Shown here one piece after another: positions 1-57,628 of a DNA stretch of 57,628 nt (positions are counted from its first letter, which is position 1; each line of letters opens with the position of its first letter). Source of the DNA: Planctomycetota bacterium (GTDB lineage Bacteria; Planctomycetota; Phycisphaerae; Sedimentisphaerales; Anaerohalosphaeraceae); contig VRUI01000024.1 of assembly GCA_019456225.1 (NCBI GenBank), forward strand, positions 1 to 57,628, in the 5' to 3' direction. The translations under genes were made by a program, and so were the position numbers. The notes beneath the pieces were generated by a model. It ran no database searches and was not told the origin of the DNA. It saw only the letters and a program-made list of their open reading frames with translations.

Positions 1-480
1 ACCATGGCGGTACTAATGAACTTACTGCGACGATCATGCGACGACGACGAGCGGGCCCTTGTGGCCCCGAGGCGGTGACGTTCTAACGCTGACGATGCGT
101 AGAGACTATATCGCGCTACATCGCGAGAAAAGACTAGCCCGCCAACGAGCGGGCGGTGGAATGGATTGGACTAGCGAGCCACGAGCGACCATGCCCGCCA
201 GGGCTGGACGCGACTGCGAGCGGTGGGAGAGCTCGGCGACTTGTTCGCCGGGCGTCTCGGATGGGCTAGCTTGTCATCGCAGGAGGCGTGGCAAGCGGTG
301 CGTCTGAGGGAATAAAGAACGACGTTGTCGAGCGGAGGCTGCCGATGGCCCGCAAGGGTCCGAGGCCGCCGGAGACGAGCTAATGACTAGCGAGCCACGA
401 GCGTAAGCGACTGCGAGCGGTGGGGTTATTGGGACTGGCAAGGAAATATGTGGAGGGTATACAATAATAGGCAATATGAT
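1..480. repeat. GC-rich intergenic stretch with internal direct repeats, no supported gene
   Basis: This stretch is far richer in G and C than the AT-rich gene that follows. It contains two direct repeat pairs: a 19-base unit at 169-187 and 385-403, and an 18-base unit at 210-227 and 407-424, in the same order and orientation. Several other short units related to GCGAGCGG occur between them. Short open frames cross the region but have no ribosome binding site or recognisable protein. I cannot assign it to an element family. It could be the remains of a repeat element or host sequence left of the integrated element. Confidence 0.5.
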
Positions 481-513
481 AGAATTGTAATATAACTTAA
501 TGCGAATATTTTA

Positions 514-1794
514 TTAATCAATGGATATAACAGATTCGATATCAGCGATAGCGTCTTTAAGATTTGGAGCAAGTTCTTTGTCGAAATCGGGTATATCTTT
601 TAATAATCTCTCAGCAATGCTCACAGATGACTTATCTACAAATTGTGTATTAGTATTAATAGCAGACATTATAGCTGTAGCGGTTGATACTTTTGTTATT
701 TTTTTCTCAGCGTCAATTCTTTTCTTTACCGACTTTAACTTTTCCATAATTTGATCTCGAACATATTTATGGATTTCATATTTTTCTTGTTGAATAATAT
801 CTAAATCGGCACCTAATAACGTTATTGCTTCAATTAAATTATTGGTGATCTTTCTATTCGTTGAATCTATATCTTCAGATGTTAGTAAATACGTCAGATC
901 AAACGAGTAAGTCAATGCTTCTCTATATTTACCAGACCAAGATCTTGTAATGTCATTAATCGCATATCCCGGTGAAGCATAATAACGGTCTGTAACTCTA
1001 ATGCTTATAACAGCATAACAAACATCGTTTATAGCTTGACCATTAAATTCTAGATTATTGCCAGTCCAAACAAGTCCGTTTTCTTCACAATATTTTTGAT
1101 ACAATGAATTGTTCTCTGCAGCAAAAATGGCATAATAACCCTCTCGGAGCTGGTCCCCGGCTAATACAGGCAAATCTCTTTCCGCATTCAACAAATCAAT
1201 TGCCCTATCAGAATCGAACAAAAGCTTGTCGGCTGTAGATGTTATTGCAAGCCCTGCAGTAAGAGAAGTAGAAATTGTATAATCTGGTATTGCCGAGGTT
1301 ATGCCAGAGAATGCATTGATTAGGGCAGTTGCGGTTGAATCGGCAGTGTATGCTAATCTTACTTTCAGTTTCGCATTATGTAAAACCCAAGGAATCCTAT
1401 AAAGCATAATCCATTTAACACCCATATCAAGGCTACTATGTGGACGTTTAAGTAACATTGGAACGCTTATCTTCGATATTGATAATGGTTGAGAATTGTA
1501 ATTTGCATTTAGGGTTACCATAGCAAATGCATGTCTATTTTTATCGACTATCAATCTTATTATGCTATCTTTTTTATTTACGGTCAACTTATCTATCCCT
1601 ACCGAAATATATGCCCCGCTTAAAGTAGTCTTTCTATTATCTAATGATTGCAATACATAGCCATCTCTTTTTTCATATGAAACCTCAACGAATGGTGACG
1701 TAGAAAGAGCTTTTTGTCCAGCAATAACAGCCTGTGATAACAATACCATTAGGAAAAAAACGGTATAAACGAAAACAATAGTAATATGTTTCAT
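514..1794 (-). CDS. exported protein of unknown function
   Basis: The protein has about 426 residues. I chose the internal start at 1794, not 1824, because GGGGGA lies 9 bases ahead of it and the protein then begins with a lysine followed by a clear signal peptide (hydrophobic residues about 5-24, alanine-rich end). The mature part is mixed alpha/beta, followed by a helical, charged C-terminal quarter rich in K, E and I. No enzyme motif is visible and I do not recognise the family. It is AT-rich and convergent with nothing; the phage packaging genes begin 460 bases away on the opposite strand. It may be a lysogenic-conversion-type gene of the element or a host gene next to its left end. Confidence 0.6.
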   Translation of the reverse strand: MKHITIVFVYTVFFLMVLLSQAVIAGQKALSTSPFVEVSYEKRDGYVLQSLDNRKTTLSGAYISVGIDKLTVNKKDSIIRLIVDKNRHAFAMVTLNANYNSQPLSISKISVPMLLKRPHSSLDMGVKWIMLYRIPWVLHNAKLKVRLAYTADSTATALINAFSGITSAIPDYTISTSLTAGLAITSTADKLLFDSDRAIDLLNAERDLPVLAGDQLREGYYAIFAAENNSLYQKYCEENGLVWTGNNLEFNGQAINDVCYAVISIRVTDRYYASPGYAINDITRSWSGKYREALTYSFDLTYLLTSEDIDSTNRKITNNLIEAITLLGADLDIIQQEKYEIHKYVRDQIMEKLKSVKKRIDAEKKITKVSTATAIMSAINTNTQFVDKSSVSIAERLLKDIPDFDKELAPNLKDAIADIESVISID

Positions 1795-2061
1795 AATTAC
1801 AAATCCCCCTATGACAAGTAACATCTAAAGAAAGGCCTGATAGTAGATTTTATTCGTCATTCATAGTAATTGTTCCTACTTCCATATATAACAATCCATT
1901 AGCTTAATGTCGACAGAGGCCATTGAGGCAATAATGAGTTAAATGCTTTTTTGGTAATATTTTTTAGATTTAATTGTCACGGTTAGGCAGTCATTGGCAT
2001 TGGCAGTCTACCCCTGCCATCGCTAAGTGCCTTTGGAATATATAGTTACAATAAATAAACC

Positions 2062-2090
2062 TTGACAAATAAGTTCTTTCGTGCTAGTAT
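2062..2090 (+). promoter_or_regulatory. sigma-70-type promoter ahead of the terminase genes
   Basis: A perfect TTGACA at 2062-2067 is followed after 17 bases by TAGTAT at 2085-2090; an overlapping TATAAT at 2088-2093 would give a 20-base spacer. It faces the packaging and capsid genes. Transcription from it would first meet the hairpin terminator at 2186-2227, which suggests either a short leader RNA or regulated read-through. Confidence 0.45.
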
Positions 2091-2185
2091 AATCAAGAAT
2101 CAGGTATTTTATGTTGGGCCAAAAATTAAGTAGGCACATTCGGGGTCATGCCCGTTGAGGTGCTATAATCATCGAGTCTATTATA

Positions 2186-2227
2186 GGGACACGTTGGAGC
2201 GTTAAGCTCTGCGTGTCTCTTTTTTTT
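2186..2227 (+). terminator. hairpin terminator directly before the small terminase gene
   Basis: A stem of about 14 base pairs with one bulge (arms 2186-2200 and 2206-2219) is followed by an uninterrupted run of T to 2227. The small terminase start codon follows 26 bases later. It ends any transcript from 2062 or from the left flank, unless antitermination acts here. Confidence 0.7.
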
Positions 2228-2252
2228 GGTCTATACTTTAGACAGGATTATT

Positions 2253-2603
2253 ATGGATAAGAAAAAACTTACACCAGATAAGAAGCTTGAGATTATCGAA
2301 CAGATAAGCTCTCTGGCTGATGGTGTGACCTTAGAGTATGTCAAAGGACTCTCTGAGATCGTCTGTAATCCTGATACTGAACTTGACGAAAAGCGTAAGG
2401 CTTACCGCGAGATGGATAAGGTTCTTCGTATCTCTAAGCAATACTCTGACCGAGTGCTGCTGGCAGAGGGTAAGACTACAGCTAACATCGGTATTAACGG
2501 CAAAGGTGGGCTGCCGTTTAAGTTTGTTATCAACAAGCACTACCCCAAGGGCAGCGACCAGCCTCCAGCAGACAGCGATCAGCAGGAGGAAAGCAATGAG
2601 TGA
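2253..2603 (+). CDS. probable terminase small subunit
   Basis: A 116-residue acidic and lysine-rich protein immediately upstream of, and overlapping by 8 bases, the large terminase gene. The ATG at 2253 has AGG six bases upstream; the longer frame from 2226 would begin inside the terminator T-run. The helical N-terminal half fits the DNA-binding part of a TerS protein, and the C-terminus is a disordered D/Q/E tail. Position is the main evidence; I see no diagnostic motif. It would recognise the packaging site of the element. Confidence 0.6.
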   Translation: MDKKKLTPDKKLEIIEQISSLADGVTLEYVKGLSEIVCNPDTELDEKRKAYREMDKVLRISKQYSDRVLLAEGKTTANIGINGKGGLPFKFVINKHYPKGSDQPPADSDQQEESNE

Positions 2604-3996
2604 TTCAACTAAATACAGCTTTGAAATTGATGCTGACCTCACTGAGAAGCAGACACTTGCAAGCATGACGCTTGCCAGGGATGACATTAAAGAAGTTCTC
2701 TACGGTGGTGCTAAAGGTGGCGGTAAGTCTGTGTTTGGATGTCTCTGGTGCTTTGAAAAGGCTGTAGAGATCATTGAAATGTGTGAGATCAAAGAACGAA
2801 AGCATCCTATACCGATTGGATTCATGGGGCGTAAGAGAGGTATCGACTTTACCAATACGACCTTGGAAACATGGAAGCGTTTTATTCCTGAAGAGCTTTA
2901 TGAGATCAAGGGCAAGCCTGCTGAAATCGTTATTGCCAACCGGGTTAAGATACTGACCGGCGGCTTAGATAACGGCGACATCGTCAACAAGTTCAACTCG
3001 GCTGAGTATGGATTCTTTTTTATTGACCAGGCCGAAGAGGTAGACGCTGCCCAGATTGGTGAGCTTAGAGCTACGTTTCGGCTCATTATCAACGGCAAGA
3101 AGATTCCCGGCAAGGGATTGTTTACTGCTAACCCGGCTCAGTCGTTCCTGAAAGAAGAGTTTATACTCAATCCGACACCTAACCGGGTTTATATTCAGGC
3201 TTTGCCTACTGATAACCACCATCTGGGGCCAGAATACATTGAGGTATTGAAGGATTCGTTCAAGAACCGTCCTGAACTGCTTAAGGCGTATTTAGAGGGT
3301 TCCTGGGACTCTTTGGGCGGGTTTGATCAGGTTATTAAGGATTCGTGGGTTTCTAATGCTTCGCAGCTGACGTTATACCCCCCTACCATCAAAAAACTGA
3401 TTACATGTGACCCTGCGAGATACGGCAATGACGAAACTGTAATCTATTATATGGAAAATACTGAAATTAAGGAGGTCGAAATCTATGGTCAAAAGAGCCT
3501 TATGCACACTGCTAATGTATTGCACACTCTGTCTCATAAACACGGCAACTGTCTTATAGCAGTAGACGCCTGCGGGATTGGTGGCGGTGTTGTCGACCGG
3601 CTTATTGAAATGGGCGACAATGTACTTGCAATAGACAATGCAGGCAAAGCAGACGAACCGGAGAAGTACTACAACAAGCGGGCGGAAATATGGTGCAGGG
3701 CTGCCGACATGTTTGCTGGCAACGACATCGAGCTAAAGAACATTGAGTCCAGACTTACAGGACAGCTCTGCACACCTGCTTATGAGTTTAGAAACGGCAA
3801 AATACTCATCGAGAGTAAGGCCGATATTAAAAAGCGGCTTGGTAATAGCCCTGATCGGGCAGACGCGTATGTCAACGGTTTGTATGCCCTTGAGTTTGTT
3901 GAAGGTGAGATCATTGGCGGTCGTGGGACTTATTCTAATGGGTTTGACGATGAGGATGACATCTATGCGGGTGGTTATTCCGCAATGGCGATGTGA
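2596..3996 (+). CDS. terminase large subunit (packaging ATPase/nuclease)
   Basis: The protein has 466 residues from an ATG with AGGAGGA six bases ahead, overlapping the small subunit stop. Residues 37-45 form a glycine-rich Walker A loop ending GGGKS, and FFFIDQAEEV at 140-149 is Walker B. A coupling-motif-like GLFTANP follows at about 174-180. The C-terminal half has the spaced aspartates of the RNase H-like nuclease domain: D272 in CDPARYG, D324 in AVDACG, and D420/D423 in SPDRADAY. Length and layout are those of a complete enzyme. It pumps DNA into procapsids and cuts it. The presence of both motor and nuclease residues argues that packaging is still under selection. Confidence 0.93.
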   Translation: MSDSTKYSFEIDADLTEKQTLASMTLARDDIKEVLYGGAKGGGKSVFGCLWCFEKAVEIIEMCEIKERKHPIPIGFMGRKRGIDFTNTTLETWKRFIPEELYEIKGKPAEIVIANRVKILTGGLDNGDIVNKFNSAEYGFFFIDQAEEVDAAQIGELRATFRLIINGKKIPGKGLFTANPAQSFLKEEFILNPTPNRVYIQALPTDNHHLGPEYIEVLKDSFKNRPELLKAYLEGSWDSLGGFDQVIKDSWVSNASQLTLYPPTIKKLITCDPARYGNDETVIYYMENTEIKEVEIYGQKSLMHTANVLHTLSHKHGNCLIAVDACGIGGGVVDRLIEMGDNVLAIDNAGKADEPEKYYNKRAEIWCRAADMFAGNDIELKNIESRLTGQLCTPAYEFRNGKILIESKADIKKRLGNSPDRADAYVNGLYALEFVEGEIIGGRGTYSNGFDDEDDIYAGGYSAMAM

Positions 3997-4017
3997 TACG
4001 CAGAATAGAAATAAAAT

Positions 4018-5754
4018 ATGAGTGAAATAATCAGATTAAATATGGTTACGGAATACTGGAAGCACAGCGATGCCGGTTTGCGCGATGAGCTTAATCGCAT
4101 GGCGCAGGGTTTCGCGTTCTATACTGGTGATCAGTGGAGTCCGGCCGACATTGCAAAGCTGGACGCTGAAAAGCGGCCGCATCTTACTATCAATATGATT
4201 CTGCCTATTATCAATCTGCTCTCCGGTATCCAGCGACAAGGAAGGCAGGATATTACTGTTGTTGCTCGTAAAGGCGGCTTGAAGAAGCTTGCTGCGGTGT
4301 TTACTGAGATTATGCGGCATTGTCTTGATGTTACTGATGCCGACTATGAGATCGCTGACTGCTTCCTTGACGGTGTAATTGGCAATAAAGGCTGGCTTGG
4401 TTTGGGTGTGAATTATGACAATGACCCTATCTATGGTGATATTGAAGTTTCCAAGGTTTCGCCATTTGATATGCGTGAGGATCCGGATGCTAAAGAGTAT
4501 GACCTTAACCGGACGGGTAAGTTTGTTATTCGTGATTACTGGATGGATAAAGAAGCTCTGTTACTGAACTACCCGCTAAAACAAGCTGAGATAAAAGACG
4601 GCGGGCTGGATATTGACCCTGCATCCGGTGATATTGTCGGCGACTCTGACAAGGATATTTACCGCTGGCGGCTTCGTGAATGCTGGTGGAAACAGCATGA
4701 GAAACGTTCGATACTTATCAACGCTGTAAACGGCGAGATTAAAACGGTTGGTTCTGACAATCAGGATTTGGCTCTGGCAATCAATGAGAAGAGTAAAATC
4801 TGGTTTATGAAGGATTGGGTTGTTCCGGTTCTGCATAAGACCGTAACCGCTGGCAATATCGTTCTGGAAGATATTACTGATCCTTACAACGGTGTGACGA
4901 ATTTTCCGTATTATCGCTTCTGTCCGTTTTGGGTGGATGGCTATGTTATGGGGGTATCCCAGAATCTGATTGGGCCACAGCAAGAAGTTAATAAGAGACG
5001 CTCGCAGGCTTTGCATAACCTTAACCAGACGGCTAACAGTGGCTTTAAAGTGAAAAAGGTGCTGAACAACTACGACAGGCATTTGGCGAAGCATGGAGCT
5101 ACTCCTGGCGTTGTTCTGGACGAATCAAAGGCTGGCGGCAGTATTGAGCGGATCGAGCCTGCTCCGCTGTCTGAGGGGCATATAACGGCTGCCAGAATGA
5201 GCGGTGATGATATGAAAGAAATCTCCGGTGCGAATCCTGACCTTATGGGACAGGCAATACGAAGCGAAAACGAATCTGGCCGGGCTATCGAGCTTAGACA
5301 ACAGCAAGGAATGAAAGTTGTCGAGGTTATGTTTGATAATTTCAGCCGTACGCAAAAGCTGATTACTTTGGGGCTGGTTGATATGGTACGCCATACCGAT
5401 GTTTACAGTGACGAGGAGATTCGCAACATCATCTCTGAAAAGAATATGTCAGTAGACCTGAGCCTTTTAAAAAGCCGCAAGGTTGGTAAGTATGGCATCA
5501 AAATTGAGAGTTCTTCAAGCTCGCCGATTGCCAGGTTTGCTAACTTTAACAATCTTATGGAGATCGTTAAGACGTTCCCGAATCAGATACCGCCGGATGT
5601 TGTCATTGAAAACAGTGATCTGGCGAATAAAGAAAATATCATCGACAGGATTGTTCCGCTCCCTGTAGCGGGAAATGGTCCTGATACAAAAACTATTAAA
5701 AAGACCGACGGGTCTTCCCCAACTGCCGGGGATGGGCAGGTATCGGATACTTGA
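4018..5754 (+). CDS. P22-type portal protein
   Basis: A 578-residue protein that follows the large terminase and precedes scaffold and capsid, the standard portal position. The N-terminal part (FYTGDQWSPADI, then RPHLTINMILPIINLLSGIQ) matches the pattern of P22-like portal proteins, which are large and belong to short-tailed phages. It forms the dodecameric ring at one capsid vertex and docks the terminase. The C-terminus is a disordered lysine, glycine and serine tail. There is no sign of truncation. Confidence 0.85.
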   Translation: MSEIIRLNMVTEYWKHSDAGLRDELNRMAQGFAFYTGDQWSPADIAKLDAEKRPHLTINMILPIINLLSGIQRQGRQDITVVARKGGLKKLAAVFTEIMRHCLDVTDADYEIADCFLDGVIGNKGWLGLGVNYDNDPIYGDIEVSKVSPFDMREDPDAKEYDLNRTGKFVIRDYWMDKEALLLNYPLKQAEIKDGGLDIDPASGDIVGDSDKDIYRWRLRECWWKQHEKRSILINAVNGEIKTVGSDNQDLALAINEKSKIWFMKDWVVPVLHKTVTAGNIVLEDITDPYNGVTNFPYYRFCPFWVDGYVMGVSQNLIGPQQEVNKRRSQALHNLNQTANSGFKVKKVLNNYDRHLAKHGATPGVVLDESKAGGSIERIEPAPLSEGHITAARMSGDDMKEISGANPDLMGQAIRSENESGRAIELRQQQGMKVVEVMFDNFSRTQKLITLGLVDMVRHTDVYSDEEIRNIISEKNMSVDLSLLKSRKVGKYGIKIESSSSSPIARFANFNNLMEIVKTFPNQIPPDVVIENSDLANKENIIDRIVPLPVAGNGPDTKTIKKTDGSSPTAGDGQVSDT

Positions 5755-5867
5755 TCCTTAATTCAAGGGAGGGGTGCAATGCACCCATTCTGCTCGCGAG
5801 TAAAGAAAAAATGTATTGATGTGTTTTTTACCGCGAATAGAACTATTTTAAGAAAGCGAGTTGTATT

Positions 5868-6503
5868 ATGAGTGACACAGTAACGGAAGCAGCAGCAGAA
5901 CAAAAAACCGACGAGGTTAAGACTTACAGTGAAGAGCAATTTAAAGGATTGCTTGCTGATAAGCAGTCGGAAGTAAAGAAGCGTCAAGGTATCGAAACAG
6001 AGCTTGCAGAGCTAAAAGCGAAGCAGACTCAAACCCCTCCCGCTGGGAAAATTGCGGGTGATGGCGAAGATGCTCCTATGACAGTCAGCCAGTTTAAGAA
6101 GATGCTGGCCGAAGAGAGGCAAACCGATTCCGATGCACGTTTTAACGCATTGGAAAAGGAAACAATCTCTGAAGTCAAATCGAAGATGACAGCCGAGACT
6201 CAAGGCGAAGGGCTGGATTTCGATTCGGTAATTGCCGCGGGCGAGGCTAATCTTTCAGAAGGCGATAAGCTGGCGATACGACAGTCAAAAAATCCGGCAG
6301 CCGAAAAGTATCGGCGTTGTGTTTTTAACACTCCCGATCTTTCGGAAAAGGCCGAAGCGGTTCGGACTGCAAAACTGCTTGAAAACATTAAACTAAACGG
6401 CCGTGTTCCGGGAACCGGCGGCAATGCTCAAACTGCAAATGCGAAAGACATTAGCAGTATGAGTGCTGAAGAGCTTGATAAGCTTGCCGACGAACTGGAT
6501 TAA
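5868..6503 (+). CDS. capsid scaffold protein
   Basis: A 211-residue, highly charged, mostly helical protein lying between portal and major capsid genes. It has a coiled-coil-like segment rich in E, K and Q (about 20-55) and an acidic C-terminus ending LDKLADELD. This composition and position are typical of phage scaffolds, which guide shell assembly and then leave. The 113-base gap upstream contains a small GGGTGC/GCACCC hairpin at 5772-5786. No protease motif is seen. Confidence 0.75.
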   Translation: MSDTVTEAAAEQKTDEVKTYSEEQFKGLLADKQSEVKKRQGIETELAELKAKQTQTPPAGKIAGDGEDAPMTVSQFKKMLAEERQTDSDARFNALEKETISEVKSKMTAETQGEGLDFDSVIAAGEANLSEGDKLAIRQSKNPAAEKYRRCVFNTPDLSEKAEAVRTAKLLENIKLNGRVPGTGGNAQTANAKDISSMSAEELDKLADELD

Positions 6504-6528
6504 CGGCAAAATTTAAGGAAAATTTATT

Positions 6529-7647
6529 ATGGCAAACACAGTGTTTGTAAGAAGCGGCGCCCATTCTGCTTCCGTAGAGGAAGTCTGGGGCGAAAAAACT
6601 TATCGGCAAGCTGAAAAGGACGCGTTTTTCAATGATGGCCGTTTTGTCGGGACCGACAGCAACAGCATCATTCAGGTTAATACTGACCTGACGAAAAATA
6701 AGGGCGATCAGATTCATACCCCTTTGCGCGCACGGCTTATCGATGATGGTAAGGTTAACGACCAGGCAATCGAAGGTAGCGAGGTTGCTCTGACTTTCCA
6801 CAACTGCGATACGACCATTCATAAGCGTAAGCAGGCTGTTCGTCTTGACGGTGAAATGACCGAGAGACGTACCAAGATCAAGCTTCGAGGTGAAGCTAAA
6901 GAGGCTCTCGGTGCCTGGCATGCAGAATCGCGTGATACCGATATTGTTCTTGGTCTTTCTGGCCTGACTAATGCGGTTAATACTATCATGCTTAATCCTC
7001 CGAGTTCTGCCCGTAAATTTTACGGCGGTCAGAATTCCAGCGGTGCTGTCGGCGTTGTAACTGTAGGCAATGACGCCTTGATTTCCGGTTCTGCCGGTGC
7101 TCACCGATTCGGCACGCAGGTGCTTTCTCACTTGAAGAGAATGGCACAGGTCGACGGCGGTGCATCTTATGGCAAGATTCGTCCTGTCGTTATCAAGGGC
7201 AAAAAGTATTTCGTATTCTTCGCAAGCCCCTGGCAGATCAAAGCCCTGAAGATGGAAGATCGCTGGATCAACGCACAGAAAGATGCGAATATCCGTGGCG
7301 ATTCTAATCCGCTCTTCTCTGGTGCTTGTGGCATGTGGGATGGCGTTATCGTCCATGAGTACGATAAGATTCAGCTTCGTACCGGTGCCGGTGGTTCTAC
7401 CGCTTCCGAGTATTTTGATATTGCTGACGATTGTGCCAATGGCGTCTCTGTCGCCCGCGGTTTGCTCTGCGGTGCTCAAGCCGGTATTCTTGCATACGGT
7501 CGTAAGATCGGCTGGAAGGAAAAAGTTTTCGAGTATGACAGCCAGTTCGGCGTTGAAGTTTCCAGTATCTACGGCTTCAGTAAAGCAAAATTCAATAGTC
7601 AGGATTTTGCAGTTATTTCTTGTGATACAGCAGTCGATCTGGATTAG
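6529..7647 (+). CDS. major capsid protein, N4-gp56 / DUF4043 type
   Basis: The protein has 372 residues and AAGGAAAATTT-type spacing ahead of the start. Its N-terminal part (TKNKGDQIHTPLRARL, then KQAVRLDGEMTERR and RGEAKEALGAW) fits the N4-gp56/DUF4043 capsid family, an HK97-fold group common in short-tailed phages. It is preceded by its scaffold gene. Length is normal for the family and the frame is intact. It would form the icosahedral shell. Confidence 0.87.
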   Translation: MANTVFVRSGAHSASVEEVWGEKTYRQAEKDAFFNDGRFVGTDSNSIIQVNTDLTKNKGDQIHTPLRARLIDDGKVNDQAIEGSEVALTFHNCDTTIHKRKQAVRLDGEMTERRTKIKLRGEAKEALGAWHAESRDTDIVLGLSGLTNAVNTIMLNPPSSARKFYGGQNSSGAVGVVTVGNDALISGSAGAHRFGTQVLSHLKRMAQVDGGASYGKIRPVVIKGKKYFVFFASPWQIKALKMEDRWINAQKDANIRGDSNPLFSGACGMWDGVIVHEYDKIQLRTGAGGSTASEYFDIADDCANGVSVARGLLCGAQAGILAYGRKIGWKEKVFEYDSQFGVEVSSIYGFSKAKFNSQDFAVISCDTAVDLD

Positions 7648-7724
7648 TAATTGTGACAGGTTTAAAGGTTAATTGTGGTGGTGCGGATGGCTCTGCTATC
7701 CGTGCTGCCTAAGGAGTTTTGTTT

Positions 7725-8498
7725 ATGGCTGAAATATATCCATCTGACGACGAGTTGCTTGATCTGCTTAGTGAATCCGAAACAGGCGTCGAGTATATCG
7801 CTACCGGAACCGCTCCGTATTTTTTGCAGTTTCGTAAGCTGCTTTATCGTTTGCTGCTTTCTACGAAACGGGCTAACGATTTTCGTCTTTATAATGAGGG
7901 CGGATTGACCTACGGTATCAAACCCGGCCGGTTCTGGGACGGCAATAGTGTTGTTGATTATGCCGGTTCTTCAGGTAATGTCCTTCCAGACGATTCTACA
8001 CGTTATGTTTACCTGGACGAAACCGCAACTATACAGTTTAAGGAGTCCGAATTTTGGCACGACCCTTTCCACGCTGAAGTTTGGCTAGCCGAAGTTACAA
8101 CTGTAAACGGCGAGATTACTTCTATTGTCGACTGCCGTGATATTCACAGTATGTCTATGCCGAATGTTGACCGGCCGATAATCGAAGTTCATACTGCTGA
8201 CGATCAGCTTGAAATCAAGGAAAGCGGAAGTATTCATACTAACCTCGGTGCTACCGGGGCAGTTACGATTTTCATGCCGAGTTTTAATCTTGCTGGTACT
8301 AAATATACTGTCTCTGTTCAAGCTGCGCAGCAGTTGAATATTGACCCTGTTGCCGGTGTGATCGTCGACGAAAGCGGTGTTTCTTCAAGCAAGTACAAAT
8401 ACTGCAGTACGGTCGGTGCTTTTATGACGGTGGTTGACGACGGTTCCGGTAACTGGATAGTCATCGGAAAATCCGGCATCTGGACAGAAGAGGCGTAA
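7725..8498 (+). CDS. virion-associated protein of unknown function
   Basis: A 257-residue protein; AAGGAG at 7711-7716 sets the ATG at 7725 rather than the TTG six bases earlier. It is acidic and beta-rich (YVYLDETATIQF, IVDCRDIHSM, AVTIFMPSFNLAG), as in many minor structural proteins. It lies directly behind the capsid gene and is followed two bases later by the next gene. A head decoration or fibre-base role is possible but cannot be shown. It has no transmembrane part and no enzyme motif. Confidence 0.55.
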   Translation: MAEIYPSDDELLDLLSESETGVEYIATGTAPYFLQFRKLLYRLLLSTKRANDFRLYNEGGLTYGIKPGRFWDGNSVVDYAGSSGNVLPDDSTRYVYLDETATIQFKESEFWHDPFHAEVWLAEVTTVNGEITSIVDCRDIHSMSMPNVDRPIIEVHTADDQLEIKESGSIHTNLGATGAVTIFMPSFNLAGTKYTVSVQAAQQLNIDPVAGVIVDESGVSSSKYKYCSTVGAFMTVVDDGSGNWIVIGKSGIWTEEA

Positions 8499-8500
8499 TT

Positions 8501-8893
8501 ATGAATAAAAACGAAGCACTACAATTATTTAAAAGCTCGATCAACATGATCGACCTTGCGGGAAATTTCCCTGATTGCGACATGGTCGTTTCCGAACTTG
8601 AAGATGGCCAGCAGGAAATTGTCATTCGGCTGCAAGGTAAAGACCCTGACTTTAATCCCTCTGCCGAGATTGCAGTGATCGAGTCTATGGGTCTTGAGGA
8701 TTTGACGGACGGTGTTAAAAACAATATAGTTTTGCGTAAGCGAAAACGTAAGATGATCCGTGAACGAAAACGGCGTCGAGATTTTGCACTGCTTAAGCGT
8801 GTGAAGTCTTTGGTTTCACCTGCGGGCGTTTCCCTTCGCGAGATTGCCGAAACGATTCAGCTGAATTTGCCTGTCGAGGAGGTTGAACTATGA
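8501..8893 (+). CDS. small protein of unknown function in the virion module
   Basis: A 130-residue protein with a mixed N-terminal half and a very basic central stretch (RKRKRKMIRERKRRRDF at about 76-92), followed by a helical C-terminus. The basic stretch could bind nucleic acid. It starts two bases after the previous stop and overlaps the next gene by four bases (ATGA), so it is translationally coupled within the head operon. I do not recognise the family. Confidence 0.5.
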   Translation: MNKNEALQLFKSSINMIDLAGNFPDCDMVVSELEDGQQEIVIRLQGKDPDFNPSAEIAVIESMGLEDLTDGVKNNIVLRKRKRKMIRERKRRRDFALLKRVKSLVSPAGVSLREIAETIQLNLPVEEVEL

Positions 8894-10800
8894 GTCAAGC
8901 AACTGTAAATGACCGTTGTATGCTTTTTGTGGGTGGTAATGACTACAAAAGCAATTCACCTACCGGGCAAGCGTTAGCTGGCGGTTGCACAAAGGCTTGG
9001 TGGGATAGCCAGCCTAATATAGATACCGATGCAGGTAAACAAACTGCTATGGGTAAACTTATGGGTTCCGATGGGGAACCGATTATTTCAGTTTCGACAA
9101 CAGTTCATAGCCTTTATGATATTAGTGGTACTAATTATGTAAAGGTGACGGATAGTGTGGGTACCGCATTTTATAATGCTGAGGTTGGTATGCTCGCATA
9201 CCATGAAGACCAAACTTCTATGATTGCTGGGGGTGCGGGCATTTACAAGATTCGCGAAGTTGGAACGGGTGGGCCGGGTGAAACATATATCGTACTCGAT
9301 ACCACTTGGTTTTATGAGGGATATCCAGCTGGTCCTGATGGTAGCGATGTATTTGTTGGAGGTGCCTGGAACGGTATAACGACTTTATGTGAAAGTTACG
9401 TAGACGCTGAAAAATATACCCACGAAGTCTGGGTCAATAAATCTTTGGCTCCCACAGACCAATGGGACTGGTCTGACTGGTCGGGCGACGTTTATAACAA
9501 TACATGGCTTAAGGTGATCGGCTTTCATCGAATCCCCGGCGATATTACCGATCCCGGCGGTGCTTTCTTCCAAAGCAATAAGAGTATGAAAGCAGACGGT
9601 GTCCATGCCGATAAGCTTATTGCTGTTGATATGAGTGGGCTTACTGGTGATCTTATTGCCGGAGACAATTCATATAATATTACGATGCGGGGTTTTTATT
9701 TTAATAATGCCCCAGTAGAAAATGGCATGTTTGAATTATCCGTAGGACCATGGGGGAACATCGATCTTGAGCATAATGCTTTTGAGATTAGTGTTAGAAT
9801 GGATACTGCAAAGTGCAGGAACCTTTTGTTATCAGATTCGTTCATTACTACAAGTTCAGTCTATGCCGATGTTATAATTAATACGGACGCGACTTCTGTT
9901 GTCACGTTCCTTAACAATTATATTAAGCATGATAATTCAGCGGTTGGTATAAATGTCGCTGTTGGCGCCGTTTTTGTGGGATTTGGCAACGTGACGGATT
10001 TTGAAGGAGCCGCCGCAGGGGTGCTATCAAATACAGGCAGTACCGTTGTATCCTTGAATAATACTTATACTGGGTTTGATGCGGCAAGTAGCCAAGGGCA
10101 ATTCAGGGTAAATAATTCGGGCAGTTTGATTTCAATCAATGATATTATCCTCAACAAAATAACCAGTGCTTATGCGTTAGAAGTTGCCAAGTATGGCGGT
10201 TCATTCATTACCAAGAATTTATGTGCTTATTCGGAAGCTGGACAACTTATTGAGGTGATGGAGTTACACCCAGACGAAGCTACAGGCAATATCCGAAAGC
10301 ATGACATTGATAATCTGCTTGAAGTCGATCCTTTGTTAGATGGCGATTATGAGCCATTAGAAGAGCAAATTAGAACCGGCGGTATGCCTGATATTCTGGG
10401 CGACGCCACTGCCATAGGAGCAATAAAAACTATGAATACCACAGTTATAAATACGGCAGTTCAAGCCGCTTTGACTACGCAGGGTTATACTACCGGACGG
10501 GCGCCGAAGCTGGATAATCTTGACGATGCGATAAGCAACGTCATTTCTGCCCTTGGTTCGCTCGATTCGATAAAACTTGGTGCTGACGGTCTTGACGATC
10601 TTGTGATTTCCGAGCCTTCGGGTGATCCGGATACGTGGAGCGTACCGCAAAAGCTTATGTGGCTTGTTATGCGATTTTTGAATAAGCATACCAGCGATAA
10701 TTTCAACGGCATTGTTGTGCATAAGTCCGATGGTACTGTTTCGACAAGTCAGCCGGTAACAGAAGTTGACGGTCTTAAGCAAGTAGGTAAAGCACAGTGA
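8890..10800 (+). CDS. large virion protein with beta-helix-like middle, possible tailspike or receptor binder
   Basis: The protein has 636 residues. The middle (about 215-440) is a run of short hydrophobic strands alternating with N, T and G turns, for example NITMRGFYFNN, NLLLSDSFITT, VVTFLNNYIKH and VVSLNNTYTGF. This is the look of a right-handed parallel beta-helix, the fold of many phage spikes and polysaccharide-binding proteins. The N-terminus resembles virion-attachment regions and the C-terminus (about 510-600) is helical. It would be the only recognisable host-contact protein of the element. Catalytic residues cannot be assigned, so enzyme activity is unproved. Confidence 0.55.
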   Translation: MSQATVNDRCMLFVGGNDYKSNSPTGQALAGGCTKAWWDSQPNIDTDAGKQTAMGKLMGSDGEPIISVSTTVHSLYDISGTNYVKVTDSVGTAFYNAEVGMLAYHEDQTSMIAGGAGIYKIREVGTGGPGETYIVLDTTWFYEGYPAGPDGSDVFVGGAWNGITTLCESYVDAEKYTHEVWVNKSLAPTDQWDWSDWSGDVYNNTWLKVIGFHRIPGDITDPGGAFFQSNKSMKADGVHADKLIAVDMSGLTGDLIAGDNSYNITMRGFYFNNAPVENGMFELSVGPWGNIDLEHNAFEISVRMDTAKCRNLLLSDSFITTSSVYADVIINTDATSVVTFLNNYIKHDNSAVGINVAVGAVFVGFGNVTDFEGAAAGVLSNTGSTVVSLNNTYTGFDAASSQGQFRVNNSGSLISINDIILNKITSAYALEVAKYGGSFITKNLCAYSEAGQLIEVMELHPDEATGNIRKHDIDNLLEVDPLLDGDYEPLEEQIRTGGMPDILGDATAIGAIKTMNTTVINTAVQAALTTQGYTTGRAPKLDNLDDAISNVISALGSLDSIKLGADGLDDLVISEPSGDPDTWSVPQKLMWLVMRFLNKHTSDNFNGIVVHKSDGTVSTSQPVTEVDGLKQVGKAQ

Positions 10801-11009
10801 GTTTAAATTATACATTGATAGCCGATGTCGACGACATAGGTTTTTTGTCGCCTCCTTTTCCCGGGGACGTTGTACCTGATCTGTTCGACCGGGTCTGGAT
10901 CGACCGGGGCGTTATGATAAATCGTTATTCAGGTTCTATCGATCTTCTGACTGACCCTATCGGTTTTGGTGAGGGTATTTTTGGCACAGGTTTATTTGGT
11001 TGGAGTTAA
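10797..11009 (+). CDS. small protein of unknown function in the virion module
   Basis: A 70-residue acidic protein that overlaps the preceding stop by four bases (GTGA context) and ends five bases before the next start. It is rich in D, G and F and ends in a GFGEGIFGTGLFGWS-like segment, a pattern seen in short virion proteins. No motif allows a specific function. The tight coupling with both neighbours is the main support. Confidence 0.5.
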   Translation: MSLNYTLIADVDDIGFLSPPFPGDVVPDLFDRVWIDRGVMINRYSGSIDLLTDPIGFGEGIFGTGLFGWS

Positions 11010-11013
11010 TAAT

Positions 11014-11736
11014 ATGACTGGTTCGCAAATTTTAAATGTGACTATGATAAGGCTCGGGACGGGCTCCGGTGTCACAAGTATCAATACAGAGCTTGACGGC
11101 GTCCTTTACGACATTACGAGTCGAGCCGACTTCTATACGGCTTTATCTACGTTCGATACGGTCGCCGATCAATACGAGTATGATGAGCCCGATGCACTCA
11201 AGCGGATTTACGAGTGTTCGATTTCCGGGCTGGGTCTGCTTGAGAAAAAGACTTATCGCGACTATCTCAACGCTGTTGCCGACGGTAGTGCTGCTACTCC
11301 GGGCGAGCCTTTATATGTTGCCCGCCGTCGTGGCAAGCTTTATGTTTGGCCGGTTCCCGGTCAGGTGTATACTATCGAAGTTGATTATGCCAGTTATCAT
11401 CCTTCCGTATGGTCTGAAATTGCCCTTGGGCCTGAATTCCATGAGGCGATTTATGAGGGTGTTCTGGCCGCTCTTTATCGCGGGCAGTTGTTTGAAAAGC
11501 TTCGTCTGAACAAGAAAAATATCAGTGGCGACAACCTCGATGAATTTGTTTCGGACGGCACAAACAACACTGTTACGGATCAGGATTTAAAAGGCGAATC
11601 ATTGGAATACTCTTTCGATAATACGTTCCCTGAAATCAAGCGACACGCGCAGGCGTACGAGAGAGAAATTAGAAAGCTAATCCAGAATCTTGATATGGAT
11701 ATTGAGACGGTGCTTGTTGAGTACCGCGATATTTAA
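11014..11736 (+). CDS. head-to-tail connector / adaptor-like protein
   Basis: A 240-residue protein; GGAG at 11002-11005 sets the ATG at 11014. The N-terminal half is helical, and the central segment PLYVARRRGKLYVWPVPG followed by YTIEVDYASYHP resembles the adaptor proteins that plug onto short-tailed-phage portals. It is the last gene of the + strand structural block. The tail genes expected next are absent; a structured non-coding stretch follows instead. Confidence 0.6.
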   Translation: MTGSQILNVTMIRLGTGSGVTSINTELDGVLYDITSRADFYTALSTFDTVADQYEYDEPDALKRIYECSISGLGLLEKKTYRDYLNAVADGSAATPGEPLYVARRRGKLYVWPVPGQVYTIEVDYASYHPSVWSEIALGPEFHEAIYEGVLAALYRGQLFEKLRLNKKNISGDNLDEFVSDGTNNTVTDQDLKGESLEYSFDNTFPEIKRHAQAYEREIRKLIQNLDMDIETVLVEYRDI

Positions 11737-12104
11737 CAGTATGAGATCAAGGTGGAAATAAAGGGCAGGATTTAACCTGCCCCCTTGCCGCAATTCCACC
11801 TTGTTATGAAATCAGCCAAACTTCAAAGCCGCTTGATCTGCCAGCCCCTGATTCCGTTCGGGAAGACAAAGCGGCACTACATTTTTCGCATTCACAGGAT
11901 CATCCCCAGACCCTAAGGCCCAGTAGCACTACGCTAGTCAGTTTGCATAGTCGCGATGAGTTTTTTATCGATTGCACATACGTTCTGCCGCCTAAAGGCG
12001 CAAAGATTCGCTTTAGTTACTTTAGTTAATGCCTGCATAATCAGCGTTTATTCAACTGGAAATGGCGATTTACCGGAAAAAGGTGTCTGGCCCTTTTAAT
12101 TTCC

Positions 12105-12152
12105 CTGGCTGATGAGGCTGCTCGAAGACTCGGATAGGATTTATTATTGATG
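12105..12152 (+). repeat. 48-base conserved element, copy 1
   Basis: This element is 40/48 identical to 14651-14698, without gaps. A 15-base core (CGAAGACTCGGATAG, 12123-12137) is identical in both, as is a downstream TTTATTATT. The front 18 bases differ at five places, yet a short hairpin is largely kept. Each copy is followed at once or within 15 bases by a GC-rich hairpin, so both look like the 3' ends of related + strand RNAs. Confidence 0.65.
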
Positions 12153-12180
12153 GGCAGGTACCCTTAAAGGGTGCCTGCCC
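12152..12180 (+). terminator. hairpin closing the structured region
   Basis: Arms of 12 bases (12152-12163 and 12169-12180) form a stem with one G-T pair and a 5-base loop. The following TATTTGTTCT is only moderately T-rich. It could end both the + strand phage or RNA transcript and, less well, the - strand gene that stops at 12209. Confidence 0.6.
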
Positions 12181-12208
12181 TATTTGTTCTACGCTTAATA
12201 ACTACTGC

Positions 12209-14371
12209 TTATACTTCATTTTCAGAGTTCGAGGAATCGGTTTCTAAGTAATTCAAAAGAGACCCGATAAGTTGGCCCCAACGAAGCTGAATTTCTTTTA
12301 CTAAAAATTCGTGCATTGTCGATCGCGAACCGTCTTCAAACCAACCATACGTCCAATTCCGAATGTCTGACTTGTACCCTGGTCCACCTCCCCACCTGCT
12401 TTGACAATCTCTCCAGTACTCATATTCTGCCCGTAAGGGTTCAGCAAACATTGTTTCACCAAGCTGCTCTACATCCACGAATAAAAAGGTGGATGCTTCC
12501 TTAATTTTAATTAAATACTGACGGAGAAATTCATGCATTTCCTCAAGATCAGGATCATTCAGTGAATTTTCAATAATTCCTTCGAGCTTGGTAAACTGTT
12601 CCTTGGAATGAGCTACTACATCACACCTCACTCCATAGCCTAAACTATGCCAATAATCAAAATTGTGCCAATTACCGCGACGATTGACGGATGCCCTGAG
12701 GCTTGATGCGTACCGCAGCTGATCCATATCCGCAAGAAGTGCTTTGTCCGCCCGATGCATTTGCCCCTTCAATGTACCGTTTGAGGTGAGCCATATCCGT
12801 AAAGGATTTATCGCTTTCTCAAAAACTGCACGCGATTGCTCGTCGGCCTTGTTTCTGATCAGATAGTCTACTCGATCGGACAAAAGATCTATCTGAACTG
12901 CCATCTTGTCCCGGAGGTCGATTACTGAATTTAGCATAAAAGAACGAATTTGGCTGCAATCCTGTTCAGATTGAACATTCAAAAACTCTATATGCATCTT
13001 TTGAACATTTAAACTTGTCATGGTCGTTGTCCTTACTTGGTCGAGACGGATTTCTCTGCCCTCATCCCAATCGCTTACCGGTTCCCCGGTAAAATCGCTA
13101 AGAACCGCGGCTTCCTCTCCGCCTTTTGGGAGAATCAAAAGTCTCCCGCGACTGATTATCGAATCTCGCAAGCCTCCATCAATTGCCCGTTCAATCAACT
13201 TCTGAACAGCGGCATTCGGCGCATCATTAAAACCAGAACAAAAAACAACTAAAGTACGGTCATCATCCAAATAGGATTGTAAATCCCGTCGTGGAGCAGA
13301 CTCTTCATCAATGCCCCTGGTATCAATAAGGCGTATATTGAGATTATCAGAATCTAATACTTTGCTTGGAATCGAAACCTCAATGCGTTTAGGCAACGAA
13401 AACTCCGAATGATGCCCAAAGTTGATTTCACGAAATGTTTTAGAAATCCATTTGATTGCAGGAATGGATGTCATCGACGGATAACTAATCGAGGTACGCT
13501 TCCTTTTGGGAGCGTTGTACCGCGACAGTAGCTCGACGGTTAGTTCCTCTTTTTTAGGATATTGCTTAACTAAGTCCAACGCAGGATCTTCGGTTTTAAA
13601 TTTGCCGTCAGGCAACTTATGCTTCTTGATAGTAAGTCCTGAAAGATTGCGAAGCGTTCGCACAATTTCAGCGCTAATACTGGAGCCGCCTTTCTGTTTA
13701 TTACCCAGATCGTCACTTGCAAGATTAAGTAAAAAGTCACAAAAATCAGAAATATGGTAATTCAACTCCTCCTCTGAGCAGGGCTCGATTGATATTGCGT
13801 ACTCGCCCCCGCGGCGAATGTGAACCTCGCAAATAGTCGTACGACCCGAACCGGTTTGTAGTCCCATCTGGCGATTTAAATCTTTTTCTTTTTTATCACG
13901 TAAAACATCCGTTAAAGAGCAAACCGCAGTGGTTTTTCCGACACCAAGACTCCCCATAAACGCGATAGAATGCTCTGTGGAATAGAGGAACCCTGCTGCT
14001 CGTCGCAGTTCTTCCTCGCATAACTCCACTTGCTTAAGAAACACGTTTTTCAATTCGGGATCTTTTTTAAGTTCATTTAACCTTTGTAAAGCCTGCTCGG
14101 CTTTCCATAGATCATTTGAATTTGGATGCTCAAATGCGGGAACATCCAACACGCTCCATTCTTGGCTAAGGTAAGACGTTAAAGAATCTGCTTTGTCCGT
14201 ACCGATAGCTTTTGCGATAGCACTCGCTTCCTCTGGATCCAAATATATATCACCTGATTCTAAACGAGAAATACGACTTGCTGTGAATTTAAGGCGGCCT
14301 GCCAAATCCGACTGAGACAGTTTGGATTCTTCACGAAGTTTCTGGAGTCTTTTACCTAATGTCATGTTCAT
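12209..14371 (-). CDS. HTH-fused dynamin-like GTPase, defence candidate
   Basis: The protein has 720 residues and AGGAG lies six bases before the start. Residues 1-60 are a classical XRE/Cro helix-turn-helix (KLREESKLSQSDLAGRL, then ISRLESG). A P-loop GSLGVGKTT lies at 140-148, a switch-I-like TT at 178-179, and a G3-type DTRG at 350-353 within LIDTRGIDE. The rest is long, charged and helical, as in dynamin-like or other large GTPases. No clear NKxD is seen. It is transcribed against the phage genes and sits between two copies of a conserved RNA-like element. The HTH and the palindrome upstream suggest self-control. Large GTPases with extra domains occur among anti-phage genes, but that role is inference. 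Confidence 0.75.
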   Translation of the reverse strand: MNMTLGKRLQKLREESKLSQSDLAGRLKFTASRISRLESGDIYLDPEEASAIAKAIGTDKADSLTSYLSQEWSVLDVPAFEHPNSNDLWKAEQALQRLNELKKDPELKNVFLKQVELCEEELRRAAGFLYSTEHSIAFMGSLGVGKTTAVCSLTDVLRDKKEKDLNRQMGLQTGSGRTTICEVHIRRGGEYAISIEPCSEEELNYHISDFCDFLLNLASDDLGNKQKGGSSISAEIVRTLRNLSGLTIKKHKLPDGKFKTEDPALDLVKQYPKKEELTVELLSRYNAPKRKRTSISYPSMTSIPAIKWISKTFREINFGHHSEFSLPKRIEVSIPSKVLDSDNLNIRLIDTRGIDEESAPRRDLQSYLDDDRTLVVFCSGFNDAPNAAVQKLIERAIDGGLRDSIISRGRLLILPKGGEEAAVLSDFTGEPVSDWDEGREIRLDQVRTTTMTSLNVQKMHIEFLNVQSEQDCSQIRSFMLNSVIDLRDKMAVQIDLLSDRVDYLIRNKADEQSRAVFEKAINPLRIWLTSNGTLKGQMHRADKALLADMDQLRYASSLRASVNRRGNWHNFDYWHSLGYGVRCDVVAHSKEQFTKLEGIIENSLNDPDLEEMHEFLRQYLIKIKEASTFLFVDVEQLGETMFAEPLRAEYEYWRDCQSRWGGGPGYKSDIRNWTYGWFEDGSRSTMHEFLVKEIQLRWGQLIGSLLNYLETDSSNSENEV

Positions 14372-14427
14372 TTTAATCTCCTGAGATAGATATTAAATTT
14401 GCTTGCTGTTTCTATTACATATATACG

Positions 14428-14445
14428 GCAAATTTTGCTATTTGC
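14428..14445 (-). promoter_or_regulatory. palindromic operator over the GTPase gene promoter
   Basis: GCAAAT at 14428-14433 and ATTTGC at 14440-14445 form a perfect inverted repeat with a 6-base spacer. Read on the - strand, it overlaps a TTGCAA-N16-TATATA promoter candidate about 60-75 bases before the GTPase start. This is a fitting site for autorepression by the protein's own XRE-type domain. Confidence 0.45.
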
Positions 14446-14650
14446 AAAGAAAAAAATCTGCAAGGCGTGCAGTTTCGCTGCTGCTGTCTACGCAAGTGCT
14501 TTCTTGAAAGACACTTAGGTGAAAAATAAATTTTTCAAAAAACTGAAAATTATGGAAGAAGTGTTTATAAGGGGACAATATATGCCCAAATGGCACAACC
14601 GGTGAATGCAATAAACTATTAAGATCTAAAATGCTGAACGTAATCAGGGA

Positions 14651-14698
14651 CTGGCGGACGAAGCCGCCCGAAGACTCGGATAGACTTTATTATTTATG
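14651..14698 (+). repeat. 48-base conserved element, copy 2
   Basis: Second copy of the element at 12105-12152, in the same orientation. Here the front part can form GGCGG/CCGCC with a 6-base loop. The rest of the 14372-14785 spacer holds the - strand promoter region of the GTPase gene and small hairpins (for example CTGC/GCAG near 14459-14473), but no gene. Confidence 0.65.
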
Positions 14699-14712
14699 AT
14701 CGACAGTGGAAG

Positions 14713-14747
14713 GCTGGGCACTCTGGATTCAGGGGCCCAGCTTTTTT
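14713..14747 (+). terminator. rho-independent terminator after conserved element copy 2
   Basis: GCTGGGC at 14713-14719 pairs with GCCCAGC at 14735-14741 and is followed by six T on the + strand. No + strand gene lies upstream, so it implies a + strand RNA running through the 48-base element, antisense to the spacer between two - strand genes. Confidence 0.65.
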
Positions 14748-14785
14748 AATAATCCAGTTTGTGTTAATTTCTGTTTGAACAATGA

Positions 14786-16468
14786 TTATACAGAAAAAGA
14801 CTCCTCTATGAAATTGCGAATATCTGAATCATTTGCGTCAACGCAAGCTGTAATGAGTTTTTGCATGGTAAGATTTGAACCAGTAGCAAGGCGAAAAAAA
14901 CCTCTCAATTTTTGAAGGGCATTTTTTCCTTCGATAATTTTGTGTCGAATATTCTTATCAGCCCAGCGCTTCTCGAATTGCGGTGTATATTTTTTTGTAA
15001 TCGTCTTGGTATCAAGTCTCGACGGTAGAAATTGGTCATGTAAAGTTAGGTATGAGCTATATGCATCCAATCTATTAGCCTCGAACACTTCCTCCCAAAA
15101 TACTTCAAAATCCGAGTAGTGTCGATTTGGAATAAGGTTTTTGAGCACTTTTGGCGAAAGGAAAATGTTTTCAATTTCTTTACCAGGGGTGTATACCGTA
15201 ACGATTTCATTCTTAGCAAGATTTCTCTTTGCTTTTGCCAAGTAAACATCTGGATAGTAGTCACGATCAAGAACTACTCTGTGTGGCGTATCATTACCGA
15301 TAAGCAACTTATAAGCGTCACGGTAATTAATGGCTTTAGGATACTGACTGAAACCATGTAATGGGATATTGAACACTTTAGAGCGAAAACCGAAGGCAAT
15401 CGCTAGCTTTTGAATGATTTTGAAGTCGCTAACATCTTCTGTAAACAAGATTAGGTCTACAGCTTCAAATTGAGAAGCAATAAGATTAAAATTACTTCCG
15501 ACTTGAGAACGGACAAGATTAAGGTTTGTACGATCAGTAGTTTTCTTAAGAGTGGGCTTGGAGTTTCTTTTTTGAACGTGAATAATGTGACTTACGTCAA
15601 CGTTGTTCATTAATTCAGCCGAGTGTGTCGCAATTATGACGCTTCCTTTGTGATGTTCCTTTAAAACTTGTACAAGGTCATTTTGCTTTTCGGCATGTAA
15701 GTTAACTTCTGGCTCATCAAGTACAAGGACTGAAGAATTTCGAAGTCTTATTAGATGGGTAATAAGCTGAAACCATACTTGTAAACCTTGACCTGCCCAT
15801 GCCAGCTCTCTCTCCATCCGTCCTTCCATAAAGAAACAGGTTAGAGAATTTTCGTCTAAATTATGAGAATAATCCATAAGCCTAATACTTGGCCAAGTTG
15901 CCTTAATGATTTCTTGCACCATATTATATTCTTCTGAGTCCAGGATTTGAACAAGGTGGTTACGTAGATGGCGTGGGGAGAGACTTGTGTTGATACTTGA
16001 TTTAATATGTGTTAGTCCAAGAAGATCTTCAGTCTCAGCCAATGGCCCGAGAGGAGGAATAAATCCTAAAAGATCTGTTAAATTGCTTGGAATCCTGCCA
16101 TTATAATCAGCGTATATTAAATCTTTATTTTCATTGAGGTGTACTGTAATCGTAAGATTATTTTCGAATATGCCTTTTATTTTAGCATGTTCTCCAGAGT
16201 AATTATGTAGCATTCTTCCAATTTTAATCCCTTGAACATCTTGTTGGGGAAGTTTAAAGTACTCGTTGTCATCAATTATTGTATACATATTTCTTCTTCC
16301 AACTGATCTGCAAGCAGAGGACAGTAGCTTAAGAGCAAGAATGATATTTGACTTTCCTTCATTGTTCTTGCCCGTCAGAAGAACACAGGCTGGCTCATCT
16401 TCTGTAAAGGTAATGTCGTATCTTCTGAAAGGTCCAAAATTATCCAATATAAGTCTTTTGATTTCCAT
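14786..16468 (-). CDS. OLD-type ATPase with TOPRIM-like nuclease domain
   Basis: A 560-residue protein. The N-terminal ABC-like ATPase has Walker A GKNNEGKS at 33-40, a signature-like AGQGLQ at 225-230, Walker B VLVLDEPEVNLH at 247-258 and a switch histidine in IIATHS (about 278-283). The C-terminal part has E344 in LFTEDVSDFK and a DxD at 401-403 (VVLDRDYYPD), matching the acidic residues of a TOPRIM nuclease domain, although the usual glycine after the glutamate is replaced. This is the OLD family layout, ATP-regulated nucleases that often act in phage exclusion. No UvrD-like GajB partner is adjacent; the DUF2075 helicase lies 8 kb away. Confidence 0.78.
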   Translation of the reverse strand: MEIKRLILDNFGPFRRYDITFTEDEPACVLLTGKNNEGKSNIILALKLLSSACRSVGRRNMYTIIDDNEYFKLPQQDVQGIKIGRMLHNYSGEHAKIKGIFENNLTITVHLNENKDLIYADYNGRIPSNLTDLLGFIPPLGPLAETEDLLGLTHIKSSINTSLSPRHLRNHLVQILDSEEYNMVQEIIKATWPSIRLMDYSHNLDENSLTCFFMEGRMERELAWAGQGLQVWFQLITHLIRLRNSSVLVLDEPEVNLHAEKQNDLVQVLKEHHKGSVIIATHSAELMNNVDVSHIIHVQKRNSKPTLKKTTDRTNLNLVRSQVGSNFNLIASQFEAVDLILFTEDVSDFKIIQKLAIAFGFRSKVFNIPLHGFSQYPKAINYRDAYKLLIGNDTPHRVVLDRDYYPDVYLAKAKRNLAKNEIVTVYTPGKEIENIFLSPKVLKNLIPNRHYSDFEVFWEEVFEANRLDAYSSYLTLHDQFLPSRLDTKTITKKYTPQFEKRWADKNIRHKIIEGKNALQKLRGFFRLATGSNLTMQKLITACVDANDSDIRNFIEESFSV

Positions 16469-16523
16469 TGTTTCGTCCTAATACCTTTAATTATTGCTTG
16501 TGTTTACATTCTGTGCAGAGAGA

Positions 16524-17744
16524 CTAAGGGATATATGCAATCTTATTATTTCCCAGGAGGCGGGTTGTTATCATTGCTGCTATGGTGTCGCCTGAGGAGT
16601 TTATCATTGTTGCTATCGGGTCAACCAGCACGCCTAGCATTGAAATGATCGGTAAGGCCTCAAGGGGAAAGCCGTAAAAAGAGACGATAAGAGCCTCGCC
16701 CAAAAAGCCTCCGCCGGGGATGCCGCTCATTACTACTCCGCATAAAAGTGATATTCCTATCGCACTGGCATAAGTTTCTATGCCGGTAAATTCTTTCCCG
16801 AATATTGAAAACAGTACCGCAATCTTCAGGATCGCTGCCAGGCAGGAGCCGTCCATATGGATAGTCGCACCAATTGGCAATACGATCTCCCGGACATCTT
16901 CTGGTACCCCAATACGTTTTGCAGATTCAAGGTTAGCCGGTAATGCCGCCAAACTGCTGCCAGTTCCCAAGGCTGTTAGTGCTGCCGGAGGGATGTGCGT
17001 CCAAAAGCCTCTGACGCCTTTGCGGCCAGCTGCAGCGAATGCGTATATGGAAAACACTATCACAAAGTACAATGCAGCCACGGGGTAATACAACGCGACT
17101 ACGCGGGCGTAAGAAGACATAAGCTGTGGGCCGAACACACCGACCAGGTAAGCGAAATATGCTCCAAGCCCTATCGGGGCGTAATACATTATCAGTTTGA
17201 TAAGTTGACCCATTACCTCTGCACCTGAAACAAGGAACTTCCGAAACGGCTTGCCCTTTTCTCCGGCTGCTTGTGAGGCAAGGCCGATCAGAATTGAAAA
17301 GATCATTAAGGGCAGGATATTATGACGGCTGATAAGGTTCGGGAAATCTTTTACGGAGAATGTGCTTACGATCTTTTCCGGCAGGCTGACAGGTTCATTA
17401 GCTTCCTGCTTAGTCAAGTCCAGATCAAGGCCATCTGCCGGGTCAAAAGTTTTTACTGCAAAGATCATTATGCAGGATGAGATTATTCCTGTAACGATAA
17501 AGACCGCCAGCATCAGACTCGCCATGCGGCCCAGCCGCTTTAGATCGGAGTTTGACGCTATGGCCGATGACAGCGAAAAGAATACCAGCGGAACTACCGC
17601 GGTAAAGAGCAGGTTCAGGAATACATCGCCTAGCGGTTTTAGGCTCTTCGCTTGAGGGCCGATCTTATGACCAAGCAGAGCACCGGCTATTACTGAAAAG
17701 ATAAGTATAAGAGTGAAACGCCATTGTTTTAGTTTTTTTTTCAT
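16524..17744 (-). CDS. dicarboxylate/amino acid:cation symporter (DAACS family)
   Basis: A 406-residue membrane protein with eight or so hydrophobic segments and the family's re-entrant loop motifs: a serine-rich stretch (TALGTGSSLAALP, about 265-277), GATIHMDG near 299-306, and an SGIPGGGFLGE segment before the last helix. It would import C4-dicarboxylates, glutamate/aspartate or related solutes with Na+ or H+ across the inner membrane. Length is normal. A symporter is unusual inside a prophage-like element. It lies 200 bases upstream, in genome order, of the ABC permease end and may be transcribed separately from that operon. Confidence 0.85.
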   Translation of the reverse strand: MKKKLKQWRFTLILIFSVIAGALLGHKIGPQAKSLKPLGDVFLNLLFTAVVPLVFFSLSSAIASNSDLKRLGRMASLMLAVFIVTGIISSCIMIFAVKTFDPADGLDLDLTKQEANEPVSLPEKIVSTFSVKDFPNLISRHNILPLMIFSILIGLASQAAGEKGKPFRKFLVSGAEVMGQLIKLIMYYAPIGLGAYFAYLVGVFGPQLMSSYARVVALYYPVAALYFVIVFSIYAFAAAGRKGVRGFWTHIPPAALTALGTGSSLAALPANLESAKRIGVPEDVREIVLPIGATIHMDGSCLAAILKIAVLFSIFGKEFTGIETYASAIGISLLCGVVMSGIPGGGFLGEALIVSFYGFPLEALPIISMLGVLVDPIATMINSSGDTIAAMITTRLLGNNKIAYIP

Positions 17745-17946
17745 TTATTAGTACACCTGGGGAAGCTGCTTATTCAATCCTGTAATGACTTCATCATTTG
17801 CACTTTATAGGCAATACTCTATGTTTTCAAACGGCACTAGAATATTTTTGCGATGAACCTCTCATGAGAATACTTGATCTTGCCTTGCTACCAAAAGAAA
17901 TCTTACAAAGTGGAAATCTAAATACAAAGTGATATTTCAAATGTAA

Positions 17947-18753
17947 TTAAACCTGAAATGGTTTTTTGCTTTCATAGTGCCATGGAATTACGGCTCTCAT
18001 TATCACAAATAGTATCGCTCTCATGAAAATCGCTAATAATGCTATCAGAAGCACTCCTCCAATTACTCCAGGTATATTGAATAGACCACTAGATTTTAAA
18101 ATTTGGTAACCAAGTCCTTTTTCAGCTGAAATGAACTCGCCAATAAAAGCGCCGACTAGTGAAAGACCTACAGTAATTCGAAAGGAAGTTGCTACTGAAT
18201 TGATAGAAGACGGAAAGATCACTTTAGAAAAAACTTGCTTCTTGGAGGCACCAAAGCTATTTAATAGCATGATGAGTTCTGGGTCGCTTTGAATCGCTCC
18301 TGTATAGGCATGTTCAGTGGCGACAAAAATTGTGGATAGCATTGCTATCATGAACTTTAATAGGAATTGAATCCCAAACCACATGATTGTTACTGGGGCT
18401 AGAGCAAAAATAGGGATAGCTCCAAACATAATAATGTAGACTCTAGTTATTCGTTCGATACGTGGAAAAAATGCCAATCCAAGTCCTAAACATATTCCTA
18501 ATATATTCCCCACTATAAACCCACTAAAAGCTTCTGACGCGGTAATCAATATGTCACTAACTCCATTGTCATAACAAATATAATTAAACAAGTATTTCAA
18601 GACAAGAGTTGGAGATCCAAACAAAAATGCGAAACGAGAAGAGTTTCTAGCGGCTAATTCCCAAAGAAGGCAGGCAAACAAAAAGGGCATAATCGCAATT
18701 AATGTTTTAAAGACAGCAGCCTTGTTTATTACTGGTGTTCGTTTTTTTTTCAT
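17947..18753 (-). CDS. ABC transporter permease, NitT/TauT (SsuC/TauC-like) type
   Basis: A 268-residue inner-membrane protein with about six hydrophobic segments. It contains the EAA-type coupling loop, seen here around LLNSFGASKKQVFSKVIFP (about 163-181). It overlaps the ATPase gene by four bases (ATGA), so the two are co-translated. It would form the membrane channel of an importer fed by the lipoprotein SBP encoded upstream. The family moves nitrate, sulfonates, taurine, thiamine precursors and similar small molecules; the substrate here is unknown. Confidence 0.85.
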   Translation of the reverse strand: MKKKRTPVINKAAVFKTLIAIMPFLFACLLWELAARNSSRFAFLFGSPTLVLKYLFNYICYDNGVSDILITASEAFSGFIVGNILGICLGLGLAFFPRIERITRVYIIMFGAIPIFALAPVTIMWFGIQFLLKFMIAMLSTIFVATEHAYTGAIQSDPELIMLLNSFGASKKQVFSKVIFPSSINSVATSFRITVGLSLVGAFIGEFISAEKGLGYQILKSSGLFNIPGVIGGVLLIALLAIFMRAILFVIMRAVIPWHYESKKPFQV

Positions 18754-19559
18754 TCTGCCAGTGCTCCGAGTACTAGTTTCTCATAAGACGAAAATTCAGG
18801 CTCTGTCCTTGCGATTACAGGATCTCTCCCAGCACGATCTGAAGTAAATGAAATTGGTTCATCTAATAAAATTTCTGTAGGCTCAGAATTATGAGACCTT
18901 CTACTTAAGACAACGACACGATTTGCTACTGCAATTGCCTCGATAGGGTCATGAGTGACAAAAATCATAGTTCTTTCTTTTTCGTGAACAAATTGCAGCA
19001 TCTCCTTTTCAAGGAAATGTTTTGTATGGTAGTCAAGGCCTGAAAAAGGTTCATCTAGTAATAAAATACTTGGGTCGTATAGCATAGTCCGCATAAGAGC
19101 AACTTTCTGACGCATACCCCCCGACAACTCCTTAGGGTATTTTTCTTCATCATGATTCATTTGAAATCTTTGGAAATAACCGGACACCTTGGATAAATGG
19201 TCCGTGGTAATTTTTTTACCCAGCATCTCAAGACCTAATAGAGCATTGTTTCTAGCCCTCCGCCAAGGGAGAAGACGGTCATTTTGAAACATGTAACCAA
19301 TTCGCTGATTCGTTTTAATTCTGAATTTCTGGGGATCAGCTATTTTGTCTATACCAGCAATAATGTTAAGTAGTGTTGTTTTCCCGCACCCGCTAGCACC
19401 AAGTATTGAAACTTTTTCTCCCTGATTGATTTCAAGTGAGAAGTTGTCAAAAACTACTTCAGACTTGGCTTCAGTGCCATAGCTTTTAGACAGGTTGTAT
19501 ATTCCCAATAACTCCATCTTTCTGTCTTTACTTGAGAATCTATTTTGATTCATATTCAT
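18750..19559 (-). CDS. ABC transporter ATP-binding protein, NitT/TauT type
   Basis: The protein has 269 residues. Walker A GASGCGKT lies at 54-61, Q-loop Q92, signature LSGGMRQ at 145-151, Walker B ILLLDE at 165-170 and the switch histidine H203 in FVTHD. All catalytic residues are present. The start could also be the methionine at 3 or 15; the first is used because of the short gap to the SBP gene. It powers the permease encoded next to it. Confidence 0.9.
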   Translation of the reverse strand: MNMNQNRFSSKDRKMELLGIYNLSKSYGTEAKSEVVFDNFSLEINQGEKVSILGASGCGKTTLLNIIAGIDKIADPQKFRIKTNQRIGYMFQNDRLLPWRRARNNALLGLEMLGKKITTDHLSKVSGYFQRFQMNHDEEKYPKELSGGMRQKVALMRTMLYDPSILLLDEPFSGLDYHTKHFLEKEMLQFVHEKERTMIFVTHDPIEAIAVANRVVVLSRRSHNSEPTEILLDEPISFTSDRAGRDPVIARTEPEFSSYEKLVLGALAE

Positions 19560-19592
19560 TACCTATCTATGGGGCATTAAGAGTTTCTCTGG

Positions 19593-20615
19593 CTACGGTA
19601 TCTCTGCTATAGCTTTATTTGCATAAGTGATATCGACTGATTTTGAATAGTCTTGAGTTTCTTTCAAATCCCCTACAGCAACTCTTGTGGAGATTGCCGA
19701 ACGCCAAGAGTTTTCAGACACCATAACAGAAGTAGGAAAAGTTTTTTCTTGCAGCATACGATTTACCGCTTTTTTTAGAACGACAGTATCAAGTGAAGGA
19801 AAAAGCTTTTCAGCAATTTCTATGACTTCTTTTGGATGACTATGACAATATATCATGGCTTCCTGGAGACCATTAACCATTGACTGTACTATTTGCGGGT
19901 GCTTGCTATTAAAATCACCGCTTGTTGTTAAGCCGGTAAAAGCAAAGGATCCATAGAACTTTGGCGAAGAGAAGACGATACGATAACCTTCTGATTCAGC
20001 TTTTGAGGCTGATGGTTCGAGAACCATTGCAATATCTACAAGTCCTTTTTCTAATAGTGCAATTTGTGACCCAATCGGGGCCTGAACAATTTTTGTAGAT
20101 TCAAGTTTCTTTCCGCCTGAGATTATCGTTTCATTCATAAGTGCATAGTTTGTCGAAGGTGACGGAAATGTCCCTATCCTAAGATTAGAAAGATCTTGTT
20201 TGGATGTTATAACGGGAATATCTTGGCGATTTGTTACACCCCATATCGCCACTCCGTCTACTATACTTGCTACAACTTTCCCTATGCCTGGCTCTCTCTC
20301 ATTGGCAATTGCTGTGAATACGGGATCACCAATTCCAAAGTTTGCCGTGCCTTGGATAACTGAAGCAAAAACTTGATCATCATTTCCAGAAAATTTGAGA
20401 TTAATATCTAGCCCCTGGGCTGAAAAGAAATCTTTTTCTATAGCAACATAGAGAGGTAAATAGATAAGATATTTTTCTTGTCCCCATTGTGCAATTACAA
20501 CTTTCGTTAAATCGTTAGGTTTGGATTTTCTACATGAAACACATATCAAAGTAGTTATGATAAGCAATAAGCAAATAGCAGCAAGGGTAAATAGATTGTT
20601 TTTTTCTTTTTTCAT
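19593..20615 (-). CDS. substrate-binding lipoprotein of the ABC importer (NMT1/SsuA-like)
   Basis: A 340-residue protein with a hydrophobic leader (about 9-26) ending in a lipobox-like ICVSC, so probably a lipid-anchored binding protein outside the inner membrane. AAAGGA lies seven bases before the start. The mature part has the NMT1/THI5-type signature IYLPLYVAIEKDFF near the N-terminus and GTANFGIGDP around 110-120, typical of NitT/TauT binding proteins. The gene lies 43 bases after the ligase-like gene and 33 before the ATPase gene. Its sequence is visibly related to the second domain of the radical SAM protein encoded two genes upstream. Confidence 0.85.
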   Translation of the reverse strand: MKKEKNNLFTLAAICLLLIITTLICVSCRKSKPNDLTKVVIAQWGQEKYLIYLPLYVAIEKDFFSAQGLDINLKFSGNDDQVFASVIQGTANFGIGDPVFTAIANEREPGIGKVVASIVDGVAIWGVTNRQDIPVITSKQDLSNLRIGTFPSPSTNYALMNETIISGGKKLESTKIVQAPIGSQIALLEKGLVDIAMVLEPSASKAESEGYRIVFSSPKFYGSFAFTGLTTSGDFNSKHPQIVQSMVNGLQEAMIYCHSHPKEVIEIAEKLFPSLDTVVLKKAVNRMLQEKTFPTSVMVSENSWRSAISTRVAVGDLKETQDYSKSVDITYANKAIAEIP

Positions 20616-20658
20616 ACGGTTTTCCTTTCAATGTAAACATTATCATTTTTATTTCAAG

Positions 20659-21645
20659 TTATATGAAATCCTTCTTATTTCCAAACTGAGCAAGAAATGC
20701 ATAGCCTAGTCTACTGATTCCAATTCCAACGCACCCACTTTCTATTGCGAAATTAGTCCCAGAAATATTGAAAGCCTTTGTGAGCTGCTCCCCCCAAAGG
20801 CTAGCTCCCAGAATTTCTACCCAAGTATCACTCTCAGGCAAGTATAATTCAACATCCAAAACAGGTATGTCGATTATTTTCTGTGTGGCTCTGAGTTTTT
20901 CAATCAAAAGATTTTCTTCAATTTCAAAACATCCATTACCTACGATGACTCTGTAACAAATTCCAAAATTGTCAAGGAATTGGCAAAAAGCGTTAATAAG
21001 CTTAATTCTTAAATATTTAACATCGTGAGCAGTACTAAGAAAAACATATTCATTGCGTAGAAATTCAACTGCCTTTAGTACTGGACGTAAAGAGTTACGC
21101 TTTTCATTCCGATATGTCCAACCACCCAGTTCCTCTCGAAAACAAACAGGTAACTCACTTTTATTGAAAGTTCTATCTGCAAGATATGCGTATGCTCCAG
21201 CGCACTGCAATGGATCGAGTATTCGCTTTTCAGAATCTTTATCAATGGCCTTTACTTCTTTGCTAGAGCAAAATTTATCTACCGATAAAAGGATATATGG
21301 CCAAGAATTAAGAAGGCCAAAGCGTTCAGCAATGTCGATAGTAAGAAGCCTAGGAAATGCCATCTCGAGAAAATTACCAAAAGGATCAATCAGGAGTTTC
21401 TGTCTAATTGTGTGCATTAAGTTACAGAACGGAGGCAAATAAATATCTCCGTAGTTACTGTTTTTTATCCAATGCTTTTCGATTTCTGTTCGTTTTATCC
21501 CCATGAATGGTTTACTATTCTTGTGTAAGAAAAGAGTCTCACCTATTATGAAGCCCGAATTAGTTTTTTGACAAGTTTGCATGCCATTAAGAAGGCTATC
21601 AACATGGTTATTTGAATTATTTTTTGGATTCGAGTTAAGGGTCAC
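20659..21645 (-). CDS. class II synthetase-like amino acid ligase (SerRS / amino acid:carrier protein ligase type)
   Basis: The protein has 328 residues and a GTG start that overlaps the radical SAM stop (GTGA). Motif 2 is seen as PVCFREELGGW (166-176) and motif 3 as GIGISRLGYAFLAQFG (307-322). C168, E199 (in RNEYV) and C305 (in SGCVG) are placed as the three zinc ligands of amino acid:[carrier protein] ligases and of methanogen-type seryl-tRNA synthetases. DVELYLPESDTWVEI (264-278) is SerRS-like. There is no tRNA-binding arm, and the length equals the carrier-protein ligases, which adenylate an amino acid and load it on a phosphopantetheine carrier. No carrier protein is encoded nearby, so the acceptor is unknown. 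Recognition of the zinc triad rests on my memory of the family. Confidence 0.7.
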   Translation of the reverse strand: MTLNSNPKNNSNNHVDSLLNGMQTCQKTNSGFIIGETLFLHKNSKPFMGIKRTEIEKHWIKNSNYGDIYLPPFCNLMHTIRQKLLIDPFGNFLEMAFPRLLTIDIAERFGLLNSWPYILLSVDKFCSSKEVKAIDKDSEKRILDPLQCAGAYAYLADRTFNKSELPVCFREELGGWTYRNEKRNSLRPVLKAVEFLRNEYVFLSTAHDVKYLRIKLINAFCQFLDNFGICYRVIVGNGCFEIEENLLIEKLRATQKIIDIPVLDVELYLPESDTWVEILGASLWGEQLTKAFNISGTNFAIESGCVGIGISRLGYAFLAQFGNKKDFI

Positions 21646-23723
21646 AAGCTCCCATCCTTTCGCCTTTTTATTGAGACAAAAAAGGTACCAAAGGTTGCCG
21701 CCGAGAGACTTGCAGTCACTGCCGCTATAGATACCGTAAGGTTGGGGTAATAAGGGGGTTTTTTGGAGTACTGCCAGAAAGATACTATTGATATTGCAAG
21801 CAACAGAAGGGCAAAAAGAAAAGTATGTAATGGCTTTGAATTAAGAATCCAACTCCAAAAGCAGATAACCGGTCCGAAGAACCTAAAGAAGATATTAGAA
21901 CGGGCGTTCACAAGAGGAATCTTCATGGGATAACAAACACTGAAAAAGGAACTTGACACCATTTTTTTTAAGCTAGTAAATCGGACTCTAAAAGCATTTA
22001 ATAGTTCTTTTGTTTTCACATTACCAGTAGTAGAATAAATTTTAAGAAGTTCAATTTCTTTTATTGCCGAGTGGATTGCTGAGTTCAGCTTATCAGTAGA
22101 ACACTTTTGGGGACGAAAAGGTTTTCTGGTATTATATTCATTGAGAATATATTCTGTCAGTTTGCCGCGATATTTATTCATGTAATTCTTGTCATAGAAG
22201 AGCCTGATCGCTTCCTGTAGGGCCGAAATGACTCCCTCTACTGCACCTGGATATTTCTCTATTACTTCGCGGCTTGCAAGCAATCCTGTAAAAAGAAAAT
22301 TCTTTCCGATTCTATTCTTTCTGTCTGCATAAGATCCGGAAGCAAGTTTATGTTCTTTACAAGTCATGGTACATAATTTTATGCCTAAAATATCAGCTGT
22401 AATAACGCAAGCTGACCGACCAGCCTTGACACTTTGGCAAAATGCGTTTATCTCATTCCCAGGTTCTACAGCTTCAAATTTTTTAGCTTTAAGGTTTTTG
22501 GAATTATATTTTTTTTTCCATTGCCAAATATAATTGGCTGTTGAACCGGATTCATAAGTTATTATTTTATCACTCTGCATGATTGCATTGTGAGGTAACT
22601 GCTCATCCCCTTCAGCGAGAGTCCACAATGCAAGTCGATTTATTAGTACAGATACAAGTTTCGGTTCATTTTTTGGATCAAACTCAACATCTGACGGTAA
22701 AGATGAAATGGCCTCAACGGCAGCTTGAGGATCACAGATGGCAAATTGAGCATTGCCAGTAAGTATTGAATCTGCAGCCCCTAAGTCTCCGTCTGATGAT
22801 ACCATCTGGTTAACCTTAACGCCGTGCTCCTCAAACAATTTTTCATAGTCAGCTATATAAAGCGGAAGATATATAATCGAATTAACAGCAGAACATAGAT
22901 CTACATTAACATAGAATGGACTCGAGAAAAAAAATTCGGGTATAAACGTATTTTTTCGGAAAAGAGTTAGTATATCACGCTTTAGTTCATGGAAATCAAA
23001 AAAAACATCAGGTTGAAATTTTGATCCTTCAAACTCCAGTTCATATAGTTGAAGTTCTTTTGGATTTATTTTCTTAATAGCCTTTGACCACTGGTCCCAT
23101 GATGAATCAGATTTGCCATGAGGGAACATAGCAGTATGCAGGATTACTTGACAAGATGAGCTTTTGGCTTTTGCTAGAGAGACAAAAGCTTTTGTTTTTG
23201 CAACACAATCGTCATATGCCAAAGTTGATGTTGGACGTGAAATAGCTTGAAATTCCTCATTAGAACACCAATCAAACTTAATAAAAACTTTATCAAAAAG
23301 AAGCAGAGTTTCCTGAATTTCAGATTCGTGTAGTTCAGTACCGTTTGTGAAAATTGCAAGCTTAAGGTCGATAGCTTCTTTTTCTTTCCAACTTCTCACA
23401 TCCTTTACAATTTGTGAAAAATTCGGGTGTAGTGTAGGTTCTCCATTTCCTGAGAAGGTCAAAAAACGAGCAGTATTTTTTAGAGCGTGTCCTTCCTTAT
23501 TGAAAAAAATATCTAACTCATCACCAATATTATCCATCGAATATTTCGAAGGATCTGCACTTCCTTCGTGTTTAAGAAAGCAGTAAATACAATCCAAAGA
23601 ACACACTTTATTTACACCAGGAAATAAATTGATGCCTATTGAAGACCCAAGCCTTCTGGAAACCACAGGGCCATAAACAGGCTTTCTTTGACGTTCATCA
23701 AATTTTTCAACTTTTCTTCTCAT
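21642..23723 (-). CDS. radical SAM enzyme fused to an NMT1-type binding-protein domain and C-terminal membrane segments
   Basis: The protein has 693 residues. Residues about 15-265 form a COG0731/TYW1-like radical SAM domain: GPVVSRRLG at 18-26, cluster cysteines C41, C45 and C48 (CX3CX2C), and SGNGEPT at 91-97 for SAM binding. Residues about 275-565 form an NMT1/SsuA-like binding-protein fold (IYLPLYIADYEKLF; GNAQFAICDP). FLFTGLLASREVIEKYPG matches FAFTGLTTSGDFNSKHPQ of the operon's lipoprotein SBP, so the two are paralogues. Two or three hydrophobic segments lie at about 622-685. There is no signal peptide, and the radical SAM domain must be cytosolic, so the binding domain is predicted to be cytosolic as well. 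It is the first gene of a tightly packed five-gene operon. Reaction and ligand are unknown. Confidence 0.82.
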   Translation of the reverse strand: MRRKVEKFDERQRKPVYGPVVSRRLGSSIGINLFPGVNKVCSLDCIYCFLKHEGSADPSKYSMDNIGDELDIFFNKEGHALKNTARFLTFSGNGEPTLHPNFSQIVKDVRSWKEKEAIDLKLAIFTNGTELHESEIQETLLLFDKVFIKFDWCSNEEFQAISRPTSTLAYDDCVAKTKAFVSLAKAKSSSCQVILHTAMFPHGKSDSSWDQWSKAIKKINPKELQLYELEFEGSKFQPDVFFDFHELKRDILTLFRKNTFIPEFFFSSPFYVNVDLCSAVNSIIYLPLYIADYEKLFEEHGVKVNQMVSSDGDLGAADSILTGNAQFAICDPQAAVEAISSLPSDVEFDPKNEPKLVSVLINRLALWTLAEGDEQLPHNAIMQSDKIITYESGSTANYIWQWKKKYNSKNLKAKKFEAVEPGNEINAFCQSVKAGRSACVITADILGIKLCTMTCKEHKLASGSYADRKNRIGKNFLFTGLLASREVIEKYPGAVEGVISALQEAIRLFYDKNYMNKYRGKLTEYILNEYNTRKPFRPQKCSTDKLNSAIHSAIKEIELLKIYSTTGNVKTKELLNAFRVRFTSLKKMVSSSFFSVCYPMKIPLVNARSNIFFRFFGPVICFWSWILNSKPLHTFLFALLLLAISIVSFWQYSKKPPYYPNLTVSIAAVTASLSAATFGTFFVSIKRRKDGSL

Positions 23724-23778
23724 TTATAATGTTCTCCCTGATGCCCTAATAATACTCTTACCAGACTGCTATATCCAT

Positions 23779-23807
23779 AAAATAACTTAATAATCTTGTG
23801 ATTTCAA
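23779..23807 (-). promoter_or_regulatory. possible promoter of the radical SAM operon
   Basis: On the - strand, TTGAAA (23802-23807) and TATTTT (23779-23784) are separated by 17 bases and lie about 55 bases before the start at 23723. The rest of the 23724-24094 spacer is AT-rich and holds only a 64-codon open frame without support. No riboswitch-like structure was recognised by eye. Confidence 0.35.
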
Positions 23808-24094
23808 GTTATTCACTTTTTAAATCTGAAAAAATACCTTCAAAATTCTTAAGAGTGCCTCATAATATATTTTATTCTATAGTGATTCGATCACTATTTC
23901 AAGTAAAGAGTCAAAAAAATGTAGAAAATATAAGCATGCAACCTTCAGGGGTTAACGACAATCCAGGAAATAATGTCAATATTCCATTGTAATCCCACTT
24001 TTTTTATGTATAATTGCGGGTTAAATGCATAAGAGGCTGGTTTCTGCAAGGGAAATCGATGAATCTGGATAAGCTTAAAACTATGTTTTCTGCA

Positions 24095-26074
24095 TTAAAT
24101 GACAGGAAAACCTATGCTTTCTAGATATTCGAAAATTGGATTGTAAAATTCTGGCAATCTGGTCGGGTCTTCGGGATCGCCTGGAGGGACTACTATTACC
24201 ATTCCTTGACGGGCTCTTGTTAATAATACCCGGTAGGCATTTTTTAGATACATCTTCCGCTCCTCTTTTCTGATTTTTGTCCAGCGGCTGCCCCTAAACG
24301 AGCGATGATCCCAACCATCATTCGTAAATCTAAAATCTGCATCCCAGACAACACAAGACCAGTCTAGCTCTAAACCTTGCACGTGGAATTCGGTAGCGAC
24401 ATCTTCCAAATAATATGAAGAACGAACATCTTGCTTGTTATTTAAGAACCAATGAATAGGGTTTATTGGCGATTTCACATGGATTGCATGAGGTCTGAGC
24501 CTTTCGGCTTGTGATGAAACGACAATCCCATACCGCTCTGAACCGCGGGCCTGAGTTTTTAGCCATTTCTTGGCTTTTTTAAGGTCTCTGGTGATAACTA
24601 CCGGGTATTTTTCAATCTTCGGAAGAGTCTCTCTTGCGCCGGATACATCCATGTCAAGTATCTGTTTAACCAATAAAGATACATGTTCAGCCCGGAAGGA
24701 CCGCATAGAAACGCCAAGATGCAGTTCATCTTTATAAACAACATTTGACCGGGATTCTAATTCTTTAAGGACCTCACCAGATCCATATTCGCTATCAGTG
24801 AGTTTTGGCGACAGATGAATATGCCAGTCTGGATAAGTCTCCTGTAGAGTTTTGATCCATTCTGCGATACCAGCTTCACCGGTGTTGATCTCCTGACCGC
24901 CGCCAACCAGGCAGACCACTACAGCCCAATCATCATGACGGTCGAGGCAGGAAATTAAAAAATCAGGCTCAGACTGATTAAAATCAGGCATCTTCTTCTT
25001 GTTTTTCATGAAATTCGAAGTTTGTTTCAGAGTCCATGCCCGCTGTGCTTCGTCGAATAAGGCAACATGTTCGATTGGAGGCCTTTCGGTGTCGACAAGG
25101 CAATCATCTCTGAAATGATGGACATTTTGGATAAAGGCCTTAATCTCACTGAAAGCTTCGCCCTTTTTAATCTTATTGCCTCGGGCTTTTTCACGTTCAA
25201 CCTTGTCTCTGACCAATGCTTCACGCAAAACCATTACTAAAGGAGCATTGCCCGAAAGGAATACACTATATAGTTCACTTTTTTCGTCAATATGAGTAGT
25301 TGCGATATTTAGCCCAACCAAAGTTTTGCCTGCACCTGGAACGCCTGTAACAAAGCAGATTGTCTTTTGTGCCCTTTGCTTTGATATTTCTATAGCATTG
25401 GAGATTGCCTGAGATGTTTCCCTGAGATTTATTGCACTTGCATCGCTGCGGGAAATATCTTCTACATTGTGGCCGTTATAAAGAGCCATCGCAGATTCGA
25501 TAATTGTTGGAGTCGGACAATAACGACCGGCTTTCCAATATGAGTAGTCAATTGTTTCACCTTCAGCAAAAAGTAGAACGTTTTCGATCACTTCTCCGAG
25601 AGATTCTGTATTGCTGTTGATGGGGCATAGTAATTTGTCATTCTTCGGAGTTGTTGCTACTGTTACGAAATCCCGCTTTGCCTTGGTTGCAATAAGGACT
25701 GGGGCTACATAGTGGTCATGGCTGGATTCATGGAAATTCTTCAAGTCTAAAGCATAATCCCAAACCTGGTCTATGGCATGTGAGGGGAAATCTTTTTCGC
25801 CGACTTTGAACTCAAGTACAAAGATAACTGCACCGATGATCGCAACTACATCGATCCGCTGACCCATACGAGGAATAGAATATTCAAAACAAACACTACC
25901 CTGACCGCGATAAGGCAAAAGCACATCTTGGAGGATGACGATTTGCTGCTTCCAAGCATCCCGCTGAGTCTGTTCAAGAGCAAACTCGTTGCTGTCTGCT
26001 AATATCCCTAGAATCTCCTGTGGATTTGTATCCAGGAAATTAGCGATTGAATTAGAATAGTATTCCCGTTGCAT
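24095..26074 (-). CDS. PD-(D/E)XK nuclease-like plus DUF2075 helicase
   Basis: A 659-residue protein. The N-terminal domain carries E64, D75 (GQRIDVVAI) and E88-x-K90 (FVLEFKVG), the spacing of a PD-(D/E)XK nuclease core. From about 235 on it is a DUF2075/superfamily 1 helicase: Walker A GVPGAGKT at 244-251, Walker B ALFDEAQR at 338-345, then a sensor-like [14 protein letters not shown] and a C-terminal [13 protein letters not shown] typical of SF1 motif VI. Such nuclease-helicase fusions occur in restriction and defence loci. The gene stands alone, 107 bases from the small gene upstream of it, on the cargo strand. Anti-phage function is inferred, not shown. Confidence 0.82.
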
Positions 26075-26180
26075 TTAATATTATTTCTCCTGTGCGGAAA
26101 AAATCGTTTTAGGTATAGTCTCTGCCAAAAAGGATTAGCAACTATATTTTGACCTAAATAGGCCCGCATGTCAACAAAAA

Positions 26181-26501
26181 CTACGCATTAATCCCTTCCG
26201 GTCCAATACTAACAAGCGGAAGATGCGAACATTCTGCCTGGTTGAAGCAAAAAACGCGTTTTAGGCGTGAAATCAAAGAATCTGGATTCTTTGGGGTGGA
26301 AGATGCGAAAGTACGAAGGTTAGAAGGTTTTGGTTGAAAAAGCGTGTTAATTGCTTCCTGGAACTGGTCCGGGGATAATTGCCCGATTTTTCTACAGATA
26401 CCTGCCCACTGGGCGGGATCGATGCCGTCTGCGAGGGTACACCATACTCCGGTTTCTGCGATACTGGGGATGTCAAAAAGTAGGGGCTGAGTGTTGTTCA
26501 T
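26181..26501 (-). CDS. small protein of unknown function
   Basis: A 106-residue protein with AAAGGA seven bases before the start. It begins MNNTQPLLFDIPSIAETGVW and ends in a proline- and isoleucine-containing tail. There is no signal peptide and no motif I recognise. It lies upstream of the DUF2075 gene on the same strand and faces away from the sigma-54-type promoter. A regulatory partner of the helicase or a phage repressor-like protein are possibilities without direct support. Confidence 0.45.
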   Translation of the reverse strand: MNNTQPLLFDIPSIAETGVWCTLADGIDPAQWAGICRKIGQLSPDQFQEAINTLFQPKPSNLRTFASSTPKNPDSLISRLKRVFCFNQAECSHLPLVSIGPEGINA

Positions 26502-26790
26502 AATTCGGTCCTTTCAACTAAGTCTTTATAAAATAAGTAGTTAAAAGAGTTGCGGAGGGACTTGATAAAACAGAGGTCGGTTCTACTCTCACTGATAAAT
26601 AATCTATCGGCAGACCGCCAGAATTTCAATAAAAAATTCTAGCGATTAGCAATCAGCTTAAAAATCATAGCATTTTTGCCACGATTTTGTCAAAATTGCC
26701 AGAAATGGCAGTCTGTAGGACTTCACATTAAACTACGTAAGTCTCTGTATAGTGGATAGTTATGTATATTACGCGACACATTTAATATTC

Positions 26791-26806
26791 TGGCATGATA
26801 ATTGCT
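26791..26806 (+). promoter_or_regulatory. sigma-54-type promoter ahead of the replication/integration module
   Basis: TGGCATGATAATTGCT matches the sigma-54 consensus TGGCAYR-N4-TTGCW at every defined position, with the GG and GC doublets at the required spacing. Transcription would start near 26817, about 108 bases before the gene at 26925. The spacer 26502-26909 holds no gene. No enhancer-binding protein is encoded in the element, so a host activator would be needed. Confidence 0.6.
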
Positions 26807-26843
26807 TTGTTATAGGACGTAGCATTTGATAAGCAAATATGTC

Positions 26844-26896
26844 GCCCTGCGGCAGATAGTGCTTCAGGGCATAATTATATTTACCGGCGGAGCCGG
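26844..26896 (+). promoter_or_regulatory. two hairpins in the 5' leader of the replication operon
   Basis: GCCCTG/CAGGGC (26844-26849 with 26865-26870) and CCGGC/GCCGG (26884-26888 with 26892-26896) lie between the sigma-54-type site and the GGAGGAG ribosome site at 26912-26918. They could affect translation or RNA stability. No T-run follows, so they are not terminators. Confidence 0.35.
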
Positions 26897-26924
26897 GTAA
26901 CCTCTATTCATGGAGGAGTATTAT

Positions 26925-28157
26925 ATGTCCCACTATTCGTTAAAATCGTTTCTGCGAAATACCAAAAACTCCCTTCTACAGACATTCTTTGATCGAGAAG
27001 GTGTCATAAGTAATTTCAAGTGGGAAATTAAAGGTGAAGGGGGAAAAGTAAAACCTTTACCTGAGAATGAAGTAAATGCCCTCGCAGAGGAAATCGAGAA
27101 GATCAATTCTGATCGTCGTGTAAAACTGATTAGCAAACTTAAAGATATTACTTCGCTGGCGGACGAAGATATAATTTTTGCGATGATTGACCACGGTAAG
27201 AAACCCAAATACGGCGCTAAGCTGGTTGACGAATTTACTGAAAACGAAATCATAGGCCCCTTTGATAGAGCCATGTGGGTAAATCTACACCATGACGATC
27301 TGTATAAGTATACTCTCAAATACGTACAAGTTATCAGTACAAACGGAACAAGAGATTTTTTGATAGAGAGAAGAAAAGACTACAAGACTAACAAAATCAA
27401 ATTAAATACATTCAAGGATAATGTTGTCAAGCATTATAAAGGCAGGGGACGAGGTGATAAATGTATAATTGACGATTACCATAAGAAAGATGATGATATC
27501 GAACAATATTGTTATTATATCTTCCAGGAGGATAGCGTCAAATCTGTACTTAAGTTCAACGAAAAAGGCGATGACGTTGAAAGAAATCCGCAGCATCGGA
27601 TATTTGAAAACATATTCTTTTTTGAACCTATGACAGGCAATCTTCGCATCCATGCAAGCGGCGAAAAAAACACGGAAAAACTAGCAGACCTTTTCTGTGA
27701 ACACATGTTAGGATTAAAGGTCAGACCAAACCGGGATGCAAATATTTATGATATGTCAGAAATATTAACTAACCCAAGTTTTAAGTTTGATAACGATGCG
27801 ACTATCCACAAAATTCATGTGACAGAAATTGTTTGTGACATGGGCGACAATGAGGAAATCATTCTTAAAACCATAAATAAACAAAGAAAAAAGCTCCTAC
27901 TCCTCAAGAGGTTACATACGGCCGCCAGTTCATATGGGGTTGATCCGAGCAGTGCTGAAATAACAAAGTTAAGATTTCAGGTAGAATTTACAAAGCAGGA
28001 AGGTATTAGAAAGAAAACCCGAACCAGAGAGATCGTTCTGCCCAATAGAACCGATCTGGCAGACGATTCATATGATAATATAATCCGAAGGCATATTGAA
28101 AAGAATTGGAAGTTCAAGAAATCATTGCCCGAAAACAATAGTATTAAGGCTCAATAA
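26925..28157 (+). CDS. protein of unknown function, first gene of the replication module
   Basis: A 410-residue protein. GGAGGAG at 26912-26918 favours the ATG at 26925 over the one 15 bases earlier. The protein is lysine-, aspartate- and glutamate-rich, soluble, and shows long charged helices plus beta segments (for example TLKYVQVISTNG and HRIFENIFFFEP). I see no nucleotide-binding loop, zinc site or DNA-binding motif. It is followed one base after its stop by the next gene, so the two are co-expressed. It might be a phage replication or defence gene; I cannot tell. Confidence 0.6.
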   Translation: MSHYSLKSFLRNTKNSLLQTFFDREGVISNFKWEIKGEGGKVKPLPENEVNALAEEIEKINSDRRVKLISKLKDITSLADEDIIFAMIDHGKKPKYGAKLVDEFTENEIIGPFDRAMWVNLHHDDLYKYTLKYVQVISTNGTRDFLIERRKDYKTNKIKLNTFKDNVVKHYKGRGRGDKCIIDDYHKKDDDIEQYCYYIFQEDSVKSVLKFNEKGDDVERNPQHRIFENIFFFEPMTGNLRIHASGEKNTEKLADLFCEHMLGLKVRPNRDANIYDMSEILTNPSFKFDNDATIHKIHVTEIVCDMGDNEEIILKTINKQRKKLLLLKRLHTAASSYGVDPSSAEITKLRFQVEFTKQEGIRKKTRTREIVLPNRTDLADDSYDNIIRRHIEKNWKFKKSLPENNSIKAQ

Positions 28158-28158
28158 A

Positions 28159-28743
28159 ATGGAATTAAAAGAACATCTGGCGGTATTAGCCAAAAGAGAA
28201 AAAAGCAAGGTAGGTAATATCATTGCAGCGTACGAGGTGAAGAGGTGGCCTGAAGGTAGACTGGATGAACTCGTTGATATGGGGATGCTTATATCTATAG
28301 AGAATGCGACCACAATTAAATGCCCCTGTTGTTCTAAGGGGTGTCCGGTTGAACCAATTAGGGGGACGGCTAATGATGGAACCGTGTATTATGAAGTCTT
28401 ATGCACGAAAGAAGGCAGCAGCGATGTTGATCCTTTCTACTTAAAACAATGGCAGATAACCAAAAAAATAAGAAGGTTTCTGCCAAAGACACTGAAAAGA
28501 CGAAAACGCAAAGCTTCGCCGGATTTGTCTCAACGAGAAACAGATATCTACCGAATGGTGTATGCAGAGAACAAAACACCAATGGAAGTTGCGATTACAT
28601 TTAAATGTACAGCTCAGAATATTTACAAGCACTTACATAATGCCGAAAAAAAATTGGCCGCAAAGAACTCTAGGTCTATAAGTACCGAAAGGTCTCAAGA
28701 TTTACCGCACGATAAACGGGGGCAGGAAAGCATAGAGGGGTAG
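28159..28743 (+). CDS. zinc-ribbon-like protein with sigma region 4-like HTH
   Basis: A 194-residue protein starting one base after the upstream stop; the longer frame from 28096 would overlap that gene. Cysteines at 55, 57, 58 and 62 (KCPCCSKGCP) suggest metal binding. Residues about 120-170 (LSQRETDIYRMVYAENKTPMEV, then AQNIYKHLHNAEKKL) look like a sigma-70 region 4 or LuxR-type helix-turn-helix. A transcriptional regulator that works with the preceding unknown protein is plausible. The C-terminus is charged and probably disordered. Confidence 0.6.
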   Translation: MELKEHLAVLAKREKSKVGNIIAAYEVKRWPEGRLDELVDMGMLISIENATTIKCPCCSKGCPVEPIRGTANDGTVYYEVLCTKEGSSDVDPFYLKQWQITKKIRRFLPKTLKRRKRKASPDLSQRETDIYRMVYAENKTPMEVAITFKCTAQNIYKHLHNAEKKLAAKNSRSISTERSQDLPHDKRGQESIEG

Positions 28744-28929
28744 CAGGTGCTGTGTATACATCTCAATAAGCAGTAAACCTCATATTCAACCTTATAACTT
28801 TTTTTGTAATTTCTCTAAATCATTTAACTAAATAGAGTTAGGAGAGGTGCGCGCTTAAAAAGTTGACTGAATGGTTGGTCTCATTCCTTAGAGCATAGGT
28901 AATGCTAATTAATGTTAAGGAATGTAATC

Positions 28930-29193
28930 ATGGCAAAGCAAAAGCAAGAACAAGTAAACCAGACACAACCACCTTTGGCGATCTCTGCTAAAGAGCTCGC
29001 CGCCATCCTCGGAGTATCACTTCGTCACGTATGCCGTCTGGACGAAAAAAAGATGTTGCCGAAAGCACTTTGGTTGGGTGGTTCGCGGAAATGGCTTCGG
29101 AAAGAAATCGAAGCATTTTTGGAAGCTGGAGCTCCCGATAGGGAAGTCTGGGAAGCTATAAAGGACGGAGGTAACTATGATTCGTGTAAATAA
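28930..29193 (+). CDS. excisionase-like HTH protein
   Basis: An 87-residue protein from the ATG at 28930, with AAGG nine bases upstream. The segment ISAKELAAILGVSLRHVCRLDEKK is the winged helix-turn-helix seen in phage AlpA/Xis-type proteins, and the following LPKALWLGGSRKWLRKEIEAFL is its usual wing. It probably controls excision or early transcription. It overlaps the primase gene by 17 bases. The 28744-28929 gap contains no gene. Confidence 0.72.
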   Translation: MAKQKQEQVNQTQPPLAISAKELAAILGVSLRHVCRLDEKKMLPKALWLGGSRKWLRKEIEAFLEAGAPDREVWEAIKDGGNYDSCK

Positions 29194-29959
29194 GAACAAC
29201 CCCTGCAAAATTTGTTTGAAACCAGACTGGTGCGTTTACTCCGAGGATGGTCAAGTCGCAATCTGTGCGAGAATTTCCGAAGGTTCAAAGAAACGCTGTG
29301 GCGATGCTGGTTGGCTGCATGTAATCGGTCCCGATACTGGACAAGCAAAGAATGTTAAATTCAACATTCAAAAGCCGGATAACAAACCTAAACCAGACTT
29401 CGACAGACTTGTCAGAAGCTACCAGGAAAGGCTAAGCGACAGGCAGCTGCGTTGGCTGGGCGAAAGTCTGGGAATATCTCCGATAAGCCTTCAACGGCTT
29501 GGTGTCGGCTGGGACGGAAAATCCTTTACATTTCCGATGTCCGACGAGAATCAAAAGATCATCGGGATTCGTCGCCGCTATGGGGACGGTAGGAAGTTTG
29601 CGGTTAAGGGTAGCTGTAACGGTCTGTTTATTCCGCAAGGTCTCTCTGAAAGCGGGCCTTTATTTATCACAGAAGGCCCAACAGATTGCGGGGCTGCTTT
29701 GGATTTAGGGTTTGATTCTATTGGTAGACCAAACTGCGACAGCAAGGTCGACATGACTGTTAGATTCGCCCGTGGCTCCAGGATAACGATTGTCGCCGAT
29801 AACGATGCCGTCGGTATCGCTGGGGCTAAAAAGCTATCTGCTAAGCTGATAGAGTGTTGTCCGGAAGTTAAGATCATTACGCCGCCGCTTGGCATTAAAG
29901 ACCTTCGGCAGTGGAAGCAACTTGGGTTAAGCAAAGGATGGAATAATGATGGATCTTAA
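29177..29959 (+). CDS. phage primase with zinc-binding head and TOPRIM domain
   Basis: The protein has 260 residues and GGAGG five bases before the start. C10, C13, C19, C30 and C41 form a zinc-ribbon-like head, as in DNA primases. The TOPRIM core is clear: E166 in FITEGPTDC and D208/D210 in IVADNDAVG. This is the short primase form of phages and satellites and would make RNA primers for element replication. The gene overlaps the HTH gene before it and the DUF3987 gene after it, forming one translation block. Confidence 0.85.
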   Translation: MIRVNKNNPCKICLKPDWCVYSEDGQVAICARISEGSKKRCGDAGWLHVIGPDTGQAKNVKFNIQKPDNKPKPDFDRLVRSYQERLSDRQLRWLGESLGISPISLQRLGVGWDGKSFTFPMSDENQKIIGIRRRYGDGRKFAVKGSCNGLFIPQGLSESGPLFITEGPTDCGAALDLGFDSIGRPNCDSKVDMTVRFARGSRITIVADNDAVGIAGAKKLSAKLIECCPEVKIITPPLGIKDLRQWKQLGLSKGWNNDGS

Positions 29960-31403
29960 CGATGGACGTACTATAGACACTAAGAAAGCCAGGCGAATGC
30001 CGGATGAGTTTGAGCCGTTTCCGGTTGAGTTTTTGCCCGAGCCGATCAGAAGCTACATAGTTGATGGCGCAGAGGCGCTTGGGTGTGATCCTGCGTTTAT
30101 TATCATTCCAATGCTTAGCATTCTTGCATCTTCGATAGGCAATTCGCGATGTGTAAAACTCAAAGGAACATGGACTGAACCGGCGATCTTGTGGACGGCT
30201 GTAATCGGCGAATCTGGGGCAATGAAAACTCCGGCAATATCTTATGCAATGCAGCCTTTAAAGAAAATGCAGTTAGAGTCCTTTCGAGACTATGACGAAA
30301 AGATGGTTGATTACAATGAAAGCAAAAGGCAGTATGACCAGGACATGAAAAAGAGAAAAAAGAGTGACCCGCTGCCTGATGAGCCAAGAGAACCTGTTGC
30401 TAATCGTTATTTCTGCAACGACACGACAATAGAAGCTCTCGCCGCAATCCTGAACACGTCGCCGCGCGGGATTCTTCAATCCTGTGACGAATTAAGCGGA
30501 TGGATGAACTCCTTCAATTCGTATAAAGGCGGCAAGGGTTCTGATGAAGCACGCTGGCTAGAAATGTACAATGCCGGAATGCTGCTTGTAGATAGAAAGA
30601 GCGGCACGCCAAGGACGATTCGCATTCCTAATGCGTCTGTGAGTATCTGCGGTGGCATACAGCCCGATATTCTTCGCAGGTCGCTGACCAGAGAATATTA
30701 CGAAAGTGGGATCGTCGCGAGATTTTTGATGGCAATGCCACCACGTCAACCAAAAGTGTGGCGGGATGCTGATGTATCTCCGCTGCTTATAGAGAGTGTA
30801 GAAGTGGTCTTCAGAAAACTGGTTGAACTGCAAATGGACGACGATGGCATCGGCGGATTTAAAGCTAAGCCATTATCGCTTAATCCAGCAGCGCAGGACC
30901 TGTGGGTCGCATTTTACAACGACCATGGAATTGAGCAGGCAGAACTGTCCGGAGACCTTGCTGCAGTCTGGAGCAAGCTTGAAGCGACAGCGTCCAGGCT
31001 GGCACTGATTATACATTGTGTGCGAGCTGCCGCCGGTGATCCTGACCTGGCAAGCGAAGATTATATCGATAGTGATAGTATTGCTGCAGGTGTATTGATC
31101 GTCCAATGGTTCAAAGCAGAACTGAAACGCATTTATGTGGTCCTTAGCGAAGATGAGCTTAAGCGGGATCAGCGAAAGCTCCTTGAAGTAATACGGGCTA
31201 GAGGCGGAAAAATTTCAGTTCGCAATCTTCGCCGGTCAAGCAGGAGTTACCAGGGCGACGGTGTTGCAAAAGATGCATTGCAAGGACTTGTTGACATCGG
31301 CTGGGGGCAATGGCAGTTCATACCAGCAGGAACCGATGGAGGTCGGCCAAGTGAGTTATTTGTGTTAAACAATGATAGCGGTGATGCCAAAACCCCTGAA
31401 TAA
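29946..31403 (+). CDS. DUF3987-type replication protein
   Basis: A 485-residue protein whose start overlaps the primase stop by 14 bases (two ATGs at 29946 and 29949 are possible). The N-terminal FLPEPIRSYIVDGAEALG and the region WTAVIGESGAMKTPAISYAM, with a degenerate P-loop GESGAMKT, match the DUF3987 family, RecA-like NTPases found next to primases in prophages and plasmids. A helicase-like or replication-initiator role is expected. C-terminal residues about 400-470 look like a winged-helix DNA-binding domain (GGKISVRNLRRSS). Confidence 0.82.
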   Translation: MMDLNDGRTIDTKKARRMPDEFEPFPVEFLPEPIRSYIVDGAEALGCDPAFIIIPMLSILASSIGNSRCVKLKGTWTEPAILWTAVIGESGAMKTPAISYAMQPLKKMQLESFRDYDEKMVDYNESKRQYDQDMKKRKKSDPLPDEPREPVANRYFCNDTTIEALAAILNTSPRGILQSCDELSGWMNSFNSYKGGKGSDEARWLEMYNAGMLLVDRKSGTPRTIRIPNASVSICGGIQPDILRRSLTREYYESGIVARFLMAMPPRQPKVWRDADVSPLLIESVEVVFRKLVELQMDDDGIGGFKAKPLSLNPAAQDLWVAFYNDHGIEQAELSGDLAAVWSKLEATASRLALIIHCVRAAAGDPDLASEDYIDSDSIAAGVLIVQWFKAELKRIYVVLSEDELKRDQRKLLEVIRARGGKISVRNLRRSSRSYQGDGVAKDALQGLVDIGWGQWQFIPAGTDGGRPSELFVLNNDSGDAKTPE

Positions 31404-31458
31404 GCAGCATTAAAGGGTTTTGGCAACGGCAACAGTATAAAGAAAGTACAGGTGTAAT

Positions 31459-31740
31459 ATGAGTCAGCAAGAACAAAATTATTCGTTTAATATTTCCTCG
31501 GTAATCCCAGACGGCAACGGCGGGTTTATGCCCTGCCCGGAATTGATGACAGAAGACGAGCTTATTCGGCTGCTTAGAGTACCGGAAATAAGCAAGGCCA
31601 AGGATTATCATAACGTGATAACTCACTTGAAAAAAAACCGCGATTTGCCCTGTATTCATATTTGCAGGCAACCATTATATCCCGCTTCGGCGATTGCTGA
31701 GTGGGTAAAAAAAAGTACAGAAAATAAGGTGCAATTATGA
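31459..31740 (+). CDS. small helix-turn-helix-like protein upstream of integrase
   Basis: A 93-residue protein. From about 30 on, MTEDELIRLLRVPEISKAKDYHNVITHLKK followed by LPCIHICRQPLYPASAIAEWVKK has the layout of an excisionase-type winged helix (helix pair, wing, closing helix). It lies about 90 bases before the integrase start, the usual place of a recombination directionality factor. With the HTH gene at 28930 the element has two candidates for that role. Confidence 0.6.
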   Translation: MSQQEQNYSFNISSVIPDGNGGFMPCPELMTEDELIRLLRVPEISKAKDYHNVITHLKKNRDLPCIHICRQPLYPASAIAEWVKKSTENKVQL

Positions 31741-31828
31741 TTTTATATTGTATTTATGATGACAGGCGATGTATAATAATGACGGATCGGTCTTGCTGGC
31801 TTATGTCAGGAAAGGAGGTTCGACCATT

Positions 31829-33022
31829 ATGGCTGAACTAGTAAGATTGAAAAAAAGACCGTCAAGAGACGGCCGCTCATTTAAATATTATATGGAATTT
31901 GTAGATGAGAATGGCAAGAGAAAACGCTCATCACTGGGACACGCCAACAAGAGGAAAGCGGAAAAGCAACGGGCTCAACTAGAACGTGATCTGAAGCTGG
32001 GGATTATAAAGCCAAAGTCAATGAGACTTAGCAACTTCCTCAAGGACAGCATCGAACGTTCAAAGGGCCAGGTAAGAGACAGCACCGTCCGTGAAACAAG
32101 CAAAGCACTTAGGGATTTAATCGGATGTGTCGGCAACATTGATTTTCGCAATATCACCCATGACCATGGCGAGAAGTATTTGCAGTATTGTCGCGATAAT
32201 GGCAATGCTCCTGGTACGGTATCCAAGAAGCTTCGGCATCTAAAACGATTGTTCCAGCTGGCGAAAGAACGAAGACAACTCGACGATAATCCGCTTCAGT
32301 ATGTCAAGCAACCAAAGACGCCCACCAAGAAAGTAAACATCTATACGCCCGACCAGTGCTTTCGTATGGTAAAAGCCGCTGGCGAATATGAAGCGGAAAA
32401 GCCCTATCTTGAGTGGAAGCTTCTAATTAGTATGGCTTTGTGTACTGGAATGCGTCGAGGTGAACTGCTGAACGTCACGTGGTCTGATATAGACTTTGCC
32501 TGCATGAGTGTTGAGGTTGCCCACAAGGACAGCACTGAGCACGTCTGGGAGTGGCATATCAAGGACACCGACAGAAGAACACTGCCTCTGACTAGTGAAG
32601 TCTTTGCCATGCTTGTAGAGCTGCATTCTAAGCGTCCTGATGGGTATCCGTATGTATTCGTACCCGAAGACCGGTATGACTACATACAGGGCCTCAGAAA
32701 GCAGGGTAAATGGACAGTTGAGCATGGAAGATGCCCGGTACATAATTTCACCCGCATGTTTAAGCGTATTTTGCAGATTGCAGCTATAAGCAAAGGTGAA
32801 TTTCATGATTTACGCCGGACTTGTCTTTCTCACTGGTTATCGTCGGGGTTGAGTGAATTTGAGGTTATGACCCTTGCTGGCCATTCTAAGTTTGAAACGA
32901 CCAGAAAATTTTACCTGGCTGTAAATAAAAGCTTAGTATCCAAGGCAAGAGAAGCTTCAAGTAATGGGCCTGAGTCACAATCTGGCACACACTTGTCACG
33001 CACCCCTGTCTCAGATGAGTAG
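31829..33022 (+). CDS. tyrosine recombinase (phage integrase)
   Basis: A 397-residue protein; AAAGGAGG at 31811-31818 sets the start at 31829 instead of 31769. An N-terminal arm-binding-like region is followed by a SAM-like core-binding domain (about 65-155) and the catalytic domain. Active-site residues are R209 (TGMRRGE), K245, H326-x-x-R329 (FHDLRRT), H352 (GHS) and Y362 (KFYLAV). All are present, so it should be active. It ends 47 bases before the 3' end of tRNA-Asp, which is the standard arrangement for integration into that tRNA. Confidence 0.93.
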   Translation: MAELVRLKKRPSRDGRSFKYYMEFVDENGKRKRSSLGHANKRKAEKQRAQLERDLKLGIIKPKSMRLSNFLKDSIERSKGQVRDSTVRETSKALRDLIGCVGNIDFRNITHDHGEKYLQYCRDNGNAPGTVSKKLRHLKRLFQLAKERRQLDDNPLQYVKQPKTPTKKVNIYTPDQCFRMVKAAGEYEAEKPYLEWKLLISMALCTGMRRGELLNVTWSDIDFACMSVEVAHKDSTEHVWEWHIKDTDRRTLPLTSEVFAMLVELHSKRPDGYPYVFVPEDRYDYIQGLRKQGKWTVEHGRCPVHNFTRMFKRILQIAAISKGEFHDLRRTCLSHWLSSGLSEFEVMTLAGHSKFETTRKFYLAVNKSLVSKAREASSNGPESQSGTHLSRTPVSDE

Positions 33023-33030
33023 GCGCAAAA

Positions 33031-33064
33031 AAAACAGCGTTCTTGTTGCCAAAAACGCTGTTTT
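33031..33064. terminator. bidirectional terminator between integrase and tRNA-Asp
   Basis: An 11-bp perfect stem (33031-33041 with 33054-33064) and 12-base loop. Its + strand ends in TTTT and its - strand in a long T-run (A-run at 33027-33034), so it can end both the integrase transcript and the convergent tRNA transcript. Confidence 0.8.
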
Positions 33065-33068
33065 ATAA

Positions 33069-33142
33069 CGAGGCCGAAGGGACTCGAACCCTCAACCTTC
33101 GGATCGACAGTCCGATGCTCTAACCAATTGAGCTACGACCCC
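33069..33142 (-). tRNA. tRNA-Asp (GTC)
   Basis: On the - strand, a full cloverleaf can be drawn: acceptor stem GGGGTCG with CGGCCTC (with G-T pairs), D-arm GCTC/GAGC, anticodon stem TCGGA/TCCGA with loop CTGTCGA giving anticodon GTC, and T-arm with TTCGAGT. The discriminator is G, as expected for Asp. CCA is not encoded. The 3' end faces the integrase, so it is the probable attachment target of the element. The part of the tRNA 3' half that should be duplicated at the other end was not found in this window. Confidence 0.95.
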
Positions 33143-33160
33143 GTCAAATTGTGAGGGGTA

Positions 33161-33189
33161 ATTCTGCACTAAATTGACTATTATGTCAA
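33161..33189 (-). promoter_or_regulatory. promoter of tRNA-Asp
   Basis: On the - strand, a perfect TTGACA (33184-33189) and CAGAAT (33161-33166) are 17 bases apart, 18 bases upstream of the tRNA 5' end. The rest of the spacer to 33337 holds no gene. Confidence 0.55.
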
Positions 33190-33337
33190 ATGGTTTTATC
33201 TAAAAAACTTACTTTTTTTGGAAAAAAGTGCGTTTTATATTCGTCACCTTGAAAATAAGGCCTAAATGAGGGTATATTTTTGTCAAAAATTTGCTTTTTT
33301 CACGTTTTTTATCCAAAAACAGTCCCCTTTTTCCTGC

Positions 33338-35782
33338 CTACCTGGACGAACTTTCGATATTCGTGTAAATAACGAATTTATTTGGCCCGGTAAACCCCAA
33401 CCACTTTGAAAAAACCTCTTTAGCCTTACCGCCTTCGATGTCAAGGCCGTGATCTTCCTTGAGATAGACGACCATCTTCACGCCCTTTCGTTCTACCCGG
33501 TCGATCTCAAAAGCATGCGTCACATTGTGCCGGCCGCTCTGCTCTTTTGAGGCATCATTGCTTGCCGTTACCTGCCCCAACATTGTATGAGTCACTATCA
33601 TCCATTTGCCCGAAAGCTCATCGCCGGTCGGCAGTATCGTATCAACCGTAAAAGCATTGCCCTCATCGCCGGCATCTTCTCGCATAGCAGTCAGTATTCT
33701 GCCGGAATACAAAGCTTTTTTCTTCCGCACCATCATAGGGCTTTTCCTGAGGATCGTCCCACCGACGAGATGCCCTTGATATCTCCCGTCCTCTTCAGTC
33801 ACCAGCCCCAACTGCCCTTTCATCTGGACACCACCGCCTATCATGGACCGCTTTCCACCCGGACAATACAACAGTTTATCAACGCGGTCGCCCAGATCGA
33901 TCTTCAGGGACACATAGGCATCCGAAGAAATGAGTCGTTTTACGGATTTAATTTTCGCCCCGCCTTCAAACATATCATACACAGCAACAAAAGTACTCCT
34001 AAGCCCATTCTCGCCGCTCCTCCTGGCAATAAGCTGAGGCATCTTCCAATCATAAACCTTACCATCAGCGTAGTTTCCCGCTAGCCGCAATGCCGGAGTT
34101 TCGCCAAGAAAAATCTCCATAGACGGATCAGTCAGCATATGAATTCGCGTGCCTGCGCTTTTGTCATCTCCGTAAGCAAATGTCACATTAAAATCCTTAT
34201 TCGCCATCGCCCTGTCAACTTTCCGCATAAGACCGTATTTGCTCGAAGGAAAACTAAACCCGCTGGCTTTGACCCCAGGATCAACCCACTTATCACCCTT
34301 TTCAAGCAAAGGCCGTGCGCCTTCCATACGCTGCATACTAAGCGAACACTGGCCCACCATATCGCCAAACACCGAACCATGCACAGAGTAATCGTGCGTC
34401 GTCCCCCCTTCCACCTCAAACACATCAACAAAGTACGGCCGTTTTTCATCAATCGTATTATGTATTATAGTCCTGCGATACTTCTTTGCGTCCAGATTCC
34501 GATATGCTTTTGCGCCATCGACCTGAATAACCGAAAGCCCCTTAATATCAGAGACATACATCAGCACATTTCCGAACGTATCACCGCCGCTTTGCTCCTG
34601 CATGTCGATCACCACAGTATTATGACTAAGCGTACTCGCCGACCACGATCGCAGCTTATTACGCTGTCCGCCGATCTCACCGCTCATCTGACGCCCGTGA
34701 GCATACCACACAAGGCTAAGACAGTCACCATGCCCTTCACTGCCTCCCTGCGCGGAGAAATGCATCTGAACCTGCGACTGGTCGCCCCCTCTACCGGCGC
34801 CAAGAACAGCATGTCCGTAACCGGCAAGTAAAACATTCGTACTTTCCTCCAGAGGCTCGCAAACCTTCAAAGCCGCCGAATCACCCAGCAAATTCATCTG
34901 CCCGTCGGGCAAAGCATATTTCGCAAGCACCCCCAGCATCTTTTCAACTTGCGGAAAATCCTCCAGCGAAACATCATCATACCTGCGCCCGGTTTTATCC
35001 TTATACCCCACAGGATCGCTGTAGCCTTCAACAGCGCCAAACACCGCCTTAACACGCCGAGAGACCTCCAAATGCCCCTGCTGCCCCGCTGTGCTGTGCA
35101 TATCAAAGAACAACCCGCCCCCATCGCCGCCATGGGAGTAATACCCAACTCCGCTAAGATACCTGCAAACAACCCGAACATATTCCGGTTCGTGTATCGC
35201 CCTGCCGACAAGTCCTACATCAGCCAGGTAATCGGGAAAAACCTCAGCTAAGTTACCGGATGCCATTTCCTTCTGATGCTCTTTGATAACCGAATCAACC
35301 ATCGCCCGTATAAGGTCACCCTCAATCGCCTTGGCGACATCGACACCAATTTCTTTTGAGAGCTTTTTAACAGCGGCAGTATCCCTGACAGTAAGATACG
35401 CCTGAAGAAGAACCATCTCAACACCGTCAACAGGCTCAAAGGTTACAGCGTTTCTTTTCGTTCGGTCCGAGTTCGCATCCGAGACAAGACTTTTAAAATC
35501 CCGTGAGAAACGATAAAGGACAACCGCTAGCCGCCTGCTATACCTCTCATCACCGGTTTGCTTATAAGCCTTAATAAGTGAACCGACAGCGTCATTATCG
35601 ATCAAAATCGGCTTTGCAGGGGCAACATAGTTCGGGTCCTCGCCGGTTGAAAGAAAATGCATCTCTGGAATTGCCATGACCGCGGCGGCGTCAGATACCC
35701 CGGCCTCACCGGAAGCAACAGAGCCAAAGCACATAAGCAACAGCACCATAATACATACAATAATGTCTTGAAAGATTCGCAT
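33338..35782 (-). CDS. heparinase II/III-like polysaccharide lyase, exported
   Basis: The protein has about 814 residues when started at the methionine at 35782, which gives a signal-peptide-like hydrophobic N-terminus. The long central part is an alpha-helical toroid. The C-terminal half carries the heparinase II/III sheet domain with EGHGDCLSLVWYAHG and a following SHNTVVID, the family's hallmark positions. It would cleave uronic-acid-containing or other acidic polysaccharides outside the cytoplasm. The sulfatase gene follows 470 bases upstream in genome order on the same strand, so both may act on a sulfated glycan. The first 26 codons of the longest frame overlap a palindromic repeat and are unlikely to be translated. 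Confidence 0.8.
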   Translation of the reverse strand: MRIFQDIIVCIMVLLLMCFGSVASGEAGVSDAAAVMAIPEMHFLSTGEDPNYVAPAKPILIDNDAVGSLIKAYKQTGDERYSRRLAVVLYRFSRDFKSLVSDANSDRTKRNAVTFEPVDGVEMVLLQAYLTVRDTAAVKKLSKEIGVDVAKAIEGDLIRAMVDSVIKEHQKEMASGNLAEVFPDYLADVGLVGRAIHEPEYVRVVCRYLSGVGYYSHGGDGGGLFFDMHSTAGQQGHLEVSRRVKAVFGAVEGYSDPVGYKDKTGRRYDDVSLEDFPQVEKMLGVLAKYALPDGQMNLLGDSAALKVCEPLEESTNVLLAGYGHAVLGAGRGGDQSQVQMHFSAQGGSEGHGDCLSLVWYAHGRQMSGEIGGQRNKLRSWSASTLSHNTVVIDMQEQSGGDTFGNVLMYVSDIKGLSVIQVDGAKAYRNLDAKKYRRTIIHNTIDEKRPYFVDVFEVEGGTTHDYSVHGSVFGDMVGQCSLSMQRMEGARPLLEKGDKWVDPGVKASGFSFPSSKYGLMRKVDRAMANKDFNVTFAYGDDKSAGTRIHMLTDPSMEIFLGETPALRLAGNYADGKVYDWKMPQLIARRSGENGLRSTFVAVYDMFEGGAKIKSVKRLISSDAYVSLKIDLGDRVDKLLYCPGGKRSMIGGGVQMKGQLGLVTEEDGRYQGHLVGGTILRKSPMMVRKKKALYSGRILTAMREDAGDEGNAFTVDTILPTGDELSGKWMIVTHTMLGQVTASNDASKEQSGRHNVTHAFEIDRVERKGVKMVVYLKEDHGLDIEGGKAKEVFSKWLGFTGPNKFVIYTNIESSSR

Positions 35783-35800
35783 TGAATGATCGCTTAAAAA

Positions 35801-35822
35801 AATAGCCTCGGCCGTCAGGCCG
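35801..35822 (+). repeat. dispersed palindromic repeat, copy 1
   Basis: AATAGCCTCGGCCGTCAGGCCG, whose inner part CGGCC-GTC-AGGCCG folds on itself. It recurs at 42438-42464 and, inverted, at 51920-51946. Here it lies 20 bases upstream of the heparinase start. The 35823-36249 spacer holds no gene; other GC-rich hairpins (for example near 36100-36120) are also repeat-like. Confidence 0.65.
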
Positions 35823-36249
35823 TTTCGATTATTATACATTGTACAACAGACATAATACATTTTAAATTCTTTGGTTGAGGTATTGCTCGGCTGGGTTACA
35901 GAACGGCAACTAGTGTTTCCCGGTGGCGCGTACAGATAACTCCTCGAAAAACTACACCGTTACTACACCGTTATTACACCGCTTTTTTGGTTGCGATTTT
36001 TTAAATGTCCGTAATATCCTTTGAATGTGGCGACTGTCAAGTGCTATCGGTGTTTTTTTGCTGTTATGGAGCTTGAGGGCCTGTTGCCCAATTCAGAACT
36101 CGCACAAAACCGCGTGGGCAAGGCCCACCCTACGTTCGATTCTGCGTCGTAAAGCACAATGATGTTGGCTGAAAGCCAACACTACGGGGTTGGGCGATTA
36201 GCCCGGCGCTGGCGCTTAGGGCTGCTGTTTTTTTTCAGCATGTGGTGCC

Positions 36250-37734
36250 TTATATCTTGCCGGGCTGTCGGGCGTTTTTCTTTAGCTGGGCATCAAAGGC
36301 TTTTGCGATTTTTGTCAGTTCCTTGACGACCTTCGGGTTATCTTCTGCGACGTTCTTTGATTCGGCGATATCTGTCGAAAGATCATAAAGCTCGACGCCT
36401 GTCTTGCTTTCTGTCCATTTCTTCTTTGCTTTTTTATTCTTATTGCGTTTACGGATGGTTTTGGACAGATGCAGTTTCCATTTACCCTTGCGAATCGCTC
36501 CGAGCTGCGTAGCGTTAGATTTGTAATAATAATAAGCCTCATGAGGTGAGACCGCACCCTTTTTACCACTCATCAAAGGCCATATATCCTTACCGTCAAT
36601 GATCTCTTTAGTCTTGACCGCACCGCCGGAAAGCCTGGCGATCGTCGGCAGCATATCGATGGTCCCGCAAACCTCGCTGCACAGGGTGCCTGCCGGTATC
36701 TTTCCCGGCCACCGCATAACACAAGGCTCTCGCATCCCGCCTTCATACACAGAAAACTTGCCGTCACGCAGGGGCAAGGCGCATCCGCCGTCTTTGCCGA
36801 ATATAAGCCACGGCCCGTTATCGGAAGTATAAACAACCAGCGTATTGTCATCGAGGCCGAGCTTTTTGAGCGTCTTTAGCACCTGGCCGACGCACCAGTC
36901 AATCTCCTCGATAACATCACCATAAAGCCCGCGTTTGCTCGTACCCTTAAACTTCTCCGAAGCGAAGAGGGGAATATGAGGCATGGTATGCGGCAGGTAA
37001 AGAAAGAATGGATTGTTCTTGTTTTTAGTAATAAACTTAACGGCTTCTTCGGTATAGCGTTTTGTCAAAGTAGACTGGTCAGCGGGGAACTCAACACACT
37101 CGGTATTACGCATCAGAGGGACCTTGTACTTAAAACCCCTGTACCCTTTAAGTTTGGGATCAGCGAACGCTTTTTCGACTTTCTGTCTGGTAATACCCTC
37201 TCTCCAGTTACACTTATCGCTGTAAACTATTTGTTTGGCCGTCGACATATCATTACTGTAAGGAATACCGTAATACTCATCAAACCCCTGGCTGGTCGGT
37301 AAAAACTTCTTCTGGTGCCCAAGGTGCCACTTGCCCACACAAGCGGTCGCATAACCGCGAGACTTTAGCATATTTGCAATATTGATCTCTTTGGGATTTA
37401 GCCCGACTGTCGAACTGGGAAACAGGACCCTGAGCTGGCCAACCCGGGGAGGGTAACAGCCGGTAAGCAACGCGGCCCGCGAAGGAGTGCAAACAGAATT
37501 CGCCGAATAGAAGTCCGTAAACCGCATACCCTCGGCGGCCATCTTATCAATATTAGGAGTCTTGATAAGCGGAGAACCAAAACAACCGAGGTCCTGGTAA
37601 CCCTGGTCATCGGCAAAAATAACAATGAAATTCGGCCTAGACGCCTTATCAGCCGAAGCGATCCCTATAAAGGATACTAAGCTGACAATAACTACCAATG
37701 CCTTGATTAGAACCTGCCGTGTAGAACTCACCAT
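36250..37734 (-). CDS. exported type I sulfatase (formylglycine enzyme)
   Basis: A 494-residue protein with a signal peptide (about 10-28). The sulfatase signature SVCTPSRAALLTG contains C82, the cysteine converted to formylglycine, and D42/D43 plus Q44 (FADDQGYQDLG) are the metal ligands at the start of the domain. GKWHLGH (about 136-142) and SDNGPW later in the sequence are family blocks. It resembles arylsulfatase A / N-acetylgalactosamine-6-sulfatase-like enzymes of PVC and marine bacteria that desulfate algal or animal glycans. An anaerobic or aerobic maturase gene is not in the window. Confidence 0.92.
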   Translation of the reverse strand: MVSSTRQVLIKALVVIVSLVSFIGIASADKASRPNFIVIFADDQGYQDLGCFGSPLIKTPNIDKMAAEGMRFTDFYSANSVCTPSRAALLTGCYPPRVGQLRVLFPSSTVGLNPKEINIANMLKSRGYATACVGKWHLGHQKKFLPTSQGFDEYYGIPYSNDMSTAKQIVYSDKCNWREGITRQKVEKAFADPKLKGYRGFKYKVPLMRNTECVEFPADQSTLTKRYTEEAVKFITKNKNNPFFLYLPHTMPHIPLFASEKFKGTSKRGLYGDVIEEIDWCVGQVLKTLKKLGLDDNTLVVYTSDNGPWLIFGKDGGCALPLRDGKFSVYEGGMREPCVMRWPGKIPAGTLCSEVCGTIDMLPTIARLSGGAVKTKEIIDGKDIWPLMSGKKGAVSPHEAYYYYKSNATQLGAIRKGKWKLHLSKTIRKRNKNKKAKKKWTESKTGVELYDLSTDIAESKNVAEDNPKVVKELTKIAKAFDAQLKKNARQPGKI

Positions 37735-37769
37735 AACAACACCCTTTCATAAATACCAATTTAATGAAC

Positions 37770-39233
37770 TTAACTAAGCTTCTGCGCCAACAGCTGCGAA
37801 ACTACCTTGGGATTGGCCTGTCCTTTGGACTTCTGCATTACCTGGCCCATGAGGAAGCCCATGGACTTCTTGGATTTCTTGCCGCCTTCTTTAACGTCGG
37901 CGACGGCCTTTTCGTTTTCTGCGATAACCGCATCGACGAGAGCCTCGATCTCACCGGCATCGCTCTTTTGCATCAGATTCATTTCTTCTGCGATTACCTC
38001 CGGCGCCTTTTTAGTCTTGACCATCTCTTCAAATATCGTCACAGACGCCGAAGCGCTAACTTCGCTGTCATCAACCATCTTCGCAAGCTTTCCAAGCACC
38101 TCTGCGTCAACACCAAGCTCAGCAACCCCGCACCCAGCCTCGTTAGCCAACTTCGCCCCAACCTGCGTAATAAGATTACAAACACGCTTCGGCGTTGCCC
38201 CTGCCGCCACTGCCGCATCAAAGAACTCACCGGTCGCACGATCAGCCGTCAAAACCCCCGCATCATAATCGCTAAGCTTATACTCGCTGACAAACCGCTT
38301 CTGCTTGGCGATAGGCAACTCACAAAGCCCCTTCTTAATCTCGTTCAACCATTCCTCATTCATCTCGATAGGCACAAGATCCGGTTCGGGAAAATAGCGG
38401 TAATCATGAGCTTCTTCCTTAACCCGCTGCAAAACGGTGCACTCATTAACATCGTCCCAGCCGTAAGTAGCCTTATTCCCCATCTCCATAGTCGTCCCAT
38501 GCTCCAAAAACTCATTCAACTGCCGCTTTGCCTCATACGCAACGCTCCCTTCCAAAGCACGAAAGCTGTTAAGATTCTTAACCTCCGAGATAGGAGTCTT
38601 ATAAACCTTGCCGTCTTTGGTAATATGCAGATTGATATTAGGCTCGAACCGCATATGCCCTTTTTGCATATCGGCAAGCGAAACGCCAAGATAACGAACG
38701 ATTCTTTGCAGTTCGACAGCAAGCGCCTTAACTTCTGCCCCGTTATTCATATCCGGTTCGGTAACGATCTCCAGCAGCGGCGTCCCCGCCCGGTTAAGAT
38801 CAACCGCCGAGAAATTGCCCAGCGTATGCGTATTCTTGCCGGCATCCTCTTCCAGGTGTGCACGCAGGATACGAATCCTCTTTGTCTCGCCCCCCTCAAG
38901 CGGAATCTCGATATACCCATGCTCGCTCATAGGCAGGTCATACTGGCTGATCTGATAATTCTTAGGCAGGTCCGGGTAGTAATAGCTCTTACGGTCCCAC
39001 TTCGTAAACGAAGGAATATTGCAGTTAAGAGCAAGCCCGGCAAGCACAGAGTACTCATACGCCTTCTTATTCATAACCGGCATAACCCCCGGCATACCAA
39101 TACAAACCGGGCAAACCCGAGTATTAGCCACCCCGCCAAACGCAAGCGCACACCCGCAAAAAATCTTCGTCTTAGTATTAAGCTGAACATGAATCTCCAG
39201 CCCAACAATAATCTTACAACTAATATCCGACAT
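37770..39233 (-). CDS. gatB: aspartyl/glutamyl-tRNA amidotransferase subunit B
   Basis: A 487-residue protein with AAGGA before the start. VGLEIHVQLNTKTKIFCGC, then NTRVCPVCIGMPG and SYYYPDLPKNYQISQYD are hallmark GatB blocks, and the C-terminal YqeY-like tail is present. In the GatCAB complex it holds misacylated Glu-tRNA(Gln) or Asp-tRNA(Asn). It is separated from gatA by about 830 bases that contain a GxxExxY gene and pyrimidine-rich repeats, so the usual gatCAB operon is interrupted. A 500-codon antisense open frame here is a composition artefact. Confidence 0.95.
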   Translation of the reverse strand: MSDISCKIIVGLEIHVQLNTKTKIFCGCALAFGGVANTRVCPVCIGMPGVMPVMNKKAYEYSVLAGLALNCNIPSFTKWDRKSYYYPDLPKNYQISQYDLPMSEHGYIEIPLEGGETKRIRILRAHLEEDAGKNTHTLGNFSAVDLNRAGTPLLEIVTEPDMNNGAEVKALAVELQRIVRYLGVSLADMQKGHMRFEPNINLHITKDGKVYKTPISEVKNLNSFRALEGSVAYEAKRQLNEFLEHGTTMEMGNKATYGWDDVNECTVLQRVKEEAHDYRYFPEPDLVPIEMNEEWLNEIKKGLCELPIAKQKRFVSEYKLSDYDAGVLTADRATGEFFDAAVAAGATPKRVCNLITQVGAKLANEAGCGVAELGVDAEVLGKLAKMVDDSEVSASASVTIFEEMVKTKKAPEVIAEEMNLMQKSDAGEIEALVDAVIAENEKAVADVKEGGKKSKKSMGFLMGQVMQKSKGQANPKVVSQLLAQKLS

Positions 39234-39294
39234 TATTATATCCTTGTATCTATGCCACTACTATGATTTCTAATATCCTACTTGCATTCCTTTT

Positions 39295-39329
39295 TGCCAC
39301 AGAGGAAAAGAGAGGGATAAGAGAAAAAC
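39295..39329. repeat. left inverted repeat flanking the GxxExxY gene
   Basis: TGCCACAGAGGAAAAGAGAG and the following bases to 39329 are, with small differences, the reverse complement of 39836-39879. The pair brackets the GxxExxY gene, as the ends of a mobile cassette would. Confidence 0.6.
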
Positions 39330-39372
39330 TTTTTTAATTATTTTCTCTATGCTAATTTCAACGATCTGAAAA

Positions 39373-39750
39373 TCAAACTGAAACTCTCTTTATTCCATCA
39401 ATTAAACGTCTTTGATTAAAATTTATTACCAGACCACGTTTCAAATTCGTCGCTTTCAAATAGGATATCGTCTGCGACACCACAGTACTCGGAGCAATAC
39501 TCACAGCCTTAAGTTCAACAACCACTTCGTTTTCAACTAGCAAATCAACTCTAAAACCGCTTAACTTATTACCTTTATAAAACAAATCCACAGGTTCCTG
39601 ACTTTTATACTTTATTCCCTGTAAATCAAATTCAAGACAAAGAGCCCTTTCATAAATACTCTCCAGCAACCCGGGCCCAAGTTCCCTGTGAACCTCAATC
39701 GCCGCACCAATGATCCGCTCAGTAAGCTCATCATCCTTCTTTCGTTCCAT
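39373..39750 (-). CDS. GxxExxY family protein
   Basis: A 125-residue protein with the defining motif GLLESIYERALCLEF (about 29-43) and a downstream D-x-L-V-E-N-E-V-V-V-E-L-K-A pattern, DLLVENEVVVELKA, which resembles a PD-(D/E)XK nuclease core. The family is common in environmental bacteria and of unknown function. The gene lies between gatA and gatB and is bracketed by inverted pyrimidine/purine-rich repeats, which suggests it travels as a small unit. Confidence 0.85.
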   Translation of the reverse strand: MERKKDDELTERIIGAAIEVHRELGPGLLESIYERALCLEFDLQGIKYKSQEPVDLFYKGNKLSGFRVDLLVENEVVVELKAVSIAPSTVVSQTISYLKATNLKRGLVINFNQRRLIDGIKRVSV

Positions 39751-39782
39751 AACCTCTACTCCTAATTATAATTAATCTTCTC

Positions 39783-40060
39783 TTTTTAATCTTTTCTCTT
39801 TTTCCTTTTTACTCTTTTTGTTTTTAACTCTTTTTGTTTTTCTCTTATCCCTCTCTTCTCCTCTCCTTCCTCTGTGGCAAAATAACCGCCACAAAACAAG
39901 AAGAACTAATCAACCAAAGAGCAGGCTTACTATTACAATAATCAGCTTTTCTATTTTTAATCTTTTCTCTTTTTCCTTTTTATTCTTTTTGTTTTTAACT
40001 CTTTTTGTTTTTCTCTTATCCCTCTCTTTTTCTCATTTTCCTCTGTGGCAAAATAACCGC
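39783..40060. repeat. two direct copies of a 107-base pyrimidine-rich repeat
   Basis: Copies at 39783-39889 and 39954-40060 lie 171 bases apart and are nearly identical. Each is built from T- and C-rich runs such as CTTTTTGTTTTTAACTC and ends CCTCTGTGGCAAAATAACCGC. The second copy overlaps the 3' end of gatA. The end part also occurs inverted at 39295-39329. Confidence 0.75.
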
Positions 40061-41532
40061 TACAACTGAGGAGAGGCTAACCGAAAATCAGTCTGTTTCT
40101 CAAACATCCGAGCGACCCGCATAATCTTTTCTTCGGCGAAGTTTTCGGCGAGTATCTGCAATCCAATGGGCAATCCATCCAAATCAAACCCAGCCGGAAT
40201 ACTGATCCCAGGAACGCCCGCAAGATTCGCAGAGATCGTATAAATATCAGCAAGATACATCTGCAGCGGATCGGTCGTCTTTTCCCCTACCTTAAAAGCA
40301 GTCGAAGGCGAAACAGGCATCATCAAACAATCAGCCTTCTCAAACGCCTTGGTAAAATCGCTCCTAATAAGATTGCGAACCTTAAGCGCCTTAAGATAAT
40401 AAGCATCATAGTACCCGCTCGACAAAACATACGTCCCAAGCATGATCCTACGCTTAACTTCCATCCCAAACGCCTCTTCGCGAGACTTGGAATACACCTC
40501 GATATAATCCTTCGCGTCAGCTGTTCTGTGTCCGTAATGAACCCCGTCATACCTCGCCAGGTTACTCGAAGCCTCCGCCGTCGCAACAACATAATACGTC
40601 GCGATTGCATAATCGAAATGCGGCATCTCGATCTCGATGATCTCTGCACCGAGCGACTTATAAACATCAAGTGCCGCGTTCAAAGCAGCCTGAACATCCC
40701 CGTCCGCCCCTTCGTTAAACTGCGGCACAACAGCGATTGTCAAACCCTCGATTGGCGTATCAATATTGGCAAGATAATCCGGCACCGGAGCCATATCTTC
40801 GCCAACGCTCGTAGAATCTCTCTCATCCCGTCCGCTGATAACATTCATCATTAGCGCCGTGTCGGTAATATCTTTCGTAAACGGCCCGATCTGATCAAGG
40901 CTCGACCCGTAAGCAACCAGTCCGTAACGCGAAACCCGCCCGTATGTAGGCTTTAAACCCGTCACACCGCAAAAGCTCGCAGGCTGGCGGATCGACCCGC
41001 CGGTATCAGAACCAAGCGAAGCAAAGCACATATCCCCCGCCATCGCCGCCGCCGACCCACCGCTCGACCCCCCCGGAACACAATCGGTATTCCATGGGTT
41101 AACCGTCTTTTTCAAACCCGAATTTTCCGTACTCGACCCCATCGCAAACTCGTCCATGTTGCACTTACCGACGATGACTGCATCGGCGGCGATAAGCTTT
41201 TCAATAACCCCCGCATTATACGGAGCCTCAAACCCCTCAAGTATCCTGGACCCGCAAGTAGTCTTGCCGAAACTAACACACATATTGTCCTTAACAGCAA
41301 TAGGAACCCCCGCAAGAGCACCAACAGCCTCGCCCCGAGCGATTTTCTCATCAACAGCCGCCGCAGTCTCCAGCGCACGCTCTTTAAAAGTAGAGATAAA
41401 AGCCCCAACAGTCCCGTCAACCTCTTCGATACGATCAAATACAGCCGAAGCAGCATCAACACTCTTAACCGCCCCACCGGCAATCTTATCCCGCAACTCT
41501 TTACAAGTAAGTTTAAGCAATTCCTCAGACAT
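40060..41532 (-). CDS. gatA: aspartyl/glutamyl-tRNA amidotransferase subunit A
   Basis: A 490-residue amidase-signature enzyme. The Ser-cisSer-Lys triad lies in IAVKDNM (lysine near residue 80) and the glycine/serine-rich VPGGSSGGSAAAMAGD, followed by GSDTGGSIRQPA. It releases ammonia from glutamine for transamidation of tRNA. GAGGAG lies nine bases before the start and the gatC stop is three bases away, so the two genes are coupled. Its stop overlaps the edge of a pyrimidine-rich repeat, which suggests the repeat was inserted at or next to the gene end. Confidence 0.95.
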   Translation of the reverse strand: MSEELLKLTCKELRDKIAGGAVKSVDAASAVFDRIEEVDGTVGAFISTFKERALETAAAVDEKIARGEAVGALAGVPIAVKDNMCVSFGKTTCGSRILEGFEAPYNAGVIEKLIAADAVIVGKCNMDEFAMGSSTENSGLKKTVNPWNTDCVPGGSSGGSAAAMAGDMCFASLGSDTGGSIRQPASFCGVTGLKPTYGRVSRYGLVAYGSSLDQIGPFTKDITDTALMMNVISGRDERDSTSVGEDMAPVPDYLANIDTPIEGLTIAVVPQFNEGADGDVQAALNAALDVYKSLGAEIIEIEMPHFDYAIATYYVVATAEASSNLARYDGVHYGHRTADAKDYIEVYSKSREEAFGMEVKRRIMLGTYVLSSGYYDAYYLKALKVRNLIRSDFTKAFEKADCLMMPVSPSTAFKVGEKTTDPLQMYLADIYTISANLAGVPGISIPAGFDLDGLPIGLQILAENFAEEKIMRVARMFEKQTDFRLASPQL

Positions 41533-41535
41533 CTC

Positions 41536-41850
41536 TTACGCTCCTCCCGCATCATCAAGAATCTTGGGAACTTTAAAGTACTCATCATGCCTCGCCGGTG
41601 CATTCGCCAAAGCCGTATCGTTATCAAGCGAAGGCTTGACAACATCTTCCCTGAACACATTATGTATCGCAAGGCAGTGAGCAAGCGGCTCGACATTATC
41701 AGTATCAAGTTCGCCAAGCTTTTCGATATAACCAAGAATCGAGCTAAGCTCAACGCTAAACCTGGCAACCTCATCATCATTAAGCTCAAGCCTCGCAAGC
41801 TTAGCAACCGTCCGAACCTGTAATTCATCAATCTTATTAGACATGGGCAT
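41536..41850 (-). CDS. gatC: aspartyl/glutamyl-tRNA amidotransferase subunit C
   Basis: A 104-residue helical protein with the GatC pattern VAKLARLELNDDEVARFSVELSSIL near the N-terminus and VFREDVVKPSL later. It wraps around GatA and stabilises the complex. An alternative start lies two codons in. It begins downstream of a terminator after rpmB, so its promoter must lie within 41851-41926 or depend on read-through. Confidence 0.93.
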   Translation of the reverse strand: MPMSNKIDELQVRTVAKLARLELNDDEVARFSVELSSILGYIEKLGELDTDNVEPLAHCLAIHNVFREDVVKPSLDNDTALANAPARHDEYFKVPKILDDAGGA

Positions 41851-41860
41851 TTTCCAGACA

Positions 41861-41894
41861 AAAAAAAAGCGAGACTTCAGCAGCCTCGCTTTTT
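41861..41894 (-). terminator. rho-independent terminator of rpmB
   Basis: AAAAAGCGAG (41864-41873) and CTCGCTTTTT (41885-41894) form a 10-bp stem with an 11-base loop; the A-run at 41860-41868 gives a T-run on the - strand. It lies 32 bases past the rpmB stop and just before gatC. Confidence 0.8.
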
Positions 41895-41926
41895 CAGATT
41901 CTATTTATTCTTTTTCGAAAGTTAGT

Positions 41927-42193
41927 TTAGTCGGCTGCCTGCTGGGCAGGTTTATAGTTTCTCTTTGGCGGCTTTACAACAAGCCCCATTTTGATAGCCT
42001 TCGCCGAAACCCTGATCTTGCAGATCTTACCATCAACGATAGCACGGACCTTCTGGATATTAGGTTTAAATTTCCTTTTCGATACGCCGGTGATATTCAG
42101 ACCGATACCGCCGAGGTATTTAGGTTTACCATGCCTGCATATACTTCTGCCTGCTACGGTTTTTCTTCCTGTAAAGTGACAAACTCTAGACAT
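41927..42193 (-). CDS. rpmB: 50S ribosomal protein L28
   Basis: An 88-residue basic protein starting MSRVCHFTGRKTVAGRSI, with KRKFKPNIQKVRAIVDGKICKIRVSAKAIK, the typical L28 core. The C-terminal tail is slightly extended (PPKRNYKPAQQAAD). It is a structural part of the large ribosomal subunit. A clear terminator follows. Confidence 0.95.
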   Translation of the reverse strand: MSRVCHFTGRKTVAGRSICRHGKPKYLGGIGLNITGVSKRKFKPNIQKVRAIVDGKICKIRVSAKAIKMGLVVKPPKRNYKPAQQAAD

Positions 42194-42437
42194 CTTAAAT
42201 ACTCCTGTTTCAAAATTAGACGCCCCGAAAACCGGCGGCGCACTGAGTACATATATTTATAATAGTTCCAAAGCCTTACAAATATATCGTTTCACCCCGA
42301 TTTTGCAAGCTTTAATGGCAATTTTTAAACAAAAAACGCGAATATTTTCAAAAAGCCCCAAATTCCCTTGATTTATCCGCATTTTTCAATAGATTTTAGG
42401 ATAATAAAATCGCGGAGCGCAAGCTCACCGATCTATA

Positions 42438-42464
42438 AATAGCCTCGGCCGTCAGGCCGAATCC
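42438..42464 (+). repeat. dispersed palindromic repeat, copy 2
   Basis: Same unit as 35801-35822, extended by AATCC, 29 bases upstream of the SDR start and in the sense orientation to it. The remainder of the 42194-42493 spacer is AT-rich and shows no gene. Confidence 0.65.
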
Positions 42465-42493
42465 ATAATACTCATTCTCATCAGGATACAAAA

Positions 42494-43387
42494 ATGGAAA
42501 ACAAAAAAAGAGTGCTAATCACCGGATGCTCAAGCGGATTCGGCCTTTATACCGCCATAGAAGCCGCAAAAGCCGGATTTGACACCATCGCAACAATGCG
42601 AAACCCAAAAAAGACCGCCGCCCTGGAAAACGCACTAAAAAGCGCAAACGTCACAGCGACAATAGACATTCTCGACGTAACCGACCCGGAAAACATCAAG
42701 AAGATCGCCGAAAAATACGCCCCCATCGACATACTGATCAATAATGCAGGAATCCTGATAACTGGCTCATTTCTGGACCTGTCCATGGAAGAATCACGGC
42801 TTATCTTCGAGACAAACTATTTCGGCCCCGTCGCACTTACCAGGGCGGTCGCCGGGCAGATGATCGAACGCAAACAGGGGTTGATAATAAATGTCGCCTC
42901 GTTAGCCGGTCTCGTCGGCCACATGTTCAACGCCGCGTATTCATCCAGCAAACACGCACTGGTCGGCTTTTCACGTTCGATACATACCGAGCTGAAACCC
43001 TTCAACATTGATGTGGTATGCGTAGAGCCGGGATACCATAAAACAGAGATCATCGGCCTAAACGCCAACGTTGCCGAAAACTTCTACAACCCCGACTCCG
43101 CCATGGCCGACTACAACCGCGGTTTCCTCAGGCTGATGCTAAAAGAGATCGTCCCAAGAGCAGGCGCCCCAGAGGGCGTAACAAAGCTGATCCTAAAAAT
43201 AATGCAGACAAAAAACCCAAAAACCCATTATACAATAGGTAAGGATGCGGCACTAATACTAACCGCCAAAAAACTGGGTTTGCAAAAACTCCTCGAAAAA
43301 ACGGCACTCAAAAAGCTGCTAACAGCAACAAGAAGAGAAAAAAGAAGGCAAGAGGCAAGAAAACAAAAACGAAAAAACAAACAATAA
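42494..43387 (+). CDS. short-chain dehydrogenase/reductase
   Basis: The protein has 297 residues. The cofactor loop is TGCSSGFG at 10-17, followed by NNAG in the expected place (ILINNAGILITG), a catalytic serine region (NVASLAG) and YSSSKHA, which provides the YxxxK pair. It is a classical SDR that uses NAD(P)H to act on an unknown alcohol or ketone. The C-terminal 30 residues are extremely basic (KR, RR and KKQKRKNK runs), an unusual tail that may attach it to nucleic acid or membrane surfaces. It stands alone on the + strand. Confidence 0.88.
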   Translation: MENKKRVLITGCSSGFGLYTAIEAAKAGFDTIATMRNPKKTAALENALKSANVTATIDILDVTDPENIKKIAEKYAPIDILINNAGILITGSFLDLSMEESRLIFETNYFGPVALTRAVAGQMIERKQGLIINVASLAGLVGHMFNAAYSSSKHALVGFSRSIHTELKPFNIDVVCVEPGYHKTEIIGLNANVAENFYNPDSAMADYNRGFLRLMLKEIVPRAGAPEGVTKLILKIMQTKNPKTHYTIGKDAALILTAKKLGLQKLLEKTALKKLLTATRREKRRQEARKQKRKNKQ

Positions 43388-44293
43388 AAAACCCCTACAC
43401 ATTTAACCCCGCATTCACCAATGCGGGGTTAAGCACTCCGAAGGAGTGCGCCGAACCTCAACGATTTTCAAAAGTCTCAAAAGTCGCACCCACACGGCCA
43501 TAGTATAAAAATAGCGATTGCCAAAGGCAATCATCTAAACCACTTAACCCCCTACCCCTGCGGTAGGGGGTAAGGGCCAAAGGCCCGCATAGAACCCAAC
43601 CGCAAAACATTTAGCCCCGCATTCACCAATGCGGGGTTAAGCCTGTCGCCAAAGGCGGCAGGCGCCTAACCGCAAGACAAAAAATTAGTAATTGTTTCCC
43701 CCTCACACACCCTTTGTCATCCTGAGCGAAGAGCCGCAGACCCGAAGTCGAAGGACCTCGTGCGTTACAACAGCGATTTCCCGTACAAAACAAAATAATC
43801 AATCATAAATAATAAATAATAAATCGACCCTCCCCGTTTGTCATTCCCGCGCAGGCGGGAATCCAGACGCACATATGATAGACGATCAAACAAACAATCG
43901 TATCATTAAGCAATATCCCGCTGATAAAAATCATCCCGAAACTCTTTTCTCAACCTGTCTGGATACCAGGCGAATGACACATATCTCCGAGAATCTTATT
44001 CATGCTGCCCCTCTTTACCCCCTTTAAAGGGATCATTGGAACAAGAGAAAAAGCCAACGCCCTAACCTTAACGACTTAGAGCAACGTAATCTAACAGTGA
44101 AGAATAGCAGGTACGGCGTAAGCCGTTCCTGCGGTAGGTCTTTGTTTTTAGCCCGCCGTAGTAACCGTTGCGAAACAAGCCTGTCGCCAAAGGCGGCAGG
44201 CGCCTAACCGCAACAAACACAATTATCATCACATAAACACATCACCGTAGGCCGGGCCACCCCCACGCAGCAAAAAAACTATCAACAAAACAA
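43388..44293. repeat. 906-base gene-free stretch built of short hairpin repeats
   Basis: Copies of CCCCGCATTCACCAATGCGGGG-type hairpins lie at 43400-43434 and 43608-43642. A 37-base unit with the hairpin GCCTGTCGCCAAAGGCGGCAGG-like core occurs identically at 43639-43675 and 44177-44213. Other palindromes follow (CCCCCTACC/GGTAGGGGG near 43547-43571; TTCCCGC/GCGGGAA near 43845-43861). No credible open frame or RNA gene is seen. Confidence 0.7.
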
Positions 44294-47200
44294 TCAGCAC
44301 CCCTTCCTATAGCATTCATCACAAACCCACCGATAACTATTATCCGGCATTCTTCTGCGTTGTAGCGTACCCCATTCCTTAGCTCGATAGTTCACCGAAG
44401 CTATTTCTTCAAGGAACAATGCCAGTTGTTCACGTAATAAGCGTTCACCAAGACTATCCACCAATCCATCACTTGCCGCCCCAAGCACGTCCATGCTAAG
44501 CTTATCAGGTTCATTAGCCGCCCCGCCTCTAAGCGTAATATTCTTAGCCAATTCTTTCGACATAGCTAATTGATACTCAACCGCTTCGTACCCTACGGCC
44601 CCAATCAACAACGGAGCACCGGCACAAGCAGCTACCAGGCCAAGCGATAACACTTTAGTTCCGCCTGCGATGAAGGGGGCACTCTTGACCCACCACGACC
44701 GATCATGTTTGAATGTAATTCCTAAGTCAACGCGAGGATTCTTGCACCCCATACACTCACAGAGTGGAACTACTCTATATTCCTTCTCAAAATAGGTTTT
44801 CGGATTCCACAGACTGCCATCTACCGGCTCAATCAAGATAATCCCCGGAGCCGAAGTAAACTCCCTGTCATCCAGCATCTTATCAAAATAGTTTAGATAT
44901 TCATATAGCTTCAACTCCATTTGCTGACCAATTTCCGGTACTAACTTCTCCTGGCCTGACAAAATCCTTTCCAATAAATCATTGTTCTTATCAGCCCAAA
45001 CCATCAAGTCCATAATATCACCGGTGAATTGATCAGCCCATTCCGGTTTTTTATCCAGTTCCCGCCTTAGCTCATCCCTTGTAATAAATTCACCAAAACT
45101 GCTAAACCCAAATACTAATTGCTTAGGGCCAACATCATGCCATTCAAATTCACAGTCTAGCGTTCGCTTGTTCATAATCGCAGAATATATACGACGTTCT
45201 GAATGAAAACCGCTGCATTGTTCTTCTACTTCACTATCGTTATCAATCTTAATACAGCCATATCTTCTTTCCGGTTTCATACCTGTATAGAACGAAAACA
45301 CCGCCTTGGCAATGCCGTGTATCTGTTCGATCAGATTCTGCGGAAAAGCTGCTCTGACCTCTATGCTGAGAATCTTATCATCATTGTCAAACTCACAAAG
45401 AGCTTCACTGGCAAACTCACCATCACCAGTTCTAAGGAAGACGCCGTTATGCCAGTAAATACCTTTTTTGTACTTATCAGTCGTATGGATCATATGATGA
45501 GCCTTGACTATTAAGCGACTCATAATCCCCATCGGCGGCCGGATATTAAGTTTGTACTCAATACGTCTCTGCTTAACATTATCATCCAAAGTCCATTTTA
45601 TATCGGGCCGCTCATAGCCGAAACGCAATGGCACAAGACATCCATAATGGCTATCCTCCATATCATAGCAAAGCTCAAACTCTTTCATGCAGTTATGGAA
45701 GGTTGGATACATCCCGGCAAAATCATCATCCCATAACTGTCGCATTCTATCGTAAGATATCTCGCCTTTGTCTTCCTTCAGCTGTTTATCTTCCATTATT
45801 AAACTAATAGCTTTAGTCAGCCATTGCGGTTTAAGCACAATAAAATCAAGCAGGTCGGGGCAATCAGGAAAATGGGTAATCACTCCAAGAGTGGCAAGAG
45901 CAATAGCAGCGGTATCAAACCCGTCTTTACTGATTCCGCACTCACCAAATAACGTATAGAGATCCTCACGAATAATATGATGGCAAGTATCTTTTTCGGT
46001 AAGTTCTTCAATAGCTTCTTCTGCTTTTCTATAGGTATCCGGCCACTTCTGCCCCATATGCTCCAGATTCATAGCAGCCTTCTTGAGGTATTCGTGGAGA
46101 TCAGCTATCCCGGCACCTATCCCTTCGCCGCCATCACATTCTACCTCAAAGAGCCATTTCCCATCGACAAGGGTATCCTTATATTTGGCTATTAGTTTAT
46201 CCTGAGGTACATAAGGTGTTCTTCCGGCGCATTCAGAAATAACTATCGCAACTCTGCTCTCTGGGGCTCGGGCCTTTATCGTGTCAAGCCAGTATTCAGC
46301 CCTTTCCATCAAAAACTGGTCGCGACACTTAAATACTAATAGATAAAGAGAATGACTGGTCAAAAAAAACTGATGACTTTGATGATTGATCTCCTGACCT
46401 TCAAAGTCCCAGATATTAAGGGTGACATCTTTGCCATCATAATTAAAAGGCCACTTTTCAACATCAACGCCATGAGTAGTTGGCTGCTTTTCAAAAGGCA
46501 AACCTCGCAACGCCCGTGACACACAAGTCTTGCCTTCATTGCCATCACCAAGAATCAAAAGCTTAGCTTCATATTTCTCACCGGTCCCTTTATTAAACTC
46601 CTCAAAATAACTCTTAATCGCCCCAAGACCCTGTTTGACAATCTCCACCGGCGGAATTTCCAGCGGATTGTTTCCGAGGATAATCCTATTTATTTGGACA
46701 TCGTTCTTGTAATTTATTTCGATCCCACGTTGCGTTATCCATTCCGGCAACTCCTTTATCTCATTGTGGTGTAAGGATAGCAACGTAAGTTTCGTCAGTC
46801 CCTTCAACTCGGAAATGTCAGTAAGTTTATTATTGAATAACATTAACGACTCAAGTTTCTTCAGTCCCTTCAGTTCGGAAAGGCCGGTTAATTGATTATC
46901 CCATAAGTATAACCCCTTCAGATTCGTCAGTTCCTTCAATGCGGAAATATCAGTAAGATTATTATTGCCTAAGTTTAAATCCGTCAGGCTGGACAATTCC
47001 ATAAGCACAGAAATGTCGGCGAGATTACTACTTCGTAAATCTAATCCTGTCAGGTTCGTAAGTTCCTTCAATACGGAAATATCGGTCAGCGTATTATTGC
47101 TTAAAGTTAACGTCGTCAGGTTCTTCAGTGAAGCCAGTGCAGAAACGTCGGTCAGATTATTATAGCTTAACTCTAACGCCGTCAGGTTCTTCAGTGAAGC

Positions 47201-47413
47201 CAATATACCGGTCAGCGTCTGGAGTTTTTCCAAATCAATCTTGGATTCATAAAACCCCAATCCCGCTACCGCACCATCTTCGCTGACAACATAGCCCCAC
47301 GTATCCCATTTGATCTCTGAGACCTGCTCTAATTCTCTCCCCAGCAGCCCCTCGATTTCCTTTATGCTCTTTAGATCTGCTTCGTTGGGTTTGTATAATT
47401 TATCTTCAGCCAT
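44294..47413 (-). CDS. LRR-Roc-COR (ROCO family) GTPase
   Basis: The protein has 1039 residues. About eight 22-residue leucine-rich repeats run from about 60 to 230 (pattern LTxLxLxxNxLTDISxLxxL). The Roc GTPase domain has P-loop GDGNEGKT at 289-296 and a WDFEGQE switch II at 335-341; the usual NKxD is not obvious. A COR-type dimerisation domain follows. Around 920-960 is a hydrophobic stretch that may enter a membrane, and the C-terminus has paired cysteines (CDECYRKGC). These are homologues of human LRRK2-type proteins, of unknown bacterial role. The gene is flanked on both sides by about 900 bases of repeats, which suggests a mobile or recently acquired gene. Confidence 0.9.
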   Translation of the reverse strand: MAEDKLYKPNEADLKSIKEIEGLLGRELEQVSEIKWDTWGYVVSEDGAVAGLGFYESKIDLEKLQTLTGILASLKNLTALELSYNNLTDVSALASLKNLTTLTLSNNTLTDISVLKELTNLTGLDLRSSNLADISVLMELSSLTDLNLGNNNLTDISALKELTNLKGLYLWDNQLTGLSELKGLKKLESLMLFNNKLTDISELKGLTKLTLLSLHHNEIKELPEWITQRGIEINYKNDVQINRIILGNNPLEIPPVEIVKQGLGAIKSYFEEFNKGTGEKYEAKLLILGDGNEGKTCVSRALRGLPFEKQPTTHGVDVEKWPFNYDGKDVTLNIWDFEGQEINHQSHQFFLTSHSLYLLVFKCRDQFLMERAEYWLDTIKARAPESRVAIVISECAGRTPYVPQDKLIAKYKDTLVDGKWLFEVECDGGEGIGAGIADLHEYLKKAAMNLEHMGQKWPDTYRKAEEAIEELTEKDTCHHIIREDLYTLFGECGISKDGFDTAAIALATLGVITHFPDCPDLLDFIVLKPQWLTKAISLIMEDKQLKEDKGEISYDRMRQLWDDDFAGMYPTFHNCMKEFELCYDMEDSHYGCLVPLRFGYERPDIKWTLDDNVKQRRIEYKLNIRPPMGIMSRLIVKAHHMIHTTDKYKKGIYWHNGVFLRTGDGEFASEALCEFDNDDKILSIEVRAAFPQNLIEQIHGIAKAVFSFYTGMKPERRYGCIKIDNDSEVEEQCSGFHSERRIYSAIMNKRTLDCEFEWHDVGPKQLVFGFSSFGEFITRDELRRELDKKPEWADQFTGDIMDLMVWADKNNDLLERILSGQEKLVPEIGQQMELKLYEYLNYFDKMLDDREFTSAPGIILIEPVDGSLWNPKTYFEKEYRVVPLCECMGCKNPRVDLGITFKHDRSWWVKSAPFIAGGTKVLSLGLVAACAGAPLLIGAVGYEAVEYQLAMSKELAKNITLRGGAANEPDKLSMDVLGAASDGLVDSLGERLLREQLALFLEEIASVNYRAKEWGTLQRRRMPDNSYRWVCDECYRKGC

Positions 47414-48344
47414 ACCGTACTTCCTTCCTTTTTAAAACAGGCGGTCCATCTCACTCACCGCCAACATCAAATTCCCTTTAATCTTCCATAATAAAAAAGC
47501 CTCGCCAAAGGCGGAATCCCGTTTTTTACACACGTTACTCATTTCGCTTTTAAATCTTTGCTCTTTGCTTCTTGCTACCTGCTTCTTGCTCTTTGCTTCT
47601 TGCTTCATGCTTCCTGCTTCTTGCTAATTACTACTTACCACAAAACCAACAAAAAGTAAAGAAAAAAACTCCCTTATATTTTCAAATCTTTTCTCTGTGT
47701 ACCTCTTTTTCCTCCGTGGCAAATCTTTTAAAAATTCCGCGTAAATGCGCGAAGCTGAGCAAAGCGAAGTCCGGCAGAGCAGTAATGACGGATGGATAAA
47801 TTCTCTCTTTTTCTCGGTGCTCCGGAGCCTGTCCCGATTACCTGCCCCGATGGTTTTTATGTTCGGGGTCGGGGTGGCAAATCTTTTAAAAAAACCCGCG
47901 TCAATCTGAGCCTGAAATTTCTTCGTGTCCCTTAGTGTCTTCGTGTCTTGGTGGTGAAAAAACACAAGCAAAACAACACCAAATCCGACCGTTCGTCGTA
48001 CCCCGTAATAAAGGTATTCTACCTTTGTTGAATTTAGTTTACCTCTGAAAAAGGTGTCAAAAAACGTTCAAAAGCGCGCACTTTTAGTCAAAATAATTCA
48101 AAAAAAGTCAAAATATCGCAATTAATTTCAATTAATTTCAAAAAAAATGCAAAAAAAACGCCCAAAACCATAGGTGGGAAATGTCGACAATGTCCATAAT
48201 TAAGCTAAAATTCAGATCAACACTTGCATTTATTTTAAAAAGTTATATAATATAATGGAACTATAGGAGGCATCGGCAGTCTATTAAACAAAGGCTAAAA
48301 ATGTCTTGAAATGATAGCAAAACTATAAAACAGGAGATTTGAAA
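47414..48344. repeat. 930-base gene-free stretch with tandem and direct repeats, including a promoter at the right end
   Basis: About 47560-47628 is a tandem of GCTTCTTGCT-like units. A 19-base unit GTGGCAAATCTTTTAAAAA occurs at 47716-47734 and 47874-47892, with CTCTGTGTACCTCT-like and CTTCGTGTCTTGGTGG-like segments typical of the spacers around GxxExxY genes. A 115-codon - strand frame here is not a gene. From 48020 on the sequence is AT-rich. Confidence 0.65.
48224..48251 (+). promoter_or_regulatory. sigma-70-type promoter of the large exported protein gene
   Basis: TTGCAT at 48224-48229 and TATAAT at 48246-48251 are 16 bases apart (a second TATAAT at 48251-48256 overlaps). It lies about 95 bases before the start codon at 48345. 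Confidence 0.5.
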
Positions 48345-50300
48345 ATGTTAAAAACCCAGAGTAAGAAAACTATCATCGTTTGTATCTCTTTACTGGCAAT
48401 GACGTTAGCAGTAACCGCCTTCGCCGAAACCATCGGCCAGAGGATAATGCGTCTAAAGCGAGAAAAAGAGCAAGGCACTTCAACAACGTACACGAGGGGA
48501 GCGCCACCGACGCCACCCAAAAAAATCATCCCAACAAAAAATATAACTGAAAAACCGTCTCCGCCGGTAATCATTAAACCAGTAGAGAAACCCGCTCAGC
48601 CTGAAATCATTAAAGTAGTAATAAACCCGGTTTTAGAGCCCAAAAAAGCCGTTTTAAACCCAGGCGACCCTCTTAACCTTGTACCAGCCGACGCCCTTGT
48701 TTGCCTGCGAATAAACAACTTCGGCGACTCGGTCTCAAAACTCGACCAGTTCATGCTTGGCGTACCGATGGTGCCCCCACTATCGGCGATGGCAAACGGG
48801 GCGATCGCAAAACTTCTCGGCAGCCCGATGCTAAGCGGTATCAACTTCAGCGGCAATGTAATCGCATACCTGAACAATGACATGAAAGCACCGGCACCTC
48901 CTGTTGTAATCCTCATCCCTGTAACGACTTACGAAGAATTCACAAGCGGAAATCCACATTGCTCCAAGCCCGATGCAGATGGGATTTCAACCATCGCCCC
49001 GCCAAACGCTATGCTTGGAAATATGGTAACTGCCAAGGCTCCTGGCGGAAAATATGCGTACGTTACCCTTGAACCCCTAAAAGACGCCCTCAGGAAAACA
49101 CGCGGCTTAAGAAAATCAAACTCACTGGCCGCCAAACTTACCGCCAACGAACAGAAACTCGCAAACACTGCTCCGATATGGATTTACGGCAACATCGAAC
49201 AGGCGGCCGCTACATTTAAACCGATTCTCGGCATGGCCCTGCAATCGGTACCCAAGCAAGGAGATCTGGACCTGGCAGCAATATTATTAGGCGCCCTTGA
49301 CCAGATCAAATCGCTGAGCATAACCCTGACCCCAACAGAACAAAAACTGACGCTTGGGCTGTCAATAACGGCGAAACCAGGCACCGAAATTGCAAACACA
49401 CTAGTCGCCGACCCTTCCGCCCAACCAGGCTTTAAGCTAGCCGGATACCTAAAAGACAAAGCAGCAATAAATGTAGCAGCGAAACTAAACAAACCCCTCA
49501 TCAATAAAATAGTCGACCGGTTATTGAAAATGGTACCGGCCGGACCTGACGGACAAACGCTGATCCCAGCCGAGATGAAAGCCATGATCATGGAAAAGAT
49601 CGGCATTTTTGACACAGAAATGGCATTTTCACTATCACCGACTGCCGACAACGTTCCATTTACTTTCAAGCATATATCGTACGTCACCGACCCGGCAAAA
49701 GCCAACGGTCTCTATGAACTACAGTTGAAGAAGATAAGCGCATTGTCAGGCCCCCATGGAGTAGCAATGGGCCAGCCCTTAACGTACGGCAACACTAAGA
49801 TATACACGATGAAAATGGCAGCCCCAGGCGGTAGTGGGGGCTCTGTTAATGTAAATATGGCGGTTTCCGGTGATATAATGCTATCCAGCATGGGTGACAT
49901 CGCCGAGATGAAGGGCCTTATTCATATGACCAAAGCCAGAGCGCCCCGCCCTTCGGGCGATATGGCAAAAGCTTTGCAGATGGTTGACAATTCCGCTGAT
50001 ATGGATGTCGTAGTGTCTCTGAACCTGCTAAGACTGATCAGCATCGGCGGTAAAGCGGCGAGTTCGGTACCTGTGCCGCAAGTCCAGATGATTGGCGGCA
50101 TGCTTTCGGGACTCAGTGCCGATTCCAGGAGTTGTATGGCTGTTGCGGGCAAAATCAGTGACGGCAGGGTTGATGTCAGTGTGGTAATGCCTAAGGATCA
50201 TCTGATGGAAGTTGTCGGTGCTGGTATGCAGATGATGATGCAGATGATGCAGCCAGCCACGAATGGCAGTTCAGGAAGCTTCGAAGTAACCATTGACTAG
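48345..50300 (+). CDS. large exported protein of unknown function
   Basis: A 651-residue protein; CAGGAGA at 48331-48337 sets the ATG at 48345. A signal peptide (about 8-28) is followed by a proline-rich linker (about 50-95) and a long domain with regular alternation of hydrophobic strands and helices, including LVPADALVCLRINNFGDS, which recalls periplasmic DUF3352-like proteins. The C-terminal part is methionine-rich (MQMMMQMMQ). It lies opposite the sigma-factor cluster and its 3' end faces the anti-sigma gene 75 bases away. No enzyme motif is visible. Confidence 0.65.
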   Translation: MLKTQSKKTIIVCISLLAMTLAVTAFAETIGQRIMRLKREKEQGTSTTYTRGAPPTPPKKIIPTKNITEKPSPPVIIKPVEKPAQPEIIKVVINPVLEPKKAVLNPGDPLNLVPADALVCLRINNFGDSVSKLDQFMLGVPMVPPLSAMANGAIAKLLGSPMLSGINFSGNVIAYLNNDMKAPAPPVVILIPVTTYEEFTSGNPHCSKPDADGISTIAPPNAMLGNMVTAKAPGGKYAYVTLEPLKDALRKTRGLRKSNSLAAKLTANEQKLANTAPIWIYGNIEQAAATFKPILGMALQSVPKQGDLDLAAILLGALDQIKSLSITLTPTEQKLTLGLSITAKPGTEIANTLVADPSAQPGFKLAGYLKDKAAINVAAKLNKPLINKIVDRLLKMVPAGPDGQTLIPAEMKAMIMEKIGIFDTEMAFSLSPTADNVPFTFKHISYVTDPAKANGLYELQLKKISALSGPHGVAMGQPLTYGNTKIYTMKMAAPGGSGGSVNVNMAVSGDIMLSSMGDIAEMKGLIHMTKARAPRPSGDMAKALQMVDNSADMDVVVSLNLLRLISIGGKAASSVPVPQVQMIGGMLSGLSADSRSCMAVAGKISDGRVDVSVVMPKDHLMEVVGAGMQMMMQMMQPATNGSSGSFEVTID

Positions 50301-50375
50301 ACGTAAAGCGAAAAGTGTGAGGTGTGAGGTGTGAGGCTGCGGGCAAGATGCCCGCAGTACGGAACGGTCCCGGCG

Positions 50376-50921
50376 TTAGGATTTTGGTTTCTTTAGCCTG
50401 TCTGCGAGCACTGCTGTTGACAGGAGACAGGTTGCTATCACCGAACCTACCAGTGCGTAATCTCTCCACCGACAGCGGGTAATTTGATTTGCGAGGCGTT
50501 TTTTGTTGACTTCAGGCCAGTAACTGTTATCACCCTGACCACCGAATGCTTCTAACCGCTTCATAACCTCCGGCGATGGAGCGGGGTCTGCGATTCGCCA
50601 TGCAAAGATACCGAACATAAGACACGCGGCAAGTGCCCAGGAGATCGAGATCGTTTTGAAGTAAGTCTTTGGACGCCGGGTGCTTACAGAACCGGCATGG
50701 GCTGATATGTCTTTGAGTATCTCGGCAGAATCGGGGTCGTATGAAATGCGGTCAAGAACGGCTGTTCTAATGGGCGCAGGCAATAGATCGGCGCGGCCTT
50801 CGGCGATCAGGGCGATGTATTCGTCGCAATCGGCCTGGGTTAATTCGTCCGAGCAGGATGAAAAAGCTTGCTCAAATAATATCCTGAGCTTTTGAACATC
50901 ACTAATGTTGTACGAGTTCAT
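50376..50921 (-). CDS. probable anti-sigma factor-like membrane protein
   Basis: A 181-residue protein with a cytosolic-looking helical N-terminal part (about 1-85) and hydrophobic segments at about 92-110 and 155-172. It is encoded just behind the ECF-like sigma factor on the same strand, the usual place of an anti-sigma factor. There is no zinc HxxxCxxC motif, so it would be a non-ZAS type. The assignment rests on position and topology. Confidence 0.5.
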   Translation of the reverse strand: MNSYNISDVQKLRILFEQAFSSCSDELTQADCDEYIALIAEGRADLLPAPIRTAVLDRISYDPDSAEILKDISAHAGSVSTRRPKTYFKTISISWALAACLMFGIFAWRIADPAPSPEVMKRLEAFGGQGDNSYWPEVNKKRLANQITRCRWRDYALVGSVIATCLLSTAVLADRLKKPKS

Positions 50922-51019
50922 GGTCTATCCTTTCAGCTATCAGTTGCCAGTTATCAGTTACCAGCATTATGTGCTGTATGGTCTAATTGCTATTTGGCAG
51001 TTGCTCTTGTTAATTTAGC

Positions 51020-51054
51020 GTTTTTATCCCTGCGCTTGCGCTTCGGGCTTTTGT
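51020..51054 (+). repeat. GCGCTTGCGC-containing intergenic repeat, copy 1
   Basis: ATCCCTGCGCTTGCGCTTCGG with flanking T-runs. It recurs at 52033-52064 and, with an insertion, at 54639-54690. All three lie in gaps between genes of the - strand cluster. Confidence 0.6.
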
Positions 51055-51063
51055 TTGGTTATG

Positions 51064-51855
51064 TTATTGCGTCCAGGCTTTTTGCCATAGGGTTGCGAAT
51101 GCTGTTTCTACTTCTGCGGTCAGGTCTATCCCCTCGGTGGATGCGAAGCTTTGCTTTATTATCTCTATCGCCTTTTTGAGGTGGCGGGTTGTTTTCGACT
51201 CCGAAAAGCCCAGCATTTTCCCTGCCTGCTTTTGACGCATTCCCTTTCTGTAAACCATCATTACCAAAAAACGCTGCTCTGTCGTAAGGCCCTTATAGGC
51301 ATCCTGAAGCCTTTCAAAGACCAGCTTCATCGTGTCTTTTGTAATGAGTCTTTTCTCGGGCGAATCGGCGGCGTTTGTCGCGGCGCGATCGAAACCTTCC
51401 AGGGCCGACAAAAAGTAATCGGGCTTTTTCTTTCTGTTTCGCTGTATCGCGATGCGTTTGGAAATCACTATCAAATAATTTAACAATTTAACAAGCCCCC
51501 TGTAACGAATGATCTTTGCGGGGCGGCGGCCGTCCGGAAGCGGATCCTTTTCGGTATCGTCATCGATAACCTTTGCAAGTGTTTCCGACCAGGCGTCCTG
51601 GGGTGTCATATCGGCTAGCGGCATATTCGAAAGGCTGTTCATAATGCGGCCGGAAAGCTCGGCGTCTATCACTTCCCATGCAGGGTCGATCCTGAAACCG
51701 GCGGCACCGGCGAGATAGAGGTCCTCAAGGTAGACCGGCTTTACGTCGTTGGAACGGACGCAATCGACGTGCCTGGCGAAGAGCTCTTTGGGCCAGAGGA
51801 TCTTTGCCCATCGGGTGATCGCGTTTTTGTATGCCTTTTCTATTGTGAATTCCAT
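51064..51855 (-). CDS. ECF-like RNA polymerase sigma factor
   Basis: A 263-residue protein, started at 51855 because AAAGG lies six bases ahead. Residues about 80-135 look like sigma region 2 (DAWSETLAKVIDDD, then YRGLVKLLNYLIVISKRIAIQR), and about 180-235 like region 4 (YKGLTTEQRFLVMMVYRKGMRQ, then SESKTTRHLKKAIE). It is longer than normal ECF factors, with an N-terminal extension of about 70 residues. It heads a pair with the probable anti-sigma gene and closes a cluster of envelope genes, so it may respond to envelope state. Confidence 0.72.
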   Translation of the reverse strand: MEFTIEKAYKNAITRWAKILWPKELFARHVDCVRSNDVKPVYLEDLYLAGAAGFRIDPAWEVIDAELSGRIMNSLSNMPLADMTPQDAWSETLAKVIDDDTEKDPLPDGRRPAKIIRYRGLVKLLNYLIVISKRIAIQRNRKKKPDYFLSALEGFDRAATNAADSPEKRLITKDTMKLVFERLQDAYKGLTTEQRFLVMMVYRKGMRQKQAGKMLGFSESKTTRHLKKAIEIIKQSFASTEGIDLTAEVETAFATLWQKAWTQ

Positions 51856-51919
51856 GTTAGCCTTTTTCAAACCGACCTGTGGTCAGTTTGAGATTTATAA
51901 TTGATTATTTATGATTTAA

Positions 51920-51946
51920 GGATTCGGCCTGATGGCCGAGGCTATT
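51920..51946 (-). repeat. dispersed palindromic repeat, copy 3 (inverted)
   Basis: Reverse complement of the unit at 42438-42464 with one change. It lies 65 bases upstream of the sigma-factor start and, like copy 2, is in the sense orientation to the gene it precedes. Confidence 0.65.
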
Positions 51947-52032
51947 TTATTCTGGATCCCGGGTCAAGCCCGGGATGACAACATAATTATAATCTATGTT
52001 ATTTTTGGGCACCCACAAGGGATGCCCCTACG

Positions 52033-52064
52033 GTTTTATCCCTGCGCTTGCGCTTCGGGCTTTT
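52033..52064 (+). repeat. GCGCTTGCGC-containing intergenic repeat, copy 2
   Basis: Same unit as 51020-51054, located in the gap before the small anchored protein gene at 52118. A GGGCACCCACAAGGG unit lies next to it at 52001-52015 and recurs at 53339-53353. Confidence 0.6.
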
Positions 52065-52117
52065 ATTTGTCATTTCCTTATCGTCAGTACCTACCGTAGC
52101 GTTTCTTTTTGTTTATG

Positions 52118-52528
52118 TCAAGGCTGCTTTTTTTTGGCGGTTCCTTCTTTTAGTCTTTGCAGCTCGCCTGAGAGGAAGTCGTTGAAACGTTCCAGCTTTT
52201 TTGAGAGGCTGGAAATATCTGACATCAGCAGTTGCTGGTCGAAGCCTCTCTGGGGCACAGGGGCGGGCACCGGGGCTTTAGCCGGACTGGACGGAGGGTT
52301 TGCAGCGGGAAGTTCCGTTTGCAAACTCACGTACTCATCCAGCAATTCGACGGGGCCGGGCCTTGCTGCTGCGTACTCAGGTGGAATAACTGCCCTGGCA
52401 ACAGGAGCGGAGGCAACAGGAGCCGAGGCTGCAGGTGCGATCGGGACGGTGTAGCGATACAACAGGCCGGCTGTAGTTATTGCCGACGCCGTTACGGAAA
52501 CGAGAATTATAAATATTGTCTTAAACAT
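52118..52528 (-). CDS. small membrane-anchored protein with coiled-coil end
   Basis: A 136-residue protein: one N-terminal hydrophobic anchor (about 4-24), an alanine- and proline-rich linker, and a helical, coiled-coil-like C-terminus (about 98-130). It starts four bases after the TonB-like gene and so belongs to the same operon. It could be a partner of the ExbB/ExbD/TonB-like complex in the periplasm. Function unknown. Confidence 0.55.
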   Translation of the reverse strand: MFKTIFIILVSVTASAITTAGLLYRYTVPIAPAASAPVASAPVARAVIPPEYAAARPGPVELLDEYVSLQTELPAANPPSSPAKAPVPAPVPQRGFDQQLLMSDISSLSKKLERFNDFLSGELQRLKEGTAKKKQP

Positions 52529-52532
52529 TTCA

Positions 52533-53294
52533 TTAGCTCCTTAGTAGAACCTTTTCAATAATGAATATTACTTTGCCGCCTGCGACATTAAACCTGCCGC
52601 CGAGGACCTTTACGTCTCTTAGCGATAAACTTCTTCTGGAAATTTCCGCGATCTTTGCCGACTCTATGATCCTTTCGATATTGACCGGAACGAGAATAGC
52701 GAGGTGGTCGGCGGATGATATTTTCACGGCGGTTCGGATCGCGGCAAACGCCGGTACGTTATCGACGATTCGCAGACTGTCGCAATAGCGGACCGCCGGT
52801 TCGATCTGCAGCGGTTTGACGCTTACGCTGACGCCTTCAATAACGACCTGCTTTTTAACACTGCCTGATGATTCGTAGATTACCAGCTTCATGCCGGAAG
52901 TTTTAAGTATCGAAACGGCATTACTGAGGCTGCCCCAATTGATCCTTACGACGGGGTCGGCGATACCGTCTGTCTCACCGGCGAAATCTCCGGGACTTTC
53001 CTGTGCAGTAATCTGTTTTTTGCCGGTTTCTACGAGTTCGGGGATCTCGGCGGTCGGCGGAAGTGTTTGTTTTTCGACTGGTTTTACAGCGGGTGGTTTT
53101 ATGGCAGTTTCCCGGGGCTGCGGCGGGTCTTGAGACTCTGCGATCCTGGCAATGTCTACGGCGGCGACGGCTGGGGCTGCGGCGTCGGGCTGTTGCGTTT
53201 CAACAGCATTAACCGGGCTTATACCGTAGCGAAACAGCCAGGCGTGTAGGATGGCTGAGAATACCAAGCCTATTATTAGTCCGAATTTTGACAT
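52533..53294 (-). CDS. TonB-like periplasm-spanning protein
   Basis: A 253-residue protein with a single N-terminal anchor (about 5-20) carrying S13 and H17, the SxxxH pattern that TonB and TolA use with ExbB/ExbD. A proline- and lysine-containing linker follows (about 60-95), and then a compact beta-containing domain. The C-terminus does not show the exact TonB box-binding signature, so it is a divergent member. It follows exbD with a 38-base gap. Confidence 0.65.
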   Translation of the reverse strand: MSKFGLIIGLVFSAILHAWLFRYGISPVNAVETQQPDAAAPAVAAVDIARIAESQDPPQPRETAIKPPAVKPVEKQTLPPTAEIPELVETGKKQITAQESPGDFAGETDGIADPVVRINWGSLSNAVSILKTSGMKLVIYESSGSVKKQVVIEGVSVSVKPLQIEPAVRYCDSLRIVDNVPAFAAIRTAVKISSADHLAILVPVNIERIIESAKIAEISRRSLSLRDVKVLGGRFNVAGGKVIFIIEKVLLRS

Positions 53295-53332
53295 TTTATT
53301 TTTCCTTTGTAAGCATTTCAGAAAATGTCACG

Positions 53333-53719
53333 TTAATTTTGGGCACCCACAAGGGGCGGGCCTACTGCTGCCAGTTTTACTTTTTTTCCTGCTTTTATGA
53401 AGTCTGACCATACCTGCATTATTCTGTGGTGGGTTACTTCTTGAGATGCTGCTGATAGCAAAATGCATTTGTCAGTGCCAGCCGCTTCGGCGGCTTTGGC
53501 TACATCCCTGAATTCTATTGCTCCATCTAGATCGTCTGACATTGTAACTGTCAGTTTGTTTACGGATACTACTCTTACGTCGTCAGCGCGAACCTCGGAT
53601 ACTGAGCCGGAGCCTACCTTCGCCGGGTTGATCTCGACGGCGCCTACCTCTATGGAACGGCTGAGCATTACTATCGTGCTGCAGAGGAGTATAAAAAGCA
53701 GGTCGACGAAGCTCTTCAT
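53333..53719 (-). CDS. ExbD/TolR-like proton-channel subunit
   Basis: A 128-residue protein beginning MKSFVDLLFILLCSTIVML: one membrane segment with the conserved aspartate D6 that carries protons, then a periplasmic domain with the TolR-like fold. It overlaps the ExbB gene by four bases (ATGA). The longer frame to 54085 runs out of frame through ExbB and is not used. Confidence 0.78.
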   Translation of the reverse strand: MKSFVDLLFILLCSTIVMLSRSIEVGAVEINPAKVGSGSVSEVRADDVRVVSVNKLTVTMSDDLDGAIEFRDVAKAAEAAGTDKCILLSAASQEVTHHRIMQVWSDFIKAGKKVKLAAVGPPLVGAQN

Positions 53720-54123
53720 GTCAGTGTCTCCCTTGCCGCCAGGTCTGAAGGCATCATCCAGCCGATGAAGTATTCGCAGACGGCTGCGAGGATGGCTATT
53801 GCCAAACCAAAGACCGTAGTATAGCATGCGACGGCGAGTCCGGAACCGGCGGCTTGTGCGGTTATTCTGCCGCCTTCGAGGCCGAAGCTTTGTATCACGC
53901 CAAGGACGGTTCCGAGCAGGCCAATGCTTGGCGGGACGTCCTTGAAGAATGTGAAGATTTGCTTGTTGCGGACGATCTCGGCGTAGTTTATGCGGCGGCG
54001 GAAAATCTTGCCGCACAGACCTATCCGCCAGAATCGCTCGACGAGAATCGCTGTAAACGCGACGGAACAGGCAAGCAAAAACCACATCATTATACCGCCC
54101 TGCTGGAAATAACCGGAAAACAT
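53716..54123 (-). CDS. MotA/TolQ/ExbB-like proton-channel subunit
   Basis: A 135-residue protein, at the short end of the family. It has an N-terminal membrane helix (about 8-27) and two later ones (about 62-80 and 100-122). VPPSIGLLGTVLGVIQSF is the family's conserved loop and helix entry. With ExbD it forms the inner-membrane motor that energises the TonB-like protein. The single base between this start and the preceding stop shows tight operon structure. Confidence 0.8.
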   Translation of the reverse strand: MFSGYFQQGGIMMWFLLACSVAFTAILVERFWRIGLCGKIFRRRINYAEIVRNKQIFTFFKDVPPSIGLLGTVLGVIQSFGLEGGRITAQAAGSGLAVACYTTVFGLAIAILAAVCEYFIGWMMPSDLAARETLT

Positions 54124-54124
54124 C

Positions 54125-54592
54125 TTATTTCTCCTTCAGTTTTGAAAGAATGATCGAATAGTCGATGGACCGAAGCAATTGAAAAGTCTGCCGCTTAAGC
54201 TCGAGTATTGTTCGCACTCTTCCCCTCTGGAAAGCATCTGCGCCGTAAATCTTTTTGGCTTCGGCAGCATCGGCCTGCTTGTTAAGATCGGGCAGGTCGG
54301 GGATGTCGAGTTCGTACCTGGCGGCCATGGTCTCGAGCCTTAGCTGGTTAAGGTCGAGGCGGTCCTGGGTGGTTACCTGTTTGCTGTTTAGCTTGGTTGT
54401 GTCCTTGTCCTGCTTTACGAGTTCGGCGGCTTGTCTGTCCAGGGTCTGCAGTTCTTTGTGCATCTGATTTCTTTTGATGACGAGCTTTCGGAACTCTGCC
54501 TTCTTTTCGGTGGAGAGATCGGCGGCAAAAACACTGGACGATGCTGCTGCGATAATTGTAAATAGTAATATTAGTTTTGGTATGGTTTTCAT
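54125..54592 (-). CDS. periplasmic coiled-coil protein of unknown function
   Basis: A 155-residue protein started at 54592, where AAAGGA lies upstream and a signal peptide follows (about 1-22, ending SSVFAAD). The rest is almost wholly helical and rich in K, E, L and Q (about 35-110), a coiled coil that could bridge envelope proteins. It is encoded one base before ExbB. No family recognised. Confidence 0.6.
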   Translation of the reverse strand: MKTIPKLILLFTIIAAASSSVFAADLSTEKKAEFRKLVIKRNQMHKELQTLDRQAAELVKQDKDTTKLNSKQVTTQDRLDLNQLRLETMAARYELDIPDLPDLNKQADAAEAKKIYGADAFQRGRVRTILELKRQTFQLLRSIDYSIILSKLKEK

Positions 54593-54638
54593 AGCACTTG
54601 ATCCTTTCTGTATTTGTAACATTTTGCTGCAATGTTAG

Positions 54639-54690
54639 CGTTTTATCCCTGCGCTTGCGGTGTTACCGCTTTTTGTGAGCTTCGGGTTTT
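54639..54690 (+). repeat. GCGCTTGCGC-containing intergenic repeat, copy 3 with insertion
   Basis: ATCCCTGCGCTTGCG is followed by an inserted hairpin (GCGGTGTTACCGC) and then by the second half GAGCTTCGGG with T-runs. It lies in the gap between the coiled-coil genes. Confidence 0.5.
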
Positions 54691-54705
54691 TGTTTGTTCC
54701 GGCGA

Positions 54706-55767
54706 TTAGGGTTTCTTTTTGGTTTCAAACTTTTTTAGTCTTGCGTTTAGCTCGTCGTCGGCTGCTGAACCCATTACACTGCCGGCGCCGTCGATCTCTA
54801 TGCTTGAACTGATGGCCTCGGATTGCGCCTCGAGGTCGATCATCTTATCTTCAAGTATGCCTTCGAGCTGGGTGTTGAAGCCTGCCATGCGTTTTTGCAG
54901 TTGTGTCATGTTGCGTGAGAACTGGGCGAGGCCCTGTCCGCTTTCGCCGAGACCCTTGACGACTCCGAGCAGGCGCGAGGCACCTTCTACTGTGTCGATG
55001 AGGCCTTCGTACTCTTTGAGGTTTGTCGTTGTTGCCTCGAACTGGGCGAAGAGAACCTCTGTGCCCATCAGAACCTGCTGATGGGTCAGAGCGGTGTTTT
55101 CGAGGACGCCGAGAACGTTTCGCCAGAGTTTACGCTGGTTTGGCGAGAGCTGTTTGGCCATCTGCTTGATCTTTGAGAGCTGGCGGATGGTTCTGTAATG
55201 AGCGACAAGCCGCTTCTTTCGCAATGGGTCGGCTTCGCGGGATATGCGGGAGGCGATACCGTCGAGGAGCTTTTCGGTTTTTTTGTCGAGCTTGACCTTG
55301 GAATCTCCGCCGGCTGCTTCGACGGCGATCGCGAGTCTGGCGCGAACCTTTCCGATCTGGTCGTTGAGGTAGTCCTGGCCGGCCCACATTGGCTTGAGGA
55401 CCTTGTCGCGACTCTTTAGAACGGTCTCCATCGCGATGGAACATTTCTGGATAGCCTCTTTGCTTTTGCCCTGCTCGATGAGCTTCTGGGCCTGGTCGAC
55501 GCTTTCGGCGAAGACCTTCAACGAACCGGCCATAGCCTTTTGCAGCGGGTTTACGCTGGTCTCTACCTTCAGGACGACCTGCTCGAAATCATAGCCGGCG
55601 AAATCGCTGGCTTTTGTTGTGACCTTGACGGCGGCGGGCGGTTTTGCAACCGGAGCCGGTTTTATTACCGGTGCGGCAGTTACGGCGTTTGCGGGTTGCT
55701 CGGCATAAGCGAACTGCTGCAATGCCGCAATGCATACGATTAGAGTTGTGAGTTTGTAGTTTTTCAT
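54706..55767 (-). CDS. exported helical protein of unknown function
   Basis: A 353-residue protein with a signal peptide (about 5-22), an alanine/proline/valine-rich linker and a long helical region with coiled-coil-like heptads (about 75-330). It overlaps the lipoprotein gene by four bases (ATGA). The family is unknown to me. Together with the lipoprotein and the small coiled-coil protein it may form a periplasmic assembly linked to the Exb motor. Confidence 0.6.
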   Translation of the reverse strand: MKNYKLTTLIVCIAALQQFAYAEQPANAVTAAPVIKPAPVAKPPAAVKVTTKASDFAGYDFEQVVLKVETSVNPLQKAMAGSLKVFAESVDQAQKLIEQGKSKEAIQKCSIAMETVLKSRDKVLKPMWAGQDYLNDQIGKVRARLAIAVEAAGGDSKVKLDKKTEKLLDGIASRISREADPLRKKRLVAHYRTIRQLSKIKQMAKQLSPNQRKLWRNVLGVLENTALTHQQVLMGTEVLFAQFEATTTNLKEYEGLIDTVEGASRLLGVVKGLGESGQGLAQFSRNMTQLQKRMAGFNTQLEGILEDKMIDLEAQSEAISSSIEIDGAGSVMGSAADDELNARLKKFETKKKP

Positions 55768-56162
55768 TTTTTCGGCTCCTTAACTTGTGCGACCAGTGGA
55801 ACTCTTACGCCCATCATGACGTTTGCTTTTATCCTGACTTCACGGTTGAAGTGTGGGTCGTCGATGTCTGCCCATTGCTGTTTGGCACCGGCGACATCGC
55901 CTGCCATCATCGCTTTTGCGCCGGTGACAAGGTCGTCGATGCTTTGAACGATTCGCTTGTCTTCGTGACTTTTCGCATTCTTGCGGGCCTCGGCGAGATG
56001 GATATCGGCGGTTTCCATATCACCGGCTTGTACGGAATCGACGCTTTGGCGGATGCTTTCGTTGAATACCGCCCTGCTGGGCTGCTGACAGCCGCTCAGC
56101 ACACACGCTATCGCCAACAACCCAGCGAAGGCGAATTTCCTGAATACTTCGAAAATCTTCAT
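55764..56162 (-). CDS. small lipoprotein
   Basis: A 132-residue protein with a signal peptide ending in the lipobox LSGC (cysteine near residue 24), so it is lipid-anchored in a membrane. The mature part is helical and rich in A, D and K, with a pattern similar to short tetratricopeptide-like repeats. It shares an operon with its overlapping downstream neighbour. Function unknown. Confidence 0.65.
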   Translation of the reverse strand: MKIFEVFRKFAFAGLLAIACVLSGCQQPSRAVFNESIRQSVDSVQAGDMETADIHLAEARKNAKSHEDKRIVQSIDDLVTGAKAMMAGDVAGAKQQWADIDDPHFNREVRIKANVMMGVRVPLVAQVKEPKK

Positions 56163-56290
56163 CTTTGGACTCCTTAAAATAACAGTTAATATTGCATATC
56201 AACCCTTCAGACGCTTTGGAAAAAAAAACTTGCATTTTTTTTTGAGGAGTAAGGAGAAAGGTGAAAGGAGTATGACTTTGGGGGTAATTT

Positions 56291-57529
56291 TTAGCTTTTT
56301 CTGGTTCTTATGATGGTTACTGCTGTGAAGGCTGCGAGGGCTCCGGCGGCTGATACTGCTGCTATCATGGCTGTGTTGGAATTTATTATGCCGCCGGATG
56401 GAGGGCTGGCCGCGTCTGTGGAAATTTCTATGCTGGTTTTGTCTGTGGTTTTTATTATTATCGCCGGATCGATCTTTTTCAGGATCGCGGCGATATTAAT
56501 TGCCAGGTCATTTGTGATTATGCGAAATGTGCTTCTCCCCTGGCTGTCGGTGGCGTCTACTATTATCTCCTTGATGCCGGGGGCAGATCTCAGTCCCTTA
56601 ACGATCGCCTCCAGACGCTCAAAAGAAAATGCTGACGCTTTTACAGTGATCTGCATCCCGCCTCTCTGGTCGAGATCGTTTAGCCAGTTCACCGCTACCC
56701 GGCGGAGGGCCTTTTCTATCGCCGCTGCTGTAACGGTGCTTGTTACGTCTCGCATTGCCCGCTCGGTGGTGTCTGCTTTTTGCGAGCCGTCTACTACTTC
56801 GCTTGCGATCACACGGGCGGTATCTGCCGAGATAACTTTCACAATTGCGGTCGCGTCGACGGGGTAAAGGGTGATTCCGTGATATTGCTGGGCGGTGTAT
56901 TTTGTACCCTCTATCTGAACGGAGACGAAATAGTCGGCGCCTGCTTCTCTGCTTATCAGGGCCGCCTTTAGCGGGTCCAGGTCGCCTTGTGAGGCCCTTT
57001 GGGCATCGCGGCGTTTGTTTTCCTCCAGCATCTCCAGGTCGATGACGGTAAGGGCCTTCTTTTCGAGGATGCCCTGAATCTCGGCGGTGAGCCTTCGCTC
57101 GAAAGGCTGCTTGTCGACTGAGCCTACTACCATTAGCCTTGGGTAGCCCTTGCGTTTTATAAGGGCTTTCCAGGCCTCGAATTTTGTGTTGATGTCGGCG
57201 CGGGAAACCACTGACTCGACGCGGAGGGTGTAAAGTCCGTCCTGGTCGGGATTTTCCTGGAGGACCTTGTAGGTTTCCACGAGACCGGCTGTGCTTGCGT
57301 AAATCGCATCCTCAATTAGCCTGAAATCCTTGACCTCTGTAATTGATGAAATCTTAACGCCGGCTGCGTGTTCGACTGCCTGGCGGAGTGCGTCCTCGAT
57401 CGCTGCCGTTCGGGCGTCCGGGAGGTCAGCTGGGGCCTGGCCGGTGCTGCGAACCTTATAGCGGTCTGCGGCAAAGGCTGTTGCGGTTAGGCAGGCGATG
57501 ACCAGGATTATTTGTTTTAGTGATCTCAT
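56291..57529 (-). CDS. exported FlgT/LPP20-like envelope protein with C-terminal anchor
   Basis: A 412-residue protein. The signal peptide (about 1-20) is followed by ARTAAIEDALRQAVEHAAGVKI, which resembles the N-terminal domain of FlgT and related envelope proteins, and by a middle domain (about 130-260) like CsgG/LpoB-type folds. A C-terminal hydrophobic segment (about 388-405) with an RTRKS tail can anchor it. It is the first gene of the cluster. No flagellar gene is near, so the FlgT-like similarity is likely one of fold rather than function. Confidence 0.65.
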   Translation of the reverse strand: MRSLKQIILVIACLTATAFAADRYKVRSTGQAPADLPDARTAAIEDALRQAVEHAAGVKISSITEVKDFRLIEDAIYASTAGLVETYKVLQENPDQDGLYTLRVESVVSRADINTKFEAWKALIKRKGYPRLMVVGSVDKQPFERRLTAEIQGILEKKALTVIDLEMLEENKRRDAQRASQGDLDPLKAALISREAGADYFVSVQIEGTKYTAQQYHGITLYPVDATAIVKVISADTARVIASEVVDGSQKADTTERAMRDVTSTVTAAAIEKALRRVAVNWLNDLDQRGGMQITVKASAFSFERLEAIVKGLRSAPGIKEIIVDATDSQGRSTFRIITNDLAINIAAILKKIDPAIIIKTTDKTSIEISTDAASPPSGGIINSNTAMIAAVSAAGALAAFTAVTIIRTRKS

Positions 57530-57545
57530 TTTTATATTCCTATTG

Positions 57546-57628
57546 AAACATCATCGGGTAGGAGGCGGGATTGCTCCCGCCGTCCTCCCACACCACCGGG
57601 CGTACGGTTCCGTACCACGGCGGTTCCT
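57546..57628 (-). other. likely 3' end of a group II intron, cut by the window edge
   Basis: Read on the - strand, the end of the window can form a domain V-like hairpin (around 57585-57621, with GTACG/CGTAC inner and CCGCC/GGTGG outer pairs), then GGTGGTGTGGGAGGACGG, then a domain VI-like hairpin GGCGGGAGCAATCCCGCC and the end CTACCCGAT. This layout matches bacterial group II introns as I remember them. The intron body and any maturase would lie beyond the window. I cannot exclude a related terminal repeat. Confidence 0.5.

Follow-up and report, generated by a model that had tools for sequence, protein, structure and literature searches.

A prophage-borne five-gene block combining a radical-SAM/solute-binding protein fusion, a synthetase-like ligase and a NitT-type ABC importer in a Planctomycetota bacterium

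Results

Five tightly packed genes in a low-GC block

The window analysed here is a stretch of 57,628 nt of contig VRUI01000024.1, one contig of a 152-contig assembly. ORF calls and the sequence confirmed five genes on the minus strand at positions 17947-23723, with the coordinates claimed in an earlier note on this DNA. In the direction of transcription they encode a radical-SAM/SBP/TM fusion without signal peptide (23723-21642, 693 aa), a class II synthetase-like ligase (21645-20659, 328 aa, GTG start), an NMT1/THI5-type solute-binding protein (SBP) that is probably a lipoprotein (20615-19593, 340 aa), an ABC ATPase of the NitT/TauT group (19559-18750, 269 aa) and an ABC permease (BPD_transp_1) of the same group (18753-17947, 268 aa). 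The fusion and ligase genes share a GTGA overlap, the ATPase and permease genes an ATGA overlap, and the ligase-to-SBP and SBP-to-ATPase gaps measure 43 and 33 bases; this spacing agrees with the single transcription unit that had been proposed. A promoter scan gave 26 hits vs 20.3 (sd 4.5) in shuffled sequence, and a terminator scan 1 vs 4.8, neither of them informative. An SDF symporter gene (16524-17744), whose start lies 202 bases past the permease gene, was considered as a sixth member and rejected, its composition (GC 48.5%, GC3 50.6%) being phage/host-like.

All five genes have a GC content of 36.8-38.9% and a GC3 of 27.6-33.3%, compared with a GC of 44-49% in seven phage structural genes and 43-55% in ten host genes. 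The block thus contrasts with a mostly higher-GC prophage, although it is not singled out by low GC alone, since the OLD-like ATPase gene (37.2%) and the ORF at 26910-28157 (37.0%) are equally AT-rich. Within the fusion, GC3 is 24.7 for residues 1-235, 30.7 for residues 270-520 and 35.1 for residues 521-693. The AT-rich composition common to the five genes and to the parts of the fusion points to transfer of the block and argues against an assembly chimera, an artefact named in the earlier note. Judged by its composition, the block was apparently gained as one unit. The only flanking repeats found were short and of low identity, several of them A/T runs.

The block is carried by a tailed-phage prophage. 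Plus-strand morphogenesis genes (2338-11736) encode a terminase large subunit (2338-3996), a P22-like portal (4018-5754), a capsid protein (6529-7647) and an SU10-type adaptor (10966-11736), and a tyrosine integrase gene (Phage_integrase, 31769-33022, plus strand) adjoins the 3' end of a tRNA-Asp gene (33068-33143, minus strand). The phage-like mobile setting described earlier therefore stands. The left end of the prophage lies beyond the contig, which stops inside the phage, and a genome search for the 22-base tRNA 3' end, allowing up to 2 mismatches, found a single copy. The cargo region also encodes a Schlafen-group-3 helicase, which scored 958 bits with PDC-S41, a candidate defence family, and an ATPase whose AriA/OLD/GajA-like matches are weaker, 76 bits at best. 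PADLOC returned no match for the SBP, ligase or permease, and generic ATPase models only for the ABC ATPase (best mad3, 99 bits).

A radical-SAM domain joined in frame to a solute-binding domain

The first gene is an in-frame fusion of a radical-SAM domain (residues ~1-235), an SBP/NMT1-like domain (~276-582) and C-terminal TM helices (~609-690). Both Pfam matches are sub-threshold (Radical_SAM 22.6 bits, cut-off 29.5; NMT1 12.2 bits, cut-off 20.5), and the assignments rest on other evidence. The CxxxCxxC cysteines (C41, C45, C48) and the GNGEPT motif at 92-97 are invariant in nine aligned sequences, the fusion and eight relatives; the domain shares 28-34% identity over ~230 residues with relatives that, like the domain itself, we take to be COG0731-like. 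The second domain aligned as a complete SBP in hhalign against a five-SBP alignment that included the SBP of the operon (probability 97.4%, E 1.4e-11, 256 columns), scored 71.5 bits with an HMM built from six SBPs, and is 27% identical to the operon's own SBP (E 5.2e-6). This kinship suggests that the two bind related ligands. With the Pfam results for the other genes, these data bear out the domains that had been assigned to all five.

Relatives of the radical-SAM domain were found in 17 other genomes; their open frames measure 254-342 aa in 16 cases and 547 aa in the last, so the COG0731-like relatives look single-domain. The fusion shares their CxxxCxxC and GNGEPT motifs but carries an SBP domain and TM helices in addition. 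Two other identities were rejected: the NCBIfam viperin model gave 44.3 bits vs a cut-off of 180, and the PADLOC match to pVip reached only 43 bits.

Hydropathy does not exceed 1.45 in any segment of the fusion N-terminal of the C-terminal helices, and a signal peptide is absent. Together with the N-terminal position of the radical-SAM domain, this predicts from sequence that the SBP domain should be intracellular. The fusion was modelled poorly (mean pLDDT 50, the SBP part mostly below 50), and comparison of the SBP domain with the PDB gave no meaningful match.

A ligase resembling a truncated type-2 SerRS

The product of the second gene matches tRNA-synt_2b at 31.9 bits (Pfam cut-off 29.3) and corresponds to a type-2 (methanogen-type) SerRS core without the N-terminal tRNA-binding domain, akin to archaeal SerRS and to amino acid:[carrier protein] ligases. 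Residues C148, E199 and C305, which we take from the SerRS literature to be the Zn ligands, are present together with R179 and R312, presumably the motif-2 and motif-3 arginines; across an alignment of 38 sequences the active-site residues do not vary. Type-2 SerRS gave the best matches in sequence and structure, but the ligase lies far under the family cut-offs: its best NCBIfam match, NF002120, reached 93 bits, compared with SerRS cut-offs of 611 and 489.55 bits. The structure model matched type-2 SerRS 3w3s at Z 27.2 and a Gly:[carrier protein] ligase at Z ~21; as the model was built on SerRS sequences, the SerRS match is not independent. Model residue 31 aligns to 3w3s residue 175, so that the N-terminal ~165-175 SerRS residues are missing, and 75 of 80 archaeal relatives measure 480-640 aa by the longest-start rule vs 328 aa for the ligase.

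It had been suggested that the enzyme is an amino acid:carrier ligase, and the resemblance holds, with the SerRS-like core, the missing tRNA-binding domain and the same Zn ligands found in Bll0957 and NF005479. Membership does not: the ligase scored 22.1 bits with NF005479 (cut-off 357), compared with 393 for a Priestia megaterium protein and 170 and 181 for two Streptomyces proteins. In a midpoint-rooted tree of the operon protein, five plasmid ligases (five of the six plasmid records with ligase relatives were examined) and the first 45 of the 75 SerRS of 480-640 aa (the other 5 of the 80 rows being left out), the operon ligase is placed as sister to the 45 SerRS on a long branch (1.55); the five bacterial ligase-type proteins form a clade of their own (support 100) that excludes it. 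No carrier-protein match was found on contig VRUI01000024.1, and the two PP-binding matches of the genome sit on contigs C61 and C51. By these profile and tree comparisons, the carrier-protein ligases are to be cited for gene 2 as a resemblance and not as its family.

An ordinary NitT-type importer and its candidate ligand

Genes 3-5 form a contiguous, ordinary NitT-type importer with an NMT1-type SBP (77.5 bits), an ABC ATPase (ABC_tran, 99.2 bits) and a BPD permease (BPD_transp_1, 82.3 bits), all above the Pfam cut-offs. The ATPase translation carries Walker A GASGCGKTT, LSGGMRQ and LLLDEP. The SBP has an N-terminal hydrophobic stretch at residues 8-26 and then a cysteine, which makes it a probable lipoprotein, the lipobox being judged by eye. 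Like ThiXYZ, SsuABC, TauABC and SaoXAP, the importer consists of an SBP lipoprotein, one ATPase and one permease, with superfamily matches in Pfam and NCBIfam; unlike them, it is preceded by two enzyme genes, one with a second SBP domain that is predicted to be cytosolic. None of the substrate-defined NCBIfam families (SsuA, TauA, SaoX and partners) came near its cut-off among the rows listed, which for the ATPase were the best 25 of 200.

The SBP profile gave three PDB matches at E 1e-5. One of them is ThiY (3ix1), which binds a thiamin-pyrimidine precursor, a formyl-aminopyrimidine. The SBP also has a weak match to THI13, a THI5-family protein (E 0.0057). In all four plasmid loci opened (of 36 records) the SBP relative has a gene of amidase or acetamidase type close by, and in one of the four thiC as well. 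From these neighbours and the ThiY match, our leading guess is an amide-bearing or pyrimidine-like ligand.

Occurrence of the genes elsewhere

The earlier note looked to co-conservation in unrelated genomes, and here the result was negative: the fusion and the ligase were each detected in 1 of 392 sampled genomes of the phylum, in both cases their own, and the full five-gene set was seen just once across the samples searched. The functional link is thus without backing from co-conservation. The phylum samples of separate searches overlap, so their counts are not additive, and in one profile search the two matching genomes were the two that had supplied the profile. In tblastn the fusion matched six plasmid records and one phage record, through its radical-SAM part and nothing else; the ligase gave no match in phages. 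Scans of viral contigs with the ligase, the fusion, the ligase alignment and two SBP alignments, and of genome contigs with the fusion, revealed no relative, the fusion scans using exact 8-residue patterns that reach close relatives only. The ligase-alignment scan of genome contigs gave 350 relatives, and the 80 listed were all apparently archaeal.

NitT-group importers are present on viral contigs at 24 loci, none of which had a radical-SAM or ligase gene. Three radical-SAM candidates were set aside: a 44% match on a viral contig (L125) is truncated at the contig end and resembles an ordinary COG0731-like gene, a radical-SAM motif (L248) proved to be a regular-expression false positive with no Pfam match, and a TatD/radical-SAM gene (L106) lies more than 6 kb from the importer and was not counted as linked.

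Permease places were found in 46 of 387 phylum genomes, and 20 such regions, several on contigs of 3-10 kb, were opened in addition to that of genome G032. As the radical-SAM profile used (A7) does not detect other subfamilies, the number of radical-SAM genes counted in these regions is a minimum. Elsewhere the genes were found together in sub-combinations only, in G032 and G061, both of which lack the ligase. In G032 an SBP, ATPase and permease accompany a 478-aa protein with C-terminal TM helices and no signal peptide. It contains weak SBP-like motifs in order, scored 8.0 bits with the SBP HMM vs at most 3.5 in 500 shuffles, and matched the adjoining SBP in BLASTP at E 0.011; hhalign against SBP gave a probability of 5% (E 0.0074), and there was no Pfam SBP match. 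This unsecreted, TM-anchored protein may be binding-domain-like, to judge from these motif and profile scores; its gene has a GC of 40% vs 46-55% in its neighbours. G061, the sole block of its kind among the regions opened, carries an NMT1 SBP, ATPase, permease, a PNP_UDP_1 (nucleosidase-like) protein and two radical-SAM genes of a different subfamily from the fusion's domain in a prophage, with a portal on one side and a serine recombinase on the other, at 59-61% GC vs 65-69% in three flanking phage genes.

Discussion

The reading we favour, although we hold it with rather less than even confidence, is a prophage-borne operon that imports and modifies a small molecule. The binding protein and transporter would bring the molecule in; the membrane-tethered binding domain of the fusion would capture the same or a similar ligand at the inner face on entry; the radical-SAM domain would modify it via a 5'-deoxyadenosyl radical; and the ligase would activate an amino acid and attach this either to the product or to a host-supplied carrier. 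The outcome could be a metabolite, signal or antimetabolite of benefit to the lysogen. The packed transcription unit, the shared composition, the related SBPs, the conserved ligase residues and the pairing in G032 argue for this scheme. Against it stand the single case, the weak likeness in G032, the poor fusion model, the lack of a linked carrier-protein gene and the 24 viral-contig importer loci with no radical-SAM or ligase match.

Several other explanations have to be weighed. The block might be conflict (anti-phage or anti-competitor) cargo, its enzymes making a toxic or signalling molecule from an imported or cellular metabolite, with the importer as the source of the precursor or as the sensor of a cue. 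We regard this as unlikely, though it is the alternative to be taken most seriously: the helicase and OLD-like ATPase are defence-type neighbours, and G061 has an analogous block, again lower in GC than its flanking phage genes, but G061 is one case with a different radical-SAM subfamily and could be a chance neighbourhood, and both the PADLOC blanks and the low viperin and pVip scores count against it. The conflict systems of Kaur et al. (2020; PMC7159879) include, in the portion of the text retrieved, radical-SAM and PNPase domains and a two-gene membrane system with TM helices and an extracellular periplasmic-binding-protein domain; that portion showed neither a NitT importer nor a SerRS-like ligase, both encoded by the present operon, nor a cytosolic SBP such as is predicted here, and the terms 'NMT1' and 'substrate-binding' had 0 occurrences in it. 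Plain nutrient uptake by auxiliary metabolic genes, in which the importer and two catabolic or salvage enzymes would serve neither defence nor signalling but handle, for example, an amide or a vitamin precursor of pyrimidine type, seems rather unlikely to us. It would fit the amidase-type and thiC neighbours, the ThiY match and the importers of this group on viral contigs; the block, however, has no recognisable salvage enzyme (amidase, kinase or amidohydrolase), and neither the radical-SAM/SBP fusion nor the synthetase-like ligase suits a simple uptake path.

THI5 and MqnA are binding-protein folds that have turned into cytosolic enzymes. By analogy the SBP domain could itself be catalytic; the fusion would then carry out two successive reactions of a cofactor-like pathway, with a third left to the ligase. 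The cytosolic location predicted from its architecture and the THI13 match of the sister SBP agree with this idea; we consider it improbable, as the domain's matches are transport SBPs, the PDB offered no meaningful match and the poor model allows no catalytic residue to be assigned. More improbable still is a chance pile-up of unrelated genes or a chimeric fusion. A single genome, a fragmented assembly and the lack of a second fusion copy in the collections searched would permit it, while the 4-base overlaps, the similar GC3 along the fusion and the occurrence of one SBP family inside and outside it speak against it.

The import-and-modify reading can be extended to G061. The two blocks might represent an undescribed phage-borne class that makes protective or toxic small molecules, a proposal that is speculative and, in our view, quite unlikely to hold as it stands. 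A NitT-type importer would feed radical-SAM chemistry in both, with the tethered cytosolic binding domain as a hand-over device in the five-gene block; the product would be aminoacylated there and nucleoside-derived in G061. Among the entries that it listed, our literature search found no described system with the composition of the five-gene block, in agreement with the earlier note.

Binding proteins of ABC importers normally work outside the membrane. If the import-and-modify scheme is correct, uptake would be physically joined to radical chemistry via a tethered internal binding domain. The parts can be assayed singly, which makes the idea directly testable. That the mobile block also encodes a synthetase-like ligase would point to a small-molecule pathway spread by phages between bacteria. 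Among human-gut phage records, permease matches were found in 16 and SBP matches in 4.

Architecture of the five-gene block

The window corresponds to contig C60 (positions 1-57628) within a 4.45-Mb assembly of 152 contigs. ORF calling returned the five minus-strand genes (17947-23723) exactly at the positions read in the earlier note, and sequence inspection found them joined by a GTGA overlap, a 43-base gap, a 33-base gap and an ATGA overlap. The permease, ATPase, NMT1 solute-binding protein (SBP) and class II synthetase core score above Pfam cut-offs; both domains of the 693-aa radical-SAM/SBP fusion score below them and were therefore examined by separate comparisons. Residues 1-235 of the fusion align with eight COG0731-like proteins of phylum relatives at 28-34% identity, and C41, C45 and C48 (CxxxCxxC) as well as GNGEPT are invariant in that alignment. 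Residues ~276-582 form a complete SBP domain: hhalign aligned it over 256 columns to five NMT1 SBPs (97.4%, E 1.4e-11), and an HMM from six SBPs scored it at 71.5 bits. A simple protein search of the genome also paired this domain with the block's own SBP (27%, E 5.2e-6). Hydrophobic stretches lie at the C-terminus, at 632-650 (2.19) and 664-682 (1.54), compared with hydropathy peaks of 1.34 and 1.45 at most ahead of it. The AlphaFold model, unusable overall at pLDDT 50, has helices at 609-627, 631-654 and 660-690. Because these stretches and helices are confined to the C-terminus, the SBP domain is predicted to be cytosolic and membrane-tethered. Searched by itself, the SBP-TM part had no meaningful sequence match in the PDB.

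Among NCBIfam models, those of type-2 SerRS come nearest to the 328-aa ligase (93 bits for NF002120 and 67 for TIGR00415), and the one for amino acid:[carrier protein] ligases is distant at 22 bits; all three scores are under the cut-offs. Unlike type-2 SerRS, the window ligase lacks the N-terminal tRNA domain. Aligned with SerRS of archaea and five ligase-type proteins of bacteria, it keeps all three zinc ligands and the two class II arginines. In a midpoint-rooted tree of 51 sequences (45 SerRS, the five bacterial ligases and the window protein), the bacterial ligases are monophyletic with support of 100, and the window ligase is sister to all 45 SerRS on a long branch (1.55), a split listed without its support value. 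Its predicted model (pLDDT 71) matches type-2 SerRS with Z of 25-27 and Gly:[carrier protein] ligase with Z of ~21; the SerRS match is not independent, since SerRS rows entered the alignment behind the model. Ligase relatives occur in six plasmid records, five of which were examined. In the four annotated ones (Priestia megaterium, P. koreensis and two Streptomyces) they are always accompanied by carrier-protein genes (4/4); the fifth, again from Streptomyces, is unannotated. PP-binding matches are absent from contig C60; elsewhere in the genome there are two, one on C61 and the other on C51. On two Streptomyces plasmids (L111 and L113) the SerRS-like relatives of carrier-protein ligases bear the label "hypothetical protein". 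Their clusters also encode a carrier protein, an acyl-CoA dehydrogenase, a 3-hydroxyacyl-CoA dehydrogenase, an acyltransferase and NRPSs, and these relatives look like amino-acid-loading enzymes for an unusual extender unit.

The SBP, ATPase and permease are NitT/TauT-like, with no cut-off reached among the NCBIfam matches listed; the SBP profile has three PDB relatives at E 1e-5, including ThiY, and amidase or acetamidase genes lie near SBP relatives in 4/4 plasmid records examined (36 matched).

Distribution and partial parallels

Full-length fusion was found in its own genome alone among 392 phylum genomes, 17 others matching over the radical-SAM part only. The ligase was likewise confined to its own genome, both among the 392 (E 1e-6) and among 161 order genomes (E 1e-3). 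At E 1e-12 the SBP occurs in 4 of 294 genomes (its own, G032, G156 and G061), and an SBP-TM profile matched 2 of 343, both of them genomes from which the profile was built. Conserved co-occurrence in unrelated genomes, which the earlier note had named as support for a system, thus failed for the whole set. In G156 a G032-type SBP (L107, contig C6, 9174-9764) adjoins a flagellin gene close to the contig end and looks shortened through an internal deletion.

The G032 locus (L106, contig C66) encodes an HTH_3 regulator, an SBP (35% to the window SBP), a 478-aa protein (6548-7984), an ATPase and a permease. The 478-aa protein has no signal peptide, ends in C-terminal TM helices and carries SBP-like motifs in the correct order (8.0 bits vs. 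at most 3.5 in 500 shuffles); its hhalign probability to SBPs is 5%, and Pfam gave no SBP match. Its gene is AT-richer than its neighbours and was seen in 1 of 18 genomes of its order. The protein is taken here as a suggestive analogue of the fusion's SBP-TM half. A G061 prophage operon (L244, contig C84, 4146-13642), all on one strand and flanked by a phage portal and a serine recombinase, combines an NMT1 SBP, an ATPase, a permease, a 527-aa protein that carries a PNP_UDP_1 domain, and a pair of radical-SAM genes of TIGR04038/TIGR04100 type, which score under those models' cut-offs; its GC is 59-61%, vs. 65-69% in three flanking phage genes. Among 20 phylum importer regions examined plus G032, only G061 has radical-SAM genes matching A7, a profile blind to other subfamilies, and none of 24 viral-contig importer loci gave radical-SAM, ligase or PNP matches. 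Because of these counts, the pairing of importer and radical-SAM genes is not a general rule, and the G061 grouping may be a coincidence.

Proposed role and alternative explanations

One block thus holds intact radical-SAM motifs, a complete unsecreted TM-anchored SBP domain, a ligase that keeps its catalytic residues and a complete importer. The importer would bring in a small molecule, the tethered SBP domain of the fusion may capture it, radical chemistry could then modify it, and aminoacylation would be the last step; we put this sequence forward tentatively, as a possible one. It is rather unlikely that the block is instead a conflict system, although a Schlafen group 3 helicase-domain protein of candidate defence family PDC-S41 (958 bits) is encoded directly upstream at 24095-26074, and the cargo region also encodes an ATPase with weaker AriA/OLD/GajA-like matches.

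We likewise think it unlikely that the block is plain uptake cargo. That the fusion's SBP domain is itself enzymatic seems improbable, and an artefact behind block or fusion very improbable: the five genes (GC 36.8-38.9%, GC3 27.6-33.3%) and the measured parts of the fusion (GC3 24.7, 30.7 and 35.1) agree in composition, unlike phage structural genes (n = 7; GC 44-49%, GC3 38-51%) and host genes to the right (n = 10; GC 43-55%, GC3 44-67%), which argues for joint transfer and against a chimera. The parts belong to known superfamilies; no description of the five-gene composition was found in the literature searched, and the fusion with its companion genes matches no described system that we found. 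We rate the five-gene block as a variant of phage-borne metabolic cargo.

Prophage setting

The prophage is marked by terminase, portal, capsid, adaptor and integrase genes and a tRNA-Asp. Its portal has relatives on four viral contigs (69-95% identity), where the ligase, SBP, ATPase and permease gave no tblastn match, each contig being just 6-11 kb. In PHROGs, block proteins match generic families for ABC transporters, permeases, SBPs and radical-SAM proteins, and no family matches the ligase. The remaining minus-strand cargo (12209-17744) comprises a 720-aa protein with an N-terminal HTH, an AriA/OLD-like ATPase (37.2% GC, GC3 31.7) and a dicarboxylate-type symporter that adjoins the block and resembles phage and host in GC (48.5%). 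Since the ATPase and a 415-aa phage ORF at 26910-28157 (37.0% GC, GC3 38.5; sole match phrog_37634) are AT-rich like the block, some of the cargo region may have come from the same source. The chromosomal flank encodes a 1039-aa bacterial LRR-Roc-COR (ROCO) protein at 44294-47413.
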